Of a DNA stretch of 64,000 nucleotides, positions 1 through 64,000 are shown piece after piece. The notes below the pieces were generated by a model. That model was given only the letters and a program-made list of their open reading frames with translations. It had not been told where the DNA came from and searched no databases. How positions within the stretch are numbered: position 1 is the stretch's first letter; the number at the start of each line of letters is the position of its first letter. The stretch comes from Chryseobacterium sp. Marseille-Q5410 (GTDB lineage: Bacteria; Bacteroidota; Bacteroidia; Flavobacteriales; Weeksellaceae), in NCBI GenBank assembly GCA_946892665.1, contig CAMPOT010000001.1, positions 992,001 to 1,056,000 on the forward strand. Reading direction: 5' to 3'. Position numbers and translations under genes: made by a program.

Positions 1-1
1 T

Positions 2-61
2 GTCGAGTTCGTTCTGAACTACGAGGATGCAACGGTTGCAGACCATATTTTTGATAAATAA
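2..61 (+). CDS. 3' end of an unidentified gene (partial)
   Basis: An open frame enters from the left edge and ends at a TAA at 59-61. The last 19 residues are acidic and end in HIFDK. The next gene in the same direction, rteC, starts 238 bp later. Too little is present to name the family. That this is the end of a real gene is inferred only from the open frame and its position before a structured intergenic region. Confidence 0.4.
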   Translation, partial: VEFVLNYEDATVADHIFDK

Positions 62-194
62 TGTACTCATATTTCGCTAAATCACAATTCATTTTGTTGC
101 ATCAATACGCAATCACAAATTTAAGATTAAAAATTAAGTATTTATTGATTATGAGCGACTAAGTGATGCAGATAAGTATTTTCATAAGGGAAAA

Positions 195-232
195 CTGCCA
201 AAATCTTCCCTATTGTAGGGACATCTTGGCGG
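195..232. promoter_or_regulatory. Long inverted repeat upstream of rteC
   Basis: Arms of 17-18 bp (CTGCCAAAATCTTCCCTA at 195-212 and its near complement at 216-232) are separated by 3 nt, with about three mismatches. No T-tract follows, so it is a poor intrinsic terminator. It lies about 70 bp before the rteC start and could be an operator or a leader hairpin. The regulatory role is inferred. Confidence 0.45.
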
Positions 233-299
233 TTAAATTGCTGTTTATTAATAACATTTGCTAAGGTACTCTGATATTGATAACGTAATCCTCCTTACT

Positions 300-1145
300 A
301 TGAGAAAATCTTTAGGAACTATTGTTACCGAAATTCAGGAGCAGGAACGGAAACTTTCAGTCACGTGTTCGGGGCTAATTGAAGAGGCTTTTCAAATGAC
401 CGTTTTTCTTCAGGAGCTATTGGTTTCAGCAAAAGAATGTGTGTTAAGTTCGGGGTTTGACAACCAGGCGAAAGAGATTGAGTTCTTTAAAATGGTAAAG
501 CCTCAAATCCTGGGCAAACTTATCTACTACAACAAGCTTTACCGGATGGAAACCTCGTGCCCGGTCAATAACGGGAAAATGTATCACGCCTATTTCTCCA
601 ACCATTTAACCGAGCTAAAGATTGAATTTAGGGAACATATTTGCAACTCCCACTTTTACCGATACTACCGTTCGGGAAGGGTGGATAAGGATAGCGAATA
701 CTTTAAGCGGGGGCAGATAAATTACCTCGATGGGCTTAATAGTTACGTTTTTGAAATTGACCCGCAATTCTCTACCTATTATGATTACAAAGTAGCCCGC
801 ATCATCGCTAACGACCTGTTATACGCCTACCTCTTAACCAAAATCAGCCCCGAAGAAAATCCCGATACCTTTTTTCAAAACACAGACGACATCAAAGAGC
901 TTTCTTGGACGGACAGCAAAAACGCCCTGATTGAGTTGATGTATGCCCTGTACGCATCGGGTGCTATTTCGGGTGGTAAGGTGGGCATCCGAAAGCTCAC
1001 AGCCATTTCGCAGGTCTTGTTCCGAATTTCACTGACCGATGTGCATCACGCATTCCACCGGATGAAAACCCGTGCAGGTTCTCGCACCTTGTTTTTAGAC
1101 CAGTTGAAGCAGGCACTTGAAGAATATATGGATAAGAACGTATAA
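300..1145 (+). CDS. rteC: RteC family regulator of ICE excision/transfer
   Basis: The 281-residue protein resembles RteC throughout, with long helical stretches and a basic C-terminal third (around residues 220-270) that corresponds to the winged-helix DNA-binding part of the family. In CTnDOT, RteC binds an inverted repeat and activates the excision operon. Here it probably does the same for this ICE, but no excision operon is visible in the window. ATG at 300 is chosen because the frame upstream offers only a TTG at 258. The gene ends in a strong terminator. No rteA/rteB or tetQ is visible to the left, although the left edge cuts off whatever lies there. Confidence 0.85.
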   Translation: MRKSLGTIVTEIQEQERKLSVTCSGLIEEAFQMTVFLQELLVSAKECVLSSGFDNQAKEIEFFKMVKPQILGKLIYYNKLYRMETSCPVNNGKMYHAYFSNHLTELKIEFREHICNSHFYRYYRSGRVDKDSEYFKRGQINYLDGLNSYVFEIDPQFSTYYDYKVARIIANDLLYAYLLTKISPEENPDTFFQNTDDIKELSWTDSKNALIELMYALYASGAISGGKVGIRKLTAISQVLFRISLTDVHHAFHRMKTRAGSRTLFLDQLKQALEEYMDKNV

Positions 1146-1170
1146 ACACCCCGTCAATAAAGAGTTTGAA

Positions 1171-1199
1171 AGCAATACGCAACCCGTATTGCTTTTTTT
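1171..1199 (+). terminator. Rho-independent terminator after rteC
   Basis: A perfect 9-bp stem (AGCAATACG / CGTATTGCT) with a 5-nt loop is followed directly by a run of seven T. It lies 26 bp after the rteC stop. Confidence 0.85.
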
Positions 1200-1348
1200 G
1201 TGCTTGCACTTGCCCATATATGCCAATTGGCAAACAGGCATATTTTCCTACACCAAAAATCAACAAATCTGCCGAAACGCTTATTTAATAAGGCTTTCCG
1301 GCAAATTGTAAAATTTTCAAAAAACCACTTTTTCAATTGGTAAGCATT

Positions 1349-1367
1349 GGCAGACAAACACTGCCAC
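1349..1367 (+). promoter_or_regulatory. GCC-phased motif upstream of the HTH/topB cluster
   Basis: GACAAACACTGCCAC matches the core of a motif found before several operons of this element, with two triplets 10 bp apart. This is the shortest copy. It lies about 41 bp before the start of the first HTH gene. Function unknown; a regulator-binding site is inferred from its recurrence. Confidence 0.45.
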
Positions 1368-1407
1368 ACTTCTGAATTTTGTCCTGTGAATATTAAACAA
1401 CAGTGCT

Positions 1408-1761
1408 ATGAACATTATAACAGTTGACGAAGAAGTGTGGAAACACCTCAACGAACGGTTGAAAGCCATTAGCGAATATATCCTCAAACTGGAAGATACA
1501 AGCTACGATAGCTTGTGGCTCAACAACCACGAAGTCTGCCAGTACCTCCACATCAGTGAAAAAACATTGTGGCGTATGCGCACCAATGGGCAGATAGCCT
1601 TTTCAAAAATGTACGGGCAGTATTACTATACGATTGGTGCTATCAAAGATATGCTCAACGCAAACGCTGTGCAGACCACCGATGAATATGTAGAGCAGCT
1701 TATGGCGAAAGGCAAAAGCTATATCGAAAAAGGCAGAAAGCTGAAATCAGGTAATCATTAA
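1408..1761 (+). CDS. Small helix-turn-helix protein (excisionase/MerR-like HTH_17 type)
   Basis: 117 residues. An N-terminal amphipathic, probably coiled-coil segment (about 1-35) precedes a compact HTH at about 40-90, with the family pattern LNNHEVCQYLHISEKTLWR, then a variable basic stretch and a YYY strand typical of the HTH_17 wing. Such proteins are common in Bacteroidota ICEs as excisionase-like or regulatory DNA-binding proteins. It is followed after 11 bp by a second gene of the same architecture, so the two are probably co-transcribed. DNA-binding is well supported; which sites it controls is not visible. Confidence 0.8.
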   Translation: MNIITVDEEVWKHLNERLKAISEYILKLEDTSYDSLWLNNHEVCQYLHISEKTLWRMRTNGQIAFSKMYGQYYYTIGAIKDMLNANAVQTTDEYVEQLMAKGKSYIEKGRKLKSGNH

Positions 1762-1772
1762 AAGCGTACCGT

Positions 1773-2081
1773 ATGAATATCGACAAAATGGAATTTGTGG
1801 CGTGGATGGAACGCATAATGGATAGGCTTGACATACTCGGCAACCACATAGACGATTTACAAAAGAAGCGCAACAGTATAGACGGCGAGGAATTACTGGA
1901 CAATCAGGATTTATTGCAAATGCTGAAAATCAGTAACCGTTCCCTGCAACGGTATCGCTCCATAGGCAAGCTCCCTTATTATACCATTAGCGGAAAGCTG
2001 TACTATAAACTTTCCGATGTGCATCAGTTCATCAGGGAAAGTTTTAACCCGCCTTTGCCCAAACTGGATGCCAATAAGTGA
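1773..2081 (+). CDS. Second small helix-turn-helix protein (HTH_17 type)
   Basis: 102 residues with the same layout as its upstream neighbour: an N-terminal helical segment, then LLDNQDLLQMLKISNRSLQR, then a wing with LYYKLSDV. The two proteins are clearly related but diverged, suggesting an old tandem duplication or a heterodimer. The stop codon is followed at once by a copy of the GCC-phased motif, after which the DUF3945-topB operon begins. Confidence 0.8.
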   Translation: MNIDKMEFVAWMERIMDRLDILGNHIDDLQKKRNSIDGEELLDNQDLLQMLKISNRSLQRYRSIGKLPYYTISGKLYYKLSDVHQFIRESFNPPLPKLDANK

Positions 2082-2104
2082 CAAACACTGCCTTTGACTG
2101 CCAC
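2080..2104 (+). promoter_or_regulatory. GCC-phased motif upstream of the DUF3945-topB operon
   Basis: GACAAACACTGCC followed by TTTGACTGCCAC places triplets at 2080, 2090 and 2100, exactly 10 bp apart. It lies 64 bp before the ATG at 2168. Same motif as at 9637, 19788, 21849, 28544 and 38776. Confidence 0.55.
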
Positions 2105-2167
2105 ATAACGCAAATCAGTGAAGGCTTCCTTTACATTCGACCGTGAATTTTTAAAATTTTTCAGACT

Positions 2168-3628
2168 ATGAGCGAAGAAAAAACAAATAAACAGGAAATG
2201 CCCGAACAGCTTTCGGACATATTACTCGTACTGGATAAAGAGAAAATGAAAATCCAGGCGGTAAAGAGTATCGACGAAAACGGGAAAATGGAAACCGTGG
2301 AACCCACCAAGAAAAACCAAAACCAGTTTATGCGTGTGGATAAAGGCGGCGATTTCTTTTCCAACTTCTTCTCCAATTTTTTCAGCCAGTTAAAGAACCC
2401 GACAAACTTTACTTTCTTCAAAGTGCCTGCCCCGGTTGCTGCTGAAAAAGCGGAGGAATTGCAAAAGCACGTAGATAAGCCCACCCCACAGGGCGAAAAA
2501 GTGCTGAAAGAACACGAAGTGAAAGCAGAACCCCAACCGGATAAAAAACAAGAAAATCAAAATAATATGGCAACAGCACAAACAACAACGGAAGCAAGCG
2601 AATACCGCTACAAGCCGGAGCAGATTGATTGGGACACAATGAAAAACCTCGGATTAAGCAAAGAGTATCTTGAAAAAAGAAACCTGCTCGACCCTTTGTT
2701 ACGAGGTTACAAAACCAATGAGCTTTTACCGATAGGTATTAACCTCGGTGGCTCTATCCTCCGCACAGATGCCCGCCTGTCTTTACAGCAAGGTGAAGAC
2801 GGCAATGTTATCGTGGCAATACACGGTATCAAAAAAGAACCTAACCTGCACTTTGAGTTTTTCGGTCACAAGTTTACGGATGAAGACAAGAAAAACCTAA
2901 TTGAAACGGGCAATATGGGGCGTGTCGTCAATTTGGTAAATTCCAAAACAGGCGAACTGATGCCGTCCATTATCAGCATTGACAGGCTGACCAATGATGT
3001 AATTGCACTGCGCACGGAGTTTATAAAAATTCCCGATGAAATTAAGGGCGTAAAGCTGAATGACGAACAAAAGCAAACGCTGATGGAGGGCAAACCACTC
3101 TATTTAGAGGGTATGATTTCCTCGAAAGGAACGGAGTTTTCGGCAACGGTACAATTCAATGCGGACAAGCGATATGTTGAGTTCCTGTTTGACAGAAGCA
3201 ACCACAATCAGCAAGCGCAAACGAACCAACAGAACACCCAACAAAGCAATCAGCAAAGCCAACCGCAGGACGCTCCAAGAACTTTCAGAGGCAAAGAACT
3301 GGATGATGAGCAATATAACAAGTTCAAAGCCGGACAAACAATTTACGTTGAACTGAAAGACAAAAAAGACCAACCGTATAAGGGTTATATCACTTTCGAC
3401 AAAGATACCGGAAAGACCAATTTTGAGTTCCCCGGTCAGTATAAAGCACGGGTAGAACCTGCCGAAACCCATAAAACGCAGACTGCCGTTAATTCCGAGG
3501 GCAAAACCAACGAAGCGACCAAGAATGTCCAAGAGCCTTTGAAGTCCGGGCAGCAAAGACCGAAAAACGAAAAGCAGCAGGAGCAACAGGACAACAAGCC
3601 TGCAAAATCCAAAGGCAGAAAAATGTAA
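2168..3628 (+). CDS. DUF3945/DUF4099 domain protein
   Basis: 486 residues. After a charged N-terminus (1-130) comes a DUF4099-like segment beginning YKPEQIDWDTMKNLGLS (about 150-240), then DUF3945-type repeats (about 240-345 and again about 370-430), where a FxGxxLxxxQ/F unit recurs (FFGHKFTDEDKKNL, FRGKELDDEQYNKF). The C-terminal tail is rich in Q, N and K and ends KSKGRKM. The family regularly precedes topB in Bacteroidota conjugative elements; its biochemical role is not established. topB starts 6 bp after the stop. The basic GRKM end is shared with the protein at 24229-25029. Confidence 0.8.
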   Translation: MSEEKTNKQEMPEQLSDILLVLDKEKMKIQAVKSIDENGKMETVEPTKKNQNQFMRVDKGGDFFSNFFSNFFSQLKNPTNFTFFKVPAPVAAEKAEELQKHVDKPTPQGEKVLKEHEVKAEPQPDKKQENQNNMATAQTTTEASEYRYKPEQIDWDTMKNLGLSKEYLEKRNLLDPLLRGYKTNELLPIGINLGGSILRTDARLSLQQGEDGNVIVAIHGIKKEPNLHFEFFGHKFTDEDKKNLIETGNMGRVVNLVNSKTGELMPSIISIDRLTNDVIALRTEFIKIPDEIKGVKLNDEQKQTLMEGKPLYLEGMISSKGTEFSATVQFNADKRYVEFLFDRSNHNQQAQTNQQNTQQSNQQSQPQDAPRTFRGKELDDEQYNKFKAGQTIYVELKDKKDQPYKGYITFDKDTGKTNFEFPGQYKARVEPAETHKTQTAVNSEGKTNEATKNVQEPLKSGQQRPKNEKQQEQQDNKPAKSKGRKM

Positions 3629-3634
3629 TACAGT

Positions 3635-5728
3635 ATGAAAACAATTATTGCAGAAAAACCAAGCGTAGCAAGGGAAATAGCCGGACTTGTGGGAGCATCC
3701 GATAAAAAGGACGGCTACCTGACAGGTAACGGCTATTTTGTTACGTGGGCATTCGGTCATCTAATAGGACTGGGAATGCCAGAAGATTACGGGATTTCGG
3801 GATTTGACAAGGCATCCCTACCGATATTGCCCAACCCGTTTTTATTGACCGTTCGTAAGGTCAAAAAGGACAAAGGGTACACCGCCGATACTGGCGCAAT
3901 AAAGCAACTGAAAGTCATTGAGCAGCTTTTTAATAAAAGCAACAGCATCATCGTTGCTACCGATGCGGGTCGTGAGGGCGAACTCATTTTCAGGTACATT
4001 TATGAATACCTGAAATGCAACAAGCCATTTGAACGCCTTTGGATAAGTTCCCTGACCGAAAAGGCGATAAAGCAGGGCTTTGACAACCTGAAAAACGGAA
4101 ATGAATTTGACGGACTGTATCAGGCAGCGCAAGGCAGAAGCCGTGCCGATTGGCTTGTGGGCATCAATGCTACACAGGCATTGAGCATTGCCGCAGGCAA
4201 TGGTATCTATTCGCTCGGCAGGGTACAAACGCCAACACTGGCTTTGATATGCAAACGCTACCTCGACAATAAGAATTTCACGGTAAAGAAATACTGGCAG
4301 ATACAACTAATGCACAATAAAGCCCAGGTTGATTTCAAAAGTATTTCCGCAATTAAATGGGATGAAAAGCAGCTTGCCGATGATACGCTTAAAGCTATTC
4401 AGCGTGGCGCAACGGCAACCGTTACATCGGTAGAAATCAAAAGCGTTACAGAACAACCGCCCTTGCTTTTTGATTTGACAGGCTTACAAAAGGAAGCTAA
4501 CAAAAGGCTGAAATTATCTGCTGAAGCGACACTTAATATCGCACAAAGCCTGTACGAAAAGAAGTTTATCACGTACCCACGTACCGGAAGCAAATACATC
4601 CCTGAAGATATGTGGGCAGAAATTCCAAACCTTGTGCGGGCTTTGCAGAACCGTGAAGATTGCAAGCAAGCCCTTACCAAAATCAAATGGGGACGGTTCA
4701 ACAAACGTATCGTGAATGACCTCCGTGTAACGGACCATCACGGTTTGTTGATTACGGACAAAGTGCCGTCTGTACTCAATGCAGACGAAAACAAGATATA
4801 CAATATGATTGCGCTTCGATTGCTCGAAGCCATATCGCAAGCCTGTGGCAAAGAAATAACTGATGTATCATTACAGGTATTGCATTACGACTTTACGGCA
4901 AAAGGCTGTAAAATTCAGGAAGCGGGTTGGCGTTCCATAAAAGGAAGTTTTACCGATGACGGAGAAGAGCCAGTGCAGGAATTACCCGAACTGCATAAAG
5001 GCGACGAACTTGCCATAAAGGAAGCCGCCGTTTTGGAAAAGCAGACCAAACCGCCAGTGCTTTACACCGAAGCCGGGCTTTTGTCGGCTATGGAAACCGC
5101 AGGAAAGGAAATCGAAAACGAGGAAGAGCGCAAAGCTCTCAAAAATATCGGTATCGGTACGCCTGCGACAAGAGCCGCCATTATCGAAACTTTGTTTACC
5201 CGTAATTATATCGTTCGGGATAAACGTTCCTTAATTCCTACGGAAAAAGGATTGCAGGTTTATGAGTTGGTCAAAGAACGCAAGATTGCAGATGTGGCAA
5301 TGACCGCCGAATGGGAATTGGCATTGCAGAAAATTGAAAACAATGAAGCAGATGCCGGAACATTCCAAAAGGAAATGGAAACCTACGCCAAATCCATTAC
5401 CGATGAATTGCTGCAAACCTCTATTGCAAATACCAATCAGCCGAAATTGAACTGCCCAAGATGTAAAAATCAGCAACTTATTATTCGTGATAAGATTGTG
5501 AAATGCCCTGATGAGGCGTGTAACTGGGTACAGTTCCGCACCGTCTGCGGTGTACAAGTCAGTATCGAAAATGTAACAAGCCTTGTTAATAAGGGCAAAA
5601 CCTCTTTAATCAAAGGGATGACAAGCAAAGCCGGAAAGAAATTCGATGCTTATATCATTCTGAAAGAAAACGCCGAAAGTTCCTTTGAATTTGAGAAAAA
5701 CAAAAGCAGTAAGCGTAATGGAAAATAG
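3635..5728 (+). CDS. topB: DNA topoisomerase III (type IA)
   Basis: 697 residues. The N-terminus has the Toprim start (MKTIIAEKPSVAREIAG) and the acidic Toprim motif ATDAGREGELIFRYI near residue 110. The active-site tyrosine is in FITYPRTGSKYIP, Tyr314 by count. A C-terminal zinc-ribbon-like CPRC...CPDEAC segment lies near residues 610-630. Type IA enzymes pass single strands through a transient break and can unlink replication or transfer intermediates. ICE-borne copies are usual in this group and probably serve transfer or element replication. The last 11 bp overlap the next gene. Confidence 0.95.
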   Translation: MKTIIAEKPSVAREIAGLVGASDKKDGYLTGNGYFVTWAFGHLIGLGMPEDYGISGFDKASLPILPNPFLLTVRKVKKDKGYTADTGAIKQLKVIEQLFNKSNSIIVATDAGREGELIFRYIYEYLKCNKPFERLWISSLTEKAIKQGFDNLKNGNEFDGLYQAAQGRSRADWLVGINATQALSIAAGNGIYSLGRVQTPTLALICKRYLDNKNFTVKKYWQIQLMHNKAQVDFKSISAIKWDEKQLADDTLKAIQRGATATVTSVEIKSVTEQPPLLFDLTGLQKEANKRLKLSAEATLNIAQSLYEKKFITYPRTGSKYIPEDMWAEIPNLVRALQNREDCKQALTKIKWGRFNKRIVNDLRVTDHHGLLITDKVPSVLNADENKIYNMIALRLLEAISQACGKEITDVSLQVLHYDFTAKGCKIQEAGWRSIKGSFTDDGEEPVQELPELHKGDELAIKEAAVLEKQTKPPVLYTEAGLLSAMETAGKEIENEEERKALKNIGIGTPATRAAIIETLFTRNYIVRDKRSLIPTEKGLQVYELVKERKIADVAMTAEWELALQKIENNEADAGTFQKEMETYAKSITDELLQTSIANTNQPKLNCPRCKNQQLIIRDKIVKCPDEACNWVQFRTVCGVQVSIENVTSLVNKGKTSLIKGMTSKAGKKFDAYIILKENAESSFEFEKNKSSKRNGK

Positions 5729-6599
5729 ACGGTCAATCGTACCCAAAGAAATCAGGAACCTGATTTATACTATCCGGGGCAAACAGGTAATGTTGGATAG
5801 CGACCTCGCTGCCTTATATCAGGTGGAAACAAAGAACCTGAACAAAGCTGTTAAAAGAAATATTGAGCGTTTTCCTGTATCATTCTGCTTTCAACTGACC
5901 GAAGAGGAAGTTGAAAACTTGAGGTTCCAATTTGGAACCTCAAGTTTAAGCTACGGCGGCAGGCGTTATTTGCCCTATGTTTTTACTGAACAGGGCGTTG
6001 CTATGGCATCTGCCATACTCCGTTCCGATATAGCCGTTAAAATGAGTGTGGAAATAATGGAAGCCTTTGTAGAAATGCGGCGTATGCTTATCAGCAATGC
6101 TTCTTTGTTTCATCGTTTGGATAATATCGAATTAAAGCAATTGGAAGCCGACCAAAAATTTGAAGAGCTATTTAAGGCTTTGGAAAGCGATAAGCTGCAC
6201 AGCGAAAAAGGTATTTTCTACAACGGGCAGGTATTTGATGCCTACGCTTTTGTTTCCGATATTATCCGAAGTGCCAAAAATTCCATTATCCTACTTGATA
6301 ATTATGTGGATGATACGGTGCTTACTTTATTGGGTAAGCGTAAGAATAACGTAACCGCTGCAATCCTTACCAAAAGCATCAGCAATCAGCTACGGTTAGA
6401 TTTACAACGCTATAATAGCCAATATCCTCCGGTTGATATTGAGGTTTTTTCTGATGCCCACGACCGTTTTTTGATTATTGACCATACAGAACTCTATCAC
6501 ATAGGGGCATCACTCAAAGACCTGGGCAAAAAATGGTTTGCCTTTTCAAGAATGGATATTGAAGTCGGCAGGATGCTTCAAATCTTGAACAAACAATAA
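5718..6599 (+). CDS. ORF6N-domain protein with a PLD-like C-terminal domain
   Basis: 293 residues from the ATG at 5718, which overlaps the topB stop. Residues about 10-110 match the ORF6N domain (IRGKQVMLDSDLAALYQVET, then the YVFTEQGVAMAS signature), a DNA-binding module common in phage and ICE proteins. The C-terminal half has HDRFLIID near residue 248, which fits the phospholipase-D motif HxK(x4)D with Arg in place of Lys, followed by a GASLKDLG segment as in PLD-like ORF6N proteins. Only one such motif is present, so an active form would need a dimer. Regulator or nuclease is undecided. It ends at a two-way terminator. Confidence 0.8.
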   Translation: MENRRSIVPKEIRNLIYTIRGKQVMLDSDLAALYQVETKNLNKAVKRNIERFPVSFCFQLTEEEVENLRFQFGTSSLSYGGRRYLPYVFTEQGVAMASAILRSDIAVKMSVEIMEAFVEMRRMLISNASLFHRLDNIELKQLEADQKFEELFKALESDKLHSEKGIFYNGQVFDAYAFVSDIIRSAKNSIILLDNYVDDTVLTLLGKRKNNVTAAILTKSISNQLRLDLQRYNSQYPPVDIEVFSDAHDRFLIIDHTELYHIGASLKDLGKKWFAFSRMDIEVGRMLQILNKQ

Positions 6600-6604
6600 C
6601 AATA

Positions 6605-6627
6605 AAACCCTCTAATTAAGAGGGTTT
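6605..6627. terminator. Bidirectional terminator between convergent genes
   Basis: A perfect 9-bp stem (AAACCCTCT / AGAGGGTTT) with loop AATTA lies between the ORF6N gene and the HEPN gene on the other strand. T-rich sequence follows on both strands. Confidence 0.75.
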
Positions 6628-6643
6628 AACATTTGATAGAATA

Positions 6644-7408
6644 CTATAATTGTAATTGGGCGGTAATGCTTTTATAGTAAACTTTTAGTGCATCACGTTC
6701 ATCCTTACCAACGTAACTATTGTGGGCAACTAAACATCGTATCTTGTATAATTCGTCAACCATTACATTCAACCAATGTTCATTCTGTTTTGGGAAATGC
6801 TTTCCGAACACTGTCCAATTTCCGACTATTATTTTTCCTAACTCTATAAAGTCGCAATAAAACAAATCGCTATTACCTCGTATTGGTAAATATTTGCTCT
6901 CTTGCTCACTTTTCTTTAATTTATCTATTGTGTCTTGCACTCTTTTAGGAATATTTACAGTTTGTGACTTCATTATCTCTTCAATAAATATTCTTAATGA
7001 ATTTTCAATACAGTACAGGTACAAATATACTTCCGACATTTCTCTCCCTTTTTGTTGTATATCCTGTGGTAAAAGGTTTAAATGACCAAAGTTTACATTT
7101 TGCTGTATTTCTTCGATACTATCTAACAGCGAATTTTCATCTGAAATCAGAGGATAGAAGATTTCATTAATATATTTTCTCCGTTCTGCATACCCGCCTT
7201 TAGTCTGCATTTCTCTTCTAAATTCCTGAAGCGTAAAGCAGATTTTAAACTCTTTCGGCTCATTGGCTTTAAACTTAGCAGATTTGTTCAGTTCGCTTTT
7301 TAATCTCTTATATTCTGCTTCATTTTCAGTTGTTATATTAACATCAGTGGATGCTCCTGTAAGGAGTATTTTTAAGCGTTCAATATTTTCTGTATAATTC
7401 ATTTGCAC
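6644..7408 (-). CDS. HEPN-domain protein (Swt1/MAE_28990-like), partner of the DUF262 protein
   Basis: 254 residues, largely helical. The C-terminal part has KIRCLVAHN, which gives the HEPN R(x4)H motif (Arg224, His229 by count), and is preceded by a conserved-looking IVGNWTVFGKHF segment. HEPN proteins with this motif are often RNases in toxin-antitoxin and phage-defence systems. The gene starts 15 bp after the DUF262 gene ends on the same strand, so both likely form one transcript. It is visibly more AT-rich than the flanking ICE genes, consistent with acquired cargo. The nuclease role is inferred from the motif only. Confidence 0.65.
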   Translation of the reverse strand: MQMNYTENIERLKILLTGASTDVNITTENEAEYKRLKSELNKSAKFKANEPKEFKICFTLQEFRREMQTKGGYAERRKYINEIFYPLISDENSLLDSIEEIQQNVNFGHLNLLPQDIQQKGREMSEVYLYLYCIENSLRIFIEEIMKSQTVNIPKRVQDTIDKLKKSEQESKYLPIRGNSDLFYCDFIELGKIIVGNWTVFGKHFPKQNEHWLNVMVDELYKIRCLVAHNSYVGKDERDALKVYYKSITAQLQL

Positions 7409-7423
7409 TATTATTTCTATATA

Positions 7424-9559
7424 TTACTCTTCCGTGGTGGTATGTAGTTCTTCTTCTTCGAGCATAAAGTCAAGGAACAGCAATTCAGCTTTTGCGGTTT
7501 CATCTTCAAATTTTAAATCCCAACGCTGTTCCATAAATTCCAGTAACTTGTTACCTCTATCAAGTATGGTTTCAGAGTTCCATTCCTCGTATCCCGATAC
7601 TTCAATTTCTGAATGTGAACCGTCGGAATAACCTTGCCTTATTTTCTCTTTCTTTTCGTTGTACTTTGCCTTTTTCTTATCATCAAAGCAATCGTTTTGC
7701 AAACTGGAATTAATGCTTTGTGAAAGTGGCAAAAGATTTCCTAATGTTCCTTGAAAAAAAGGTAACTGTGACTTTTTATGACCTTTAAAACTGGATTTCC
7801 AGCTTGAATGTGTTGGAGTTTGGGGATAAATATGTTCAATGGAAACTTTGTCTTTTTCACTCTTTACAAATAACCTCCAATCAATCTTTTGACTTCCTCT
7901 TTGCCGTACTTTTTCCATTTCATACTCATATAGGAAATAGCGAAGTCCATTCCAATAATAAAAGCCACCCCCGCTTTTAAACTTCTTGTCAATAAATTTT
8001 TGAAAGTATGTATAATCGAAATAGGTTTCTTCAGAATTTTCAGGGGTGTAAAAACAGTAATTCATTCTGTCATTCAAGCGTTGGATAATAGTTTCAATAG
8101 TTAATTCGCTATTTCGCAACTGTCTTGCAGCCCGATAAAATTCACTGTTTCTATAAGTAGAAAAAGCTCGGCTTAGCCGGAATGTGATAAATATGAAACG
8201 CTCAATTGCTTTGAATAAGTTAATTCGTTTACTCGAATTAATATCCTTGTTTAAAAAAGATACGGTTACAAGCGGACGGAAATAAATTATACCAATTCTG
8301 TTCAATCGGTCTATCCATAGGCTTTCTTGTGTAGTCAAGTCTGGATTGTTTACCGGATTATGTGTATTATACCAATGAACAGCAGCAGCTTTTAAACTGT
8401 TTACATAGTCTTCGATTTCTTTAGGAGAAAGTCGAGAACGCATTACTATTATTTCGTCTTCTCCATTAATCTCAACCTCTTCCTGGTCGGTGTCTTCATC
8501 CTCTCTAACTTCTTCAAAATCCTGTAAAGAACTAACTCTCACTTCTGTTTTCGCATATATATTTTGTGGTGTAAATTTTTGCTCCAACAAAAACCTGATG
8601 TAATCATCGCCTTTTTCTCTTGTGTATTGAAAATACATTATCCAATGGGCTACTAAAAAATCATCATCGTTGAGTGGATTTTGTTTATTTCGTCCAAGCT
8701 GATAATAGACTTCTTTCCAAGCATCATTGATTTTCTCTCGCAAGGAATTTCGCTCATCATTTTTGAGCTCATTCTCATCGTACAAAGTGGTTAAATATAT
8801 TAAGCGATTTTTAAGAAGTTCTAAATTTGATAGTTTTTTTCCACGATTATTCATTGTTTCAAATGCAACAAAAACATCAAAATCATCGCTTATCTCATAA
8901 ACGTTAAACATTAGGTTTTGCGTGACCTTTTTGAACAACGCTTCAATTTCGTTTAAGCCATATTGGTCGAAATAATTTTGTAGATTTTCTTTGAAAAACC
9001 TTTTGGCATTTTCAAGATTTAGGGTATAAAAAGTTTCTTGAATTGTTCCGCTATTGGGTTCTAAAAAAATTCTATGTCGTAAAAATTTGAAACTTGGATT
9101 ATCAACCTCGTAGCCAAATTTGTATGTTTTGATAATAAATTGCGGAGGTTTTTCAATTACTAAATATTCTTCCTTAATGGCTTTTAAACTAAACGAACCA
9201 GGATAAATATCTTCATCCTTTTTATCCTTGTTTTCAGGTATGGCTTTGAGTTGTTCCGAGATAGCTTGTATAAAAACTACAAATGTTGTCAATCGTTGTT
9301 GCCCATCAACAATATGAAAAGGCTTGAAGCCTCTATCTTCAATCAGCCAACGCTCATCATTCCATTTACTCCAAGTATTTTTGTCTACTTTTTTTAAGGA
9401 CAGTAATCCCGTGTAATGAAATCTATCAGCGGGAAGATTAACTAAATCCTCCCAAAAATCTTTTAGTTGTCGTGTAGTCCAAGCGTAGCCACGTTGGTAG
9501 TCTGGTATTTTAAATATTCTGTCTTTAAAAATACTCTTTAGCGGTTCTAATTCATTCAT
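7424..9559 (-). CDS. DUF262-DUF1524 protein (GmrSD/SspE-like restriction or defence enzyme)
   Basis: 711 residues. The N-terminal DUF262 (ParB/sulfiredoxin-like) domain shows IPDYQRGYAW at about 18-27 and the hallmark VDGQQRLTTF at about 84-93, the nucleotide-binding signature of GmrS-type subunits. The C-terminal DUF1524 domain shows IEHIYPQTP at about 574 and GNLLPLS about 35 residues later, the His-Me nuclease pattern of GmrD. Single-chain GmrSD enzymes cut modified phage DNA. The downstream HEPN partner is not part of the classical system. It is a minus-strand cargo insertion between two plus-strand ICE operons. Confidence 0.85.
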   Translation of the reverse strand: MNELEPLKSIFKDRIFKIPDYQRGYAWTTRQLKDFWEDLVNLPADRFHYTGLLSLKKVDKNTWSKWNDERWLIEDRGFKPFHIVDGQQRLTTFVVFIQAISEQLKAIPENKDKKDEDIYPGSFSLKAIKEEYLVIEKPPQFIIKTYKFGYEVDNPSFKFLRHRIFLEPNSGTIQETFYTLNLENAKRFFKENLQNYFDQYGLNEIEALFKKVTQNLMFNVYEISDDFDVFVAFETMNNRGKKLSNLELLKNRLIYLTTLYDENELKNDERNSLREKINDAWKEVYYQLGRNKQNPLNDDDFLVAHWIMYFQYTREKGDDYIRFLLEQKFTPQNIYAKTEVRVSSLQDFEEVREDEDTDQEEVEINGEDEIIVMRSRLSPKEIEDYVNSLKAAAVHWYNTHNPVNNPDLTTQESLWIDRLNRIGIIYFRPLVTVSFLNKDINSSKRINLFKAIERFIFITFRLSRAFSTYRNSEFYRAARQLRNSELTIETIIQRLNDRMNYCFYTPENSEETYFDYTYFQKFIDKKFKSGGGFYYWNGLRYFLYEYEMEKVRQRGSQKIDWRLFVKSEKDKVSIEHIYPQTPTHSSWKSSFKGHKKSQLPFFQGTLGNLLPLSQSINSSLQNDCFDDKKKAKYNEKKEKIRQGYSDGSHSEIEVSGYEEWNSETILDRGNKLLEFMEQRWDLKFEDETAKAELLFLDFMLEEEELHTTTEE

Positions 9560-9595
9560 TATCTATTGTCTGTCGATTATCGTCGTTTTTACTTT

Positions 9596-9603
9596 CAAAA
9601 ATA
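9596..9603 (-). promoter_or_regulatory. Candidate -7 box for the DUF262-HEPN operon
   Basis: On the minus strand the sequence reads TATTTTTG, which fits the Bacteroidota -7 consensus TAnnTTTG, 37 bp before the start codon. No good -33 TTTG at the usual spacing is seen. Confidence 0.4.
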
Positions 9604-9636
9604 CAAATTAAATTCCTCGCTATTTAACTTCTTTAC

Positions 9637-9669
9637 GCCAAATCCTGCCTTTCAAAGCCAAACCCTACA
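9637..9669 (+). promoter_or_regulatory. GCC-phased motif upstream of the DUF1896-methylase operon
   Basis: Triplets GCC, GCC, GCC and ACA start at 9637, 9647, 9657 and 9667, each 10 bp apart, with spacers such as AAATCCT and TTTCAAA. It lies 70-100 bp before the DUF1896 start and immediately right of the inserted DUF262-HEPN cargo. Confidence 0.55.
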
Positions 9670-9738
9670 ACATTATCAAAGCTGTTTGCTTCTGCTTCTA
9701 ATTTTAGGATTTAAGTAAAATTCTAAACAAAATAAAGT

Positions 9739-10176
9739 ATGGATGTACAGCAAAAAGACCTATCGTATTTCAGATTACGACTGCAAGAATTATTAAACAG
9801 CAGCTTTCCCGAAAAGGCACACGACCAAAAATTCATTGACCAACGGTCTTCGTGGGCTGCCAATGCTTATGAGGGTGCTTTCCGTTCGGGAAATGCCGTT
9901 GAGCAATGCGACGAAATAGCCAACTATATACTTTTTGAGGGCTTACACTTCTCCAAGTTCGACACGGTTTTCAAAGTGGTATGCAATGAATTTGATACCA
10001 TAATGGCAGACGAGGAACTGCGACCGTTCGCCTTTAAAATGTTTCCCGTTTGTGAGCCTGTTTTCGCAGAATATGAATTAACTGATGATTTCGCCAACGG
10101 AAATGAGTTTGATGTACTCTATACCGAACTGACCGGAACCATCTCAATATGGATTGAGGAAAATGGGCTTCAGTAA
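9739..10176 (+). CDS. DUF1896 family protein
   Basis: 145 residues, acidic and apparently soluble. The layout ([20 protein letters not shown] at the start, then a conserved middle with [16 protein letters not shown]) matches DUF1896, a small family found next to the giant methylase-helicase gene in Bacteroidota conjugative elements. Its function is unknown. The 3' end overlaps the ATG of the next gene by 14 bp, so the two are translationally coupled and their products may work together. Confidence 0.8.
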
Positions 10177-13100
10177 AAAGCAACATCTCCAACTGAATAT
10201 TGATGCCCTGCGAATTGTTTTTGAACTGGAAAAGGAGAAACGACAAGCCACCGTAGGCGAAAGACTGCTAATGATGCAATACAGCGGATTTGGCGGTCTT
10301 AAATTCGTTCTGAACCCCGTAGAGAACGAAATAGACATCAATCATTGGAGAAAAACAGAACACGACCTTTTTCCACTAACGCAGGAACTCCACCAACTAC
10401 TTAAAGAAAATTCCCAAGATGATAAGCAATACCGCAGGTATGTGGATAGTATGAAAAGTTCCGTACTGACGGCTTTTTATACCCCACCAAAGGTTATAGA
10501 TGCCATTTCATTTGCCTTACGGGATAATGGTCTGCACATTGATAAATTCCTCGAACCCTCCGCAGGTATCGGTTCATTTATCCAATCATTTATAGAAAAT
10601 CAGAAAGCCAGTGTAACCGCTTATGAAAAGGACTTGCTTACAGGCAAGATTTTAAAGCAGCTTTACCCCGAAAGCAATATCCGTATAAACGGCTTTGAAG
10701 AAATCCCCGAAAGGGAACAAAAGAGCTATGATGTAGTTGCCAGTAATATCCCTTTTGGCGATACTTCCGTATTTGACCTTTCTTTTTCCCGTAGTAGAAA
10801 CAGCGCAAAGGAACAAGCTGCCCGAAGCATACACAATTACTTTTTTCTGAAAGGTGCTGATATGCTTCGTGAGGGCGGTCTGTTGGCTTACATCACTTCG
10901 CAGGGCATTTTGAATAGTCCCAAGAACGAACCCATACGCAGGGCGTTGATGCAGGATAATAATTTGGTTTCGGCTGTAAGATTACCTAACAACCTGTTTA
11001 CCGAATATGCAGGTACGGAAGTCGGCAGCGACCTTATTATCCTGCAAAAAAATACGGCAAAACAAAATCTGACCGACAGGGAAGATCTGTTTTGCCAAAG
11101 CAAGCCAACCGAATATAATACTCCCGGCAATGCGCTCTTTCAGGATAGCACAAGAATTATCCATACCGACCAAAAATTAGATACCGACCCATACGGGCAA
11201 CCTGCCTTAATCTACACGCATAAAGGCGGTGTTGAGGGTATTGCCAAAGATTTGAAGCAAATTCTTTCCGAAGATTTTGGAAAGCATCTGAATTTGAATT
11301 TATACAGAGGCGAACGCAATGATGAGCCTGTTATACAAATTCCTATCGAACCAAAGGTTACACCTCCAGTCATTGACCCTGTAATCATTCCGCAAAAACC
11401 GCAACCTGTACCTACTCCAGTAGTCTATCAGGAAAGCCCGCAGGAATTAAAGCAACTAAGCATTTTCGACCTGTTTGAAAGTGCGGGCGAACCTGTAATG
11501 GTTCTTGCTCCACCAAAAAAAACTACCCAAACCAAAAGGCAAAGCACTAATAAAAGAAGAGGCACGATAAATCGTCAGCCCGACCTGTTCAGTAGTGCAA
11601 GGCAACCTTACACGCCGCTAAAATCTAATGGTGCTGCCAATGGAACAACCCAAGTAAACGGTAAAAAACAGGAACCTATCGGCGACCTGTTTTCACAAAT
11701 AAACGGTAATGGCCAGTCTAATAAGACAGCCATTACCGCTACCAATATTACCGCTATTCCTGAACCTGCCCCGTACACTGGTGAACTGCAATCGTTCCAC
11801 CGTAACGATTGCCTTGTGGTGGAAAACGGTTGGGTGGGTTATCTGCAAGAGGTAGAAAAGGAAGACAAAAAAGCAATCTTTCATCCATTGCAATTGCCGT
11901 CTTCACAGAAAGCAAGAGCCGATGCCTATATTGCCGTAAGGGACAGTTATATCAACCTGTACCAAAAGGAAGCTGAGACGCAGACCGAACACAAGGTAGA
12001 ACGGGAAACGCTGAACCTCCTGTACGATGGCTTTGTCAAAAAATACGGTAATCTCAATGTTGCCGAAAATGCCAAGCTGATAAAGACGGACAGTGCAGGT
12101 AAAGAAATTCCCTATCTGGAGCGTATCATTGGCGGCGTAATTCACAAAGCGGATATATTCAGCCGTCCCGTTAGTTTTTCTACCACCACATTAGCAACCG
12201 ATAATCCCGAAGAGGCTTTAGCCGCCTCGCTGAACAAATACGGCAACGTGGATTTGGACTTTATGTCGGAAATCAGCAGCCTGCCTGCCGATACTCTGAA
12301 AGAAGCCTTTCACGGACGATTGTTCTACAATCCGCTACAACAAGAATACGAGATAGCCGAACGGTGGATTGCAGGCAACGTAGTTGAGAAAGCCGATGAA
12401 GTAAGAAACTATCTCGAAAACAATCCTGATGATACCGAAGCCAAAGAAAGTCTTACCGCTTTAGAGGAAGCCCGACCAAAACGTATCGAATTTGAGGAAC
12501 TGGATTTTAACCTCGGCGAACGGTGGATACCTGCCCGAATTTATGCCCGTTTCGCTTCGCACCTGTTCGATGCGGATGTACTGGTTCATTACTCCGAAAG
12601 CTCCGACGACTTTTCCGTGAAGTGTCATCAGGGCAATATGCACATTTGGGAAAAATATGCCGTCAAAGCGGAAAGCCGAACGTTTGACGGTATTGCCCTG
12701 CTCAAACACGCCCTTGTCAATACCACGCCTGATATTACCAAAAAAGTAATGGTTGGCGACCAAGAGGTCAAAGTACGGGATATGGAAGCCATACAAATGG
12801 CGAACACCAAGATTGACGAAATCCGTAACGCTTTTACCGACTGGCTACACGCACAGAATGATGAATTTAAAAACAGGCTGACCGACCAGTACAACGATAC
12901 GTTTAACTGTTTTGTTCGCCCGAACTATGACGGCAGCCATCAGGAATTTCCGGGATTAGACCGCAAGGGAGCAGGCATTGAAGACCTGTATTCAAGCCAA
13001 AAGGACACCGTTTGGATGATAAAACTGAACAACGGTGCTATCTGCGACCACGAAGTAGGCGCAGGAAAAACGCTGATAATGTGTACCGCAGCGCAGGAAA

Positions 13101-15595
13101 TGAAGCGTTTGGGATTAGCCCATAAGCCGATGATTATCGGGCTGAAAGCGAATATACCTGCCATTGCCGAAGACTACCGCAAAGCCTATCCCCACGCTAA
13201 AATACTTTATCCAGGTATTGATGATTTTACGCCGCAGAAACGCCTGCGCATTTTCGGGGATATTAAAAATAATGATTGGGACTGTGTGATACTTACGCAC
13301 GACCAGTTCGGAATGATACCGCAGTCGCCCGAAATACAAAAGGAAATCCTCGAAATAGAATTAGACAGCGTAGAGCGCAACCTCGATGCCTTGAAATCGC
13401 AAGGCAAGGAAGTGACAAGGGGAATGCTCGCCGGAGTAATTAAGCGAAAAGAAAATCTTGAAGTAAAGCTGAAAACGCTGCAACACGATATTGAAAACCG
13501 CAAAGATGATATTGTGGACTTTAAGATGATGGGTATAGACCATTTGTTTGTGGACGAAAGCCACCAGTTCAAAAACCTGATGTTCAACACCCGTCATACA
13601 CGGGTTGCCGGACTGGGTAACGTGGACGGCAGCCAAAAGGCATTGAACCTGCTGTTTGCTATCCGCACCATTCAGGAGCGTACCAATGCGGATATGGGGG
13701 CAACCTTTCTTTCGGGTACAACTATCAGCAATTCATTAACGGAGCTGTACCTGCTGTTCAAATACCTGCGTCCCCGTGCATTGGAAAAGCAGGGTATTCA
13801 TTCCTTTGATGCGTGGGCTGCTATCTATGCAAGGAAAACGACCGATTATGAATTTTCGGTAGCTAACAATATTGTCGCCAAAGAGCGTTTTCGCTACTTT
13901 ATCAAAGTGCCAGAACTGGCGCAGTTCTATTCTGAGATAACGGATTACAGAACGGCAAAGGATATTGGTATTGACCGCCCGACCAAAAACGAGATATTGT
14001 ACAATATACCGCCAACGCCCGACCAAGAAGCCTTTATACAAAGCCTGATGCAGTTTGCCAAAACGGGCGATGCTACTTTGCTCGGCAGAGAACCTTTGTC
14101 GCAAAGGGAAGAAAAAGCAAAGATGCTCATTGCTACGGACTACGCCCGCAAGATGTCGCTCGATATGCGTATGGTAAGCGGTATCTACGACGACCATCCC
14201 GACAACAAGGCTTCGCATTGTGCGGCAAATATCGCCAAGTATTACAACCGGTTCAACGCACAAAAAGGAACGCAGTTCGTTTTCTCTGATTTGGGAACCT
14301 ATAAGCCGAACGAATGGAATGTGTACTCTGAAATCAAACGCAAGCTCGTGGAAGACCACGGCATCCCTGCGCACGAAATAAGGTTTATTCAGGAAGCGAA
14401 AAATGATAAGCAACGTAAAGACCTTATCAACGGGATGAACGAGGGTAAAATCCGTGTACTGTTCGGTTCTACGAGTATGCTCGGAACTGGCGTAAACGCA
14501 CAGAAAAGAGCTGTTGTCGTTCATCATTTAGATACGCCGTGGCGACCGTCAGACCTTGCCCAAAGGGACGGGCGGGCAATCAGAAAAGGCAACGAGATTG
14601 CCAAATTCTTTGCCGATAATAAAGTGGCTGTGATTATCTATGCCGTTGAAAAATCTTTGGATAGTTACAAGTTCAACCTGCTGTATAATAAGCAGCTTTT
14701 CATCGACCAGTTAAAGACCAACAACCTGACCAAAAGAACGATTGACGAGGGAAGTATGGACGAAAAATCGGGAATGAACTTTTCGGAATATGTGGCAATC
14801 CTGTCAGGAAATACAGACCTGTTGGATAAAGCCAAACTGGAAAAACAGATTGCCGGACTGGAAAGCGAAAAGCAGGCGTTCAACCGTTCTAAATCCAGTG
14901 CCAAATTTAAGGTACAGGATTATACGGAAATGTTGCAAAGCACTCAATCCCGTTTGAGCCGTATGAGTACCGACTGGGAAAACTTACAGCAACGCCTGCA
15001 AAAGCGTTCGGACGGTACAATCGAAAACCCTGTGCTGTTGAATGGCTTGCCACCCAATGCAAATCCGAAACAAATCGGTGCAAAGCTGAACGAGATTGCG
15101 GACAAAGCCCATACCGGAGGGCAGTATGAAGAAATAGGCAGCTTGTACGGTTTTACGCTGTTGGTCAAAACTGAAATGTCGGAAAAAGAGGGCGTGGATA
15201 TTCGGGTTAATCGCTTTTTGGTGCAGGGCGAAGGCAATATCAAATACACCTACAACAACGGATTAATGGCAAAAGACCCCGAAACTGCCGCAATGAATTT
15301 TTTAAGGGCTTTGGAAAAGCTACCGGGCTTTGTGAAGCAGGAACAGGAGAAAATTACGGAAATGCAAAAAGACCTGCCTGTACTTCAGGACGTAGTTAAC
15401 GGAATCTGGTCTAAAGAAAACCGATTAAGCGAGCTTAAAACGGAACTGGCAGCCGTAGAAAGAAAGATACAGTTATCCATTACACCTGAAACTAAAGGAG
15501 AAAGTAGGGAGCAGGTGGAAAAATTGAAAGAAGCTGCGCAGGTTTCGGAAAGTATTGTTCGGACAAACAGCGTTCCCTTTATTCGTAGATTTTAA
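10163..15595 (+). CDS. Giant N6-adenine methylase / SF2 helicase fusion
   Basis: 1,810 residues from the ATG at 10163; the frame opens earlier only with a TTG at 10154. The N-terminal methylase part has EPSAGIGSF near residue 131 and ASNIPFGD near 193, a variant of the NPPY catalytic motif. A variable Pro/Gln-rich linker (about 390-520) follows. The helicase part has GAGKTLIM near 962, VDESHQF near 1129 and [13 protein letters not shown] near 1468. The C-terminus is coiled coil. Similar polyvalent proteins travel with phages and ICEs, where DarB-like members shield incoming DNA from restriction. An anti-restriction or DNA-processing role in transfer is inferred. Confidence 0.85.
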
Positions 15596-15661
15596 TTTTT
15601 GTTTTACTATGAGACGTGTTCTTGTATTTTTAGTAAGTCTTAATAGTTGAAAAAAATACAA

Positions 15662-16627
15662 CTATAAAAATAGCAATACTAAAACGGCAGGTACTGCTAA
15701 AAGTACCCACAGGATAACACCTTGTAATATTGGCTTAAATCCAACGGAAGCTAAAACCTTTATCGATAATCCTGCGCCGATTAAAAAAAGTGTGAGTGTC
15801 ATTCCCGTTTTTGAAATGTACACAATATAGCTTCCTATCTTCTGAAAGAACGGGACATAGGTGTTGAGTATAATGGCAACAACAAACAATCCAATGAAGT
15901 AAGGTATTTTTATTTTAGAGTTTTTTGACTTGAAAATAACCGAACTGAAAAAGGCAATCGGAATTATCCATAATGCTCTCGTGAGCTTCACTGTCGTAGC
16001 GATTTGCAGTGCTTCGTTCCCATACTTACTGGCCGCTCCGACAACGGAGCTTGTATCCTGTATTGCTATTGCACACCACAATCCGAACTGTGTTTGTGAC
16101 AGATGCAGCATATGCCCCACAATGGGGAAAAGAATAAGCGCAATGGAATTGAGAATGAATATAGTACCTAATGCAACGCTTACCTGCTTCTCTTTGGCAT
16201 TTATAACAGGCGAAACAGCGGCAATGGCACTGCCACCACAAATTGCCGTACCGACTGAAATAAGAAACGAGGTTTCCTTATTTATCTTTAGAACTTTTCC
16301 TAAAATATAACCTAATATAAGGATGCTAAATATCGAGACAACTGTAAACAAAACACCGTCTTTACCTGCTTTCAATGCTGTACCTAAATTCATCCCGAAG
16401 CCTAAACCTACTACCGAAATCTGCAATAACAGATGCGTGGCCTTATGATTAAGATGTAGATAGGGATGTCCTATAAATTGTGCTATTACTATTCCAAAAA
16501 GCAATGCTAATGGTGGAGATATAAAGGGCGATAGGCAGCATACGAGCGATAGGAGAAAAATTAATTCTCTGGTTGTGATGCTTCGGTCTAAAATCCTTTT
16601 CTTATTATTAAGCGGGTTGTTTTTCAT
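15662..16627 (-). CDS. YeiH family putative sulfate exporter
   Basis: 321 residues from the ATG at 16627; a 13-residue longer reading would need a TTG start. About ten hydrophobic segments fill the protein, and the family signatures VGLGFGMNLG and TAICGGSAIAAVSPVI are present. YeiH (UPF0324) proteins are inner-membrane transporters annotated as sulfate or sulfur-compound exporters; the substrate is not proven. A LysR gene lies directly upstream on the same strand, as yeiE lies by yeiH in enterobacteria. It is metabolic cargo in the ICE, not a transfer gene. Confidence 0.85.
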   Translation of the reverse strand: MKNNPLNNKKRILDRSITTRELIFLLSLVCCLSPFISPPLALLFGIVIAQFIGHPYLHLNHKATHLLLQISVVGLGFGMNLGTALKAGKDGVLFTVVSIFSILILGYILGKVLKINKETSFLISVGTAICGGSAIAAVSPVINAKEKQVSVALGTIFILNSIALILFPIVGHMLHLSQTQFGLWCAIAIQDTSSVVGAASKYGNEALQIATTVKLTRALWIIPIAFFSSVIFKSKNSKIKIPYFIGLFVVAIILNTYVPFFQKIGSYIVYISKTGMTLTLFLIGAGLSIKVLASVGFKPILQGVILWVLLAVPAVLVLLFL

Positions 16628-16628
16628 C

Positions 16629-16654
16629 GCACTAAATTGTTTAATATTTAGTGC
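16629..16654 (-). promoter_or_regulatory. Inverted repeat at the yeiH start, probable operator
   Basis: A perfect 9-bp inverted repeat (GCACTAAAT / ATTTAGTGC) with an 8-bp spacer ends 2 bp before the yeiH-like ATG. It could bind the neighbouring LysR protein or form a hairpin in the messenger leader. It lies close to the start codon for a classical LysR activation site, so the role is open. Confidence 0.45.
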
Positions 16655-16702
16655 AAAATTCTGCAAGATTGAAAAAATAGGGAAATGACTATTTCGAATG
16701 TA

Positions 16703-17599
16703 TTATAGCTTCAGGTTATTTAAAGTTAGGTGCTTTAAAAATACATCATTCAAAAAATGGGTATCGCCTTGTTGGGTAACAAAGTAGAAATAACGCTGTA
16801 TTTCCAAATCTTTCACGTCAACTATTTTTAACACCCCGTTCTTTAATTCGTTAAATATTGCGTTTATAGATAAGAAAGCATAAGAATTGGAACTTAGCAA
16901 ATATGATTTTATACTTTCTGTACTCTCAAATTCCATATCAATTTTTAGTGATGAAACAGCTATTCCGGCTTTTTTCAATGCTGCCACTATAACCTCACGG
17001 GAACCCGAACCACCCTCCCTGATAACTATGGGTAATTGCTGTAAATCCTTTAATGTAATCATTGCCTTATTTGAAGCGTGGTTGGAACTTCTCGTACACA
17101 GAACAATTTCATCCTTAACTAAAGGCAAGTATTTTAAATTCTTTCGCTTGGTATGCCCCTCAACAATGGCTAAATTGATTTTGTTTTCTATCAGCAGATT
17201 TTCAACGTGTTCCGTATTATTTACGCATAATGAAATTTTCAGATTGGGGAATTTTTGTTTAAAAGAAGCCAAATACGCAGGGATAAAATATTGTGCTACG
17301 GTTGTACTTGCGCCTATGTGCAGCGTTCCTTTTACATCCTTTTTTAGTGCTGCAAGTTCAAATTCTATATTTCTGTGTATATTAAATATTTCTTCAGCAC
17401 ACTTTAGAAGTATGCTTCCTGCTGGCGTTAATTTTATTCGTGAGCCGTTTCTTTCAAAGAATTTGCTTTTATAATGGGTTTCAATTTCGTGTATATGCTT
17501 ACTGACCGCAGGTTGCGAAATAAACAGTTCTTCTGCGGCTTTGGTAAAATTCAGCCGCTTTGCAACGACGTAAAAAACTTTTAGTCTAAAATCAAGCAT
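16703..17599 (-). CDS. LysR family transcriptional regulator (YeiE-like position)
   Basis: 298 residues. An N-terminal winged HTH shows NFTKAAEELFISQPAVSKHI at about 17-36, the LysR signature, followed by a linker helix and a periplasmic-binding-protein-like effector domain (about 90-290). It precedes the YeiH-like gene on the same strand by 75 bp. By analogy with YeiE it probably controls that transporter in response to a sulfur compound; this is inferred from neighbourhood only. Confidence 0.9.
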   Translation of the reverse strand: MLDFRLKVFYVVAKRLNFTKAAEELFISQPAVSKHIHEIETHYKSKFFERNGSRIKLTPAGSILLKCAEEIFNIHRNIEFELAALKKDVKGTLHIGASTTVAQYFIPAYLASFKQKFPNLKISLCVNNTEHVENLLIENKINLAIVEGHTKRKNLKYLPLVKDEIVLCTRSSNHASNKAMITLKDLQQLPIVIREGGSGSREVIVAALKKAGIAVSSLKIDMEFESTESIKSYLLSSNSYAFLSINAIFNELKNGVLKIVDVKDLEIQRYFYFVTQQGDTHFLNDVFLKHLTLNNLKL

Positions 17600-17692
17600 A
17601 ATGTAAAAAATAAAAATTCGGCTCTATAAAAATACAATATAATACTGCTTGTCTTTTATGTTGCTGAACTGTTACACTGTTCCTTAAATTGT

Positions 17693-17728
17693 AAAACAAA
17701 GGGCTTCTTAAAAAAGCCCTTTGTTTTT
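17693..17728 (-). terminator. Terminator at the end of mobC
   Basis: A 14-bp perfect stem (AAAACAAAGGGCTT and its complement) with a 7-nt loop begins at the mobC stop codon and ends in TTTT on the minus strand. It separates the mob transcript from the LysR gene. Confidence 0.8.
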
Positions 17729-19727
17729 AATCTTGCTGTACCAAATGCTGTAAGTTCGGGTCATTCTTGATGCGCTCCATTTCACTGACAACAATATTCA
17801 GTATGTCTGATTTTATCTGCTTGTAATTACTTTCAATTTCCTGCTTCATCTTATCCTCGCCCTGCTCATTTACAAAATAAAGGATTTGTGGTATTGGCTG
17901 ATAGGCTTTGCTTTCTGCGGCTACCTTTTCATTATCTACTACGATTTCGGCGTGAAATATCTTCTGCTCAATACGTTCATCAAAGTTATCTGATACAGAA
18001 CCCACAAACATACCCTGTGTTAAGGTTGAGATTTTTGATGCAGGGATTAGACTGTCTAACTGTGTGGAGATAGAGGTAGATTTATCGTTGCGGTTAATGG
18101 TCATACTCTGACGTTTCTGCAATACTTTACCGAAGCGTTCCGAAAGGCTTTTTGCCGTTTCGCCGACCACCTGACCACTAAAAATATTACCTACCGTATT
18201 TTGAATAACCTTGCTTTCTTTGTCGCCGTAATCCCTCGTTAATTGCGAAAAATCCTGAAAGCCCAAGCATACTGCTACCTTATTACTTCTCGCTGTTGCG
18301 ATAAGATTGTCCAGTCCTCTGAAATAAATTGTGGGCAACTCATCTATGATAACGGAACTCTTTAGCTGTCCTTTTTTATTAATCAATTTTACAATCCTTG
18401 AATTGTATAAACCCAAAGCTGCGGAATAAATATTTTGACGGTCGGGGTTGTTGCCTACACATAAAATTTTGGGTTCTTTCGGGTTGTTGATGTCAAGTGT
18501 AAAATCATCGCCCGTCATTACCCAATACAATTGCGGGCTTATCATTCTTGATAACGGGATTTTTGCCGATGCTATCTGACCTTGTAACTGGTCTTGTGCG
18601 CCACCTTGCCACGCATCCATAAAGGGCGACAAATAATTTTCCAAATCGGGGTATGAGGTTAAAATTGTGAACACATCCGAATACTTTTTATTCAATAATT
18701 CAATGGCGTGTGGGAACGTACAATACTTACCGTTATCGTAGATTTTCAGATACCAAATAATGGCAGCTAAAAGAATAATTGGGCTTTCCACGAAGAAATC
18801 GCCTTGCTTCTGTATCCACGACCTGTTGAGGTTTAGCATTATCGTATATGCCGCTTCGTAAGCATCTGAAATGTCCGTCATAAAATCAGGATTTAGTGGA
18901 TTACATCGGTGGCTCTTGCGTGGGTCGTCAAAATTTATCACATAAAATTTCGGCTGTACTTTGTACTTATCCCGATGCTTCAGTAAGTGATTGTAGGCGA
19001 TAGTCGAAAGGTCGTCAAACTTGAAGTCGTAGATGTACATACTAAAGCCTTTTTCAATTTGCTGCTTGATGTAGTTGTTTACAATAGCATAAGATTTACC
19101 TGAACCCGGAGTACCCAACACGATTGATGCCCTGAATGGATTTACAATGTTTATCCAGCCGTTGTTCCATTTGCCTTTGTAGTAAAATTTGGTGGGCAGG
19201 TTGACGGAATACTCGTTTTCCATCAACTTAGTTTCCTGTTGAAAGCTCTCGTTTTCGTTATTGAAAACATCGTCCATTAAATTGTTTTTCAGTAATCTGC
19301 TCATCCATACGCCTGCCATCAGCAAGGCGATGTAACCTAATGAGTTAGTAAGCATATACAGAAATGTGCCTGTTGCCGGAGATAGCTTTAGCAACGGTGT
19401 GTTCAGGAAAAACAGCACAAAACCAACGCCCAAAACCACGTAAATTTTAGACCAGGTTATCTTCTCGTTCTTTACGCCCTTTGTTCCTAAACAGCTTAAA
19501 GCCAGTAAAACCAAAGCAAATGCTTTAGTATAAAGGGTATGTGAAAACAAGCCCGCCGTCCGGTCGAAATTGCCTAATATCTTGTTAATTACTTCCAACG
19601 TCCAACCACGTTCTAAAAAGAAACCGTAGCAGAACCAATAAAGGTGCATCAGCACCAAAAGAATACTGACTGCCCGCATAAAAGCCATTATCTTGGCAAG
19701 CCCTCTTAAATCGTCTTCTCCCTGCAT
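17727..19727 (-). CDS. mobC: Type IV coupling protein MobC/TraG (VirD4-like ATPase)
   Basis: 666 residues. Four hydrophobic segments in residues 15-145 anchor it in the inner membrane. The Walker A motif GTPGSGKS is at about 205-212, and a Walker-B-like SSVIIDELPTIYF lies in the second half, followed by the FQDFSQL motif of the TraG/VirD4 family. It would carry the relaxase-DNA complex to the secretion channel. It is encoded downstream of mobA and mobB, but a separate GCC-phased motif lies just before its own start, so it may also have its own promoter. Confidence 0.92.
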   Translation of the reverse strand: MQGEDDLRGLAKIMAFMRAVSILLVLMHLYWFCYGFFLERGWTLEVINKILGNFDRTAGLFSHTLYTKAFALVLLALSCLGTKGVKNEKITWSKIYVVLGVGFVLFFLNTPLLKLSPATGTFLYMLTNSLGYIALLMAGVWMSRLLKNNLMDDVFNNENESFQQETKLMENEYSVNLPTKFYYKGKWNNGWINIVNPFRASIVLGTPGSGKSYAIVNNYIKQQIEKGFSMYIYDFKFDDLSTIAYNHLLKHRDKYKVQPKFYVINFDDPRKSHRCNPLNPDFMTDISDAYEAAYTIMLNLNRSWIQKQGDFFVESPIILLAAIIWYLKIYDNGKYCTFPHAIELLNKKYSDVFTILTSYPDLENYLSPFMDAWQGGAQDQLQGQIASAKIPLSRMISPQLYWVMTGDDFTLDINNPKEPKILCVGNNPDRQNIYSAALGLYNSRIVKLINKKGQLKSSVIIDELPTIYFRGLDNLIATARSNKVAVCLGFQDFSQLTRDYGDKESKVIQNTVGNIFSGQVVGETAKSLSERFGKVLQKRQSMTINRNDKSTSISTQLDSLIPASKISTLTQGMFVGSVSDNFDERIEQKIFHAEIVVDNEKVAAESKAYQPIPQILYFVNEQGEDKMKQEIESNYKQIKSDILNIVVSEMERIKNDPNLQHLVQQD

Positions 19728-19787
19728 TATTTTAAGTTTTAATGTTCGGGCGTGAATTTAAAGGCTCTATGGAGTGGCTCTAAGAAT

Positions 19788-19823
19788 GTGGCAGCCAGTG
19801 GCGTTCTGTGGCAGTGTTTGGCT
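19788..19823 (-). promoter_or_regulatory. GCC-phased motif upstream of mobC
   Basis: Read on the minus strand, four GCC triplets recur exactly 10 bp apart, with AAACACT, ACAGAAC and ACTGGCT between them. The copy faces mobC and lies about 61 bp before its start codon, so the motif follows gene direction rather than map direction. Confidence 0.6.
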
Positions 19824-19828
19824 AAATA

Positions 19829-21115
19829 TTATTGCTGACCTCTTTGGCGTTTGCGCTTCTTCTTCATCTTATTGGCAAAGTCCTGTTCTTCGTAATCTTC
19901 GCCCTGGGCTTCGGGCAATAAGCCGCCCAGTGCTTCAATCAAACCGTCTTCGTGTTTGTCCGTAGTTAAGAAGTCGAACAAATGGTGTGGTTCTTCCGTA
20001 GGAAGATCCGCATCATTTGATGTGGATAGTTTGGGTTGTGAAACGACAGGTTCCTTAATATCGGGTTTGATGTTATTGTTCCAATAATCATTAAAGGTGT
20101 TGGCAGAAAGTTCTGTTGCCAAACGTGAACCGTTCCAAACCACTTTGGAATTGTGGTCAATAAATGTGATACCATAAATGCGCCCTGTATCATTCCTGCG
20201 TACCACTACGTTAATGCCCTGTTCTACTAATTGCTTCTTAAAAGCCTGCTCATTGCCCGTGGTTTTCAGGGCAATGGTAACAGCAGATTTTAGGCTTTGT
20301 TTGGTAGGATTATCTTTCAAAGCGGTTTTGCATTTCGCAAAATGCAATTCCAAAGCCAGAAGCCCTGCGCTCTTTCCAAACAGCGAAGCCTTGAACGGAT
20401 GCCCGGCTCTTTCGCCTTTTTCATTCAATGGAATATATAATAAGCCCTGCTGCATTTTTCCTTGCAATTCGCCCTCGATTTTCTCGGTGGTAATATTGAA
20501 CAAGGAAAGCAGGGCATTGTATTCGCCCAACGTTTGGTATTGGTAATAGTTCGGCAGGTGGCGAACAACTGAAGCGATTTGACTTTTTACATCGCCTGCC
20601 CGATAATCTACCGGACGGAAAACCTTATCTGTTTGGCTGCGCTCCTTATCCGTTGCGGGTATCAATCCGTACTTTCTTTCCAATTCACGGCATACATTCA
20701 TAGACCGCATTCTCTCGAATTTGTCCGAAATCTTTTTGCCCTGCTCGTCCACGCAAACCGATACAATGTGTATATGGCTGCGGTCAATATCGGTATGTTT
20801 GAATACGACAAAAGGCTGTTCGCCGTAACCCATTTCCCGCATATACTGTTCTGCCATTTCCCGAAACTTATCATCACTTACCTTGTCGTTTGGGTCAGGA
20901 TTGAGCGAAATATGCAACGTATGTTTCTCGGTATTACGGTTGGCTATTAGGTAAGACGCAAAAGATTGGGCTAATTGTGCAACAGAATAATGACCGCTTG
21001 CGTTTTCAATCATCTTATTGGCGAATAAAATCTGTCCGTTTTCATTCTCTACTTTAAGCTGATTGTACGCCAATGCCCCGTATAAATTTGCACTTCTTCC
21101 AATTTTTGCTATCAT
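19829..21115 (-). CDS. mobB: MobB relaxase (MOBP-type)
   Basis: 428 residues. The N-terminal relaxase domain carries the metal-binding histidines in HTDIDRSHIHIVS (His114 and His116 by count) and an upstream KHTLHISLNP motif. The nicking tyrosine is probably Tyr12 or nearby in the LYGALAYN segment, though this cannot be settled by eye. The C-terminus is very basic (KKKRKRQRGQQ), typical for DNA contact or secretion. It nicks oriT and pilots the strand. The start lies 8 bp from the mobA stop. Confidence 0.92.
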   Translation of the reverse strand: MIAKIGRSANLYGALAYNQLKVENENGQILFANKMIENASGHYSVAQLAQSFASYLIANRNTEKHTLHISLNPDPNDKVSDDKFREMAEQYMREMGYGEQPFVVFKHTDIDRSHIHIVSVCVDEQGKKISDKFERMRSMNVCRELERKYGLIPATDKERSQTDKVFRPVDYRAGDVKSQIASVVRHLPNYYQYQTLGEYNALLSLFNITTEKIEGELQGKMQQGLLYIPLNEKGERAGHPFKASLFGKSAGLLALELHFAKCKTALKDNPTKQSLKSAVTIALKTTGNEQAFKKQLVEQGINVVVRRNDTGRIYGITFIDHNSKVVWNGSRLATELSANTFNDYWNNNIKPDIKEPVVSQPKLSTSNDADLPTEEPHHLFDFLTTDKHEDGLIEALGGLLPEAQGEDYEEQDFANKMKKKRKRQRGQQ

Positions 21116-21123
21116 TTCTACCG

Positions 21124-21558
21124 CTATTTTTTCAGGTGTTTGGCTTCAAATTCCTCGCTTATTTGGATAATTTTTTGACATAGCACCACCATTTCTGCCG
21201 TCTGTTTTTCCAGTTTGTACAGAAATGCTGCGGCTTTTTTCTCGGAAAAATTCTTGTAGAGCAGCTTTACAATTTGGTTATAGTTCACGCCAATGGAACG
21301 GAACTGGCTGTGAAAAGAGGTCAGCCGCATATAGAAATCAACCGTTCCCTTGTCAATCTTAATGGTCTTTATGGTCTTGTCAAAGATGCAGGACGTTATA
21401 AAATGCGCTTTTACCTGCATACTTGATTTATCAAAAAGAGCAAGAAAGCGGGCGTGTTCCTGCGCATTAAAGGAAATTGTATAGCGGATTGTCGCCGGGT
21501 CTTCTTTAGGGCGGCGTCCGGTCTTTTTCAATTGCTTTCTGTTGTTATCGTTCATCAC
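21124..21558 (-). CDS. mobA: MobA mobilization accessory protein
   Basis: 144 residues. A basic N-terminus (KKTGRRPKEDPATIRYTISF) leads into a ribbon-helix-helix-like region, followed by a helical C-terminus with FRSIGVNYNQIVK, a signature of the Bacteroidota MobA/MbpA family. Such proteins bind oriT and help the relaxase form the relaxosome. It is the first gene of the mob operon, with the likely oriT directly upstream. Confidence 0.85.
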   Translation of the reverse strand: MMNDNNRKQLKKTGRRPKEDPATIRYTISFNAQEHARFLALFDKSSMQVKAHFITSCIFDKTIKTIKIDKGTVDFYMRLTSFHSQFRSIGVNYNQIVKLLYKNFSEKKAAAFLYKLEKQTAEMVVLCQKIIQISEEFEAKHLKK

Positions 21559-21621
21559 TAATCCATTTTAAAATCCATACAAAACCCTGACTTCGGAAGG
21601 TGTTTTCTGCCCCCTGCAAAG

Positions 21622-21677
21622 GGCAAGTTGTTTTGAGCATCGGAAATCATTCCGAGATGCTCAAAACACAACTTGCC
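21622..21677. other. Candidate oriT region: long imperfect inverted repeat
   Basis: GGCAAGTTGTTTTGAGCATC at 21622-21641 is repeated in inverse orientation at 21652-21677 with two short bulges, around a roughly 8-nt centre. A second hairpin (GTGTTC / GAACAC) follows at 21678-21693 and a third imperfect one at 21722-21760. The cluster lies 60 bp upstream of mobA, where Bacteroidota elements usually carry oriT. The nick site is not identified. Confidence 0.5.
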
Positions 21678-21848
21678 GTGTTCCGGTGAACACAAAAATC
21701 CGCCCTGCGGGACGGATTGAATGTAACAGGGAAAAACGGCTCGTTGCCGTTCCCGTTACACCCTGATATGTCAAAAGTCTTTTGCATAAATGCGTTAATA
21801 AAAATCACAATACAAAGTAAAGCCCTGTTTCCGATAGCGTTGCACTGT

Positions 21849-21891
21849 GCCACAGTGCCAAATGCTGCCTCTGACCGCCAAACACTGCCAC
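21849..21891 (+). promoter_or_regulatory. GCC-phased motif upstream of the tra operon
   Basis: This is the longest copy: GCC at 21849, then at 21857, 21867, 21877 and 21887, the last four exactly 10 bp apart. Spacers AAATGCT, TCTGACC and AAACACT match those of other copies. It stands about 410 bp before traA, much farther than elsewhere, with the GC-rich leader in between. Confidence 0.6.
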
Positions 21892-22299
21892 CGCTATACA
21901 ACCGAATGAATTTGATGAGTTCTTTGCCCTTGAATGTTGGCAGGCAGGCAGACAGCCCGTGCTTCAGGACGAGCAGACAGCATACATTCAGGACGGCAGG
22001 TTATCCTGCCTGCAAGATTGCAGGAACGCAAGAGCGCAGGAATGACGGAAAGCGGGACAGCCTGCTATCAGCATATCACGCCTGCCTGACGGATGGAATA
22101 CCTGACGGAACCAATGCAAGAAGGCAATCCCGCCTGATAAGATGCAGGACTGCTGTACGGCAGGGAAGCAGGCAATCAGCAAATCCCGCAGGCAAGCCTG
22201 ATGGCTATCCTGCAAGAAAGACAGCACGAAATCAGGATTGCCGGACTGAAAGCCTGCAACACTGAAAACAGGAAGATGTAAACTTTAAATTTTAAAAAT
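21892..22299 (+). other. Long GC-rich leader between the tra motif and traA
   Basis: About 400 bp without a convincing gene. It is dense in CAGG/CCTG words, with near-repeats such as TTCAGGAC (21963, 21988) and CCTGACGGA, and a hairpin GGCAGG-TTAT-CCTGCC at 21995-22010. The frame open across it (182 codons) gives a Cys/Arg/Pro-rich product with no familiar features. It may be an untranslated leader that regulates the tra operon, or part of oriT. Confidence 0.45.
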
Positions 22300-23067
22300 A
22301 TGGACACAAAAAAGAAACCTCTGTTTGTTGCCTTTTCTTCTCAAAAAGGCGGTGTTGGCAAAAGCACATTTACTACGCTTGTCGCCAGTACGATGCACTA
22401 TCGGTTGGGCTACAACGTAGCTGTATTTGATGCGGATTTTCCGCAGCACAGCCTGATGAAAATGAAAACCCGTGATTTGGCAATGGTAATGGAAAACGAG
22501 GCTTTGAAAAAACTGGCATATAAGCAGTTTACCACCATCAACAAAAAAGCCTATCCCATTATGCAGCACAAAGCGGACAGCGTACTGGATGCGGCGCACG
22601 AATTTGTAAACACTTCGCCCGTTCCGCTTGATGTGCTATTCTTCGACCTGCCCGGAACCGTGAACACGCCCGGCATACTGAAAGCACTGGCGGGAATGCA
22701 CCACATTTTTACGCCCATCACGGCAGACCGTGTGGTAATGGAAAGTACGCTCATCTTCACGCAGCTTTTGCAGGACGTGATTATGAAAAAAGGCGAAACT
22801 TCCATACAGAGCATTAACCTGTTTTGGAACCAGGTGGACGGCAGGGAAAGCACACCCTTATACAATGTGTACAATCAGCTTATTGCGCAACTGGGGTTAA
22901 GCCTGATGCAAAGCCAAATCAAGAACAGCACCCGTTTTCGCAAGGAAAGCGAAGCGGACAGCAAAACGGTTTTCCGTTCTACCGTAATGCCACCCGATGA
23001 GCGTTTGATGAAAGCCTGCCAGTTAGACCTGTTCATCAGCGAATTTTTAAACATCATTCAATTGTAG
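22300..23067 (+). CDS. traA: TraA, ParA-family ATPase
   Basis: 255 residues. The deviant Walker A motif SSQKGGVGKST is at about 13-23 and a switch-like FFDLPGTVNTPG at about 110-121. Bacteroides ICEs start their tra operon with a ParA/MinD-like protein of this size. Its role in transfer is not well defined; positioning of the DNA or apparatus is a reasonable guess. The next gene starts 4 bp after the stop. Confidence 0.88.
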   Translation: MDTKKKPLFVAFSSQKGGVGKSTFTTLVASTMHYRLGYNVAVFDADFPQHSLMKMKTRDLAMVMENEALKKLAYKQFTTINKKAYPIMQHKADSVLDAAHEFVNTSPVPLDVLFFDLPGTVNTPGILKALAGMHHIFTPITADRVVMESTLIFTQLLQDVIMKKGETSIQSINLFWNQVDGRESTPLYNVYNQLIAQLGLSLMQSQIKNSTRFRKESEADSKTVFRSTVMPPDERLMKACQLDLFISEFLNIIQL

Positions 23068-23071
23068 TGCT

Positions 23072-23521
23072 ATGGAAAAAGACAATAAAAGAAAAGTCAC
23101 GCCGGATATTAACGAAGAGCTGATGATGAACCTGATGGTGGACGGCGTTAAAAAGGACGGTTTACAGCTACCGCCCGAACCTGCCGAAGAGCAGGAAAAG
23201 GAAGCGGCAAAAGACGAGGTGCAGCAGGAAGAATTACCACAAAGCAAACCCGCACAACGGGAACGGAACCGCACCAAGAAAAACCTTGACGGATGCTACG
23301 GCGAACACTTTTTGAAAACCCACTCGATGACCAAGCGGGGCGATAAAAGCATTTATATCCGGCAGGAATACCACGAACGGCTATCCCGTATTGTACAGGT
23401 AATCGGTAAAGATGCCATACCCCTGTATGCCTATCTCGATAACATACTTGAACATCATTTTGAAATGTTTGAAAAAGCCATTACCGATGATTTCAACGAA
23501 AAGTTTAAACCCATTTTTTAA
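23072..23521 (+). CDS. DUF3408 protein (TraB position)
   Basis: 149 residues. A charged, Glu/Gln-rich N-terminal half (about 30-70) leads to a basic C-terminal domain with KRGDKSIYIRQEYHERLSRI, typical of DUF3408, a small conserved family following traA in Bacteroidota conjugative elements. The fold looks like a ribbon-helix-helix DNA-binding module, which would fit a partner of the ParA-like TraA; this is an inference. Confidence 0.8.
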   Translation: MEKDNKRKVTPDINEELMMNLMVDGVKKDGLQLPPEPAEEQEKEAAKDEVQQEELPQSKPAQRERNRTKKNLDGCYGEHFLKTHSMTKRGDKSIYIRQEYHERLSRIVQVIGKDAIPLYAYLDNILEHHFEMFEKAITDDFNEKFKPIF

Positions 23522-23532
23522 AGTACCTGATT

Positions 23533-24168
23533 ATGGAAATAGTAATTGTGATATGTCTGCTAATCGTCATTGTCCTGCTTTTGCAGGATAAGATTGTCAT
23601 TCATAAAAGGTCGGAGCAAAAGCCTACACAGCAAAAAGTTAACCCGAACCTGCCCGATATTATGGGGCATCCCAAGCCAGTAAGAAGCCTTTCAGTGCCA
23701 AACACCGCCAATGAAAGCCAAATAACGGAACCGGAGATAAACCCTGATAATTTAGACATTGAATACGACGAAAACGAAAACGTCAGCATTCAAATTCCGC
23801 AGGAAGAACTGGACGAAGTTTTCAGCAATATGCCTGATTTGGAAGAAGAGGAAGAAGAATGGAACAGGTACGGAATATCCGGTGGCGATAACGGTTTTGC
23901 CCAAGGGGTTACCTACGACGAACTAAGCTCCATAGGGGCGTTGCTCCAAAAAGAGAATTTGGAACAGGCTCAAAAGGAAACAGCGGTAGCCATAGTTCAG
24001 AAATTACAGGGAACCGAATTATTCAGCCTACTGGAAAATTCCATTGAGGGTGCTTCCCGAAAAATTGCCGAGCTTTTGGATAGCACACTCTCATCTGAAA
24101 GCGACTACGGTTCTTCCACCTTGCGGAAAAGTGGTTTGGGCGATTTTGACATTGGGGAGTTTGTCTGA
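23533..24168 (+). CDS. Conjugal transfer protein TraD-like, membrane-anchored
   Basis: 211 residues. Residues 1-17 are strongly hydrophobic (an N-terminal membrane anchor), followed by a low-complexity acidic middle with a run of Glu near 105-111 and a helical C-terminus ending FDIGEFV. The layout and place after DUF3408 fit the protein usually named TraD in Bacteroides-type ICEs, unrelated to F-plasmid TraD. A within-gene copy of the GCC-phased motif runs from 23697 to 23719. Confidence 0.65.
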   Translation: MEIVIVICLLIVIVLLLQDKIVIHKRSEQKPTQQKVNPNLPDIMGHPKPVRSLSVPNTANESQITEPEINPDNLDIEYDENENVSIQIPQEELDEVFSNMPDLEEEEEEWNRYGISGGDNGFAQGVTYDELSSIGALLQKENLEQAQKETAVAIVQKLQGTELFSLLENSIEGASRKIAELLDSTLSSESDYGSSTLRKSGLGDFDIGEFV

Positions 24169-24228
24169 AAAGACGGCTCCCTTTTGTCTTTTTAAAGGCG
24201 TTGCAGCCTGATAAAAAACAGTACAGAT

Positions 24229-25029
24229 ATGATTATGAAAGACGACCCTGATTATATATTCGAGGAATATAAAGGGCATACCATAGCAAGCCACAAGAAT
24301 AATGTTGTTGGCAAAGACATTAATAATCTCATCATTGTTTACCGTTCAGGCGAGTTCCCCAATCACGGGTTTATTATTGGACTGGATGATAGCAAGCTGT
24401 CAGGGGGCCGAAAGTCCGTGCCGCACAACATAGATGATGCAAAAGGCTACATTGACTGGGTAGTTGGTATTCAACAGAAAAAGGCAGAGATAAAGCCGAC
24501 AAATAATGTTGTTGACCAAGAAGCCTACGATTTGCGTGTAAACAAAGGTATGCTGCCAACAATAGCTATTGCAGGGCATACATTCTATGTGGATATTCGT
24601 ATGGATATGCTGCGACCTAAAGATGATTTCCTTTCAAAAGGTATTGTGTTCTCGGATATAGCCAACTACTATGATGAAGATAAAAGGACTTATACCATTC
24701 CCTACAATCCGAAGACACACGAATTTCAGGAACCGGATTACCGTACTATCAAAGAGCTTCCCAAAGATTTAATTGCTGTGCAATTTCCCTCCGAAAGATT
24801 GCTTGACAGGATTGGATGGAACAGGCATTACGGATTTGAACTGACACACGGACTGGCAAAGCAGGGCTTGAAGTTGCAGTTTGAAGCAAAGCAAATACCC
24901 TGGGAAAAAACCTTTCTTGTTGGTTTGATAAAAAGCAATCTGAAAGAAGAAAAGAACCTGCAAAAAGCTGCCAAAAAACAACAACCAACCCAACCAAAGA
25001 AAGGTAAACCGAAAGGTAGAAAAATGTAA
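24229..25029 (+). CDS. Conserved ICE protein of unknown function
   Basis: 266 residues (264 if translation begins at the second Met, 24235). No membrane segment or signal peptide is seen. The middle has aromatic, strand-rich sequence (IAGHTFYVDIRMDMLRPKDD), and the tail is basic, ending KPKGRKM, nearly the same as the end of the DUF3945 protein at 2168-3628. It is the last gene of the first tra block before a strong terminator. The shared basic end could be a secretion signal or DNA-binding tail; no function can be assigned. Confidence 0.65.
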   Translation: MIMKDDPDYIFEEYKGHTIASHKNNVVGKDINNLIIVYRSGEFPNHGFIIGLDDSKLSGGRKSVPHNIDDAKGYIDWVVGIQQKKAEIKPTNNVVDQEAYDLRVNKGMLPTIAIAGHTFYVDIRMDMLRPKDDFLSKGIVFSDIANYYDEDKRTYTIPYNPKTHEFQEPDYRTIKELPKDLIAVQFPSERLLDRIGWNRHYGFELTHGLAKQGLKLQFEAKQIPWEKTFLVGLIKSNLKEEKNLQKAAKKQQPTQPKKGKPKGRKM

Positions 25030-25048
25030 ATCGGCGCACCGATAACCG

Positions 25049-25080
25049 AACGTCAAACCGTAAAAAGTTTGGCGTTTTTT
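25049..25080 (+). terminator. Terminator ending the first tra block
   Basis: A 10-bp stem (AACGTCAAAC / GTTTGGCGTT, one T-G pair) with an 8-nt loop and a six-T tail, 20 bp after the last gene. Its presence means the downstream traE block needs its own promoter. Confidence 0.8.
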
Positions 25081-25099
25081 AAATACCGGAAATATTTTT

Positions 25100-26854
25100 T
25101 TATGCTCCTGCTATTTTTGTAAATTTTGGAGTATCAAATTTTGGTGTCGTTTTGGGTAAATCTACTTTGACCGATATAGGCATTGGAAAATCAACGCCCA
25201 TTATAATTGCTTCGCCGGAACCCAACGAAGGCAAAAAAGAAAGTGTTTCTTTATTCGCTGTTGAGCAAGCACTGGCTATTGCTTCTTTATCTTGATAATT
25301 AATTAATCTATGAGTAATGAATGTTCCCATCTGACTAAGTGTACCAACTGGAATATCTCTCGGCATTTGTGTTGATAAGCATAAAAACAATCCATATTTA
25401 CGGCTTTCTTTGGCAATATTATCAAAAGCATTTAATTCTGTACTTTCAAAATATTCATCCTTGACCTTTTTATTTAGGAACTGATGTGCCTCATCTACAA
25501 ATAGTATCAATGGCTTTTCTCTAAAAGCGTTTGTTCGTGCTTTATTCAATAAATATCTACCCAATGAATTTGCTAAAATCTCCCTAACCTGAAAATTGTA
25601 TGGTACGTTCTCAAATCCAATTCTTAAGACGTTCAAATCAGGATTATCTAAAAACTCATTTATTTTTGTGATTAGATTATTAGTCGTCGGTGCATTAAAT
25701 CCAAACATTCCGGAGTAGTCGTTGTCAGATATGACATTGTTGACACGCATTATCAAACTTGTCGCATTGCCGTAATTCCTTTCATCTCTATTAGCTGCCC
25801 AACGGTCGTTGAATATCTGAAAACATTCATTACCGATTTGTCTGTGAAGCAGGTTAATACCAAAATTGTTTATAGAGAAATCTTCGACTATCGCTTTATA
25901 AGTAAAGTAGGCATTATTGTAAGCGGCAGTCAAATTGCCCTGCTTCACAACTAATCCATTATTTAATATTACTTGTTGCCCACGGAATGTAAAGCTGTCG
26001 TTAGTTCCATCATTATTATGCCCGTTATTGGGAATATTACTCATTAGACAATGGGCTACTTTCAAAGATTTTATTGCTTCCAGTAAAACGGGTTGCTGAA
26101 CCTGTCCAGATGGTCTGAACAAAACAAATAAATCATTTATAGTTAAGTTTTGATAGGGAAAATAACTTTCCGAAATAAGAATGGAATGTGTAACTTTTGG
26201 ATGTGTGTCGAATGTAGAATACTCTCCCGTTGGGTCTAAAATAATTGCTTTCGCTCCTGTTTCTATTACTCCCTCCAAAAACTTGCTGATTGTATAACTT
26301 TTACCTCCACCAGTAGTTCCAACTACTGCACAGTGCCGACTGAAAATAGCCTGAAGAGATATATCTACTGGGACATTTTTGTCATAAATTAGATTACCCA
26401 TTCTAAATGTTGGCGAATGTTCAATGTTCTCTGGTTTTATTCCAAAAGTTTTAAAATGAGTAGAAAGAAATTCCGATGAACAAATAAAAACTTTAGAACC
26501 TATAAGGGGTAAACTATTTATCCCTTTTTCTATTTTACTTGGATTAAACAAGTCAAATGATAAGAGAATTTCTATTCTGCCTACGGGATGAAACGCCTTA
26601 GTTGAAAAGGTTCTTTCGCTTAATTCTAATCGTTCTTTTTCAGGTAAAGATATTTCTAACATTTTACCCAAAAATCCTTTGTCTTCCCCCTCAATAACAA
26701 TATAATTACCGACAAGTCCACCACGCAAGACTTCTGCGTGATGTACAAATGTTTTCATCAAAACAGAGGATGGAAAATGCACTTTAACAAAGGCAGGAGA
26801 TACAAAATTTATATAGCCAAGAAAATGACTGTGATTAAAAGGGCTATTGCTCAT
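25100..26854 (-). CDS. herA: HerA-like ATPase of a SIR2-HerA defence system
   Basis: 584 residues. An N-terminal HAS-barrel-like region (1-170) precedes Walker A GTTGGGKS at 179-186; Walker B LILFVDEAHQFLN follows in the C-terminal third, with a later QMPRDIP/THRLINYQD motif typical of HerA/DUF87. HerA forms hexamers that translocate or sense DNA. Its start lies 2 bp after the SIR2 stop, so the two are tightly coupled. SIR2-HerA pairs are known anti-phage systems that deplete NAD+. Inserted against the direction of the tra genes. Confidence 0.9.
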   Translation of the reverse strand: MSNSPFNHSHFLGYINFVSPAFVKVHFPSSVLMKTFVHHAEVLRGGLVGNYIVIEGEDKGFLGKMLEISLPEKERLELSERTFSTKAFHPVGRIEILLSFDLFNPSKIEKGINSLPLIGSKVFICSSEFLSTHFKTFGIKPENIEHSPTFRMGNLIYDKNVPVDISLQAIFSRHCAVVGTTGGGKSYTISKFLEGVIETGAKAIILDPTGEYSTFDTHPKVTHSILISESYFPYQNLTINDLFVLFRPSGQVQQPVLLEAIKSLKVAHCLMSNIPNNGHNNDGTNDSFTFRGQQVILNNGLVVKQGNLTAAYNNAYFTYKAIVEDFSINNFGINLLHRQIGNECFQIFNDRWAANRDERNYGNATSLIMRVNNVISDNDYSGMFGFNAPTTNNLITKINEFLDNPDLNVLRIGFENVPYNFQVREILANSLGRYLLNKARTNAFREKPLILFVDEAHQFLNKKVKDEYFESTELNAFDNIAKESRKYGLFLCLSTQMPRDIPVGTLSQMGTFITHRLINYQDKEAIASACSTANKETLSFLPSLGSGEAIIMGVDFPMPISVKVDLPKTTPKFDTPKFTKIAGA

Positions 26855-26856
26855 AG

Positions 26857-28062
26857 TTAGGTATTGGGAATATTAATTACTATTTGTCTTGTATCCTCCT
26901 GATTGTAAGATTTTAAATCAGGATAGTTTTTGGCGAAATCTTCAAAGGTTTCAGAAACAATACTTAAGTTGGAATATTTCTTTGAAGCCTCAATAAAGGG
27001 TTTCAGGTTTTCGTTGGTTTCATCTATTCCCCGATTAATAATCATCAATTGGAAACTTGGATTTTGTTCAAGAGCTTCTACAATGGCAGTAACGATATGC
27101 TTATCTCCGAAACTAAACCCCATCGTTATTAGAAAAACATTATCCTTGCGGAGATTAGCCTGGAACCGTGACATCATCTCGAAATATGGCTGTTCATAAG
27201 AACTCTCATATTTAGACTGATGTGGGTATATCATCAACGGATTATCAGGATTTTCTTTTTGTATGATTTTATTGTCTTGCTTTTCCCAATTAACAGAACC
27301 GTGTAATTTATACAGGTGGAAAACTTTTTGAATGAAATTATCCTCCTCTTTAACTCTACTTTGATTTCTGGAAACAATATCATAGTCATAATTACGCCCG
27401 CTAAAAATTCTTGGTTGTGAAAATGAAAAACCGTCAACAACAACAAAATTGCTTTCACACGCTGCTTGTTCAAACATCATATCGTAGTTCAACGTGAATA
27501 ATTTAAATCGAGGTAGAGTGACCTTACGTTTTGTTATTTTATTAAGCAATAATGTATGTGGCGAGTTGTCAGGCAGGCTTAACTGACAGGCTTCTTTGAT
27601 AAAATCCTTAATCTTGTTCACACAATCCTCAATATCAATATCAGCTTTAGGTACATAAGGAATTGCAGGAGTAGCCATAGAAAGAACTTTTTCCAAATTC
27701 TTGACTATTGAACCGTCTTCCCACTTTTCATCGTAGCCGATTGTTTCAAGTAACTTTTCAAAAACTTCAGATGTTAAGAGAGCTTCAGCGTCGTCCCATA
27801 GATTAGCCATCGACTTTCCTAATTTACCATCTTTGCCCCAACCTATGGAAGAACCTGCGCCTGTTAAAAGAAGCAAATTCTCAAACTGATTATTTAGAGT
27901 TTGTGAATATTTATTCCGTTTTGTTGCAATAGCATAATCAACTCTATTCTCCGTGCTGTCTTTAAAATCGTGAAGTTTACCATCTATATAAACCTTTACG
28001 TCGTCTGCTTCACTATCGTCATAGGCAACAGAACTATTATTATTTAGTAAAATATATTTCAT
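26857..28062 (-). CDS. SIR2-domain NADase of a SIR2-HerA defence system
   Basis: 401 residues from the ATG at 28062; a GTG six bases earlier is possible. SIR2-type signatures appear in order: LLTGAGSSIGWG near residues 65-76 (nucleotide site), FTLNYDMMFEQ near 190, HLYKLHGSVNWEK near 255 (catalytic His region), and ITMGFSFGDKHI near 320. Members of this group hydrolyse NAD+ on phage sensing and partner with HerA. The gene is the first of the pair, 73-80 bp downstream of an XRE regulator on the same strand. AT-rich relative to the tra genes on both sides. Confidence 0.88.
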   Translation of the reverse strand: MKYILLNNNSSVAYDDSEADDVKVYIDGKLHDFKDSTENRVDYAIATKRNKYSQTLNNQFENLLLLTGAGSSIGWGKDGKLGKSMANLWDDAEALLTSEVFEKLLETIGYDEKWEDGSIVKNLEKVLSMATPAIPYVPKADIDIEDCVNKIKDFIKEACQLSLPDNSPHTLLLNKITKRKVTLPRFKLFTLNYDMMFEQAACESNFVVVDGFSFSQPRIFSGRNYDYDIVSRNQSRVKEEDNFIQKVFHLYKLHGSVNWEKQDNKIIQKENPDNPLMIYPHQSKYESSYEQPYFEMMSRFQANLRKDNVFLITMGFSFGDKHIVTAIVEALEQNPSFQLMIINRGIDETNENLKPFIEASKKYSNLSIVSETFEDFAKNYPDLKSYNQEDTRQIVINIPNT

Positions 28063-28141
28063 ACGCACATACTTTTATATTTATTTAAGTTTATACCAAA
28101 CAGTTAGTTCAAGACTTTCAAAACACACTGCCGCTACATTC

Positions 28142-28426
28142 TCATTTGCCTTTAAGCTCGTTTAAAACATTTTTTAATGCCTTTATTCCAATTTCATTAT
28201 TATCGATAAGCCCTTTTATCTTGTCGGATAGCCATAAAACCAAAAGTTCTTCTAATGGCAGGTTCAGAAATCCCGAAAGATTTTCCAAATGTTTCCTCGG
28301 TATTAGCTTTTCTTCGTTCTCTATCTTGCTGATAAAAGCGTTATCTAATTCCAGTGCTGCGCCGACTTCTCTAAGAAGTAATCCTTTACTTTCTCTTACT
28401 TCCTTTATCCTTTTTCCAAGTGCCAT
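28142..28426 (-). CDS. XRE-family regulator of the SIR2-HerA cassette
   Basis: 94 residues. A classic HTH fills 5-62 (KEVRESKGLLLREVGAALEL then FISKIENEEKLIPRKHL), followed by a short helical tail. The same two-part layout is seen in the XRE protein at 50967-51296, which heads a restriction operon. It starts the minus-strand run XRE, SIR2, HerA, and a near-perfect 32-bp palindrome lies 1 bp before its start codon. Control of the defence genes, including its own, is inferred. Confidence 0.85.
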   Translation of the reverse strand: MALGKRIKEVRESKGLLLREVGAALELDNAFISKIENEEKLIPRKHLENLSGFLNLPLEELLVLWLSDKIKGLIDNNEIGIKALKNVLNELKGK

Positions 28427-28427
28427 C

Positions 28428-28464
28428 TTGAATTATTAAGACTTGTCTAAATAATTCAAATGTA
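28428..28464 (-). promoter_or_regulatory. Promoter and palindromic operator of the XRE-SIR2-HerA cassette
   Basis: Two 15-bp arms (TTGAATTATTAAGAC and its complement, one mismatch) meet around a TT centre at 28428-28459. On the minus strand the -7 box TACATTTG (28457-28464, fits TAnnTTTG) abuts it, so the palindrome covers the predicted start of transcription. That is the expected place for a self-repressing XRE regulator. Confidence 0.7.
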
Positions 28465-28543
28465 AGCAAAAAATATGGATGTAAATGATGTGATATTCAT
28501 CAACTTAAAATCGCTTCAGTTGGCAAATTTGGTTTCATATCTC

Positions 28544-28578
28544 GCCACTCACAGCCAAACACTTCCTCTGACTGCCAC
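28544..28578 (+). promoter_or_regulatory. GCC-phased motif upstream of the traE operon
   Basis: GCC, GCC, TCC and GCC start at 28544, 28554, 28564 and 28574, exactly 10 bp apart, with spacers ACTCACA, AAACACT and TCTGACT. It lies about 91 bp before traE and just right of the SIR2-HerA insertion, so the cargo entered without separating motif from operon. Confidence 0.6.
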
Positions 28579-28668
28579 TTTACGGTAGCGCCTCTTTTTC
28601 CACAAGACATTTGTCCCGAAAGCTCGCAAGGTGCGGGATAAACAGTAACAAATTAATGTGTTTCAATT

Positions 28669-28974
28669 ATGGAAAAACAAAGAAAAAAAGTTTTGCTGGC
28701 AGCCGTGGCAATGCTGTCAGGAATTGGTGCGTTCGCACAGGGAAACGGCTCGGCAGGTATCAACGAGGCTACCCAAATGGTAACAAGTTATTTCGACCCC
28801 GCAACGCAGTTAATCTACGCCATCGGTGCGGTAGTCGGGTTAATCGGGGGCGTTAAGGTGTACAACAAATTCAGTTCCGGCGACCCTGATACGAGCAAGA
28901 CCGCAGCTTCGTGGTTTGGTGCGTGTATCTTCCTGATTGTTGCCGCTACCATCCTGCGTTCATTCTTCCTTTAA
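28669..28974 (+). CDS. traE: TraE (DUF4134), VirB2-like membrane protein
   Basis: 101 residues. A signal peptide (about 1-24, ending AFAQ) is followed by two hydrophobic segments (LIYAIGAVVGLIGGVKVY and WFGACIFLIVAATILRSF). Size, signal and two-helix layout match the pilin-like VirB2/TraE family. First gene of the channel operon, which runs on without a break to the DUF3872 gene. Confidence 0.9.
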   Translation: MEKQRKKVLLAAVAMLSGIGAFAQGNGSAGINEATQMVTSYFDPATQLIYAIGAVVGLIGGVKVYNKFSSGDPDTSKTAASWFGACIFLIVAATILRSFFL

Positions 28975-28985
28975 TCCGTTGCCTT

Positions 28986-29315
28986 ATGAATTACAATATC
29001 AACAAAGGCATCGGCAGGACGGTGGAATTTAAAGGGCTGAAAGCACAATACCTGTTCATTTTCGCAGGTGGGCTGCTTGGTACGCTTATCCTCGTGATGA
29101 TACTGTATATGGCAGGCGTAAACTCTTACATCTGCCTGTTCCTCGGAGCAGGCGGAGCTTCGCTCATTGTATGGCAGACCTTTTCGCTGAACAGGAAGTA
29201 CGGCGAACACGGACTGATGAAAATTGCAGCCAATAAAAGGCATCCCCGCTACATCATCTGCCGCAAGCCTGTACACCGCTATTTAAAATTCACACCTAAA
29301 CAGAATGCCGTATGA
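28986..29315 (+). CDS. traF: TraF (DUF4133), VirB3-like protein
   Basis: 109 residues from the ATG at 28986, 11 bp after traE. Two adjacent membrane segments (about 24-44 and 47-65) and a basic C-terminus (RHPRYIICRK) fit DUF4133/VirB3. The protein links the channel to the TraG ATPase. The stop overlaps the traG start by 4 bp (ATGA), showing tight coupling. Confidence 0.88.
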   Translation: MNYNINKGIGRTVEFKGLKAQYLFIFAGGLLGTLILVMILYMAGVNSYICLFLGAGGASLIVWQTFSLNRKYGEHGLMKIAANKRHPRYIICRKPVHRYLKFTPKQNAV

Positions 29316-31816
29316 GAAATGTAGCAAAGACCACCACACTGGAAAACAAATTTCCATTGTTGGCAGTAGAGAACAACTGCATCCTTTCCAAAGATGCGGA
29401 CATTACCGCCTGCTTTGAAGTGCGCCTGCCGGAACTGTTTACGGTAGCTTCTGCGGAATACGAAGCCATACACTCCGCCTGGCACAAGGCGATTAAAACC
29501 CTGCCTGATTTTACGGTCATTCACAAACAGGATTGGTACATCAAGGAAAGTTATGCGCCCGATTTGGCAATAGAAGACCAGAGCTTTTTATCGAAGTCAT
29601 ATCAACGCCATTTCAATGAGCGACCTTTCCTGAACCACTATTGCTACCTGTTCCTCACGAAGACCACTAAGGAAAGAATGCGAATGCAAAGCAACTTTAG
29701 TTCGCTTTGCAAAGGTACGCTGATACCAAAGGAAATCAGGAACAAGGAAACGATACACCGCTTTATGGAGGCGGTCGCACAGTTTGAGCGTATCGTGAAC
29801 GACAGCGGTTTTATAACCCTGAAACGCCTGACCGAAGATGAAATCATCGGCACGGAAGATACACAGGGATTATTGGAACAGTACCTCACGCTATCGAGGG
29901 GAACCGGAACACCAATGCAGGACATCGCACTCGGAAACGAAGAAGTACGCATCGGTAACAAAAGGTTAAGCCTGCATACCCTTTCAGATACGGACGACCT
30001 GCCCGGAACGGTATCGGCAGATACCCGTTTTGAAAAACTATCTACTGACCGTAGCGACTGCCGTTTGTCGTTCGCCGCACCTGTGGGCTTGTTGTTAAGC
30101 TGCAACCACATCTACAACCAATACCTGTTTATAGATAACAGCGAAGACAACCTGCAAAAGTTTGAGAAGTCCGCAAGGAATATGCACTCACTGGCTCGTT
30201 ACAGCCGTGCCAATCAAATCAACAAAGAGTGGATAGAAAAGTACCTGAACGAAGCGCACAGCTTCGGGCTGTCTTCTATTCGTGCGCACTTCAACATTAT
30301 GGCGTGGTCGGAAGACCCTACGGAACTCAAACAGCTAAAGAACGACTGCGGTAGTGCGTTGGCACTGATGGAATGTAAGCCACGGCATAATACAACGGAT
30401 GTAGCCACATTGTACTGGGCGGGAATGCCCGGCAATGCGGGCGACTTTCCCGCAGAAGAAAGTTTTTACACATTCATTGAGCCTGCTTTGTGTTTCTTCA
30501 CGGAAGAAACCAACTACCACAATTCGCCCTCGCCGTTTGGTATCAAGATGGCTGACAGGCTTACAGGAAAACCTATCCATTTGGATATTTCCGACCTGCC
30601 TATGAAGCGTGGTATCATCACGAACCGGAACAAGTTCATACTTGGTCCCTCCGGCAGTGGTAAATCATTCTTCACAAACCATATGGTACGGCAGTATTAC
30701 GAACAGGGCGCACACGTACTGCTCGTAGATACGGGTAACTCTTATCAGGGCTTATGCGAACTCATCAAAGGAAAGACCAAAGGCGAAGATGGTGTTTACT
30801 TCACTTATACCGAAGACAACCCGATTGCTTTTAACCCTTTCTATACGGATGATGGCGTGTTCGACATTGAGAAGCGGGAAAGTATCAAGACTTTGATACT
30901 GACCTTGTGGAAACGTGATGATGAGCCGCCAACCCGTTCTGAAGAAGTTGCCCTTTCCAATGCAGTAAGCGGTTATATCGAGCGTATCAAGACAGAAGAT
31001 GTGTACCCCTCGTTCAACGGTTTCTATGAGTATGTGAAACGCGACTACCGTAAGGTATTGGAGGAAAAGCAGGTCAGGGAAAAGGACTTTGACATTGCCA
31101 ACTTTCTGAACGTACTCGAACCCTATTACAAGGGCGGTGAATACGATTACCTGCTGAACTCAAACAAGCAGTTAGACCTGCTTTCCAAACGCTTTATCGT
31201 GTTTGAAATTGATGCGATTAAAGACCACAAAATCCTCTTTCCCATAGTCACGATTATCATTATGGAGGTGTTCATCAACAAGATGCGCCGATTGAAAGGT
31301 ATTCGTAAACTTATCCTGATTGAAGAGGCTTGGAAAGCGATTGCCAAAGAGGGAATGGCGGAATACATCAAGTATTTATTTAAGACCGTCCGCAAATTCT
31401 TCGGAGAAGCGATTGTCGTAACGCAAGAGGTGGATGATATTATCCAGTCGCCCATTGTGAAAGAAAGTATCATCAACAACTCCGATTGTAAAATCCTGCT
31501 CGACCAACGCAAGTATATGAACAAGTTTGATGATATACAGGCGATGCTCGGGTTGACGGACAAAGAGAAAGGGCAGGTACTTTCCATAAATATGAACAAC
31601 GATGCCAGCCGACTTTACAAAGAGGTTTGGATTGGCTTAGGTGGTACGCACTCGGCAGTCTATGCCACCGAAGTTAGTTTGGAGGAATACCTCGCCTACA
31701 CGACCGAAGAAACCGAAAAAATGGAAGTGATGCAGCTTGCTGCTGAACTGGACGGCAATGTGGAACTCGCCATTAAGCATATCGCAATGCAAAGGCGGGA
31801 CAATTCAAATCAATAG
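29312..31816 (+). CDS. traG: TraG, VirB4-type conjugation ATPase
   Basis: 834 residues, the usual length for Bacteroides-type TraG. Walker A GPSGSGKSFF is near residue 446, and Walker B LILIEEAWKAIA near 665, followed by a VTQEVDDI motif. The N-terminal 400 residues form the VirB4 domain that contacts the membrane complex. It powers assembly of, and transport through, the type IV channel. Codon use and GC content match the other tra genes. Confidence 0.95.
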   Translation: MRNVAKTTTLENKFPLLAVENNCILSKDADITACFEVRLPELFTVASAEYEAIHSAWHKAIKTLPDFTVIHKQDWYIKESYAPDLAIEDQSFLSKSYQRHFNERPFLNHYCYLFLTKTTKERMRMQSNFSSLCKGTLIPKEIRNKETIHRFMEAVAQFERIVNDSGFITLKRLTEDEIIGTEDTQGLLEQYLTLSRGTGTPMQDIALGNEEVRIGNKRLSLHTLSDTDDLPGTVSADTRFEKLSTDRSDCRLSFAAPVGLLLSCNHIYNQYLFIDNSEDNLQKFEKSARNMHSLARYSRANQINKEWIEKYLNEAHSFGLSSIRAHFNIMAWSEDPTELKQLKNDCGSALALMECKPRHNTTDVATLYWAGMPGNAGDFPAEESFYTFIEPALCFFTEETNYHNSPSPFGIKMADRLTGKPIHLDISDLPMKRGIITNRNKFILGPSGSGKSFFTNHMVRQYYEQGAHVLLVDTGNSYQGLCELIKGKTKGEDGVYFTYTEDNPIAFNPFYTDDGVFDIEKRESIKTLILTLWKRDDEPPTRSEEVALSNAVSGYIERIKTEDVYPSFNGFYEYVKRDYRKVLEEKQVREKDFDIANFLNVLEPYYKGGEYDYLLNSNKQLDLLSKRFIVFEIDAIKDHKILFPIVTIIIMEVFINKMRRLKGIRKLILIEEAWKAIAKEGMAEYIKYLFKTVRKFFGEAIVVTQEVDDIIQSPIVKESIINNSDCKILLDQRKYMNKFDDIQAMLGLTDKEKGQVLSINMNNDASRLYKEVWIGLGGTHSAVYATEVSLEEYLAYTTEETEKMEVMQLAAELDGNVELAIKHIAMQRRDNSNQ

Positions 31817-31844
31817 TCATTAACAATTTAAAAATTCAGAAACA

Positions 31845-32477
31845 ATGAAAAAAGTATTGTATCTGGTGTGTACGGCACTGATGCTCGCCGTAGCACCGTC
31901 AGCAAAAGCCCAGTGGGTTGTAACCGACCCCGCAAATTTGGCTTCAGGGATTATCAACTCTGCGAACGAAATCATACAGACTTCTTCGACCGTGAGTAAT
32001 GTGATAAAAAACTTCAACGAAGTGAAGAAAGTTTACGACCAGGGCAAGGAATATTATGACAAGCTGAAAGCCATCAACAACTTAGTAAAAGATGCCCGTA
32101 AGGTGCAGCAAACGGTATTGTTGGTAGGCGATGTTTCCGAAATGTACGTGCAGAATTTTGGTAAAATGATGAACGACCCAAATTTCACACCGCAGGAATT
32201 GGTCGCTATCGGTAACGGTTATTCGGCACTCCTTAATGAAAGTACCGAACTGCTAAAAGAGTTGAAACAAATTGTAACCTCTTCAAGCCTTTCGCTAAAC
32301 GATAAGGAGCGTATGGATATTATTGACCGTGTGTACAAAGAAGTTAAGGATTACCACAGCCTTGTACGATACTACACCAATAAGAACATTTCTGTTAGCT
32401 ACCTAAGAGCGAAAAAGAAAAACGATGCCCAAAGAGTGCTTGAACTCTACGGAACTGCTAACCAAAAATACTGGTAA
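31845..32477 (+). CDS. traI: TraI (DUF4141), secreted VirB5-like protein
   Basis: 210 residues. A signal peptide (about 1-22, ending AKAQ) leads to a long helical body (40-200) rich in Lys, Asn and Glu, matching DUF4141. VirB5-like proteins are minor pilus components at the tip. It lies between traG and traJ, as in CTnDOT. Confidence 0.85.
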   Translation: MKKVLYLVCTALMLAVAPSAKAQWVVTDPANLASGIINSANEIIQTSSTVSNVIKNFNEVKKVYDQGKEYYDKLKAINNLVKDARKVQQTVLLVGDVSEMYVQNFGKMMNDPNFTPQELVAIGNGYSALLNESTELLKELKQIVTSSSLSLNDKERMDIIDRVYKEVKDYHSLVRYYTNKNISVSYLRAKKKNDAQRVLELYGTANQKYW

Positions 32478-32480
32478 ACT

Positions 32481-33476
32481 ATGGAATGGGATAATCTTCA
32501 CGAACTCCTGCGGTCGCTTTATGATGATATGATGCCACTTGCAGGCGATATGGCGGCAGTCGCTAAGGGTTTGGCGGGATTGGGAGCATTGTTCTATGTG
32601 GCATTAAAGGTTTGGCAGGCTTTAAGCCGTGCCGAACCTATTGATATGTTCCCTTTGCTGCGCCCGTTCGCTTTAGGGCTTTGTATTATGTTCTTCCCGA
32701 CCATTGTATTGGGAACCATCAATGCGGTACTAAGCCCGGTGGTAGTAGGAACCCACCAAATACTGGAAGACCAGGTGCTTGACCTGAACAAACTACAACA
32801 GCAGAAAGACCAGTTGGAATATGAGGCAATGGTAAGGAACCCCGAAACCGCCTATATGGTATCAGACGAAGAGTTTGATAAGAAACTGGACGAACTGGGT
32901 TGGTCGCCGTCCGACATTGGTACAATGGCGGGTATGTATATGGACAGGCAAGCCTACAAGATAGAGAAAGCCATAAAAGATTGGTTTCGCAATCTACTGG
33001 AAATACTCTTTCAGGCGGCGGCTTTGGTCATTGATACCATACGAACGTTTTTCCTGATAGTCCTCTCCATACTCGGACCAATAGCCTTTGCTATTTCCGT
33101 ATGGGACGGCTTTCAGTCCACGCTCACGCAATGGCTCACGAGGTACGTCAGCGTTTACCTGTGGCTTCCCGTTTCGGATTTGTTCAGCTCAATGTTGGCA
33201 AGAATACAATCCCTCATTTTGGAACGGGATATAGCAATGCTTGCCGACCCCACCTACATCCCTGATACGAGCAATACCGTGTACATCATCTTTATGATTA
33301 TCGGCATCATCGGGTACTTCACAATCCCGACAGTAACAGGTTGGGTAATCCAAGCCGGAGGCGCAGGAAACTTTACCCGCAATGTAAACTCCACAGCAAT
33401 GAAAGCCGGAAACATCGCCGGAGCAGGCGCAGGTTCAACAGTTGGAAACATCGGCGGTAAACTGATGAATAAATAA
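32481..33476 (+). CDS. traJ: TraJ, VirB6-like polytopic membrane protein
   Basis: 331 residues, starting 3 bp after traI. Hydrophobic segments lie near 25-45, 55-80, 165-215 and 270-300, with a charged central region (110-160). The C-terminus is Gly/Ala-rich (GNIAGAGAGSTVGNIGGKL), as common in TraJ/VirB6 proteins. It would form part of the inner-membrane channel. Confidence 0.88.
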   Translation: MEWDNLHELLRSLYDDMMPLAGDMAAVAKGLAGLGALFYVALKVWQALSRAEPIDMFPLLRPFALGLCIMFFPTIVLGTINAVLSPVVVGTHQILEDQVLDLNKLQQQKDQLEYEAMVRNPETAYMVSDEEFDKKLDELGWSPSDIGTMAGMYMDRQAYKIEKAIKDWFRNLLEILFQAAALVIDTIRTFFLIVLSILGPIAFAISVWDGFQSTLTQWLTRYVSVYLWLPVSDLFSSMLARIQSLILERDIAMLADPTYIPDTSNTVYIIFMIIGIIGYFTIPTVTGWVIQAGGAGNFTRNVNSTAMKAGNIAGAGAGSTVGNIGGKLMNK

Positions 33477-33494
33477 TCATTAATCATTCTAAAA

Positions 33495-34118
33495 ATGGAA
33501 TTTAAAACGCTAAGAAATATCGAAAACAGCTTTAGGCAGATAAGATTATATGCCATTGTGTTTGCGGTTCTCTGCATTAGCGTGGTAGGTTACGCCGTAT
33601 GGCGTTCCTACCGCTTTGCAGAAGAACAACGCCAAAAAATCTATGTACTGGATAACGGAAAATCCCTGATGCTTGCCTTATCGCAAGATGCGAGCATCAA
33701 CCGCCCGGTTGAAGCAAGGGAACACGTTAGAAGATTTCACGAACTGTTCTTTACGCTTGCTCCCGACAAGAACGCTATTGAAAGCAATATGAGCAGGGCA
33801 TTTAACCTTGCCGATAAAAGTGCTTTCGACTACTACAAAGACTTGTCGGAAAAGGGGTATTACAGCCGTATCATTTCGGGGAACGTACAGCAACGCATAG
33901 AAGTAGATAGTGTCGTTTGCAACTTCGACAACTACCCGTATGCAGTGCGCACCTATGCCAAACAATTTATTATCCGGTCAAGCAATGTAACCAGGCGTAA
34001 CCTGATTACTTCCTGCTATCTCGTCAACTCCGTTCGTTCCGACAACAATCCGCAGGGCTTCAATATTGAAAAATTTGCAGTCGTGGAAAATAAGGATATA
34101 GAGGTTATCGAACGCTAA
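33495..34118 (+). CDS. traK: TraK, VirB8-like inner-membrane protein
   Basis: 207 residues. One membrane helix at about 20-36 follows a short basic cytoplasmic start (FKTLRNIENSFRQIR), and the rest is a periplasmic NTF2-like domain. The pattern ENSFRQIRLYAIVF and the length match the Bacteroides TraK family. VirB8-type proteins scaffold the channel. Confidence 0.88.
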   Translation: MEFKTLRNIENSFRQIRLYAIVFAVLCISVVGYAVWRSYRFAEEQRQKIYVLDNGKSLMLALSQDASINRPVEAREHVRRFHELFFTLAPDKNAIESNMSRAFNLADKSAFDYYKDLSEKGYYSRIISGNVQQRIEVDSVVCNFDNYPYAVRTYAKQFIIRSSNVTRRNLITSCYLVNSVRSDNNPQGFNIEKFAVVENKDIEVIER

Positions 34119-34129
34119 AAAACAATCTT

Positions 34130-34558
34130 ATGGAAGCATTATCAGATTTAAACACGTTCGCAAAAATCCTTACTGATAAAGGATATAGCGGGTATTTCCA
34201 TACGCAGGGAGCGTATGCCGGAAAGCTGAAAGACAGCATCAGCGATTACCTCGAAAGCTGCCAAAAAGGTGCAGATACTTTGCCTAAGCAGGACTTACTG
34301 CTGACAGGCTACCTGCAATGGTCGGGCGATGACAAGCCCCGTGTAGAATGCAGTATGTGGGTAAAGTACCTGAATGGCAAATTCTCATTGAGCCGTATGG
34401 AGGTAGCAAAGAAAGACGGCTTCGGGCAACTGCTCAAAAAATCGGAACTGGCAAACCTGTCCGTAATGTCCGCACCCAAATTAACGGAAGCGGTCGCACT
34501 GGTCAACGATGCGCCGAAGCAACAGGCGGGTAAAAGTCCTAAGCGTTTCAAGCTATAA
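34130..34558 (+). CDS. Unknown protein within the tra operon
   Basis: 142 residues, no signal peptide or membrane segment. The central region (about 55-90) looks strand-rich with aromatic residues (LLLTGYLQWSGDDKPRVE), and the C-terminus is basic (KSPKRFKL). It lies 11 bp after traK and 18 bp before traL in the same operon, yet CTnDOT has no named gene in this place. A cytoplasmic accessory factor is likely; the function is unknown. Confidence 0.6.
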   Translation: MEALSDLNTFAKILTDKGYSGYFHTQGAYAGKLKDSISDYLESCQKGADTLPKQDLLLTGYLQWSGDDKPRVECSMWVKYLNGKFSLSRMEVAKKDGFGQLLKKSELANLSVMSAPKLTEAVALVNDAPKQQAGKSPKRFKL

Positions 34559-34576
34559 CACAGAAATAGTAAGGCT

Positions 34577-34861
34577 ATGAAAAAATTAAGAGCAAATATG
34601 GACAGGTACTTTGACAAGCTGGACGACCGTTGGCGGGCGTTGCCCTTGCGCAAACAGCACCGATATACGCTGTACTTCTTTGTGGGTTATCTGCTGCTTA
34701 CCGTAGCGGTCATTGGCAAAGTGATGAATGATACCTCAAAGTCCGGTAACGGTATGGTCATAGACCATATCGAGAACCCTGTCCTAAAAAGTAAAAACCC
34801 TGCAAGGTTGCAGGATAGTGTATCAACAATTTTAAAAAATCAGATTTATGAAAGAAAATGA
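34577..34861 (+). CDS. traL: TraL (DUF3989), small membrane protein
   Basis: 94 residues. A basic N-terminus (KKLRANMDRYFDKLDDRWRAL) leads to one membrane helix (about 36-52), then a short periplasmic tail. This is the layout of DUF3989/TraL. The 3' end overlaps traM by 14 bp. Confidence 0.82.
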   Translation: MKKLRANMDRYFDKLDDRWRALPLRKQHRYTLYFFVGYLLLTVAVIGKVMNDTSKSGNGMVIDHIENPVLKSKNPARLQDSVSTILKNQIYERK

Positions 34862-36182
34862 AAAAAGGGTCAGCTTTCTCGTTGAGGGAGAAGACCCAAA
34901 CGCAGCATCAAATCTGCCGGATAATAAAAAGAGTAATAAGGATAAGCTCAAAAAGCCAATTATCTTCCTTTTGATGGGCGTGGTATTTCTCGGCTGTATG
35001 TACCTCATATTTAAACCGTCGAAAGATAAAAAGGCGGTCGAAAATATTGGGCTGAACGATGCCGTGCCACAAGCTACCGGAGCAGGAATGCCCGACGACA
35101 AAAGCAAGGCGTATGAGCAGGAAATGCTCGAACGCAAAGAGCAGGAAAAGCGCAATGCACTGACCACGCTTTCTGACTATTGGAATACGGAGGAAAGTGC
35201 ATCTGCTGACAATGAAGAAAGTTTACCTGAAGAAGACGAAAGCAACGGCTTGGGAGGTGGCAGAAATTCGGGAAGAAACGGTAATTCCGGATTGAACAGC
35301 TACCGCAATGCGCAAAGCACATTGAGTTCATTTTATAATAATGATAATGCCGAAACAATGGAACTGCGCAAGCAGGTGGACGAACTGAAAGCAAAGTTGT
35401 CGGAAAAAGATGTGCCACCTGTGGCCACCGTTGACGACCAACTCAAATTAATGGAGAAATCCTATGAAATGGCTGCAAAGTATCTTCCGCAAAATGCCAA
35501 TACCGGAAACGCTGCTCCTGCCAATGGTGCAACTACTGGGGCTGCGGGTACAAACCAAAAAGAGCAATTTGTATCGTTCACACCAACAAGAAAGAACATT
35601 GTATCAGCCTTGTACCGTGAACCGTCGGACAGTGCATTTGCAGCCGATTGGAGCCAAACAAAAAACCGTGGGTTCTATACCGCAGGTTCTATTGAACAGG
35701 CGGTACAGCCTAAAAACAGTATCAAAGCCTGTGTACACGAAGCCCAAACGGTAGTGGGCGAAACGGGTGTACGTTTACGCTTGTTGGAGCCTGCCAAAAC
35801 CCCACAACGTACCATCCCCAAAGGAACGATTGTAACAGCTAATGCCAAATTTCAGAATGGCAGGCTGCAATTAAAAGTTACCTCCGTGGAACTGGAGGGC
35901 AACATCATCCCGGTAGATATAACCATTTACGATTTGGACGGACAACAAGGCTTGTACGTTCCGTATTCGCCGGAAATGAACGCCCTTACCGAAATGGCGG
36001 GCAATATGAGCCAAACCGGAGGAACAAGCGTAATGCTCACGCAGAATGCCGGACAACAGGTAGCGGCTGATTTAAGCCGTGGCGTGGTACAGGGTATTTC
36101 GGGCTATTTTGCCAAGAAAGTAAGAACACCAAAGGTTACGCTGAAAGCAGGCTATCAGGTCTTCCTTGTCTCTAAAAAATAA
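34848..36182 (+). CDS. traM: TraM, VirB10-like channel protein
   Basis: 444 residues. A cytoplasmic start (1-38) precedes one membrane helix (about 41-57) and a low-complexity periplasmic region rich in Asn, Gly and Ser (120-250). The C-terminal domain (about 250-444) has the VirB10/TraM pattern IKACVHEAQTVVGETGVRLR then TIPKGTIVTANAKF. VirB10-type proteins span the envelope and gate the channel. Confidence 0.9.
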   Translation: MKENEKRVSFLVEGEDPNAASNLPDNKKSNKDKLKKPIIFLLMGVVFLGCMYLIFKPSKDKKAVENIGLNDAVPQATGAGMPDDKSKAYEQEMLERKEQEKRNALTTLSDYWNTEESASADNEESLPEEDESNGLGGGRNSGRNGNSGLNSYRNAQSTLSSFYNNDNAETMELRKQVDELKAKLSEKDVPPVATVDDQLKLMEKSYEMAAKYLPQNANTGNAAPANGATTGAAGTNQKEQFVSFTPTRKNIVSALYREPSDSAFAADWSQTKNRGFYTAGSIEQAVQPKNSIKACVHEAQTVVGETGVRLRLLEPAKTPQRTIPKGTIVTANAKFQNGRLQLKVTSVELEGNIIPVDITIYDLDGQQGLYVPYSPEMNALTEMAGNMSQTGGTSVMLTQNAGQQVAADLSRGVVQGISGYFAKKVRTPKVTLKAGYQVFLVSKK

Positions 36183-36206
36183 TGTTGAATTCAAATAAAT
36201 AAAACA

Positions 36207-37106
36207 ATGAAAAATTATTTAAAAACCTTTTGGGCTATTGCCCTGATACTCGGCTTTGCCGTTACAACTTATGCACAGGACAGTGCAACTGCAAAAACAC
36301 CGCTTGCATTGGGCAAAATAGAACCGTACCGTATGGAAGTTACCTACGATAAAACGTCGCACCTGATTTTCCCGACCGCCATTCGTTATGTGGATTTGGG
36401 CAGCGAATACCTGATTGCAGGGAAAGCTGAAGATGCGGAAAACGTGTTACGTGTAAAAGCATCAGTAAGGGACTTTGAGCCGGAAACGAATTTTTCAGTT
36501 ATCACAAATGACGGGCGTTTTTACAGCTTCAACGTGTATTACAGTTCCTACCCGGAGGCATTGAGCTACGACCTGCTCACAATGCAAAAAGCGGTGGATA
36601 AAGCCAATGGTAACGATGTGCTTTTTGAGGAACTGGGCAACAATTCGCCATCACTGGCAGGCTTGTTACTGGAAACAATTTACAAGAAAGACAAGCGCAT
36701 TGTAAAACATATCGGGGCTAAGAGTTTCGGCATTCAGTTTATCCTGAAAGGCATTTACATACACAACGGCAAATACTATTTCCATACTGAATTGAGAAAC
36801 CGTACAAACGTTCCTTTCGAGATTGATTTTATCAATTTCAAAGTAGTGGATAAAAAGGTAGCCAAACGCACAGTAGTCCAGGAACGCCCTTTAACGCCTT
36901 TGAGAACTTACAAGCCATTGGACGGTATTGCCGGAAAATCGACCGAACAAAACGTGTTCCTGTTAGACCAGTTTACCATTGCCGATGACAAGGTACTGCT
37001 GATTGAGATTTTCGAGAAGAACGGCGGCAGACATCAAACATTGCAGGTCGAAAATTCCGATTTAATCAAAGCCCGTTTGATTGACGATATGCACCTGAAA
37101 TTTTAA
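36207..37106 (+). CDS. traN: TraN (DUF4138), VirB9-like periplasmic protein
   Basis: 299 residues. A signal peptide (about 1-23, ending TYAQ) and the DUF4138 pattern (TYDKTSHLIFPTAIRYVDLG at about 48-67) are present. The protein is mainly beta strand. It would form the outer-membrane-side core complex with TraM and TraO. Confidence 0.9.
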   Translation: MKNYLKTFWAIALILGFAVTTYAQDSATAKTPLALGKIEPYRMEVTYDKTSHLIFPTAIRYVDLGSEYLIAGKAEDAENVLRVKASVRDFEPETNFSVITNDGRFYSFNVYYSSYPEALSYDLLTMQKAVDKANGNDVLFEELGNNSPSLAGLLLETIYKKDKRIVKHIGAKSFGIQFILKGIYIHNGKYYFHTELRNRTNVPFEIDFINFKVVDKKVAKRTVVQERPLTPLRTYKPLDGIAGKSTEQNVFLLDQFTIADDKVLLIEIFEKNGGRHQTLQVENSDLIKARLIDDMHLKF

Positions 37107-37132
37107 TAACCCTTTAAAGCAATAACAAGAAA

Positions 37133-37693
37133 ATGAAAAAGTATATCTATACCGTGCTGCTTGTCTTGATAGGCATCACGGCTGCACAGGCGCAACGAAT
37201 GCTGCCGAAGCAGAAAGGATTGGAAATAAGTGCAGGCGTAATGTCCAATGATAAGATTGGCAATGATTACTACATCAGCGCAGCAATGACGGTAAACGGT
37301 AAGAACGGTAATTATCAGCTTTGGGCGTTAGAATATACCCACCAGTACCACGAGTATAAAGACCTCCGCATCCCGCAGGAAACCTATTCCGCAGAGGGTG
37401 GTTACAGCTTCTTCCTGTTGGGCGATGCCCGTAAGAACATCACGCTGAATTTTGCCGTAACGGGCGTAGTCGGCTACGAAAGCATCAACCGGGGCGAAGC
37501 GATGCTGTATGACGGAGCGAAGATACTGAGCGAAGATAATTTTATATACGGAGCAGGCGGTCGCCTCACTTTTGAAACGTACTTGTCCGACCGTTTCGTT
37601 TTAGTCTTACAAGGGCGTACAAAAGTTTTGTGGGGGACGGATCTGGAACAGTTCCGTCCATCCGCAGGTGTGGGATTAAGGTTTAACTTTTAA
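37133..37693 (+). CDS. traO: TraO, outer-membrane-associated conjugation protein
   Basis: 186 residues. A signal peptide (about 1-20, ending AQAQ) is followed by alternating strands with frequent Gly and aromatic residues and a terminal FNF, a C-terminal Phe as in outer-membrane beta-barrels. Place and size match TraO of Bacteroides conjugative transposons. Confidence 0.85.
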   Translation: MKKYIYTVLLVLIGITAAQAQRMLPKQKGLEISAGVMSNDKIGNDYYISAAMTVNGKNGNYQLWALEYTHQYHEYKDLRIPQETYSAEGGYSFFLLGDARKNITLNFAVTGVVGYESINRGEAMLYDGAKILSEDNFIYGAGGRLTFETYLSDRFVLVLQGRTKVLWGTDLEQFRPSAGVGLRFNF

Positions 37694-37704
37694 AACGTAA
37701 AACA

Positions 37705-38154
37705 ATGATAGCAATATTTAATAAATTCAGAACAGGGCTACTGCCATTATATGTATTCCTGACAATCCTAACAGCTTCGGTTACGTTGGTATCTTGCAGC
37801 AAAGATGATGAACTCGAAATACAGCACAATTTTCCTTTCGAGGTGAATGTTATGCCAGTGCCTAAAGATGTTGCCAACGGGCAGACCGTAGAAATACGCA
37901 TTACCATACAGCGCACAGGCAATTACAGCAATACACAGTATTTCCTCCGTTACTTTCAATTTGACGGGCAGGGAACATTGCAATACTACAACGAACCGCC
38001 GTATCAGCCCAATGACCTGTACCAGTTACCATCGGAGCAGTTCAGGCTGTACTACACTTCAACGTCTGCCGTATCACAGTCCTTTGATGTTTGGATTTCG
38101 GACAGCTTCGGCAATGAAAAGCAGATAACTTTTCAGTTCAATAGCAGCGACTAA
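37705..38154 (+). CDS. traQ: DUF3872 protein (TraQ), probable lipoprotein
   Basis: 149 residues. A hydrophobic leader (about 10-30) ends in TLVSCSKDDE, a lipobox with the modified cysteine at about residue 31. The mature part is an Ig-like strand-rich domain (HNFPFEVNVMPVPKDV onward). DUF3872/TraQ ends the channel operon in related ICEs. No traP primase gene is found beside it, unlike in CTnDOT. Confidence 0.82.
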   Translation: MIAIFNKFRTGLLPLYVFLTILTASVTLVSCSKDDELEIQHNFPFEVNVMPVPKDVANGQTVEIRITIQRTGNYSNTQYFLRYFQFDGQGTLQYYNEPPYQPNDLYQLPSEQFRLYYTSTSAVSQSFDVWISDSFGNEKQITFQFNSSD

Positions 38155-38174
38155 GAGCAGTATTTCATTTTATA

Positions 38175-38211
38175 AAAAACGGCTTATCTGATTGGTAAGC
38201 CGTTTTTAATT
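38175..38211 (+). terminator. Terminator of the traE-traQ operon
   Basis: A 12-bp perfect stem (AAAAACGGCTTA / TAAGCCGTTTTT) with a 9-nt loop, 20 bp after the last gene. T-rich sequence follows. A weaker, similar hairpin at 38302-38335 may be a back-up. Confidence 0.85.
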
Positions 38212-38414
38212 TTAAGCCGGGCAGTGTATTTCAAAAGAAATAATTTCTTATTCTTGTAACCTGTTTCAGTTATTGAGTAAGATTTTATTTCCATAAACAA
38301 TGAAAGCGGCTTGCCTTTTTGGGTGAGCCGTTTTCGCATTTAATTCACATCGTTTACAGGCTGAAACAAATATTTTTTGTAAATTCAAACAGTGGAAATA
38401 AAGTGTTTTTTGTT

Positions 38415-38696
38415 ATGGTTGCATCATTAGTTATAGGTATCATATTTTTGGTTGCAGGCTTGGGACTTCGTTACTGGATTAACCGTAGAAAGTTTTACAG
38501 GCGCAGCCCTATGGGAGCAGAGGGCTTCTCATCTTATGAAAGTTCGGTTTTCATTAAATTGATTGAAAGGGTGGGCAAATGGATAGCTTACGCCCTGATT
38601 ATATTCGGGCTATTATCGTTGTGGGTGTACTCCCGTGAGAAAAAGGAAAAACAGCAACCTGAAGTAAAAACCGAACAACCTGTCCAACGCAGATAA
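38415..38696 (+). CDS. Small two-helix membrane protein
   Basis: 93 residues from the ATG at 38415. A longer frame opening at 38319 would add 32 residues encoded partly over a hairpin, so the later start is preferred. Two hydrophobic segments (about 2-19 and 54-70) flank a basic cytoplasmic loop (NRRKFYRRSP); the tail is charged. Small membrane proteins of this kind occur beside tra operons in flavobacterial ICEs, but no function is known. Confidence 0.6.
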   Translation: MVASLVIGIIFLVAGLGLRYWINRRKFYRRSPMGAEGFSSYESSVFIKLIERVGKWIAYALIIFGLLSLWVYSREKKEKQQPEVKTEQPVQRR

Positions 38697-38720
38697 TTGT
38701 TTCAGCATATATTTTAAAGC

Positions 38721-38757
38721 AAATCGGATAGCCAAAAGGTTATCCGATTTTTTGTTT
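38721..38757 (+). terminator. Terminator after the small membrane protein gene
   Basis: Arms AAATCGGATAGCC and GGTTATCCGATTT (12 of 13 pairs) around a 4-nt loop are followed by a T-rich tract, 24 bp after the stop. Confidence 0.82.
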
Positions 38758-38775
38758 TATACAGGATAGTAAACC

Positions 38776-38810
38776 GCCAAACACTACCTCTCAAAGCCAA
38801 ACCCTGCAAC
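38776..38810 (+). promoter_or_regulatory. GCC-phased motif upstream of the second HTH gene pair
   Basis: GCC, ACC, GCC and GCA start at 38776, 38786, 38796 and 38806, each 10 bp apart, with spacers AAACACT, TCTCAAA and AAACCCT. It lies about 61 bp before the ATG at 38872. Confidence 0.55.
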
Positions 38811-38871
38811 TTTCCCCAACGCAGAAATAAGCCTTTATAAATTCAACTTCCAAAGCAAAATTGAGCAAACA

Positions 38872-39183
38872 ATGGAAGTAATCGCAATACAAAAATCCGC
38901 ACTGGACGGAATGAAAAATGAGCTGAAAGCACTTTTGGAACTGACCGAAAATGCCACGCAGAAATACACACCCATTTTTAAAGAAGAGCAATGGCTCGAT
39001 AACCAGGAAGTGTGCCTGATGATGAACATTACCAAGCGGACTTTGCAGACGTATAAGGACAAAGGGTTATTGCCTTATTCCCGACTGAACCGTAAGAATT
39101 ATTATAAACGCTCGGATGTGCAGGCTTTGCTCGAAGCCGGACAACCGTACAATACTGTCGAAAATGGATTTATTCACGAATGA
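38872..39183 (+). CDS. Small helix-turn-helix protein (HTH_17 type), second cluster
   Basis: 103 residues with the same architecture as the pair at 1408-2081: a helical N-terminus (1-35), then WLDNQEVCLMMNITKRTLQT (about 43-62), then a basic wing and YYKRSDVQALL. It shares its 3' end with the next HTH gene. Excisionase-like or regulatory, with unknown targets; the nearness to the GCC motif makes that motif a possible target. Confidence 0.8.
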   Translation: MEVIAIQKSALDGMKNELKALLELTENATQKYTPIFKEEQWLDNQEVCLMMNITKRTLQTYKDKGLLPYSRLNRKNYYKRSDVQALLEAGQPYNTVENGFIHE

Positions 39184-39457
39184 CAATGAAGAAATCATTG
39201 CCCATCAGGAAATGATAACACAGCTAAGAACCCGTATCGAAAGCATATTGAAAAACTACCGTCCTGTAATGAACGGGGAAATTTACCTTTCGGGCGAAGA
39301 TATGTGCAAGCTTCTTCATATCAGCAAACGCACTTTACAGCAGTACCGTGATGATAATATCCTGCCGTATATACAGATTGGCGGCAAGATTATTTACAAG
39401 GAAAGCGATATTCTGACTATACTGGAGCAGAATTACAACTCCCATAAAATACATTGA
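39164..39457 (+). CDS. Small helix-turn-helix protein (HTH_17 type), overlapping partner
   Basis: 97 residues from the ATG at 39164, overlapping the previous gene by 20 bp. Core LSGEDMCKLLHISKRTLQQY, then IQIGGKIIYKESDIL, is a standard HTH_17 fold. Overlap suggests coupled translation at a fixed ratio with its neighbour, as for subunits of a heterodimer. Confidence 0.78.
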   Translation: MDLFTNDNEEIIAHQEMITQLRTRIESILKNYRPVMNGEIYLSGEDMCKLLHISKRTLQQYRDDNILPYIQIGGKIIYKESDILTILEQNYNSHKIH

Positions 39458-39504
39458 CTGTAACCTTTTTTGTGTTATATGCTATCAAAAAGGAATGAGT
39501 TTAG

Positions 39505-39720
39505 TATCTTTGTTTGCAGAAAATATAGAAATACTTAAAGTGTTTTTGCTTTAAGTTCCGCATTAGAAACTGGTAATTTTTAAAACCCCGGAACAGATAA
39601 GTAAGAACGCTCACGTTATAGGCGTGGGCGCTCGCTTATTTGGGGGTCAGGCGTACCAGTGCCTTAATGCCAGTAAGTGCGGTTGCCTGCGCCTTATTTT
39701 TTTGCAGGTTCCACTAACTT
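39505..39720 (+). ncRNA. Structured leader upstream of a receiver gene cluster
   Basis: A -7-like box TATCTTTG at 39505-39512 precedes about 190 nt with strong pairing: a long imperfect hairpin (39597-39615 with 39623-39639, including CTCACG / CGTGGG) and a second domain closed by CAGGC / GCCTG at 39648-39689, followed at 39697-39703 by a T-run. The order hairpin, hairpin, T-run resembles an attenuator or riboregulator ahead of the 39737 gene. Class not recognised. Confidence 0.4.
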
Positions 39721-39736
39721 AATAAACATTAAGATT

Positions 39737-39958
39737 ATGGAAAGCAAAGAAAATTTTTACCCCGATTTTGACCTCCCTGCGTCGCAACTATCAGCTTTCT
39801 CTCTCTGTATAGATGTTTTTATTATATCTCTTAAAAATGGGGAAATTGTACGTTTCAAACCTAATGATTTAGCACACTTTAAAGAATGGCTTTGCCGTTT
39901 TAATGTTAGGGATATTGCCGTTAATGATGGCATATCTCACGTGTATAAAAGATGTTAA
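39737..39958 (+). CDS. Small protein of unknown function before the receiver gene
   Basis: 73 residues from the ATG at 39737; an earlier reading from 39677 would run through the structured leader. The sequence has a strand-like SLCIDVFIISLKNGEIVRFKP region and an ordered C-terminus. No membrane segment is certain. It lies 41 bp ahead of the receiver gene and probably shares its transcript. Confidence 0.55.
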   Translation: MESKENFYPDFDLPASQLSAFSLCIDVFIISLKNGEIVRFKPNDLAHFKEWLCRFNVRDIAVNDGISHVYKRC

Positions 39959-39999
39959 TTTATCTAAACCCGGATTTTTAAACTTATTAAAAGAAGAAA

Positions 40000-40437
40000 A
40001 TGAGCAAAGAACCAACAATTAAGATAGCATTTATAGATGACCACGACCTGCTAAGAAAAGGTATTTGTGATTTTCTGATAGGCTACGGTTTTGAAGTATT
40101 ATTTGAAGCGGAAAACGGAAAATCTGCTATCGACAAAATTGCGCTCTGTGAGTATGTTCCTGACCTCTGCATCGTCGATGTAAATATGCCTGTTATGAAT
40201 GGTTTTGAAACCACAAAAAAATTATTGGAAATATACCCTCAATTAAAAATATTGGCATTCAGTGTTAATGATGATGAAATGGACGTTATAAAAATGCTTG
40301 AATGTGGGGCTAATGGTTACGTTTTAAAAGGAGCCGACCCTGACGAATTAAAAAAGGCTGTTGAAACTCTTTTTAATGGGGGGCAATACTTTAGTGCGGG
40401 TATTGTGGAAATTGCACAGGACTATTACAAAAATTAA
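40000..40437 (+). CDS. Response regulator receiver protein without an output domain
   Basis: 145 residues. All receiver residues are present: Asp13/Asp14 (FIDDHD), the phospho-acceptor Asp60 in CIVDVNMP, Ser88, and Lys110 in GYVLKG. The pattern GYVLKGADPDELKKAVE is that of NarL/LuxR-type regulators, but the protein ends about 20 residues later, before any HTH. It is either a stand-alone receiver or a truncated NarL-type regulator. No histidine kinase lies nearby. Confidence 0.85.
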   Translation: MSKEPTIKIAFIDDHDLLRKGICDFLIGYGFEVLFEAENGKSAIDKIALCEYVPDLCIVDVNMPVMNGFETTKKLLEIYPQLKILAFSVNDDEMDVIKMLECGANGYVLKGADPDELKKAVETLFNGGQYFSAGIVEIAQDYYKN

Positions 40438-40630
40438 TTTTATTAAAGGTGGGCTTTTTCCCCAATAGACAGGGCATCCTGTGGGATAAAACTTAAAATT
40501 GAAAATACTCCAAATAGAACAAATGGGATAATGAGTATGCCACGAAATAATGTCGCAACCTGTTTAGTAAAATGGAAAAGGATTTGTGCTGAGCAGTGTA
40601 TTTTAGTAAAGGGGTTGCACCTCTTAAATG

Positions 40631-40696
40631 CAAAAAGACTGCCCGACCATCGGGAGGATCTGTCTTTTTGCCGCCCGACTTTTCAGGTCAGGCGGC
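40631..40696. terminator. Double hairpin between convergent transcripts
   Basis: The first hairpin pairs CAAAAAGAC (40631-40639) with GTCTTTTTG (40662-40670) and has an inner CCCGA / TCGGG stem. The second pairs GCCGCC with GGCGGC (40670-40696). They separate the plus-strand receiver gene from the minus-strand operon and can serve both. Confidence 0.7.
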
Positions 40697-40703
40697 TGCT
40701 ATT

Positions 40704-41036
40704 TTAGCTTATGGTTTTTAAATACACTTCATAACGTTCCGTTAAATCCTTGCCTTTCCTGAAAGTGTCCTTTGTATAGCTGTAATGCTCTTCAAAGAAC
40801 TTTACTTCTTTGGTGGTAAGGTCTATTAAATAGCGGTAGTCTGCGTTTATCCGCCTTTCATCCATTGTGCAATGCTCCGTAAGCATTTCGAGTTCCTGCT
40901 CACTGTTATCAAGGGATAACAAGGGCAAAAAAAGCCTTTCAACGATATATCCCTGTTCGGGTGCGCTGCTGCTGTCGGCAACGCAAATAAGAGATTTGCC
41001 GTTGCTCAATTTGATATGAAGATTTGAACGTGTCAT
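40704..41036 (-). CDS. Unknown accessory protein, last gene of the DUF932 operon
   Basis: 110 residues from the ATG at 41036 (a longer frame to 41099 overlaps the upstream gene). Starts MTRSNLHIKLSNGKSLICV, strand-rich, with an acidic middle (SLDNSEQELEMLTEH) and a Lys/Tyr-rich end. No family recognised. It follows the 41060 gene by 23 bp and is read with it. Confidence 0.6.
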   Translation of the reverse strand: MTRSNLHIKLSNGKSLICVADSSSAPEQGYIVERLFLPLLSLDNSEQELEMLTEHCTMDERRINADYRYLIDLTTKEVKFFEEHYSYTKDTFRKGKDLTERYEVYLKTIS

Positions 41037-41059
41037 AAATTGAAATTGGGGTTTATTGA

Positions 41060-41497
41060 TTAAGCTGTTAATTGGGTTAATGAAAATTCTTCCGTCCAAA
41101 ATTCCTCGCTCGTATGCTTCCCGTAGGCTGTATAGTAGCCTGTACCGTTTGCCCGCAATACAAGCCTGTAACAGTCCAGTCGGTTTTCTGGTACGGAAAA
41201 CGTTTCCTGCTCCTGCTCGTCAACTTCCACAAATACCCATTCCTTACCCTTTAGCAGTTCTTCAATATTAGGGTTGTCGTGTTTGCCTGTCCTGTAAAAA
41301 TCTACTGCTGTATCATAGTAGTTCATTGAGCAGAAATAATTATTGCCCTCTAACGGCTTAACCACTGCAAGCCGTTTTGCCTGTTCCTGTTTCCATTCAT
41401 CGGATAGGTGAATAATTGCAAACTCGCAATTATCCCATTCGCTGTTGGTGTTGGCTTTAACCAAAATATGTGCTGTCGCTTTATCTGATAGTTTCAT
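41060..41497 (-). CDS. Unknown acidic accessory protein
   Basis: 145 residues, with a negative charge in the second half (VEVDEQEQETFSVPENRLD). Aromatic-rich NYFCSMNYYDTAVDFYRTGK in the middle. It overlaps the upstream gene by 17 bp. Such small acidic proteins are common among anti-restriction factors, but nothing here proves that role. Confidence 0.6.
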   Translation of the reverse strand: MKLSDKATAHILVKANTNSEWDNCEFAIIHLSDEWKQEQAKRLAVVKPLEGNNYFCSMNYYDTAVDFYRTGKHDNPNIEELLKGKEWVFVEVDEQEQETFSVPENRLDCYRLVLRANGTGYYTAYGKHTSEEFWTEEFSLTQLTA

Positions 41498-41996
41498 CGT
41501 TATAAATTTTAGTGGTATTCAAATAATTTTTGATTTTACGCTCTAACAAGGTTTCAAGTATTTCCCATTCGCTGTCGTACTCCTTGCCCTCAAAATGGTA
41601 GGTGTCTGTTTCCTCGTCTAATTCGTAGTTGTCAAAGTCCTGGCTATCTAAGCAGGTTTTTGTTAGTATGCCGTCTTCAAATATTGCCTGACCATATACT
41701 AAGCATCCTAATTCCTCATAGTCCTGTGTAAAATTCACTTTGAAGTGTTCGGATATCTGCTTCACAGCTTCCGTGTTTGGCGACCATTTTGTTTCGTACT
41801 GGAATACGCCCGCACTTTCATTGTCCTGACTGATGTTGTAGAAATAATCTCCGTGCGTGTCCTTTACGAAATCGGGTAATTGCCCGCAGTCGTCTTTCTG
41901 TTCCTGTTCAGCCATCAATTTGAATAGCTGTGTTATCTGTTCTATTGCTTCGGCTGTTCCCTCAAAAACAACCCAATTGTTGCACCAATTAGCCAT
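41481..41996 (-). CDS. Api92-like ferredoxin-fold protein
   Basis: 171 residues. It starts MANWCNNWVVFEGTAEAIEQ, the typical opening of the Api92/DUF1281-like family (small ferredoxin-like proteins of phages and plasmids), with a matching TKWSPNTEAV segment near residue 70. Function unknown. Very acidic overall. The 3' end overlaps the next gene. Confidence 0.7.
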   Translation of the reverse strand: MANWCNNWVVFEGTAEAIEQITQLFKLMAEQEQKDDCGQLPDFVKDTHGDYFYNISQDNESAGVFQYETKWSPNTEAVKQISEHFKVNFTQDYEELGCLVYGQAIFEDGILTKTCLDSQDFDNYELDEETDTYHFEGKEYDSEWEILETLLERKIKNYLNTTKIYNDETIR

Positions 41997-41998
41997 AA

Positions 41999-42406
41999 TT
42001 ATTTATCGTTTAAGGTTATCTGTAAAAATTTGTCGCTCCCGAAAATCAGATGTATTGCCTGTTTTAATTGTGGGTCGCATTGTGCATCCTCTGTATATTC
42101 TATCAGGCAGTGGATAGCGAAAATCGCATTGTGTCCGTCAAAAAAATGGTCTGTAAACCAGTGCGGGCGTTTCCAAAGTGGTTCAGCTTTGTCTATGCCT
42201 TTTTGTGCATTCTGCACAAGCCTGTACCAAAGTTCAGCGGTGAAAAATCCTTTTTGATACCAACCCTCACGAAAGGCGGTTTCATTTTGCAGGAAGTAGT
42301 CGCATTGCGTTTTTATAGCGTTTTGCAGGTTCTCCAGTTCTGTGGGAAACAGTTTGCATAACAAACCCGCTTTATCGAGGTTATCCATTTTATCTAATGC
42401 TTTCAT
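41999..42406 (-). CDS. Unknown accessory protein
   Basis: 135 residues from the ATG at 42406; the frame extends to 42505 but that part overlaps the DUF932 gene. Helical, with several Trp and aromatic residues (EGWYQKGFFTAELWYRLVQ, KRPHWFTDHFFDG). It lies 2 bp from the following Api92-like gene. No family recognised. Confidence 0.6.
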   Translation of the reverse strand: MKALDKMDNLDKAGLLCKLFPTELENLQNAIKTQCDYFLQNETAFREGWYQKGFFTAELWYRLVQNAQKGIDKAEPLWKRPHWFTDHFFDGHNAIFAIHCLIEYTEDAQCDPQLKQAIHLIFGSDKFLQITLNDK

Positions 42407-42456
42407 ATCTTTTGTTTTAGTAGGCGACCACCGTTGCAGGCAGTCGCCTTTGATGA

Positions 42457-43530
42457 TTAATTGAAGTTGAAAATCTCTGCTCCTGAATAGGCAAAGTCTG
42501 TACACAGTTCAAAGGCTTTTTGGGTCTTTAGCTGCGCTGTACCACCCATTACAATAGATTGTAGTTTGGCTTCGCCATCCCTGTAATTGCGTACATTCTG
42601 AAAGTAGCCTGTAACGGCATTGTAAGCCCCGAATAATGTGCCTTTGGTAGTCGCCATTTGTTGGGTGTCGCTTATCATAGCGTATTCAAAGGCATCATCT
42701 ACGGTGTTTTTGAACACGGTGGAAACTTCATCTTCCGCACCTTTTTTGAGCAGGTTAAGCGTTTCTTTGTTCGGGCAAAGTGCCAACTGGATTAGCTTTC
42801 TTACTTCTCGGTCTGTTACCCTTACTTTAGCCCAGTCGTTAAAAATGTTCTCTAACTGGATGCTTAGAGTGTTGGCAAGTCCCATAACCTTGTGAGCGTT
42901 TTCGAGGCGTTGTTTTGCTCCTGACGTATGTTTGATACGCACTACGTTGGTCATACTCCGCAATGAAGCGTTAAGGGTGTTTTGGCATACGATGCGGATA
43001 GGCGTAAACGCTGCGGTAATACTTCCGCTACCGTCGTGGCTTGTGGTTAAGAAGATGTACTTTTCTGTTACGTCGTCGCCGTTACCTACTCGGATATAGT
43101 CGGGCAGCTTGGCAGTGATAAAAATACGTTCCCCGTTGCCCAATGCTCCTGCGGTTTCATACAATATACCATCGCCTCCGCCTACAATAGCATCAAAGAA
43201 ATTGAACGCCTCACGGTTTTGTACGATATGATAGTCTTTGCCTACTACGCCCAACGGTGTATTGGTATCGGTGCGGAGTGTGGCGAAACTATTAGGTACT
43301 AAGATGTCGTTGGCTTCAATCAGCTCTCCGCTGTCGCCTATGCTCATTGTTCTGCCCTGTGTAAACAGTGGGGATTTGATAACCTCGTAATCTAAACCTG
43401 CGTGTACGATTGCTTCCTCGCTTGTTGGGTACTGCTCTACGATTTGCCCCAAACCGTGCCACGCTTTTTCTTGAACGCTGAAAAATGAATGACGTCCTGT
43501 TTGCTCGTTGAAATTGATGTTGTGTGCCAT
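42457..43530 (-). CDS. DUF932 protein (phage/plasmid-like family)
   Basis: 357 residues. The opening HSFFSVQEKAWHGLGQIV and later ILYETAGALGNGERIFITAK are hallmarks of DUF932, a family frequent on plasmids, phages and ICEs. Function is unproven. It is the first of five minus-strand genes (to 40704) with tight spacing. These accessory operons near the integrase end of ICEs often carry establishment or anti-restriction genes. Confidence 0.85.
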   Translation of the reverse strand: MAHNINFNEQTGRHSFFSVQEKAWHGLGQIVEQYPTSEEAIVHAGLDYEVIKSPLFTQGRTMSIGDSGELIEANDILVPNSFATLRTDTNTPLGVVGKDYHIVQNREAFNFFDAIVGGGDGILYETAGALGNGERIFITAKLPDYIRVGNGDDVTEKYIFLTTSHDGSGSITAAFTPIRIVCQNTLNASLRSMTNVVRIKHTSGAKQRLENAHKVMGLANTLSIQLENIFNDWAKVRVTDREVRKLIQLALCPNKETLNLLKKGAEDEVSTVFKNTVDDAFEYAMISDTQQMATTKGTLFGAYNAVTGYFQNVRNYRDGEAKLQSIVMGGTAQLKTQKAFELCTDFAYSGAEIFNFN

Positions 43531-44107
43531 AATGCTAAATTTTGATGTTTGAAAAAATGTTATTTACTCACTCGCTTTTCTCGTTTCCCGCTTCCCGTTG
43601 TGGTTTGCTCCGCTTCGCTTCGCATAAATTTTTCCAAAAGAAAAACCGGAAAAAAGAAAGCAGATAATCCAAGCGGGCAACAGCGTAAAACCGAAAGGAA
43701 ACGGAATAAGTCCCGGAGGGTGGCAAGGCAACACACAGCAACTCGGCGAAGCCAGCATTTTGCCTTGCCATTATGCCGTAGTCTTTTGGTTGGGCGTGTG
43801 GGGTGGCTGCCCGCTATAACTTAGCTGCCTTTTTACCGGTTGATTGTGGAAATTTTCTACTCTAAGTTTTTTATGGCATTAATGACCAGGCTATCATAGC
43901 CTGTAATAGAGATTTGAAAAACGGAATAGCAGAAGGACATTAGATATGGGTTTCGTTTTTCAATTTTCTATTTAGCAAGTAGGTAATAAGCTCTTTTACA
44001 GCGCTGGACTGGGTAGAGGAAGTAAATGTGCTTTACCTACACAAGAAGTATGGGCATAAAAAAAGCAGAACCGTGAAGTTCTGCTCTGGTGATGAGATAA
44101 AAGCTGA
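43531..44107. other. 577-bp non-coding stretch with an 11-bp inverted repeat
   Basis: No convincing gene. It holds a perfect inverted repeat (TGGCAAGGCAA at 43721-43731, TTGCCTTGCCA at 43760-43770) around a 28-bp centre, a GC-rich block at 43585-43630, and AT-rich sequence nearer the integrase. A short hairpin with a run of A at 44057-44089 (AGCAGAAC...GTTCTGCT) may end the integrase transcript. Confidence 0.45.
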
Positions 44108-45358
44108 TTAGATTGCCATCATAAATGCTTCTTCCATAGCCTTGAATTTCGGCGTAACCAAATCCATATCCTTACTGATTTTTTGGCTTGTGATTTTAGC
44201 GTAAATCTGTGTGGTGGAAATATTTTTGTGTCCCATCATTTTGCTAAGGCTTTCAAGCGGTACGCCCTCGGTCAAAAACATTGTTCCGAAAGTGTGTCTT
44301 GCGGTGTGAAACGTTACTTTTTGTTCTGTAATAATTTCAGCTTTTTCAACCAGTTTACCTATGTGAGTATTGCAGGTTGAATTGGTCGGAGCCGGAAAGA
44401 TAAATTCATTTCTTGTCGTACCCTGATACTTCTCAATAATACGTTTAGGGATTTCCATTAACCGAACATTGGAAGCAATATCTGATTTCTTTCTCCTGCT
44501 GATAATCCATTGATGACCATCAAAGAATGATTGAATATTGTTCCTTGTCAGTTTCTTAATATCCGCATAAGCAAGCCCAGTAAAGCAACTAAAAATGAAC
44601 AGGTCTTTTACCAGTTCATACCGTGGGTGCGGTGGTACGCACATCATCAGCTTTTCTACATCTTCTTTAAGGATATAACCCCGGTCGGTTTCTTCCATAC
44701 TGATTTCGTAATCCTGAAATGGATTATCACGTATCAAGCCTTTTTTAATAGCCAGTTCCGCCAGACTTAATACAGGCATAGTGTAAACCCAAACCGTATT
44801 ATGCGAAGACTGCAAATCGTACCGGAGGTAAAAATCAAATTCACGAATGAAATCGGCAGTCAATTCCCGAAATGCCATATCATCACGATGATAGCGTTCT
44901 TTGATAAACGTGGTAAGATGATTGTAAACCGTGATGTACTTGTTATAGGTACTTTGGGAACGTTCTTCCTTTTCGACCATTTTTTTAAAACCCTCATTTT
45001 GGTCGTTAAAGACTTTTAATATTGCATCATCCATTACACCAACACCCAAAAACGATAGCTTCACTTTTTGGGAGGTCGCAAAGCCCTCGTGCTTCAGCAT
45101 ATCTTCATAAATCTTGTCGATACGCCCACGTATGTTATCCAGTTTTTTATTGATGCTTAATGCCTGCGCACTTTTGCCCTGAACTCTTCCGTGTTTTAAA
45201 TCCCAATTATTGGGGTCAATTTCTAACTTTGTACCGAAAGTTTTAGGGGTTCCGTCAATGGTAATACGTGCCATAATCGGGGCATTACCGTTCTTTTTCA
45301 GTTCGTTCTTTTTCAAATAGAAAAGCAGTTTGAACGTCGATTTTTTTGTCTGCTCCAT
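44108..45358 (-). CDS. int: Tyrosine site-specific integrase of the ICE
   Basis: 416 residues, near the length of IntDOT. An arm-binding domain (1-100) and a SAM-like core-binding domain (about 110-210) precede the catalytic domain, with HTAR (His351, Arg354), GHKN (His377) and the nucleophile Tyr386 in TTQIYAKI, by count. The first catalytic Arg is absent: the place reads CFTGLAYADI instead of TGLR. Loss of this Arg is known in IntDOT. It lies at the element end, transcribed inward, 230 bp from the attachment core. Confidence 0.92.
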   Translation of the reverse strand: MEQTKKSTFKLLFYLKKNELKKNGNAPIMARITIDGTPKTFGTKLEIDPNNWDLKHGRVQGKSAQALSINKKLDNIRGRIDKIYEDMLKHEGFATSQKVKLSFLGVGVMDDAILKVFNDQNEGFKKMVEKEERSQSTYNKYITVYNHLTTFIKERYHRDDMAFRELTADFIREFDFYLRYDLQSSHNTVWVYTMPVLSLAELAIKKGLIRDNPFQDYEISMEETDRGYILKEDVEKLMMCVPPHPRYELVKDLFIFSCFTGLAYADIKKLTRNNIQSFFDGHQWIISRRKKSDIASNVRLMEIPKRIIEKYQGTTRNEFIFPAPTNSTCNTHIGKLVEKAEIITEQKVTFHTARHTFGTMFLTEGVPLESLSKMMGHKNISTTQIYAKITSQKISKDMDLVTPKFKAMEEAFMMAI

Positions 45359-45578
45359 AACTCAAATGTTTAACGTTTAAAATTAAATTACATTGAGTTA
45401 CAAGGGAATGTAGAAAAGGGTGCAAAAGACTGAAATATAATCGGTTAAGCTATGTAGTTACCGAAGTCAATCAGTAACGATTTAGTAACCTAACTTTGTA
45501 TTTTCACGCCCAAAAACTATCGGACACCGACTTCTGAACTTGGACTACTATTTTATAAAGCATTGTATAGCAACGGTT

Positions 45579-46379
45579 CTAACCATTTTGCGTAATTTTG
45601 CTTTTATCTAATCTTTTTTCAAAAAAATATAAAATTTCCTCTAAATGCTCATTGAAAACTGATTTGTTAACATTTTCTCCTAATTCTAACTCCCCCCTTA
45701 TATTTACTTTGTTAATTTTAGAATTACTAAATAACTCAATAATTGATTTTGAAAAATAACCAATTCCGCTAAAGGTTATTAGAAATATTACAATAGATAG
45801 CCAATCAACACTATCTTTCAAATGCCAATTACTTGGATTAATTTTATCTAAAAATCTATATTTGATTAGTAAAACTAAACTAGATACCCAAAGTATTAGA
45901 AATGAAGATATAAGCCATAATTTCCAAGTAGGTATATTTATTATTCTCTTAAATCGGGATTCTGGAATTTCTGATGGTTTTACGTGATAAAAAATTTGTT
46001 GAAGAATGCTGACTTCTAAAAGCCTTCCAAGTTCTTCCCTTTTAACTTTCTCTGATTTTTTTTCATCAATCCCATCGTTAATATCTCCATTTTTTTTATT
46101 AAATGATGCTAAAGAAATATTTAGGTACTCATTTTCATTGTGAATATCTTTAAAAGTATTAATAATGGTGCTTTTACCCGAACCGTAAGAACCCGTTATA
46201 GCAATATTATTAATTCCTTTTGTTTTTATTGCATCATTCAGTTTGTGAAGATAGGTTTGTATTTTTTCAATATCTTCGCTATTTGTAAGTGTTTTAGCCG
46301 CCAATGAAGATATGCTTGAATATTCTTCAGTAGTTTTATTATTCTTTCGGAACAAAAATGGAAATCTATTTTTGAACAT
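45579..46379 (-). pseudogene. YobI-like P-loop NTPase gene cut by the ICE
   Basis: Only 266 codons of a family usually over 1,000 residues remain. Walker A GSYGSGKST is at 63-71 and two membrane segments at about 152-172 and 192-215. The sequence runs into EEILYFFEKR and then stops after SKITQNG, just where the family should go on to its Walker B region. The last codons lie in the GTAATTTTGC core, so the stop is provided by ICE DNA. It follows the methylase gene by 27 bp and was probably the last gene of that operon. Confidence 0.8.
45592..45601. other. ICE attachment-site core (att junction)
   Basis: GTAATTTTGC fits GTANNTTTGC, the 10-bp core that CTnDOT shares with its targets. It lies 234 bp outside the integrase gene and inside the truncated YobI-like gene, marking the ICE end. 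Three GTAAC/GTTAC words at 45457, 45474 and 45485 could be integrase or excisionase arm sites. Confidence 0.75.
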
Positions 46380-46406
46380 ATTTTGTTTTTCGAGCTTTAT
46401 TGTAAT

Positions 46407-48020
46407 TTAATTCCTGTTCAACCTCCTATTCGACAACTTCTTCCAAATTCTATCCGCAATTTGAACCTCCTTTTCAGTAAAACCGTAATTTTCAATTAAG
46501 ATTTTTTTATTTGTGATTTCAAGTATTTTATCAATACTTTCGTTAGCACGAATCATCTTGTCAATAGTTTCTACAAGATTTTTGTTTGAATCGTGATATG
46601 GAAGCATAATGTTTTCAACTTCACTTGGCATTAACTCTAAAACACCTCCGCCATGACTTCTACCTGAAATTTCAGCAAATGCTAACGACAATGAATTATA
46701 ATAACTTGCTACAAGTGCATCTAAATTTACATCTTTTTTGATATTCACTCTATGCATTGTATCTGTTGTGTATACATCTGCTTCGTTGATAATTAACTTG
46801 GGATACAAATGATTTCTTCTGATGAATAAAGCATCTGACAATTTTTGTGAAGGTATTATCTGCCACTCATCTCGAATTCCGCATTTATAGCCTTTGTTAA
46901 TGCCTTGCTCGACACCAAACTCCAAATAATCTCTAGCACCTACAGAACCATTCAAGTCTTTCATTTTTGGAAAAGAGAGCAAATGGGTTCTTGCTTGACT
47001 ATCCCTATTTTTTTCCCAATCTTCCTCAGTAAAAATCAGACTTGGAACCTGAACACTTCGCCCAACCAATGGTTTTGCATATTTTTCTAATCCGTAGAAT
47101 TGTACTGTTGATAACGGAACGGTAAAAAATGGATTTGAGCCAGTAGTAATACCTACTTCCACATCAGCGAACTTTCCAAGTTTCGGAACTGTTTTGTTTT
47201 CCTGCAAACCTTCAAGGAAATCTATTTCATCTTGGTCTAAAAAATAAAAAGTCCATTTGTTTGATTTGAAATCGATTGTCTTTTGAGGATTTTTCAGTTT
47301 TGAAATATCTAAGTCTTTCAAATCATCAGCATTTCTTAACTCTAAATGTTCAATTTTGTGAGAGTTTGTTCCATCTTTCTCGCAAAGAAGTAAAACTACC
47401 TCTTGTTGAATTTCAGGAAAAACAAGTTTTTCAAAAGAAACGATATTAATTTTGTTGTAGAAGTGTGCTAAAAATTCCCTCAATTGTTGTGCATAAGAAA
47501 CTTGTAAGACCTCTGCAGGAAGCACAAATGCAATTTTTCCTTTTTCTTTCAATAATTGACTTGAGCCTACTACAAATGAAACCCACGCATTGGTTAATTT
47601 TGAATATTTTAATTTAGATTTTTTAAAAATCTTTTCAGCAAGTTGTTGCTGTTCCTTGCTAAAATATTGGTATCTTATATATGGCGGATTACCAATAACT
47701 AAATCAAATCTATCATCTGTATTTAGACAATAATTATGAAAATCATCGTTAATTAGGTTGGAATTTTCTAAACCAATTGACTTAGCTTTTTCATACTCAT
47801 ATTCGTCAAACTCAACTGCCGTAAATGAATGATAAGATATTTTCCTTTCTTTAGCAATTTGAAGAAAAATTCCATCACCACAACTTGGTTCCAAAATGTC
47901 CATTGACTTATTACCATTGATTGCCCATTTCAGCATGAAGTCAGCAATTTCTTTTGGTGTATAAAATCCTCCTCTAAGTTTATCTTTACTTGCATCCTTA
48001 ATCAGTACCATAACTTTCAT
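46407..48020 (-). CDS. N6-adenine DNA methyltransferase (Eco57I-like)
   Basis: 537 residues. GGFYTPKEIADFML at 17-30, the SAM-binding motif EPSCGDG at 44-50 and catalytic NPPY at 111-114 define a class I N6-adenine methylase; the C-terminal half would be the target-recognition domain. No nuclease motif is seen. It overlaps the upstream nuclease-methylase gene by 23 bp. It may modify a second sequence or strand, or protect the host from its neighbour. Very AT-rich. Confidence 0.88.
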   Translation of the reverse strand: MKVMVLIKDASKDKLRGGFYTPKEIADFMLKWAINGNKSMDILEPSCGDGIFLQIAKERKISYHSFTAVEFDEYEYEKAKSIGLENSNLINDDFHNYCLNTDDRFDLVIGNPPYIRYQYFSKEQQQLAEKIFKKSKLKYSKLTNAWVSFVVGSSQLLKEKGKIAFVLPAEVLQVSYAQQLREFLAHFYNKINIVSFEKLVFPEIQQEVVLLLCEKDGTNSHKIEHLELRNADDLKDLDISKLKNPQKTIDFKSNKWTFYFLDQDEIDFLEGLQENKTVPKLGKFADVEVGITTGSNPFFTVPLSTVQFYGLEKYAKPLVGRSVQVPSLIFTEEDWEKNRDSQARTHLLSFPKMKDLNGSVGARDYLEFGVEQGINKGYKCGIRDEWQIIPSQKLSDALFIRRNHLYPKLIINEADVYTTDTMHRVNIKKDVNLDALVASYYNSLSLAFAEISGRSHGGGVLELMPSEVENIMLPYHDSNKNLVETIDKMIRANESIDKILEITNKKILIENYGFTEKEVQIADRIWKKLSNRRLNRN

Positions 48021-50967
48021 TAATTTTTGGAATTAGAATGTCATCTTCTCCAAGGTTATAAAGCTCTTTTAATAAATTGTCTAACTCAGTTTTCTTTTGG
48101 GAAAACCGTCTTTGCAAAGGAGTCAACCTACGGTTGTTGTTTTGATTTTCATCAATATTTCCTTGCAATTGTATCAACTCACGTTGAGTTCTAGAAATAT
48201 TATCATGTATTTCTTTTTCTGCTTCATTTTCAAAATCTATTTTCCTAATCGGAAGTTTTTTCAATACTTTAGTTCCTCTTGCAATAAAACCGCCTCGGAA
48301 AACTTCTCCATAAAGTGATGCAAACCATTCACAATATTTAGAATTCAGTAATGCTTGGATATAATAAATTGAATATGTAAAGTTTTCAGGCAACGTAACC
48401 ATACAGTATCCCGCAGTTCCACCCGATGAAATAAAAGTATGGCTTGTATCAATAGCATATTTGTCGCCTTGTGAAAGCACACCAACAACAATTTTTGCAG
48501 GAACATCGCACTTTTCTAAGCTTTGATGCCTTCCGAATCGATACCATTCTTCATTTGTCTCAGGTTCGGGTTTTATATCTCGCTTTTTTAATTCCTCACT
48601 GTAGTTTTCGAAAAACCTAAATGTTTCAGGATATTCACTATGTAAAGTTTCAATATTTACAAAGTTGATACGTCCGTTTTCATTTTTATAAGGATAAATC
48701 ACAAATGAATTAGGGTTCAGGATACGATAAGTATTAAGATTATCAATTCCTCTTGAAGTTTGAAAATAGGGTCTTGTTAATTCTTTTTCAACCTTCCATT
48801 CTTCATCATCCAAATTGAAATAGAAATAGTTATCATCTTCATTTGTAGCATAATGAACATAAATTCGGTTATCACTTGTTTGTATTCCGTTGAAAATATT
48901 TTCGTTTCCAATCAAATCAGCAAGTTTGATGCTTTGCTCCGAAATAGAATTAAAAATTGGCTTTAAATGATTAGGTGTCAATACCCAAGTGTTTTCATCT
49001 AGATTTTGATATTCAACATCATCAAATTCAATAGAGTAGTTTTTCACTTTCCAATTGTTCATGTTTTCTACTTCATGATAAAGCAAAGATTCCTTTTCCT
49101 GCTTTCTTAAAAGAAGAATACAGGTATAGGTCGTTTTATCTTTGAAAACTTGATTTGCACCAAAAGAAATAATTTTTTCAACTGCTTTTTCCTCGGAAAG
49201 CAGCTTTCGTAGATTTTTTCCCGCTCCAACTTTTGCAAACTTGCTTGGAATAATATAACCTAAAATTCCACTTGGCTTTAGCAATTCAAATCCTTTTTGA
49301 ATAAATAGAAAATATTTATCAAACTGCATAAAAGCAGTTGTATAATCGCGTTTATAGATAGGTAATTCTTCGGGGGTGAATCGTTTAATATGCTTAGTTG
49401 CCATATATGGCGGATTTCCTACAATAACATCAAATTTGATATTACCAAAATCGAACGGATTGATTTCTTCACGATTGTCCGAATCAGTTTGGCTAGATTC
49501 AATTAAACTGTTTCCATACTGAATATTGTTATCGAGGTTAGGCAAAGCAGGAATAGAAATACTATTATTATCTTCGTCTTCCAAAAGTTTGAGAAGCAAA
49601 CCAAACTTACATGCTTCAACTGCATTGAAATCTTTGTCAACTCCGAAAATACAACGAAGTAGAATATGCTTTTTAACTTCAAATTTCAGTTTAAAGTTGT
49701 TTATTCCTGTTTGAATTAATTTCGAAGAATCATTTACCATATAATAATCCACCAAAATATCTTGCAATAACTGAAACGCTTCGAGCAAAAATGCACCGGA
49801 TCCACAAGCTATATCAGCAAATTTTGAATTAAAAATCTCTTCGTCTGACTTCCCATCGCAAAACTTCTTAATGGTCTCATTAAGAATGTCTCTTACAATA
49901 AATGTTGGTGTCGTAACAACATCTCTTTCTTCAATTTCAGGCTTCTTCTTGAGTTGTACACTGCCATTTTCTAGCTTTAATTGTTGACCTAGAAAAATCT
50001 CATAGATATGTCCTAAAATATCCGATGAGAAAACTGCAAACGAATAAGAACTTTCAGGGAAATAGAGTTGTTTAATAATTTGCCAAAATGCTTTGCTATC
50101 ATTGGAAATGATTTCCTCACTTAATGGTTGAGTAAAGAGACCTGCATTATATTTTGAATCTGCAATCCTAAATTTTGCTATTAATAACGTGAAGTTTTCA
50201 TTTTCTGCGAGATTATACAGGGTTTTATAAATTTCCAAATTTCTATCTTCGCAAACTCTCAAAAACACAATGCTGTTGATATAACTTTGGACAATATCAT
50301 TCAGCTGAAATTCATCAATGTTTGGGTTTTTTGCAACAATCTCATTTCCTAGCAATATTCGCCATTCATTGATTTGATTTAAAAATAAATCGTCAATATT
50401 ATATTTTTGAATTTGTAATTCAATATTTTCCCAAACTTCATCAAACTGTCCTGTATAAACAGAATCTTTTCCTATTAGAGATTTTATTTCCTCTAATTTT
50501 TCTTCATATTCAGTAAAATGATACAATCTTAATCTTCGTTTCGAAACAGCATCATTTGGTTGAACAACTTCTGAACAATCGTAGATTGCTAAATATTCAA
50601 AATTTGTGAGAACTGAAATTTTAAGTTTCGCTGTAAAACCATATCTTCTAACCTGTTTAGCAGGTTCGGGATCGGTTTCTATTTTAACGAACGGCTTTTT
50701 GGCTTCAACAAAAAATTTTCTATCTGCGAATAATCTGAAAGTGTAATCAGGTTTTTTGGTGTTTTCGTTTGCATCTGCACGTAAAGCTTCCTCAACCAAA
50801 ACTTCTCTTTCGTTTGTTGGTCTTCCTTGAGCATTTGTAATATCCCAACCTAAAATAGTGAATAGCGGGTCTAGAAAATCAGTGCGTAGCTGAGTTTCGT
50901 TATATGAAGCAGTTGTAAATCTTGACTTTTCGGCTTCAAATCTTTGTATTAAATCTCTTAATTCCAC
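47998..50967 (-). CDS. Nuclease-methylase fusion (type IIG restriction enzyme)
   Basis: 989 residues, GTG start. The N-terminal PD-(D/E)XK nuclease domain has PDYTF (Asp74) and FVEAKK (Glu88, Lys90). A helical connector follows, then motif I ADIACGSGAF near 390 and the catalytic GNPPY near 518, then a target-recognition region with IIPSKFAKVG and a C-terminal coiled coil. Such single-chain enzymes both cut and methylate. The start codon overlaps the XRE stop by 1 bp. With the XRE gene, the second methylase and the NTPase it forms one defence operon. Confidence 0.9.
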   Translation of the reverse strand: MELRDLIQRFEAEKSRFTTASYNETQLRTDFLDPLFTILGWDITNAQGRPTNEREVLVEEALRADANENTKKPDYTFRLFADRKFFVEAKKPFVKIETDPEPAKQVRRYGFTAKLKISVLTNFEYLAIYDCSEVVQPNDAVSKRRLRLYHFTEYEEKLEEIKSLIGKDSVYTGQFDEVWENIELQIQKYNIDDLFLNQINEWRILLGNEIVAKNPNIDEFQLNDIVQSYINSIVFLRVCEDRNLEIYKTLYNLAENENFTLLIAKFRIADSKYNAGLFTQPLSEEIISNDSKAFWQIIKQLYFPESSYSFAVFSSDILGHIYEIFLGQQLKLENGSVQLKKKPEIEERDVVTTPTFIVRDILNETIKKFCDGKSDEEIFNSKFADIACGSGAFLLEAFQLLQDILVDYYMVNDSSKLIQTGINNFKLKFEVKKHILLRCIFGVDKDFNAVEACKFGLLLKLLEDEDNNSISIPALPNLDNNIQYGNSLIESSQTDSDNREEINPFDFGNIKFDVIVGNPPYMATKHIKRFTPEELPIYKRDYTTAFMQFDKYFLFIQKGFELLKPSGILGYIIPSKFAKVGAGKNLRKLLSEEKAVEKIISFGANQVFKDKTTYTCILLLRKQEKESLLYHEVENMNNWKVKNYSIEFDDVEYQNLDENTWVLTPNHLKPIFNSISEQSIKLADLIGNENIFNGIQTSDNRIYVHYATNEDDNYFYFNLDDEEWKVEKELTRPYFQTSRGIDNLNTYRILNPNSFVIYPYKNENGRINFVNIETLHSEYPETFRFFENYSEELKKRDIKPEPETNEEWYRFGRHQSLEKCDVPAKIVVGVLSQGDKYAIDTSHTFISSGGTAGYCMVTLPENFTYSIYYIQALLNSKYCEWFASLYGEVFRGGFIARGTKVLKKLPIRKIDFENEAEKEIHDNISRTQRELIQLQGNIDENQNNNRRLTPLQRRFSQKKTELDNLLKELYNLGEDDILIPKINESYGTD

Positions 50968-51296
50968 TATTCAAAACTTAGTTTTCCTTGTTGATAATTT
51001 TTGCTTTTGAAATATTTTATTTTTTCTTCGGCAACCTTCAAAATCTCGGAACAATTATTTTCATAAATAAGTGATTCTGCAACACTATCACTTAACAGAC
51101 TTAAAGTTAGGTCGTGTTCGGATATTTTCAGAATTTCAGCAAGCGCAGGAATCATTTCTTTATTTGCCGAACGTTCTCCGCGTTCAATTTTACTTGATGT
51201 CGATGGGTCAATATCAATAAAAGCGGCAACTTTTCTTAATGGAAGTCCCTCATGTTCACGACCTTCTCTTATTATTTCTCCAAAAGTTTTTTTCAT
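50967..51296 (-). CDS. XRE-family controller of the restriction operon
   Basis: 109 residues from the ATG at 51296; the longer frame to 51398 covers the promoter palindrome and is unlikely. The HTH fills about 7-62 (EHEGLPLRKVAAFIDIDPST, then KIERGERSANKEMIPAL). The helical tail resembles that of the XRE protein beside SIR2-HerA. C-protein-like control of restriction genes is the likely role. A 15-bp palindrome with a -7 box lies upstream. Confidence 0.85.
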   Translation of the reverse strand: MKKTFGEIIREGREHEGLPLRKVAAFIDIDPSTSSKIERGERSANKEMIPALAEILKISEHDLTLSLLSDSVAESLIYENNCSEILKVAEEKIKYFKSKNYQQGKLSFE

Positions 51297-51330
51297 TTTT
51301 CTGAAAAATTTATTCTTGAAAATATTATTA

Positions 51331-51352
51331 GGACAATATTTGTCCAAATATA
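51331..51352 (-). promoter_or_regulatory. Promoter and palindromic operator of the restriction operon
   Basis: GGACAATATTTGTCC (51331-51345) is a perfect 6-bp inverted repeat with a 3-bp centre. On the minus strand the -7 box TATATTTG (51345-51352) overlaps its edge, placing the operator on the start of transcription, 35 bp before the XRE ATG. Confidence 0.65.
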
Positions 51353-51450
51353 GTAAAAAAATTCTTACTTTAATTTTGAAATTCAAAGAGAACAGCAAAG
51401 AGAAATATTTAATTTGTAAAAGATAGAAATCCTTAAAAATAGAATATAAT

Positions 51451-51518
51451 TTATTTTTCGCGGGAGTTACTAATAATGAAATCGTAATTTAACACTGAAC
51501 GATTCATTGATGTAATCT
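51451..51518 (-). repeat. 68-bp direct repeat, left copy (remnant of an HNH gene end)
   Basis: 63 of 68 bases match 55430-55497, which is the 3' end of the HNH gene on the minus strand. The left copy therefore looks like the leftover tail of a similar gene. The pair brackets the SEC-C gene. The stretch 51519-51650 is otherwise AT-rich without recognised content. Confidence 0.75.
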
Positions 51519-51650
51519 AATAATAATTAAACAACCCTAACTTAGACCCTAGTTTTTACATCGAGGACAATATTATCTTAATGATATTAGCATTAAGTTT
51601 GTAGCAAAATTGATTCAATAACTTTTTCCAAATAATGACACGAGAATTCT

Positions 51651-51658
51651 TATATTTG
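51651..51658 (+). promoter_or_regulatory. -7 box directly before the SEC-C gene
   Basis: TATATTTG fits TAnnTTTG and ends 5 bp before the ATG at 51664. If used, the transcript would have almost no leader. No -33 box at standard spacing is clear. Confidence 0.4.
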
Positions 51659-51663
51659 ATGCT

Positions 51664-54600
51664 ATGTCAAAGATAGGACGAAACCAACCTTGCCCTTGTG
51701 GAAGTGGGAAAAAATTCAAAAAATGTTGTATTGATAAGCCAATACAACACTCAAATATAAATTCAAATAGGAAAAATAGCTTTGAAGAATTTGTTAAAAA
51801 TAATAAATCAACATCTTTATTGAAGTTTTTCTCATTACTTCAAGTTTTACCTGAAAATCACGGAAAAATTGTTAGGTTGGAGGACATTCAGACAACTATA
51901 GCTTCAAACCTCAATAACGCACAATCAAACATTGACCTTTCAATTTTGAAAAAATTAGTTGATAAGAACTTTCCTGATGACTATAGAGAAGATCCTCCCG
52001 AAAATTGTTTTACTGAGAATATAATGTTTCACAATGGTAACAATGTTGTTTTCACAGGAATAAATCACAATGCAACTGAAATAATTCAAAATCTTATTAG
52101 AGTAATTTTTCATACTCCAAACAATCTCAATGAAGACCTGAAAAATTATGTTAGTGATGGTTTATTATTTATGTTGTTAATTCATAATGAAATAGCGAAA
52201 AACTTGGGGTTTTCAAGAAATATGTCAGGTAGTAGTTTGGAAAACAATATTACATTTCCATCAGATGACTTATTAAAGTACACGCAACTTTTTGAGTTTC
52301 CCGAAAAAATGATTTTTGAATTGTTAAAAAAACTTGGAATTAATAAAGATGTTATTAATGACTTTCTATGTGATGTTAATTTGATTAAAGAAAATCAAAA
52401 TAGCGAAATTCCTCTCTTATGCTATAAACCATTTATTAAAGTAAACAAGACATATTTTCTTGTTCTTCCAAGTAGTGAACTTTTTGCGATAAATAATTTC
52501 ATTGTAGAAAAATTTGAACAATTTGGTGAACTTGACAATCTAATCGGTTTTTTTGATAAGTTTTCAATTTTTGAAATTAAAAAGTTATTTATTGGGATTG
52601 GATGGGAGCAAAATCAAGAGTTTTCATTAGATGTTGAACAATCATTATGGAAATTTGATGAAAACAAATATGCATTTATTCAGTATTTGGGAACAAATGA
52701 TTTTAATAATTCGCTGAAACTTCAAAAGAAAGTTAATGATAAAGTTCAAGAGATAAAAAATGTCTTGCCACCACACGCAGAAATTCTAATGTTATTTGTT
52801 TACAGTCAAATATCAATGATTGAGATGTTAGCGATTAATACTTTTGATGTCAAGGCAGCGAAATATCAATCAGCACTAAGTCTAATTGATTTTGAAAGAA
52901 TTATTCAAAACTATAATATTGATAAACTTTCTCTCTGGAAGTTGTTTAAGGCAAAAGAAAGAGCAAGAGAGAAAGGTTTGTATTTATTTGCGACACCTGT
53001 TCATAACATAATGACTGATTTTGAATGGTATAACAAACAAGGAGAAACATTTTTACACCCTGATGAAAAGTATGATTTTGTTAATTTTAGTTTTGATGTT
53101 CAAGGAAATGCGGCAATAAAATCCATTCAAAAAAAGGACATTCATTTAGTAAATTACATTAATGAAGATAAAACAAAAGGTTTTCTTCCAGTAATTAAGT
53201 CTGAAATTTATGCTCCAATTTATTTGTCTGAAGAAATATTTTTCGGAAAATATAGATTGGTTTTAGAAAAATATAATTTCCCATTATGGATAACCTTTGA
53301 AAATAAATATAGAAAAATTGGCAGTTCATACGCTGAGGCAATTGCCTATTGGTTTAATCGAATTCATTATTTGCTAAATCCTCTTACTAAAAATTTTCAC
53401 GAACCTATTGAAGTAATTTTGAGCTTTGAAGATAATTTTATTAATCTTTCAATAGAAGAATTTAGGAAATTAGAAAAAAATACTGTTTTGATTGATTATC
53501 AAATTGATAGTGATACAAACAGGATAAATTTAAGGATCCCAAATACTTTTTTTAATTTGACAAATAGAGATGATAATTCAAGTGAAATCTATTTGATTCG
53601 AATATTGTTAGAGTCTTTAGGAAAATTATTTGAGAAAAAAACAGAAGTAAATATTTCTGCTGAAAATATTCACGCAATATTAGAGAATATTCCTAATGAC
53701 AATACTAAGATGTTACTTAGTGCTACTTCAGAACTAAAAATTGACTTGGATGAAAGGCACATTCCAAAGGTAAGATATATTCCAAAAGCTGATGGTTCAA
53801 TTGTTTTGGAGGAATTAAAAAATTGGGTTCCAAATAAAATTCCTGAAAATATTGATAATAAAAGTGATAAAGTTAAGCTATGTGATGTAATAATATCAAG
53901 TCTAATAAAAAAAATCAGAGAAGAGTTACAAAATTATAATTGCTTTGCGGTTTTAGAATATTTGATGCTGAGATACGAATCGACTCTAAATTTTAGAGCC
54001 TTTAGAAGTATCAAAGTTGTAACCCAACTAAAATGTTTTGGAGAATATAGAGATATATTAGAGGAATATCATAATTCTGATGTGCAAGCAGTTAGGCTTT
54101 CTCTTTCTTCAAGATGTTTAATTGAATTTGTTACTGCTGAACCTTATTTTGGAGAAAAGCCGATAAATGAGGATGATTTAGATTTTTTGTTAGCATTAAT
54201 GGATGAGTTAACCTATTTTGGTACTATTAGAGATTTAATTTTTTTTGATTTAGACAATCCAAAAGTTGGATTGTTGGCATCTGGAAGAATTGGTGTAAGT
54301 AAAGAATTTTTTGATGATACAATGTCTAAATTCAATTTAGAAACACGTAAAGACGAATTAGGTCATTATGTAAAGTCATTTAAAACAAATTATATAACTA
54401 CAAAACAGAGAGAAAGGAGTAATACCATTGAAAATGATAATGAAGATTATTATCAATTATTAGATTCAGCCTTTTTAAACGACTGGGGAATGACTTTGCC
54501 AAATATTGTTGGAGTTTTAAACTTAATAGCGCATTATTGTCTAGAGAGTAAACGCTCTTGTATGTTTATGAAAGAAGATGACTTCATATCACTTTTAAAA

Positions 54601-55365
54601 AATGAAATTAATATTTCAGAGGAAGAGGTTAAAAGCATTTATACATTATTAGTTTTAAATAGTAGAGGGAAATTTGATGAAAAAGTAGATGGTTATGAAT
54701 ATGCTGAAATAATACCTTGGAGATACAATAGAAGACTTTCATATTTATTAAAGCCAATATTAAGAATAAACGACAAAGTCAACAATAACTTTATAATCTG
54801 TTTTAGCGCAAGACATCTTTATATTGCTGGACAAAACCTTTTGGCAATATTTTTTGATGGAACATTAAAAGTAGATGATGATTGTAAGCAAATTAGGGAG
54901 TTTGTAAAAAGAAACTCTACCGAAAAAGGTGATGAATTCACAGTAGAAGTGAGGGATTGGATTAGAGACAATACAAATTTATTTGTACTGGACTACGAAT
55001 TTGATATTACCACAAAAATTGCAGATAAAAACTATGGAGATGTTGATGTATTGGCTTTGGATGAGAAACGAAAAATTCTATATTCAATAGAGTGTAAGAA
55101 TACAAAACAAGCTAAAATTATCTATGATTTTTGGAAAGACATTAAAAACTTTACTGAAAAACAACTTCCAAAACATATTAACAGGGAGAAATGGTTATCA
55201 AATAATCTATCAGTTGTTTCTCAAAGAATTAATAAGGATGTAAGCGGATTTAAAGTGAAATCTATTATTGTCTCCTCAAGTGTTTTACCAGTAAAATTTG
55301 TAGAAGTTTATAAAGATATTACTTTTACAACTCTTTCCCAATTAGTTTTAGAAAATATTTTCTAA
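51664..55365 (+). CDS. Giant SEC-C protein with a PD-(D/E)XK-like C-terminus
   Basis: 1,233 residues. The N-terminus is a SEC-C zinc motif (NQPCPCGSGKKFKKCC; Cys10, Cys12, Cys21, Cys22). About 1,080 residues of mixed helix and strand follow without a recognised domain. The C-terminus has GDVDVLALD then, 13 residues later, SIECKNTK (around 1127 and 1142), the D...ExK pattern of restriction-type nucleases. A DNA- or RNA-cutting defence effector is inferred from this and from the neighbours. It is convergent with the HNH gene and bracketed by a 68-bp repeat. Strongly AT-rich. Confidence 0.75.
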   Translation: MSKIGRNQPCPCGSGKKFKKCCIDKPIQHSNINSNRKNSFEEFVKNNKSTSLLKFFSLLQVLPENHGKIVRLEDIQTTIASNLNNAQSNIDLSILKKLVDKNFPDDYREDPPENCFTENIMFHNGNNVVFTGINHNATEIIQNLIRVIFHTPNNLNEDLKNYVSDGLLFMLLIHNEIAKNLGFSRNMSGSSLENNITFPSDDLLKYTQLFEFPEKMIFELLKKLGINKDVINDFLCDVNLIKENQNSEIPLLCYKPFIKVNKTYFLVLPSSELFAINNFIVEKFEQFGELDNLIGFFDKFSIFEIKKLFIGIGWEQNQEFSLDVEQSLWKFDENKYAFIQYLGTNDFNNSLKLQKKVNDKVQEIKNVLPPHAEILMLFVYSQISMIEMLAINTFDVKAAKYQSALSLIDFERIIQNYNIDKLSLWKLFKAKERAREKGLYLFATPVHNIMTDFEWYNKQGETFLHPDEKYDFVNFSFDVQGNAAIKSIQKKDIHLVNYINEDKTKGFLPVIKSEIYAPIYLSEEIFFGKYRLVLEKYNFPLWITFENKYRKIGSSYAEAIAYWFNRIHYLLNPLTKNFHEPIEVILSFEDNFINLSIEEFRKLEKNTVLIDYQIDSDTNRINLRIPNTFFNLTNRDDNSSEIYLIRILLESLGKLFEKKTEVNISAENIHAILENIPNDNTKMLLSATSELKIDLDERHIPKVRYIPKADGSIVLEELKNWVPNKIPENIDNKSDKVKLCDVIISSLIKKIREELQNYNCFAVLEYLMLRYESTLNFRAFRSIKVVTQLKCFGEYRDILEEYHNSDVQAVRLSLSSRCLIEFVTAEPYFGEKPINEDDLDFLLALMDELTYFGTIRDLIFFDLDNPKVGLLASGRIGVSKEFFDDTMSKFNLETRKDELGHYVKSFKTNYITTKQRERSNTIENDNEDYYQLLDSAFLNDWGMTLPNIVGVLNLIAHYCLESKRSCMFMKEDDFISLLKNEINISEEEVKSIYTLLVLNSRGKFDEKVDGYEYAEIIPWRYNRRLSYLLKPILRINDKVNNNFIICFSARHLYIAGQNLLAIFFDGTLKVDDDCKQIREFVKRNSTEKGDEFTVEVRDWIRDNTNLFVLDYEFDITTKIADKNYGDVDVLALDEKRKILYSIECKNTKQAKIIYDFWKDIKNFTEKQLPKHINREKWLSNNLSVVSQRINKDVSGFKVKSIIVSSSVLPVKFVEVYKDITFTTLSQLVLENIF

Positions 55366-55429
55366 TTCAAGAAAAATAAATTTGGATGTTCAGATTATGT
55401 AAAACAAAATTCTTTTTTTACAGAAAAAT

Positions 55430-55497
55430 TTATTTTTCACGGGAATTACTAATAATGAAATCGTAATTTAACACCGATCTATTCATTGATGTAATCT
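55430..55497 (-). repeat. 68-bp direct repeat, right copy
   Basis: This copy is intact coding sequence, the 3' end of the HNH gene. The left copy at 51451 differs at five positions, so the duplication is not recent, or one copy came from a related gene. Confidence 0.75.
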
Positions 55498-56050
55498 CAG
55501 CGTGGCATTTTACACAAACAGCAACAAGATCAAATAAAGGCTCATTTTTCCAATATCTATATGATTTATGATGAACTTCCTTTGCTTTTTCCATAAGACA
55601 AGCTTGACACAAAAAATTATCACGCTTAAGCACTAATAGTCTTTTCTTCTGCCATTCAATAGTTTTCAGATAGTCATTATGTTCAACAATAAACTTTTCA
55701 AAATTTGACTCTTTTGAGACTGTTTCCTTTTTCTTAAGATATCTGCTATAAATCTCATGAACACCTTCATAGGAAAATTTCTTTTGTAATTCAATGTTTG
55801 CATCAGGAATACTTTTCCAATTTGGAACTACATCTTTGGAATAAAATTTCGAATCTATCTTTCCGCAGTTTTGACATTGTTTTCTTATGTGCAAAGAATC
55901 ATTTGAAAATTTGAATTTAACAAATATGGGGTTATGATCTTTGCATTCAACATCATATGAAATATGATTCCAACATTTGTCACAATATTGAATCAGAAAT
56001 TTATCAATTTTCTTTTTCTTTAATTCGGCATTGCAATTAGGGCAGTTCAT
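55430..56050 (-). CDS. HNH endonuclease with N-terminal zinc ribbons
   Basis: 206 residues. Cys pairs at the start (CPNC, CDKC, CQNC) suggest one or two zinc ribbons. The C-terminal HNH domain shows LKRDNFLCQAC, VHHKSYRYWKNEP and CVKCHAEI, with both Cys pairs, the HH and the final His. It resembles McrA-type nucleases. A restriction or mobile-element role is likely. Its last 68 bp have a copy at 51451-51518. Confidence 0.85.
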   Translation of the reverse strand: MNCPNCNAELKKKKIDKFLIQYCDKCWNHISYDVECKDHNPIFVKFKFSNDSLHIRKQCQNCGKIDSKFYSKDVVPNWKSIPDANIELQKKFSYEGVHEIYSRYLKKKETVSKESNFEKFIVEHNDYLKTIEWQKKRLLVLKRDNFLCQACLMEKAKEVHHKSYRYWKNEPLFDLVAVCVKCHAEITSMNRSVLNYDFIISNSREK

Positions 56051-56195
56051 CCAAGATACTTTTTAACAAATAGGAGGAAAAATACAAAATTAATTAACTT
56101 CTGCTTAGAAAAATTCCTGAAATTGTTTTTTAGCTCTATTAAAATCTACCGAAGTACTTACCAAAATTAGGTCGAAAATTTAATAAAATTTCAAG

Positions 56196-56531
56196 CTATT
56201 TTCGAAGCGTTAATTTTAGTAAAAAATCATTAAACCTAGTCAAAAGTATCACTAGTTCGTACAGAATAATAACATCTTCAATTGGATTAATAGAATCAAT
56301 AATACCTAGAAATTCTTTCAAATTATTATGGAAATGTCCGGACGTTTTATTTCTAATTTCTTTAATTTTTGAGTCTAAATTTATTTCCTTTTTAAAATTT
56401 CTAAGTCTGGTTGTAATGTCTGTGTAGCTCTCACTTAATTCAAAATCATCTTCGCACAGTTTTCGAATGATATTTTTTTTATTATCTAAAGACTTGAAAA
56501 ATTCATAAACAGTCAAAAAACCTGATTTCAA
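56196..56531 (-). CDS. HEPN-like protein part (probable 3' half of a frameshifted gene)
   Basis: 111 codons opening with TTG and holding no internal Met. The sequence EIRNKTSGHFHNN near residues 59-71 resembles the HEPN motif, with RN and a His five to seven residues on. The frame continues that of the gene upstream across a run of seven A. One inserted A would join the two into a protein of about 195 residues. As it stands it is either expressed by frameshifting or coupled start, or is broken. Confidence 0.55.
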   Translation of the reverse strand: MKSGFLTVYEFFKSLDNKKNIIRKLCEDDFELSESYTDITTRLRNFKKEINLDSKIKEIRNKTSGHFHNNLKEFLGIIDSINPIEDVIILYELVILLTRFNDFLLKLTLRK

Positions 56532-56785
56532 GCAGTATTTTTTTCAATATCAGTTTTACTATTATAAAAATTTTTGATACATAAATTTATTTCAAGTTCA
56601 GCTATCACGAAAAGTAAATGAAATTCAAGTGTTTCTTGACTTCTGTGGTAAGGTCTTAAAATGTTTTTTTCTTTAAAGTATATTTCAAAGTCATCATCTA
56701 TTTCAAAGTATTTTCTAAAAAACTCTAAATGTTCAATGCATTCTTTTATCTTTTTCTCCGTCTTCTCTAATCTATAGTTTTTCAT
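56528..56785 (-). CDS. Small helical protein (probable 5' half of the same HEPN-like gene)
   Basis: 85 residues, charged and helical (KKIKECIEHLEFFRKYFEID, then FHLLFVIAELEINLCIKNFY). It starts with ATG and ends 4 bp into the next frame just after the A run at 56538-56544 (T on the plus strand). The two parts together have the size of a single HEPN protein. Confidence 0.55.
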   Translation of the reverse strand: MKNYRLEKTEKKIKECIEHLEFFRKYFEIDDDFEIYFKEKNILRPYHRSQETLEFHLLFVIAELEINLCIKNFYNSKTDIEKNTA

Positions 56786-56833
56786 AAAATTTTACAAACA
56801 AAACAAATAATAAATTGCAAATAATTCTTTTTC

Positions 56834-56932
56834 TCAATTCTCTTGCTCAATATACAAATCGGGAATTTTCATTTCCTGTGCGGTAAATCTTATTGCCAGC
56901 TGAAATAAGGTTTTGTTTTCGTGAAGATTCAT
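56834..56932 (-). pseudogene. Stub of an AbiEii-type toxin gene
   Basis: The ATG overlaps the antitoxin stop (ATGA). The 32 residues MNLHENKTLFQLAIR...IPDLYIEQ match the start of AbiEii nucleotidyltransferase toxins, which go on with a DYW-type motif. Here a stop follows at once (QEN*). The catalytic part is lost, so only the antitoxin remains. Confidence 0.72.
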
Positions 56933-57651
56933 TTGATATTCCAGTTTTTTGATTTTGGTAAAATAGTTTCAATATTTGGAAAACTATATGTTGAAATAGC
57001 ATTGAGCGACTTCTTCAGTATTTCAGGTTCTCCAATTTTCAGAAATTCCAAAACTGCTCCCAATAACGCTCTCGTAGATGGCGGATATTTTAAAGCCAAT
57101 CGTTGCATTGTGGAGATTTCCGCTTCATTGATTGTTTTTATGATTTCGATAATTCTCAAAACGGATTCATCAAGCGAAGTATCTGGAATCTTTTTAATTT
57201 GGTTAATAGCGTCCAATATCTGAAGAAATGGAATATTTTCTTTCGTGATCGTATTTTTCTGCTTGATAAAAGAAATAGTAAATCGTCCTCTTTTGAAAGT
57301 AGGACGAATTTCATTCTTTCCAATCTGAATGGTATTGCTGACTTGTGTTGTAAGTCCCTGCTCATTGTAAATACTCAAACCAGTAAGGTAACCTACGACT
57401 TTTCCATTTTCTTCAAGTAAATCCTTTACAATCTGTTGTTTTGGCGGTTCCAATTTTCCAAATACAGTTTCTTCTGGCTTGTAGAACTTTCCTTTTGCCA
57501 GTTTTTCAATCTTCCCCGAAACCGCCATTCTATTCAATGCTTTTATTATAGCTTCCTTGCTTTCCACCTGTTTGCTAAATTCTTCATAGGTGAAAACAAA
57601 TCCTTTAGGGAATCGATTAATCGTATTTACTATGTAATCAGATGTTTTCAT
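56929..57651 (-). CDS. DUF6088 / AbiEi-type antitoxin
   Basis: 240 residues. An N-terminal winged HTH (about 10-70; GFVFTYEEFSKQVESKEAII, LNRMAVSGKIEKL, KGKFYKP) precedes a C-terminal domain with GYLTGLSIYNEQGLTTQ and VSNTIQIG, typical of DUF6088/AbiEi proteins. In type IV toxin-antitoxin systems this protein represses its own promoter and counteracts AbiEii. The toxin partner is truncated here. Confidence 0.85.
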   Translation of the reverse strand: MKTSDYIVNTINRFPKGFVFTYEEFSKQVESKEAIIKALNRMAVSGKIEKLAKGKFYKPEETVFGKLEPPKQQIVKDLLEENGKVVGYLTGLSIYNEQGLTTQVSNTIQIGKNEIRPTFKRGRFTISFIKQKNTITKENIPFLQILDAINQIKKIPDTSLDESVLRIIEIIKTINEAEISTMQRLALKYPPSTRALLGAVLEFLKIGEPEILKKSLNAISTYSFPNIETILPKSKNWNIK

Positions 57652-57665
57652 TGCTTATCTCTTTG

Positions 57666-57711
57666 CAAAGATAAAACAAAATGTCCAGTTTTTTAGTAAA
57701 TAAACTGGACA
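57666..57711 (-). promoter_or_regulatory. Promoter and operator of the AbiEi-type gene
   Basis: The -7 box TATCTTTG (57666-57673, minus strand) lies 15 bp before the start codon. Just upstream is a perfect 10-bp inverted repeat (TGTCCAGTTT at 57682-57691 and its complement at 57702-57711). Inverted repeats at this place bind AbiEi proteins in known systems. Confidence 0.65.
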
Positions 57712-57746
57712 AAATATTGATTATTTTCACTTCCTCACGGCTTACT

Positions 57747-57777
57747 AAAAAAAGAATGAGAACCTAAGTCCTCATTC
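57747..57777 (-). terminator. Minus-strand terminator without an obvious gene
   Basis: The stem GAATGAG / CTCATTC is followed on the minus strand by seven T. It would end a transcript coming from the right, where no minus-strand gene is seen for several kilobases. It may end a small RNA or be a relic. Confidence 0.5.
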
Positions 57778-57887
57778 AATATCCATTGCCAGATTACCAG
57801 TGCCTCAATGTTTTGTAAAGATAATAAATATTCCAAAAAAAATCAATAAACCTAAAAAACCATAACCAATTAATACCAATCATTTCA

Positions 57888-57983
57888 AAAACCTGCGTAA
57901 TATGACCACACGGTTCTACTCAACGTGGGTAAAACAGATACAACCAACTTGCAAACCTGCGTAAAAAAGATACAACCTAAGCC
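57888..57983. repeat. Three repeats at 32-nt spacing (iteron-like)
   Basis: The word GTAA starts at 57897, 57929 and 57961. Units 1 and 3 share AAACCTGCGTAA; units 2 and 3 share GTAAAA-AGATACAACC with one difference. They stand about 400 bp before the HTH and replication-type genes. The gap 57712-58367 otherwise holds only AT-rich sequence and the palindrome at 58089. Confidence 0.55.
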
Positions 57984-58088
57984 AATCTCTTTCTATTTTT
58001 TTTCTTCAAAATCCAATTTATTTTAAAATTAAAGAGTTAAAGCCTAGAACAAGCGTCCATCAAGCATTTTCAGACCTCTGAAAAATCT

Positions 58089-58119
58089 TCATCTTGCAAT
58101 AAAACTTTTGTTGCAAGAT
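58089..58119. promoter_or_regulatory. Perfect 10-bp inverted repeat upstream of the replication-type genes
   Basis: CATCTTGCAA and TTGCAAGATG lie around an 11-nt centre. No T-run follows, so an operator or leader hairpin is more likely than a terminator. The nearest gene is the HTH at 58368. Confidence 0.5.
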
Positions 58120-58367
58120 GTGTCTTTGTATATACGACTTTTCAAGTTGTCGATACAAAAACGATCTTGCCTTTTTGAAAAAGGGGAAAAACTGCGGAAC
58201 TTGTTTTTTCTTTCAAAAATTGAGTTCAAGAATCTAAATTCATCTAAATTATTCTTTTTTAATCTTCAGAGATTCCAAACTCGTCTAAATTGTTCTTATT
58301 TAGCCCACACCGCATGAACACTATTGTTTTAGAATACAAATCGAATGAAATTTGCATAAAAAATATT

Positions 58368-58625
58368 ATGGCAGTAGATATAATTACGAAAGAAGACCTA
58401 AAAGAATTTAAAATTGAACTTTTGCAAGATTTACAGAAAATTCTGAATTCCAGCAAAACGATAGAGAAAAAATGGTTAAAATCTAACGAGGTTAGAAAAA
58501 TTTTGAAAATTTCCTCAGGGACATTACAAACGCTTCGTATCAATGGAACTTTACAGTATTCCAAAGTTGGCGGAACAATTTATTACAATTATCAGGACAT
58601 CGAAAAAATGTTAAATCAGAAATAA
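58368..58625 (+). CDS. Small helix-turn-helix protein (HTH_17 type)
   Basis: 85 residues from the ATG at 58368 (the frame is open back to 58290, but the MAVDIITKEDLKEF start is typical). An N-terminal helix leads to WLKSNEVRKILKISSGTLQT, then KVGGTIYYNYQDIEKML. Same class as the ICE HTH pairs but as a single copy, next to replication-type genes. Likely a regulator or excisionase of this second element. Confidence 0.78.
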   Translation: MAVDIITKEDLKEFKIELLQDLQKILNSSKTIEKKWLKSNEVRKILKISSGTLQTLRINGTLQYSKVGGTIYYNYQDIEKMLNQK

Positions 58626-58632
58626 TTTTAGT

Positions 58633-59421
58633 ATGAATTACATTTTTCATCTCACTGGTTTTTACGACAAAATACAGGAAGACAATCGACTGAATCCTAC
58701 TCACATCAGTCTTTACCTTGCTTTGTTTCAGTTTTGGAATCTCAATCGATTTCGAAATCCAATTAGTATTTCGCGAAACGAAATGATGAAACTGAGCAAA
58801 ATTTCTGCTTTTGGAACTTACCATAAATGCATTAAAGAGTTGCAAGAATTTGGATATATTGAATACATCCCATCATTCAATCCATACAAAGGGAGTTTGG
58901 TGAACCTGTTTAGTTTTGATCATTCTGAGGGTATTCAAAATTTGAAGCGTATCAAAAAACAAACAACCTCTGAACAGGTAGCGAACAGGATGCATATCAA
59001 AATCGATACTGGTTCTGAACAAGCACTGATACCTTCTATAAACTGTATAAACTCTTCAAACAATAAACAATTAAAAGATAATGAGCACTCAAGAATTTTT
59101 GATGAAGAAAATTTGCTTTTGAAGAAAAAAAATAGATCGATTGAAATTCCACCGAACATTTCAGAAGTTGAAATATATTTTCTAGAAAGGGATTCCACAA
59201 AACTTGAAGCCGAAAGATTTTTCAATCATTACGAAAGCAATGGTTGGCTCGTCGGCGGCAAATCAAAGATGAAAAATTGGGAAGCCGCTGCGAGAAATTG
59301 GCTTTTAAATTCGAAAAAATTCAATAATACCTCAAATTCCTCTAGTTTCGCGAATGGAGTAGAGTTAAAACCAAATCACCTCAATGCAACTACCAACAAA
59401 TCCTATCGAGATGAGTTATGA
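58633..59421 (+). CDS. Replication-initiation-like protein (DnaD/RepO type)
   Basis: 262 residues. The N-terminal winged-helix part (LNPTHISLYLALFQFWNLNR, then SISRNEMMKLSKISAFGTYHK) resembles replication proteins of phages and plasmids; the C-terminus has AERFFNHYESNGWLVGGKS and NWEAAARNWL, the motif common to phage replisome organisers. The next gene is a DnaC-like loader, the usual partner. The family is inferred by eye. Confidence 0.65.
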   Translation: MNYIFHLTGFYDKIQEDNRLNPTHISLYLALFQFWNLNRFRNPISISRNEMMKLSKISAFGTYHKCIKELQEFGYIEYIPSFNPYKGSLVNLFSFDHSEGIQNLKRIKKQTTSEQVANRMHIKIDTGSEQALIPSINCINSSNNKQLKDNEHSRIFDEENLLLKKKNRSIEIPPNISEVEIYFLERDSTKLEAERFFNHYESNGWLVGGKSKMKNWEAAARNWLLNSKKFNNTSNSSSFANGVELKPNHLNATTNKSYRDEL

Positions 59422-60025
59422 TTACAGAGAAGTTGTAATGTGGCTACGAAAATGTGGTAGAAAGCATCTAGGCAAAAACTTTATTATTCCCGAAAACGAA
59501 AAAGGAATTATTTTCGGAATGCTCGTTTGGTTTCTTCAGGACGAATTAGTAGCCAAAGAAATGGATATCGATCTAAATAAAGGAATAATGCTAAGCGGAC
59601 CAATTGGATGCGGAAAAACCACACTTTTCAAGCTGATGGGAAAAATACCTTCCAAGAGAAAAAATTTCATGATGACTTCTACACGCCAAATTGTTTCAGA
59701 ATTTATGCAGTCTGGCTATGAAATTTTAGAAAAATATTCTCGTGGGAGTCTATACAATGATCATCGCACTCCAAAAAACTACTGCTTTGATGACCTCGGT
59801 AGCGAATCTGCCTCCAAATATTTCGGAAACGACTGCAATGTAATGGCAGAAATTCTCCTAACTCGCTACGATATTTTCAAGGAAAAAGGAATCATAACGC
59901 ATCTCACCACCAATCTTACCGCCGGAGAAATAGAAACGATCTATGGGAATCGTCTTCGCTCCAGAATGAGGGAGATGTTTAATCTTTTTGGGTATGATGA
60001 AACTTCATGGGATAAGAGGAGATGA
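59384..60025 (+). CDS. DnaC-like AAA+ ATPase (helicase loader)
   Basis: 213 residues; ATG at 59411 (overlap 11 bp) is an equally possible start. Walker A GPIGCGKTT is at about 72-80, Walker B YCFDDLGSE near 130, sensor-1 HLTTNLT near 185, and the Arg-rich RLRSRMREMFN near 196. It matches the DnaC/IstB-type loader class. It would deliver the host replicative helicase to an origin bound by the upstream protein. The two genes overlap, showing coupling. Confidence 0.78.
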   Translation: MQLPTNPIEMSYDYREVVMWLRKCGRKHLGKNFIIPENEKGIIFGMLVWFLQDELVAKEMDIDLNKGIMLSGPIGCGKTTLFKLMGKIPSKRKNFMMTSTRQIVSEFMQSGYEILEKYSRGSLYNDHRTPKNYCFDDLGSESASKYFGNDCNVMAEILLTRYDIFKEKGIITHLTTNLTAGEIETIYGNRLRSRMREMFNLFGYDETSWDKRR

Positions 60026-60067
60026 TTCGCAGTTTAATTCGTCCTTCCAAAAATGTTAATTGGTTCA

Positions 60068-60279
60068 GAATGGTGTCAAATCTTAATGTATAATGACCTC
60101 TAGAATTACCTTATATTGGTTTGATTGTGAGTGTGATAGACTTTATTTAGACATTTGAATGGTGTCAAGAATGGTGTCAGATTTTAAAGGACAAAGACAA
60201 TTTTCATTTTATTTAAAATTTTCATTATGTGAATATTAAGCGTTACAACTGTGTTCGAATGGTGTCAGGATTGGTGACA
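60068..60279 (+). repeat. Five GAATGGTGTCA repeats (iteron-like)
   Basis: Copies start at 60068, 60158, 60170, 60257 and 60269; the last reads GATTGGTGACA. Within each pair the spacing is 12 bp, and the two pairs are 99 bp apart. No gene is seen in 60026-60631. Repeated initiator sites beside Rep-like and DnaC-like genes suggest an origin; a regulatory array is the alternative. Confidence 0.7.
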
Positions 60280-60363
60280 TTATTTTTAGTAATTTTAATT
60301 TAGATATATCATCCGATTCGAAGATGTGACAATAATCTTTTTCCAATAGAAAAGCTTACGTGA

Positions 60364-60491
60364 TTTGGTTCACATTTGGGTCAAAGATTCTAATAAAAAC
60401 TATTAATTTCTTTCGAGAATACTTGTATCATGTTGTTAATCAACGATTATATAAATGTTAGCTAAGCTTATTTGGGTCATATTTGGGTTCA
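60364..60491 (+). repeat. Two pairs of TTTGG(G)T(T)CA repeats
   Basis: Words at 60364 and 60375, and at 60471 and 60482, share TTTGG...TCA. Members of each pair are 11 bp apart and the pairs 107 bp apart. This second family lies between the GAATGGTGTCA array and the primase-helicase gene, in otherwise featureless AT-rich DNA. Confidence 0.55.
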
Positions 60492-60631
60492 GTTCTATTT
60501 GAAAATAAACTCTCCAGCAAATTAAATAACTCTCCCAAACAATACTTTCACTTTAATAAATCTAATTCTTGAAAATATTTTTGAATACTTTTACATGGAT
60601 TAATATTCAATTAGTGTATTAGTTGTGATTC

Positions 60632-63595
60632 ATGAATGATCCAAATCAAGAGTACATTTCATTTCTTCGGTCTCTTTTTAAAGGAAGAGAAGATGTTTTT
60701 GCGATTCGGTGGGAGAAAAACGGGAAAAGTGGCTATATGCCTTCTTACACTTATGATCCTTTTCATTTTCGAATCCATAAACAGAATGGCGGAACGTTTC
60801 AAAATTATTCACATAAAACCTATTTGCCATTAACTGATAATGAACTCCAAAAGCATTTGGAAGGTCAACAGCAAATCGGGATTTATCCTTTGCAAAAAGA
60901 CAATGCCTCATGGTTTTTGGTGGCTGATTTTGATAAAGAAAATTGGCAAAAAGAAGCGGTTTCTTTTTTGAATTCATGTGAAAAATTAAATATTCCTGCA
61001 TATTTGGAACGGTCTCGTTCGGGAAATGGAGGTCATGTTTGGATATTTTTCGAAAAACCTTTTCCTGCAATCAAAAGTAGAAAAATCTTCATTTCAATTC
61101 TAGAGAAATTAGGGATTTTTTCTTTGTTTGATAAGAGTTCGAGTTTTGACAGATTATTTCCAAATCAGGACTTTCTTTCAGGAAAAGGTTTGGGAAATCT
61201 AATTGCATTACCTTTTTTTAAGCCATCTATTGAAAAGGGAAATAGTTGCTTTATTAATCCGAATACTTTCGAACAATTTGAAAATCAATTGAGTTTTCTG
61301 CAAAATATTAAGCGAGTTTCCATTGAGCACCTAGAAGGTTTGTATCAGAAAGAAATTTCAAATTCTGAGACAAAGGTGATAATCAAAAGCAAAAATTTAC
61401 AAATCTCTTTGGACAATATTGTAAAAATAAGCAGATTTGGTTTACCACAGATACTCATCAATTTCTTAAAAGAGGAATTAAATTTTGCAAACACCGAATT
61501 TTTTGTAAAAAAGCAATCTGGTAGAAATACTTTTGGAACCAATCGTTATTTTAAATTGGTTACAGAAACTGAAAATGAAGTTCTCATTCCAAGAGGTTTT
61601 ATTGGTAAACTTATTCGATTTTGTAGAGAGAATCGCATTAACCACGAATTTTCAGACATGAGATTGAAAAAACTATCGGTCAATTATGAGTTTAACGCAA
61701 CTTTGAGAAATCATCAACAAAAAGCAATTGAAGCGGTTGAAAAGAAAGATTTCGGAGTCATAGTTGCGCCACCAAATTCAGGGAAAACTTTGGTAGGTCT
61801 CAAAATAATTTCAGAAAAGAAGCAACCTGCACTCATAATCGTTCATCGAAAACAGTTGTTGGAGCAATGGTGTGAAAGAATAGAATCATTTCTAGGCATT
61901 CCTAAAAGAGAAATTGGAATCATTGGTTCGGGTAAAATGAAAATTGGTAAGCAAATCACAGTTGCAACCATTCAAAGTCTGCCGAAATATTTGGAAGATA
62001 TTGCTGAAAGGTTTGGAACTATAATTATTGATGAATGCCACCATATTCCAGCAGAATCATTCCGAAATATCATTGAGAAACTTAAAACTTTCTATTTATA
62101 TGGATTAACGGCGACTCCGTTTCGAAAATATAATGACGGGAAAATGATTTTCACACACATTGGTGAAATTATTACGCAGGTAAAACCAGAAGATGTAGAA
62201 AGTTTAAAACCTACGGAAATTGTGATTCGAAAAACAATGCTGGATGTTCCTTTCAATTCAAAAACAGACAGTTTTGAAACTTTATCAAAAATTTTGATTC
62301 ACGACACCAATCGAAATAGATTAATTCTGAACGATGTGGAACGTGAGTTGGATAAAGGCAAAAAGGCGGTTATCATTACTGAAAGAAAAGAACACATCGA
62401 TTCTTTAAACTTACTTTTAAAACAGTTTTACGAAGTGGTAACTTTGAGCGGTGACGATTCTGAAAATTCACGAAAATCTAAATGGCAGAATTTGCATCAA
62501 GGTAATTTTCAGGTGCTGATAACAACAGGACAATATTTTGGTGAAGGAACGGATTTATCAAGTATTAACAGTCTGTTTTTAGTGTATCCGTTTTCATTTG
62601 AAGGAAAAATGATTCAATACATTGGGAGAGTTCAACGTTCGGAAATCAACCCTATAATTTATGATTATTGTGACCATAAAATTGATTGTTTAAACAAATT
62701 ATTTCTTAAGCGAAACACTTATTATCGTAAAATTACCAGAAAAGCAACGCTTTTTGATGATATAAAAGAGGAGTTAACACCAATCGATTCGACAAAAATT
62801 TTTGAAAATAAAATTAAGGTAGCGATTGAAGATTTGGAGTTTCATTATAGAAGTGTTGCCTTCAAATATCCAATTCAGGAAATGAACGCAACTTTTGAAT
62901 TTCATATCGAAAATATGGAGATTAGACCAGAACTTGAGGTGTTGAAGCCTTATTTTGTAAAGGTGTTGAAATCCAGAACAATTAATGTGGAGATTTCTGC
63001 GGAATTCGAAAGAGGTAAGTTAATTGCACAAAATGCCATATCAAGTGATATTGAACGAATAAACGAAGAAATTGTAGAAGGTGCAAAAATTCAGTTTCTG
63101 AATAAAGAACTCATTGGAAGAAATAAATTTCACGAGAAAAACGTACTTACAGCAGAAGAATTACAGAATCAGGAAAAACTCTTCAATGATGCTGAACAAA
63201 TATTACAGCAAATTTTAGTAAACAGAAACTATAAACATTCAGCACATGTTTTGTTTCTTGCTGAAAAGCACAAAAGTCAGATAATGAAAATTCGATTTGT
63301 ATTACAGCCGTTTTCATTTGTGTTTCTTTTAGCAGGAAAAGATCATCATTACATAGTGTTGGAAACTTTAGACACTGAAGAAGCAACCTACATTTGGAAA
63401 ACTGGTAAAAGCAAAATTTCAGTCATCAATGCCGTAATGAAAATTGATAATCAACTTACTTTCATTCGACAAAACGGAAGGCAAATGTATTTGGAGACGA
63501 ATCCAAAAGATTTTTCGAGAATTCTCCATGATTATTCAGATGATAAAAAAGGATTTATTAATTGGAAAAGCCAATTAGAAGAAATATTGCTTTAG
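60632..63595 (+). CDS. TOTE-type primase-helicase
   Basis: 987 residues. The N-terminal archaeo-eukaryotic primase domain of the TOTE type has FLVADFDKENW (two catalytic Asp near 99 and 101), RSGNGGHVWIFF near 128-139 (the sxH motif) and GLGNLIALPF near 190. An SF2 helicase follows: Walker A APPNSGKT near 380, IIDECHHIP near 467, GLTATPFRK, and QYIGRVQR near 662. The last 280 residues are unrecognised. TOTE systems are proposed conflict systems; here the place beside repeats and loader genes also fits a replication primase-helicase. Confidence 0.85.
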   Translation: MNDPNQEYISFLRSLFKGREDVFAIRWEKNGKSGYMPSYTYDPFHFRIHKQNGGTFQNYSHKTYLPLTDNELQKHLEGQQQIGIYPLQKDNASWFLVADFDKENWQKEAVSFLNSCEKLNIPAYLERSRSGNGGHVWIFFEKPFPAIKSRKIFISILEKLGIFSLFDKSSSFDRLFPNQDFLSGKGLGNLIALPFFKPSIEKGNSCFINPNTFEQFENQLSFLQNIKRVSIEHLEGLYQKEISNSETKVIIKSKNLQISLDNIVKISRFGLPQILINFLKEELNFANTEFFVKKQSGRNTFGTNRYFKLVTETENEVLIPRGFIGKLIRFCRENRINHEFSDMRLKKLSVNYEFNATLRNHQQKAIEAVEKKDFGVIVAPPNSGKTLVGLKIISEKKQPALIIVHRKQLLEQWCERIESFLGIPKREIGIIGSGKMKIGKQITVATIQSLPKYLEDIAERFGTIIIDECHHIPAESFRNIIEKLKTFYLYGLTATPFRKYNDGKMIFTHIGEIITQVKPEDVESLKPTEIVIRKTMLDVPFNSKTDSFETLSKILIHDTNRNRLILNDVERELDKGKKAVIITERKEHIDSLNLLLKQFYEVVTLSGDDSENSRKSKWQNLHQGNFQVLITTGQYFGEGTDLSSINSLFLVYPFSFEGKMIQYIGRVQRSEINPIIYDYCDHKIDCLNKLFLKRNTYYRKITRKATLFDDIKEELTPIDSTKIFENKIKVAIEDLEFHYRSVAFKYPIQEMNATFEFHIENMEIRPELEVLKPYFVKVLKSRTINVEISAEFERGKLIAQNAISSDIERINEEIVEGAKIQFLNKELIGRNKFHEKNVLTAEELQNQEKLFNDAEQILQQILVNRNYKHSAHVLFLAEKHKSQIMKIRFVLQPFSFVFLLAGKDHHYIVLETLDTEEATYIWKTGKSKISVINAVMKIDNQLTFIRQNGRQMYLETNPKDFSRILHDYSDDKKGFINWKSQLEEILL

Positions 63596-64000
63596 TAAGT
63601 ATAAATATTTTCTTGACACCTGAAATTAAAAACACAAAGATAATCACCACATTAACATTCTTTCAATTGAGTATCGGCAAACACTAAAAAAATAAAAAAA
63701 AAGAAAGCAAAGTTTTGTAGTCAGGAAAATGTGATGCAATATCAAGCCATAAAGGTTTTTCTGAAAAAGTTTTGTGTCATTAAAAATTTAGCCCCAAAAT
63801 TTTTCTGAAAAAATATTGCAGCACATTTTCCTTCCACGAGAGTGGAGGACTTTCTTTTTTTCTTTTTCTTTTGAAAAATTTTTGACAGATTCTTGAAGTT
63901 AGTTCATAAATTCTTAAAAAAATCAAAATTCTTACAACTTGCGAAAATAAAGTATCCGGTTCGAATGTTGCACACCGTAAACGCATGGGCGGGTCTGAAC
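63596..64000. other. AT-rich non-coding end of the window
   Basis: No gene is supported in the last 405 bp. It holds the terminator at 63828 and long A- and T-rich tracts. A short open frame on the minus strand (63780-63986) is low in complexity and overlaps the terminator. The final bases become GC-richer and may be the edge of another feature. Confidence 0.4.
63828..63862 (+). terminator. Terminator downstream of the primase-helicase gene
   Basis: CCTTCCAC / GTGGAGG with a GAGA loop and one bulged base, followed by a long T-rich tract. It lies 235 bp after the stop codon, so it may end a long trailer or another transcript. Confidence 0.6.

Follow-up and report, generated by a model that had tools for sequence, protein, structure and literature searches.

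A predicted DUF262–DUF1524 nuclease gene and a HEPN gene share one exchangeable cassette in putative conjugative elements of Bacteroidota

Single-chain GmrSD-like enzymes are usually found alone, and a locus in Chryseobacterium sp. Marseille-Q5410 raises the question of whether such an enzyme and the HEPN protein encoded directly behind it form one defence system or two neighbouring ones. The locus lies in a window of 64,000 nucleotides, the whole stretch of DNA analysed (contig CAMPOT010000001.1, positions 992,001 to 1,056,000). A first-pass annotation had proposed a two-stage defence, in which restriction is followed by RNA cutting or dormancy, and this is a plausible reading. Its description of the genes was accurate: both open reading frames lie on the minus strand at the coordinates it gave (9559–7424, 711 amino acids, and 7408–6644, 254 amino acids), the HEPN frame follows the DUF262–DUF1524 frame after 15 bp (7409..7423), and the HEPN R(x4)H motif is intact, with R224 and H229 both found. 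Most listed HEPN relatives start at ATG 7402, the in-frame third codon of the window HEPN, so the protein may begin there (252 amino acids, a gap of 21 bp, R222/H227) and the residue numbers first assigned are perhaps two too high.

The upstream gene (7424..9559, minus strand) encodes a predicted NTP-dependent nuclease in a single chain, with Pfam matches above the curated cut-offs to GmrSD_N (DUF262; 4e-29) and GmrSD_C (DUF1524; 2e-16). DGQQR lies at residue 85, and HIYP at 576, within EHIYP, fits the His-Me-finger motif (D/E)HIxP. Among 15 aligned DUF262 relatives, DGQQR is kept in all and EHIxP in 13, including all six element copies aligned. The protein matches the PADLOC models HEC-06, Orf5, SspE and mREase_IV, and a search of solved structures returned no sequence match to it at 0.01. 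It resembles GmrSD, BrxU and SspE in having both domains, DGQQR and the His-Me-finger motif; unlike them, it is followed by a HEPN gene and has no BREX or Ssp genes adjacent. Within the window's family, a DUF262 match occurs in 80 genomes out of 320, in seven of them at 84% or more, and the HEPN accompanies six of these seven but not the seventh (G281). Further relatives are found in Acinetobacter plasmids (42–45%; 31 of the 33 plasmid records with a match), where the one locus opened is a BREX operon, in a Picosynechococcus plasmid, where a 52% relative adjoins a DUF3320 gene, and in Streptococcus suis prophages (50–51%). Some relatives lie in neighbourhoods that read by eye as type I restriction-modification (R-M).

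The downstream gene (6644..7408, minus strand) encodes a Swt1-like HEPN protein, identified from its reading frame, Pfam and alignment. Its HEPN_Swt1 match (5e-7) scores 30.4 bits against a curated cut-off of 27.5. In an alignment of 18 HEPN rows chosen by hand, the most distant of which is 20% identical to the window protein, six columns are invariant, and R224 and H229 are among them; L127 and L128, which have an Abi_C-type C-terminus with no counterpart of H229, were excluded from this count. At its N-terminus the window protein has about 100 additional amino acids that form a helical region, and more distant members are often shorter. Its structure model is all-helical (pLDDT 83.5, pTM 0.55), and Foldseek returned nothing for it at E 0.001. 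VIA ranks AbiA first, over its C-terminal residues 510-620 (Z 7.0, rmsd 3.4, 100 aligned), and also lists Csm6 (Z 5.0, rmsd 4.2, 109 aligned); these rows agree with a HEPN fold, but their scores fall short of what is trusted for helical models. A sequence search of solved structures gave two rows at E about 0.5 with the HEPN profile. No HEPN relatives were found in viral contigs by pattern scan or in plasmids at 0.01.

The two genes recur together. A pattern scan of 84,980 species genomes, which reaches close relatives only, found 17 loci with a close HEPN, and in 15 of these a DUF262 gene lies directly upstream. Adding the window and five more close HEPN loci (in G075, G302, G584, G179 and G398) gives a set of 23 loci with HEPN identity of 63% or more, 19 of which hold the pair. 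Some of the 19 are near-copies, as they fall into 13 groups at 99% DNA identity. Adjacency of DUF262 and HEPN is thus more frequent than chance, but within one kind of element slot, and the pairs are not of independent origin. The first-pass annotation had named a pair found only here as grounds for rejecting its idea, and these other genomes show that this is not so; the co-occurrence that it proposed to look for holds, yet only beside the DUF1896 gene of the element, with no case seen outside this slot in the loci sampled.

The remaining four loci differ from the pair in several ways. In Flavobacterium hibernum (L014) the HEPN stands alone in the same slot. In Flavobacterium sp. Leaf82 (L015) a HEPN at 74% identity has no element flanks, and a GIY-YIG-type gene lies 10 bp downstream of it. 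L097 (G179) occupies the same slot, with an AAA/ABC-type ATPase upstream and a frameshifted HEPN. In L118 (G398) the HEPN (63–64%) has no element flanks in the stretch examined and is preceded by a 222-amino-acid gene. That gene, which has no Pfam match, starts with CxxC...EH and looks HNH-like by eye. The HEPN frame is open in three of these loci, and no DUF262 match lies within about 6 kb on each side of it in L014 and L015 or within about 6 kb upstream in L118, where the contig ends downstream. Broken copies also occur among the pairs: DUF262 is split in L004 and L007, and HEPN is interrupted in L017. Sequence quality may be at fault in L007, where the topoisomerase gene is split too.

The slot itself is defined by its flanks. 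On the right, the DUF1896 gene (9739..10176, plus strand; assigned by Pfam) stands beside all 19 pairs, its match separated from that of DUF262 by 179–201 bp. On the left, an ORF6N-domain gene (5685..6599, plus strand; Pfam) and a topoisomerase gene accompany 15 of the 19; both are missing from the stretches examined in L011, L012, L018 and L098, so this flank is variable. Elsewhere in the window are genes that we take, by eye, to be an integrase (44108–45358) and conjugation genes (a relaxase, a coupling protein and a tra operon), and the region is for this reason regarded as a putative integrative conjugative element. Comparison by eye with eight empty sites places the approximate ends of the cargo cassette at 6628..9634.

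The slot also holds other cargo. A survey found DUF1896 places in 82 of the 320 genomes of the window's family; 60 were fetched, after places known to have the pair or the HEPN, lower-ranked places and some close to a contig end had been set aside. Together with four known loci this makes 64 places, of which 57 have both topoisomerase and DUF1896. Nineteen of the 57 slots are empty, meaning that no gene of at least 90 amino acids other than ORF6N lies between topoisomerase and DUF1896, and these include more distant elements with topoisomerase identity down to 49%. The other 38 are filled, three of them being known pair or HEPN loci. This automatic split is rough, as the apparent cargo of L167 looks like element genes. 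By eye, the cargo comprises type I R-M, metal-resistance-like, ArsR-like, ATPase and other genes, of which only the L097 ATPase was profile-scanned.

The layout of the pair is that of an operon, with both genes on the same strand, gaps of 15–30 bp in the pair copies with listed reading frames, a promoter-like element on the 5' side and a terminator-like hairpin on the 3' side, and the two genes are probably co-transcribed. The candidate promoter element, TATTTTTG (9596..9603, minus strand), lies upstream of the DUF262 gene and was picked out by its resemblance to the Bacteroidota -7 element, whose consensus we take to be TAnnTTTG. TA(T/C)TTTTG precedes DUF262 in all seven element copies inspected and is retained in L014, where HEPN alone remains; it is absent from L080, a locus outside the element slot. 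Across the survey, 11 of 38 filled sites have a TTTGTAnnTTTG element upstream, versus none of 19 empty ones. Without the known loci the count is 9 of 35, several with one common cargo, and variants like that in L117 escape the strict pattern. This distribution is consistent with cargo that brings its own promoter. The hairpin (6605..6627, minus strand), located by a terminator scan and by comparison with empty sites, lies where the HEPN and ORF6N genes converge, and similar hairpins are also present in the empty sites inspected. The scan is weak by itself, since it found three terminators against 1.9 expected in shuffles.

Comparison of element copies suggests how the cassette moves. Between L005 and L006, same-residue codon differences are 0.8% in HEPN and 1.7% in DUF262 versus 18–37% in topoisomerase, ORF6N, DUF1896 and a 486-amino-acid upstream gene; between L013 and L117 they are 2.8% and 3.6% versus 19–41% in element genes. 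L010 shows the reverse relation to the window, its backbone being closer (6–19%) than its HEPN and DUF262 genes (25% and 34%). In steps of 150 bases, the cassettes of the first two comparisons are 96–100% identical and their flanks mostly 56–93%, with the drop near the cassette ends. The backbones are themselves mosaics, as the last L005/L006 block is 99% identical inside the topoisomerase gene. Judged from these comparisons, the pair moves between backbones as one unit. Because adjacent genes recombine together by proximity, joint transfer demonstrates a common cassette and not by itself a common function.

This distinction separates the two leading explanations. The one that we favour, at roughly an even chance of being right, is a coupled two-effector operon of DUF262–DUF1524 and HEPN. 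Its closest rival, which is somewhat less probable, is that the mobile cassette brings together two independent defence genes, one for a type-IV-like nuclease and the other an abortive-infection HEPN unrelated to it, with only promoter and slot in common. The differing cargo of the slot suits such independence. So do the partners found for each gene, which also count against coupling: in this slot HEPN occurs with an ATPase (L097) or, in L014, without DUF262 but with the promoter-like element still present. HEPN relatives lie beside DUF5343, GIY-YIG-type and other genes, and those of DUF262 carry a fused DUF4268 or belong to a BREX operon. DUF262 with an interrupted HEPN (L017) counts against coupling too. 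Against independence, the two genes have stayed adjacent through backbone exchange in 19 of the 23 close HEPN loci, and the synonymous distances of the two genes are correlated (rho 0.74, n=13), compared with 0.32–0.45 against element genes (n=11–13). Many of these comparisons approach saturation at synonymous sites, and correlations just as strong (0.79) occur between some element genes. Protein-level distances favour independence and speak against coupling, as HEPN and DUF262 correlate weakly (0.27), below HEPN with topoisomerase (0.39) and with ORF6N (0.46).

The partnership was also sought outside the slot, where its absence is a further argument against coupling. This HEPN is beside DUF262 in none of 13 sampled DUF262 loci (blastp at 1e-3, leaving out weaker DUF262 matches), and none of eight distant HEPN loci has an adjacent DUF262, the nearest case being a weak match (7e-4) about 2 kb away in L121. 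The genes surrounding the L121 HEPN read as R-M. Thirty further loci were fetched, comprising one L080-type gene, one known pair, 23 loci with HEPN by profile and five without HEPN (L263–L267), which were dropped. Near the 23, no DUF262 match occurs among the two genes on either side, and a DUF5343 gene adjoins HEPN in seven. Since the partnership was not seen outside the slot in the loci sampled, a single pairing event that then spread is suggested; as far as sampled, the DUF262 partnership probably arose once, in this element lineage.

Two candidates for an independent link between the proteins were considered. A 939-amino-acid S. suis prophage relative (51%) was rejected as a DUF262–HEPN fusion, as it ends in DUF4268 and DUF7662 and not in HEPN. 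A second, convergent HEPN partner in L080 (G281) is unproven. There, a 312-amino-acid gene that matches no Pfam or PADLOC family and has an RNEI(I/V)H motif in common with one relative lies about 140 bp behind an 84% DUF262 relative. It matches phrog_31026, a phage protein family of unknown function, at 6e-24, and its structure prediction (pLDDT 35) is useless. The sole relative found (in one of 196 genomes) lacks a DUF262 match within two genes of it in each direction, and a pattern scan found no relatives in viral contigs.

Associations of this general kind are in print. In the accessible parts of PMC3710099 (Anantharaman 2013), a table lists a Swt1-like HEPN fused to ParB(DUF262)+HNH (VNG7073), and an Abi2-type HEPN with a ParB+HNH protein and MAE_28990-type HEPNs in operons with a ParB nuclease are described; R-M-linked HEPNs are proposed to be released once restriction is neutralised or overwhelmed. 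The Swt1- and Abi2-type systems there share the HEPN family and the kind of nuclease partner with our locus, which differs in having two separate genes in an element cassette and a HEPN with an extra N-terminal region. The published fusion is given here as the paper states it. Among five hypothetical proteins in a 49-kb part of plasmid pNRC100, one (L268:43260-44657) matches HEPN_Swt1 at 9e-4, below the cut-off, and has no DUF262 match at 0.01. With ParB/HNH links and the restriction-plus-dormancy idea in print since 2013, the HEPN–nuclease association is of an already described kind. The pairing at this locus is real, but it belongs to that kind.

Other systems offer partial likenesses. The window HEPN matches PDC-M34B (2e-26), the HEPN of about 195 amino acids in the PADLOC candidate PDC-M34, and is longer than it. 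The partner in that system is a DUF5343 protein (the gene in L096 matches PDC-M34A at 2e-81), whereas the neighbours here are DUF262–DUF1524, ORF6N and DUF1896; membership of PDC-M34 is rejected because the partner gene differs. Escherichia coli PD-T4-2, entered under both DUF262 and HEPN in the accessible text of a review (PMC10952713), likewise places both in one defence system, a likeness by description only, and that text gives it no DUF1524, unlike the window enzyme. Its deletion raised T4 plaquing, according to the part of PMC9519451 available. HEPN and GmrSD-family enzymes are described as effectors near BREX in the accessible portion of PMC12839542, and type IV systems with HEPN effectors in that of PMC11090510. 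Neither an account of this element cassette nor biochemical or phage data on it were found in the openly accessible portions of the literature, subscription papers and preprints lying outside the scope of the search.

The coupled operon is favoured in part because HEPN–restriction coupling is an established proposal, as seen in the accessible text of PMC3710099, and in part because of the DUF262 relatives in a BREX operon and, by eye, in type I R-M neighbourhoods. The domain matches, the conserved catalytic residues, the 19 pairs among 23 close HEPN loci, the exchange as one unit, the correlated synonymous distances and the low dN/dS of both genes also count in its favour. We infer both enzyme activities, the defence role and any protein-to-protein signal from the sequence. 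The pair would be a two-gene operon directed against phages or other mobile elements, which integrative conjugative elements of Bacteroidota carry as cargo that can be exchanged. Incoming DNA, probably modified, is most likely sensed by the DUF262–DUF1524 protein through NTP hydrolysis in its DUF262 domain, and the His-Me-finger domain of that protein would cut or nick it. The HEPN protein, encoded on the same transcript, most likely works as a dimer that cuts RNA by means of R224/H229, a second effector that would slow the cell or the phage once DNA cutting is triggered or fails. A stronger form of coupling is rather doubtful: that the type-IV-like enzyme, on meeting modified DNA, directly switches on a dedicated HEPN RNase in a bipartite, conjugatively spread immunity, with the HEPN as an interchangeable effector for other sensors in the same slot, such as the ATPase of L097.

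An addiction pair, in which a HEPN toxin is restrained by the DUF262 protein and stabilises the element, is improbable. The pair does lie on a putative conjugative element, and the accessible text of PMC3710099 notes HEPN toxins in many toxin–antitoxin systems; the presumed antitoxin would nevertheless be a 711-amino-acid nuclease, and the HEPN frames of L014, L015 and L118 are open with no DUF262 match within their stretches. Each gene being found without an intact partner makes this reading unlikely.

Both genes appear functional and under strong purifying selection. Median dN/dS over element copies, with near-duplicates kept and frame-broken copies excluded, is 0.026 for HEPN (134 pairs) and 0.035 for DUF262 (97 pairs), compared with 0.074 for topoisomerase (102 pairs) and 0.080 for DUF1896 (148 pairs), absolute values that are rough because many dS exceed 1. 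In three lower-dS copies compared with the window (L003, L009 and L010), the ratio is 0.026–0.044 in the two genes of the pair, against 0.061–0.082 in topoisomerase. Like the anatomy, the conserved catalytic motifs and the common cassette, this purifying selection can be read from the sequence. The idea of functionless neighbours or a sequence artefact, to which the split, interrupted and frameshifted copies lend some colour, is very improbable and for the family as a whole appears largely refuted by the selection result, with frames open in most copies.

The locus points to a cassette-swapping cargo slot of Bacteroidota conjugative elements. Its pair offers a compact, repeatedly transferred case for testing the idea, put forward in 2013, that DNA restriction has HEPN RNases as its backup, and natural comparisons are ready to hand in L014 with HEPN only, L017 with HEPN interrupted and L080 with DUF262 but without this HEPN.

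The region that houses the DUF262–DUF1524 and HEPN genes also carries other genes with PADLOC or Pfam matches. On the minus strand, 25100–28068 holds two directly adjoining genes, one for a HerA-type ATPase and one for a SIR2-domain protein. PADLOC matches both (HerA at 1e-167, SIR2 at 3e-89), and they probably constitute a Sir2–HerA defence system that shares this region with the pair. A type II-like DNA methyltransferase gene adjoins a gene that matches the PADLOC type IIG restriction–methyltransferase model with an E-value of 0 (46407–50967, minus strand). Farther along are a plus-strand gene for a 1233-amino-acid SEC-C protein (51664–55365; PADLOC match to Upx, 2e-38), a minus-strand AbiEi-like gene (56929–57651; PADLOC, 5e-54), and a plus-strand gene for an AEP-TOTE primase–helicase protein (60632–63595; Pfam, 1e-82).

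In the pair-carrying loci L005/L006 and L013/L117, the stretch from ORF6N to DUF1896 is a cargo slot of Bacteroidota conjugative elements, and its cassettes are exchanged among element backbones. Read by eye, further cargo of this slot comprises restriction–modification and metal-resistance genes.

Beyond the element slot, locus L080 of genome G281 (6002–9188) contains a DUF262 gene sharing 84% identity with that of the window; about 140 bp after it lies a 312-amino-acid gene with an RNEI(I/V)H motif and a match to phrog_31026, possibly a further HEPN-type partner. Locus L118 of genome G398 (5412–6860) has a 222-amino-acid gene preceding the HEPN relative; it begins with CxxC…EH, has no Pfam match, and is perhaps a different DNase partner. 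In locus L097 (4263–7774), which occupies the same element slot as the pair, an AAA/OLD-like ATPase gene with a PADLOC ATPase-Toprim_I-B match at 4e-31 sits immediately upstream of a frameshifted HEPN gene, and this ATPase–HEPN arrangement is a partner swap within one slot.
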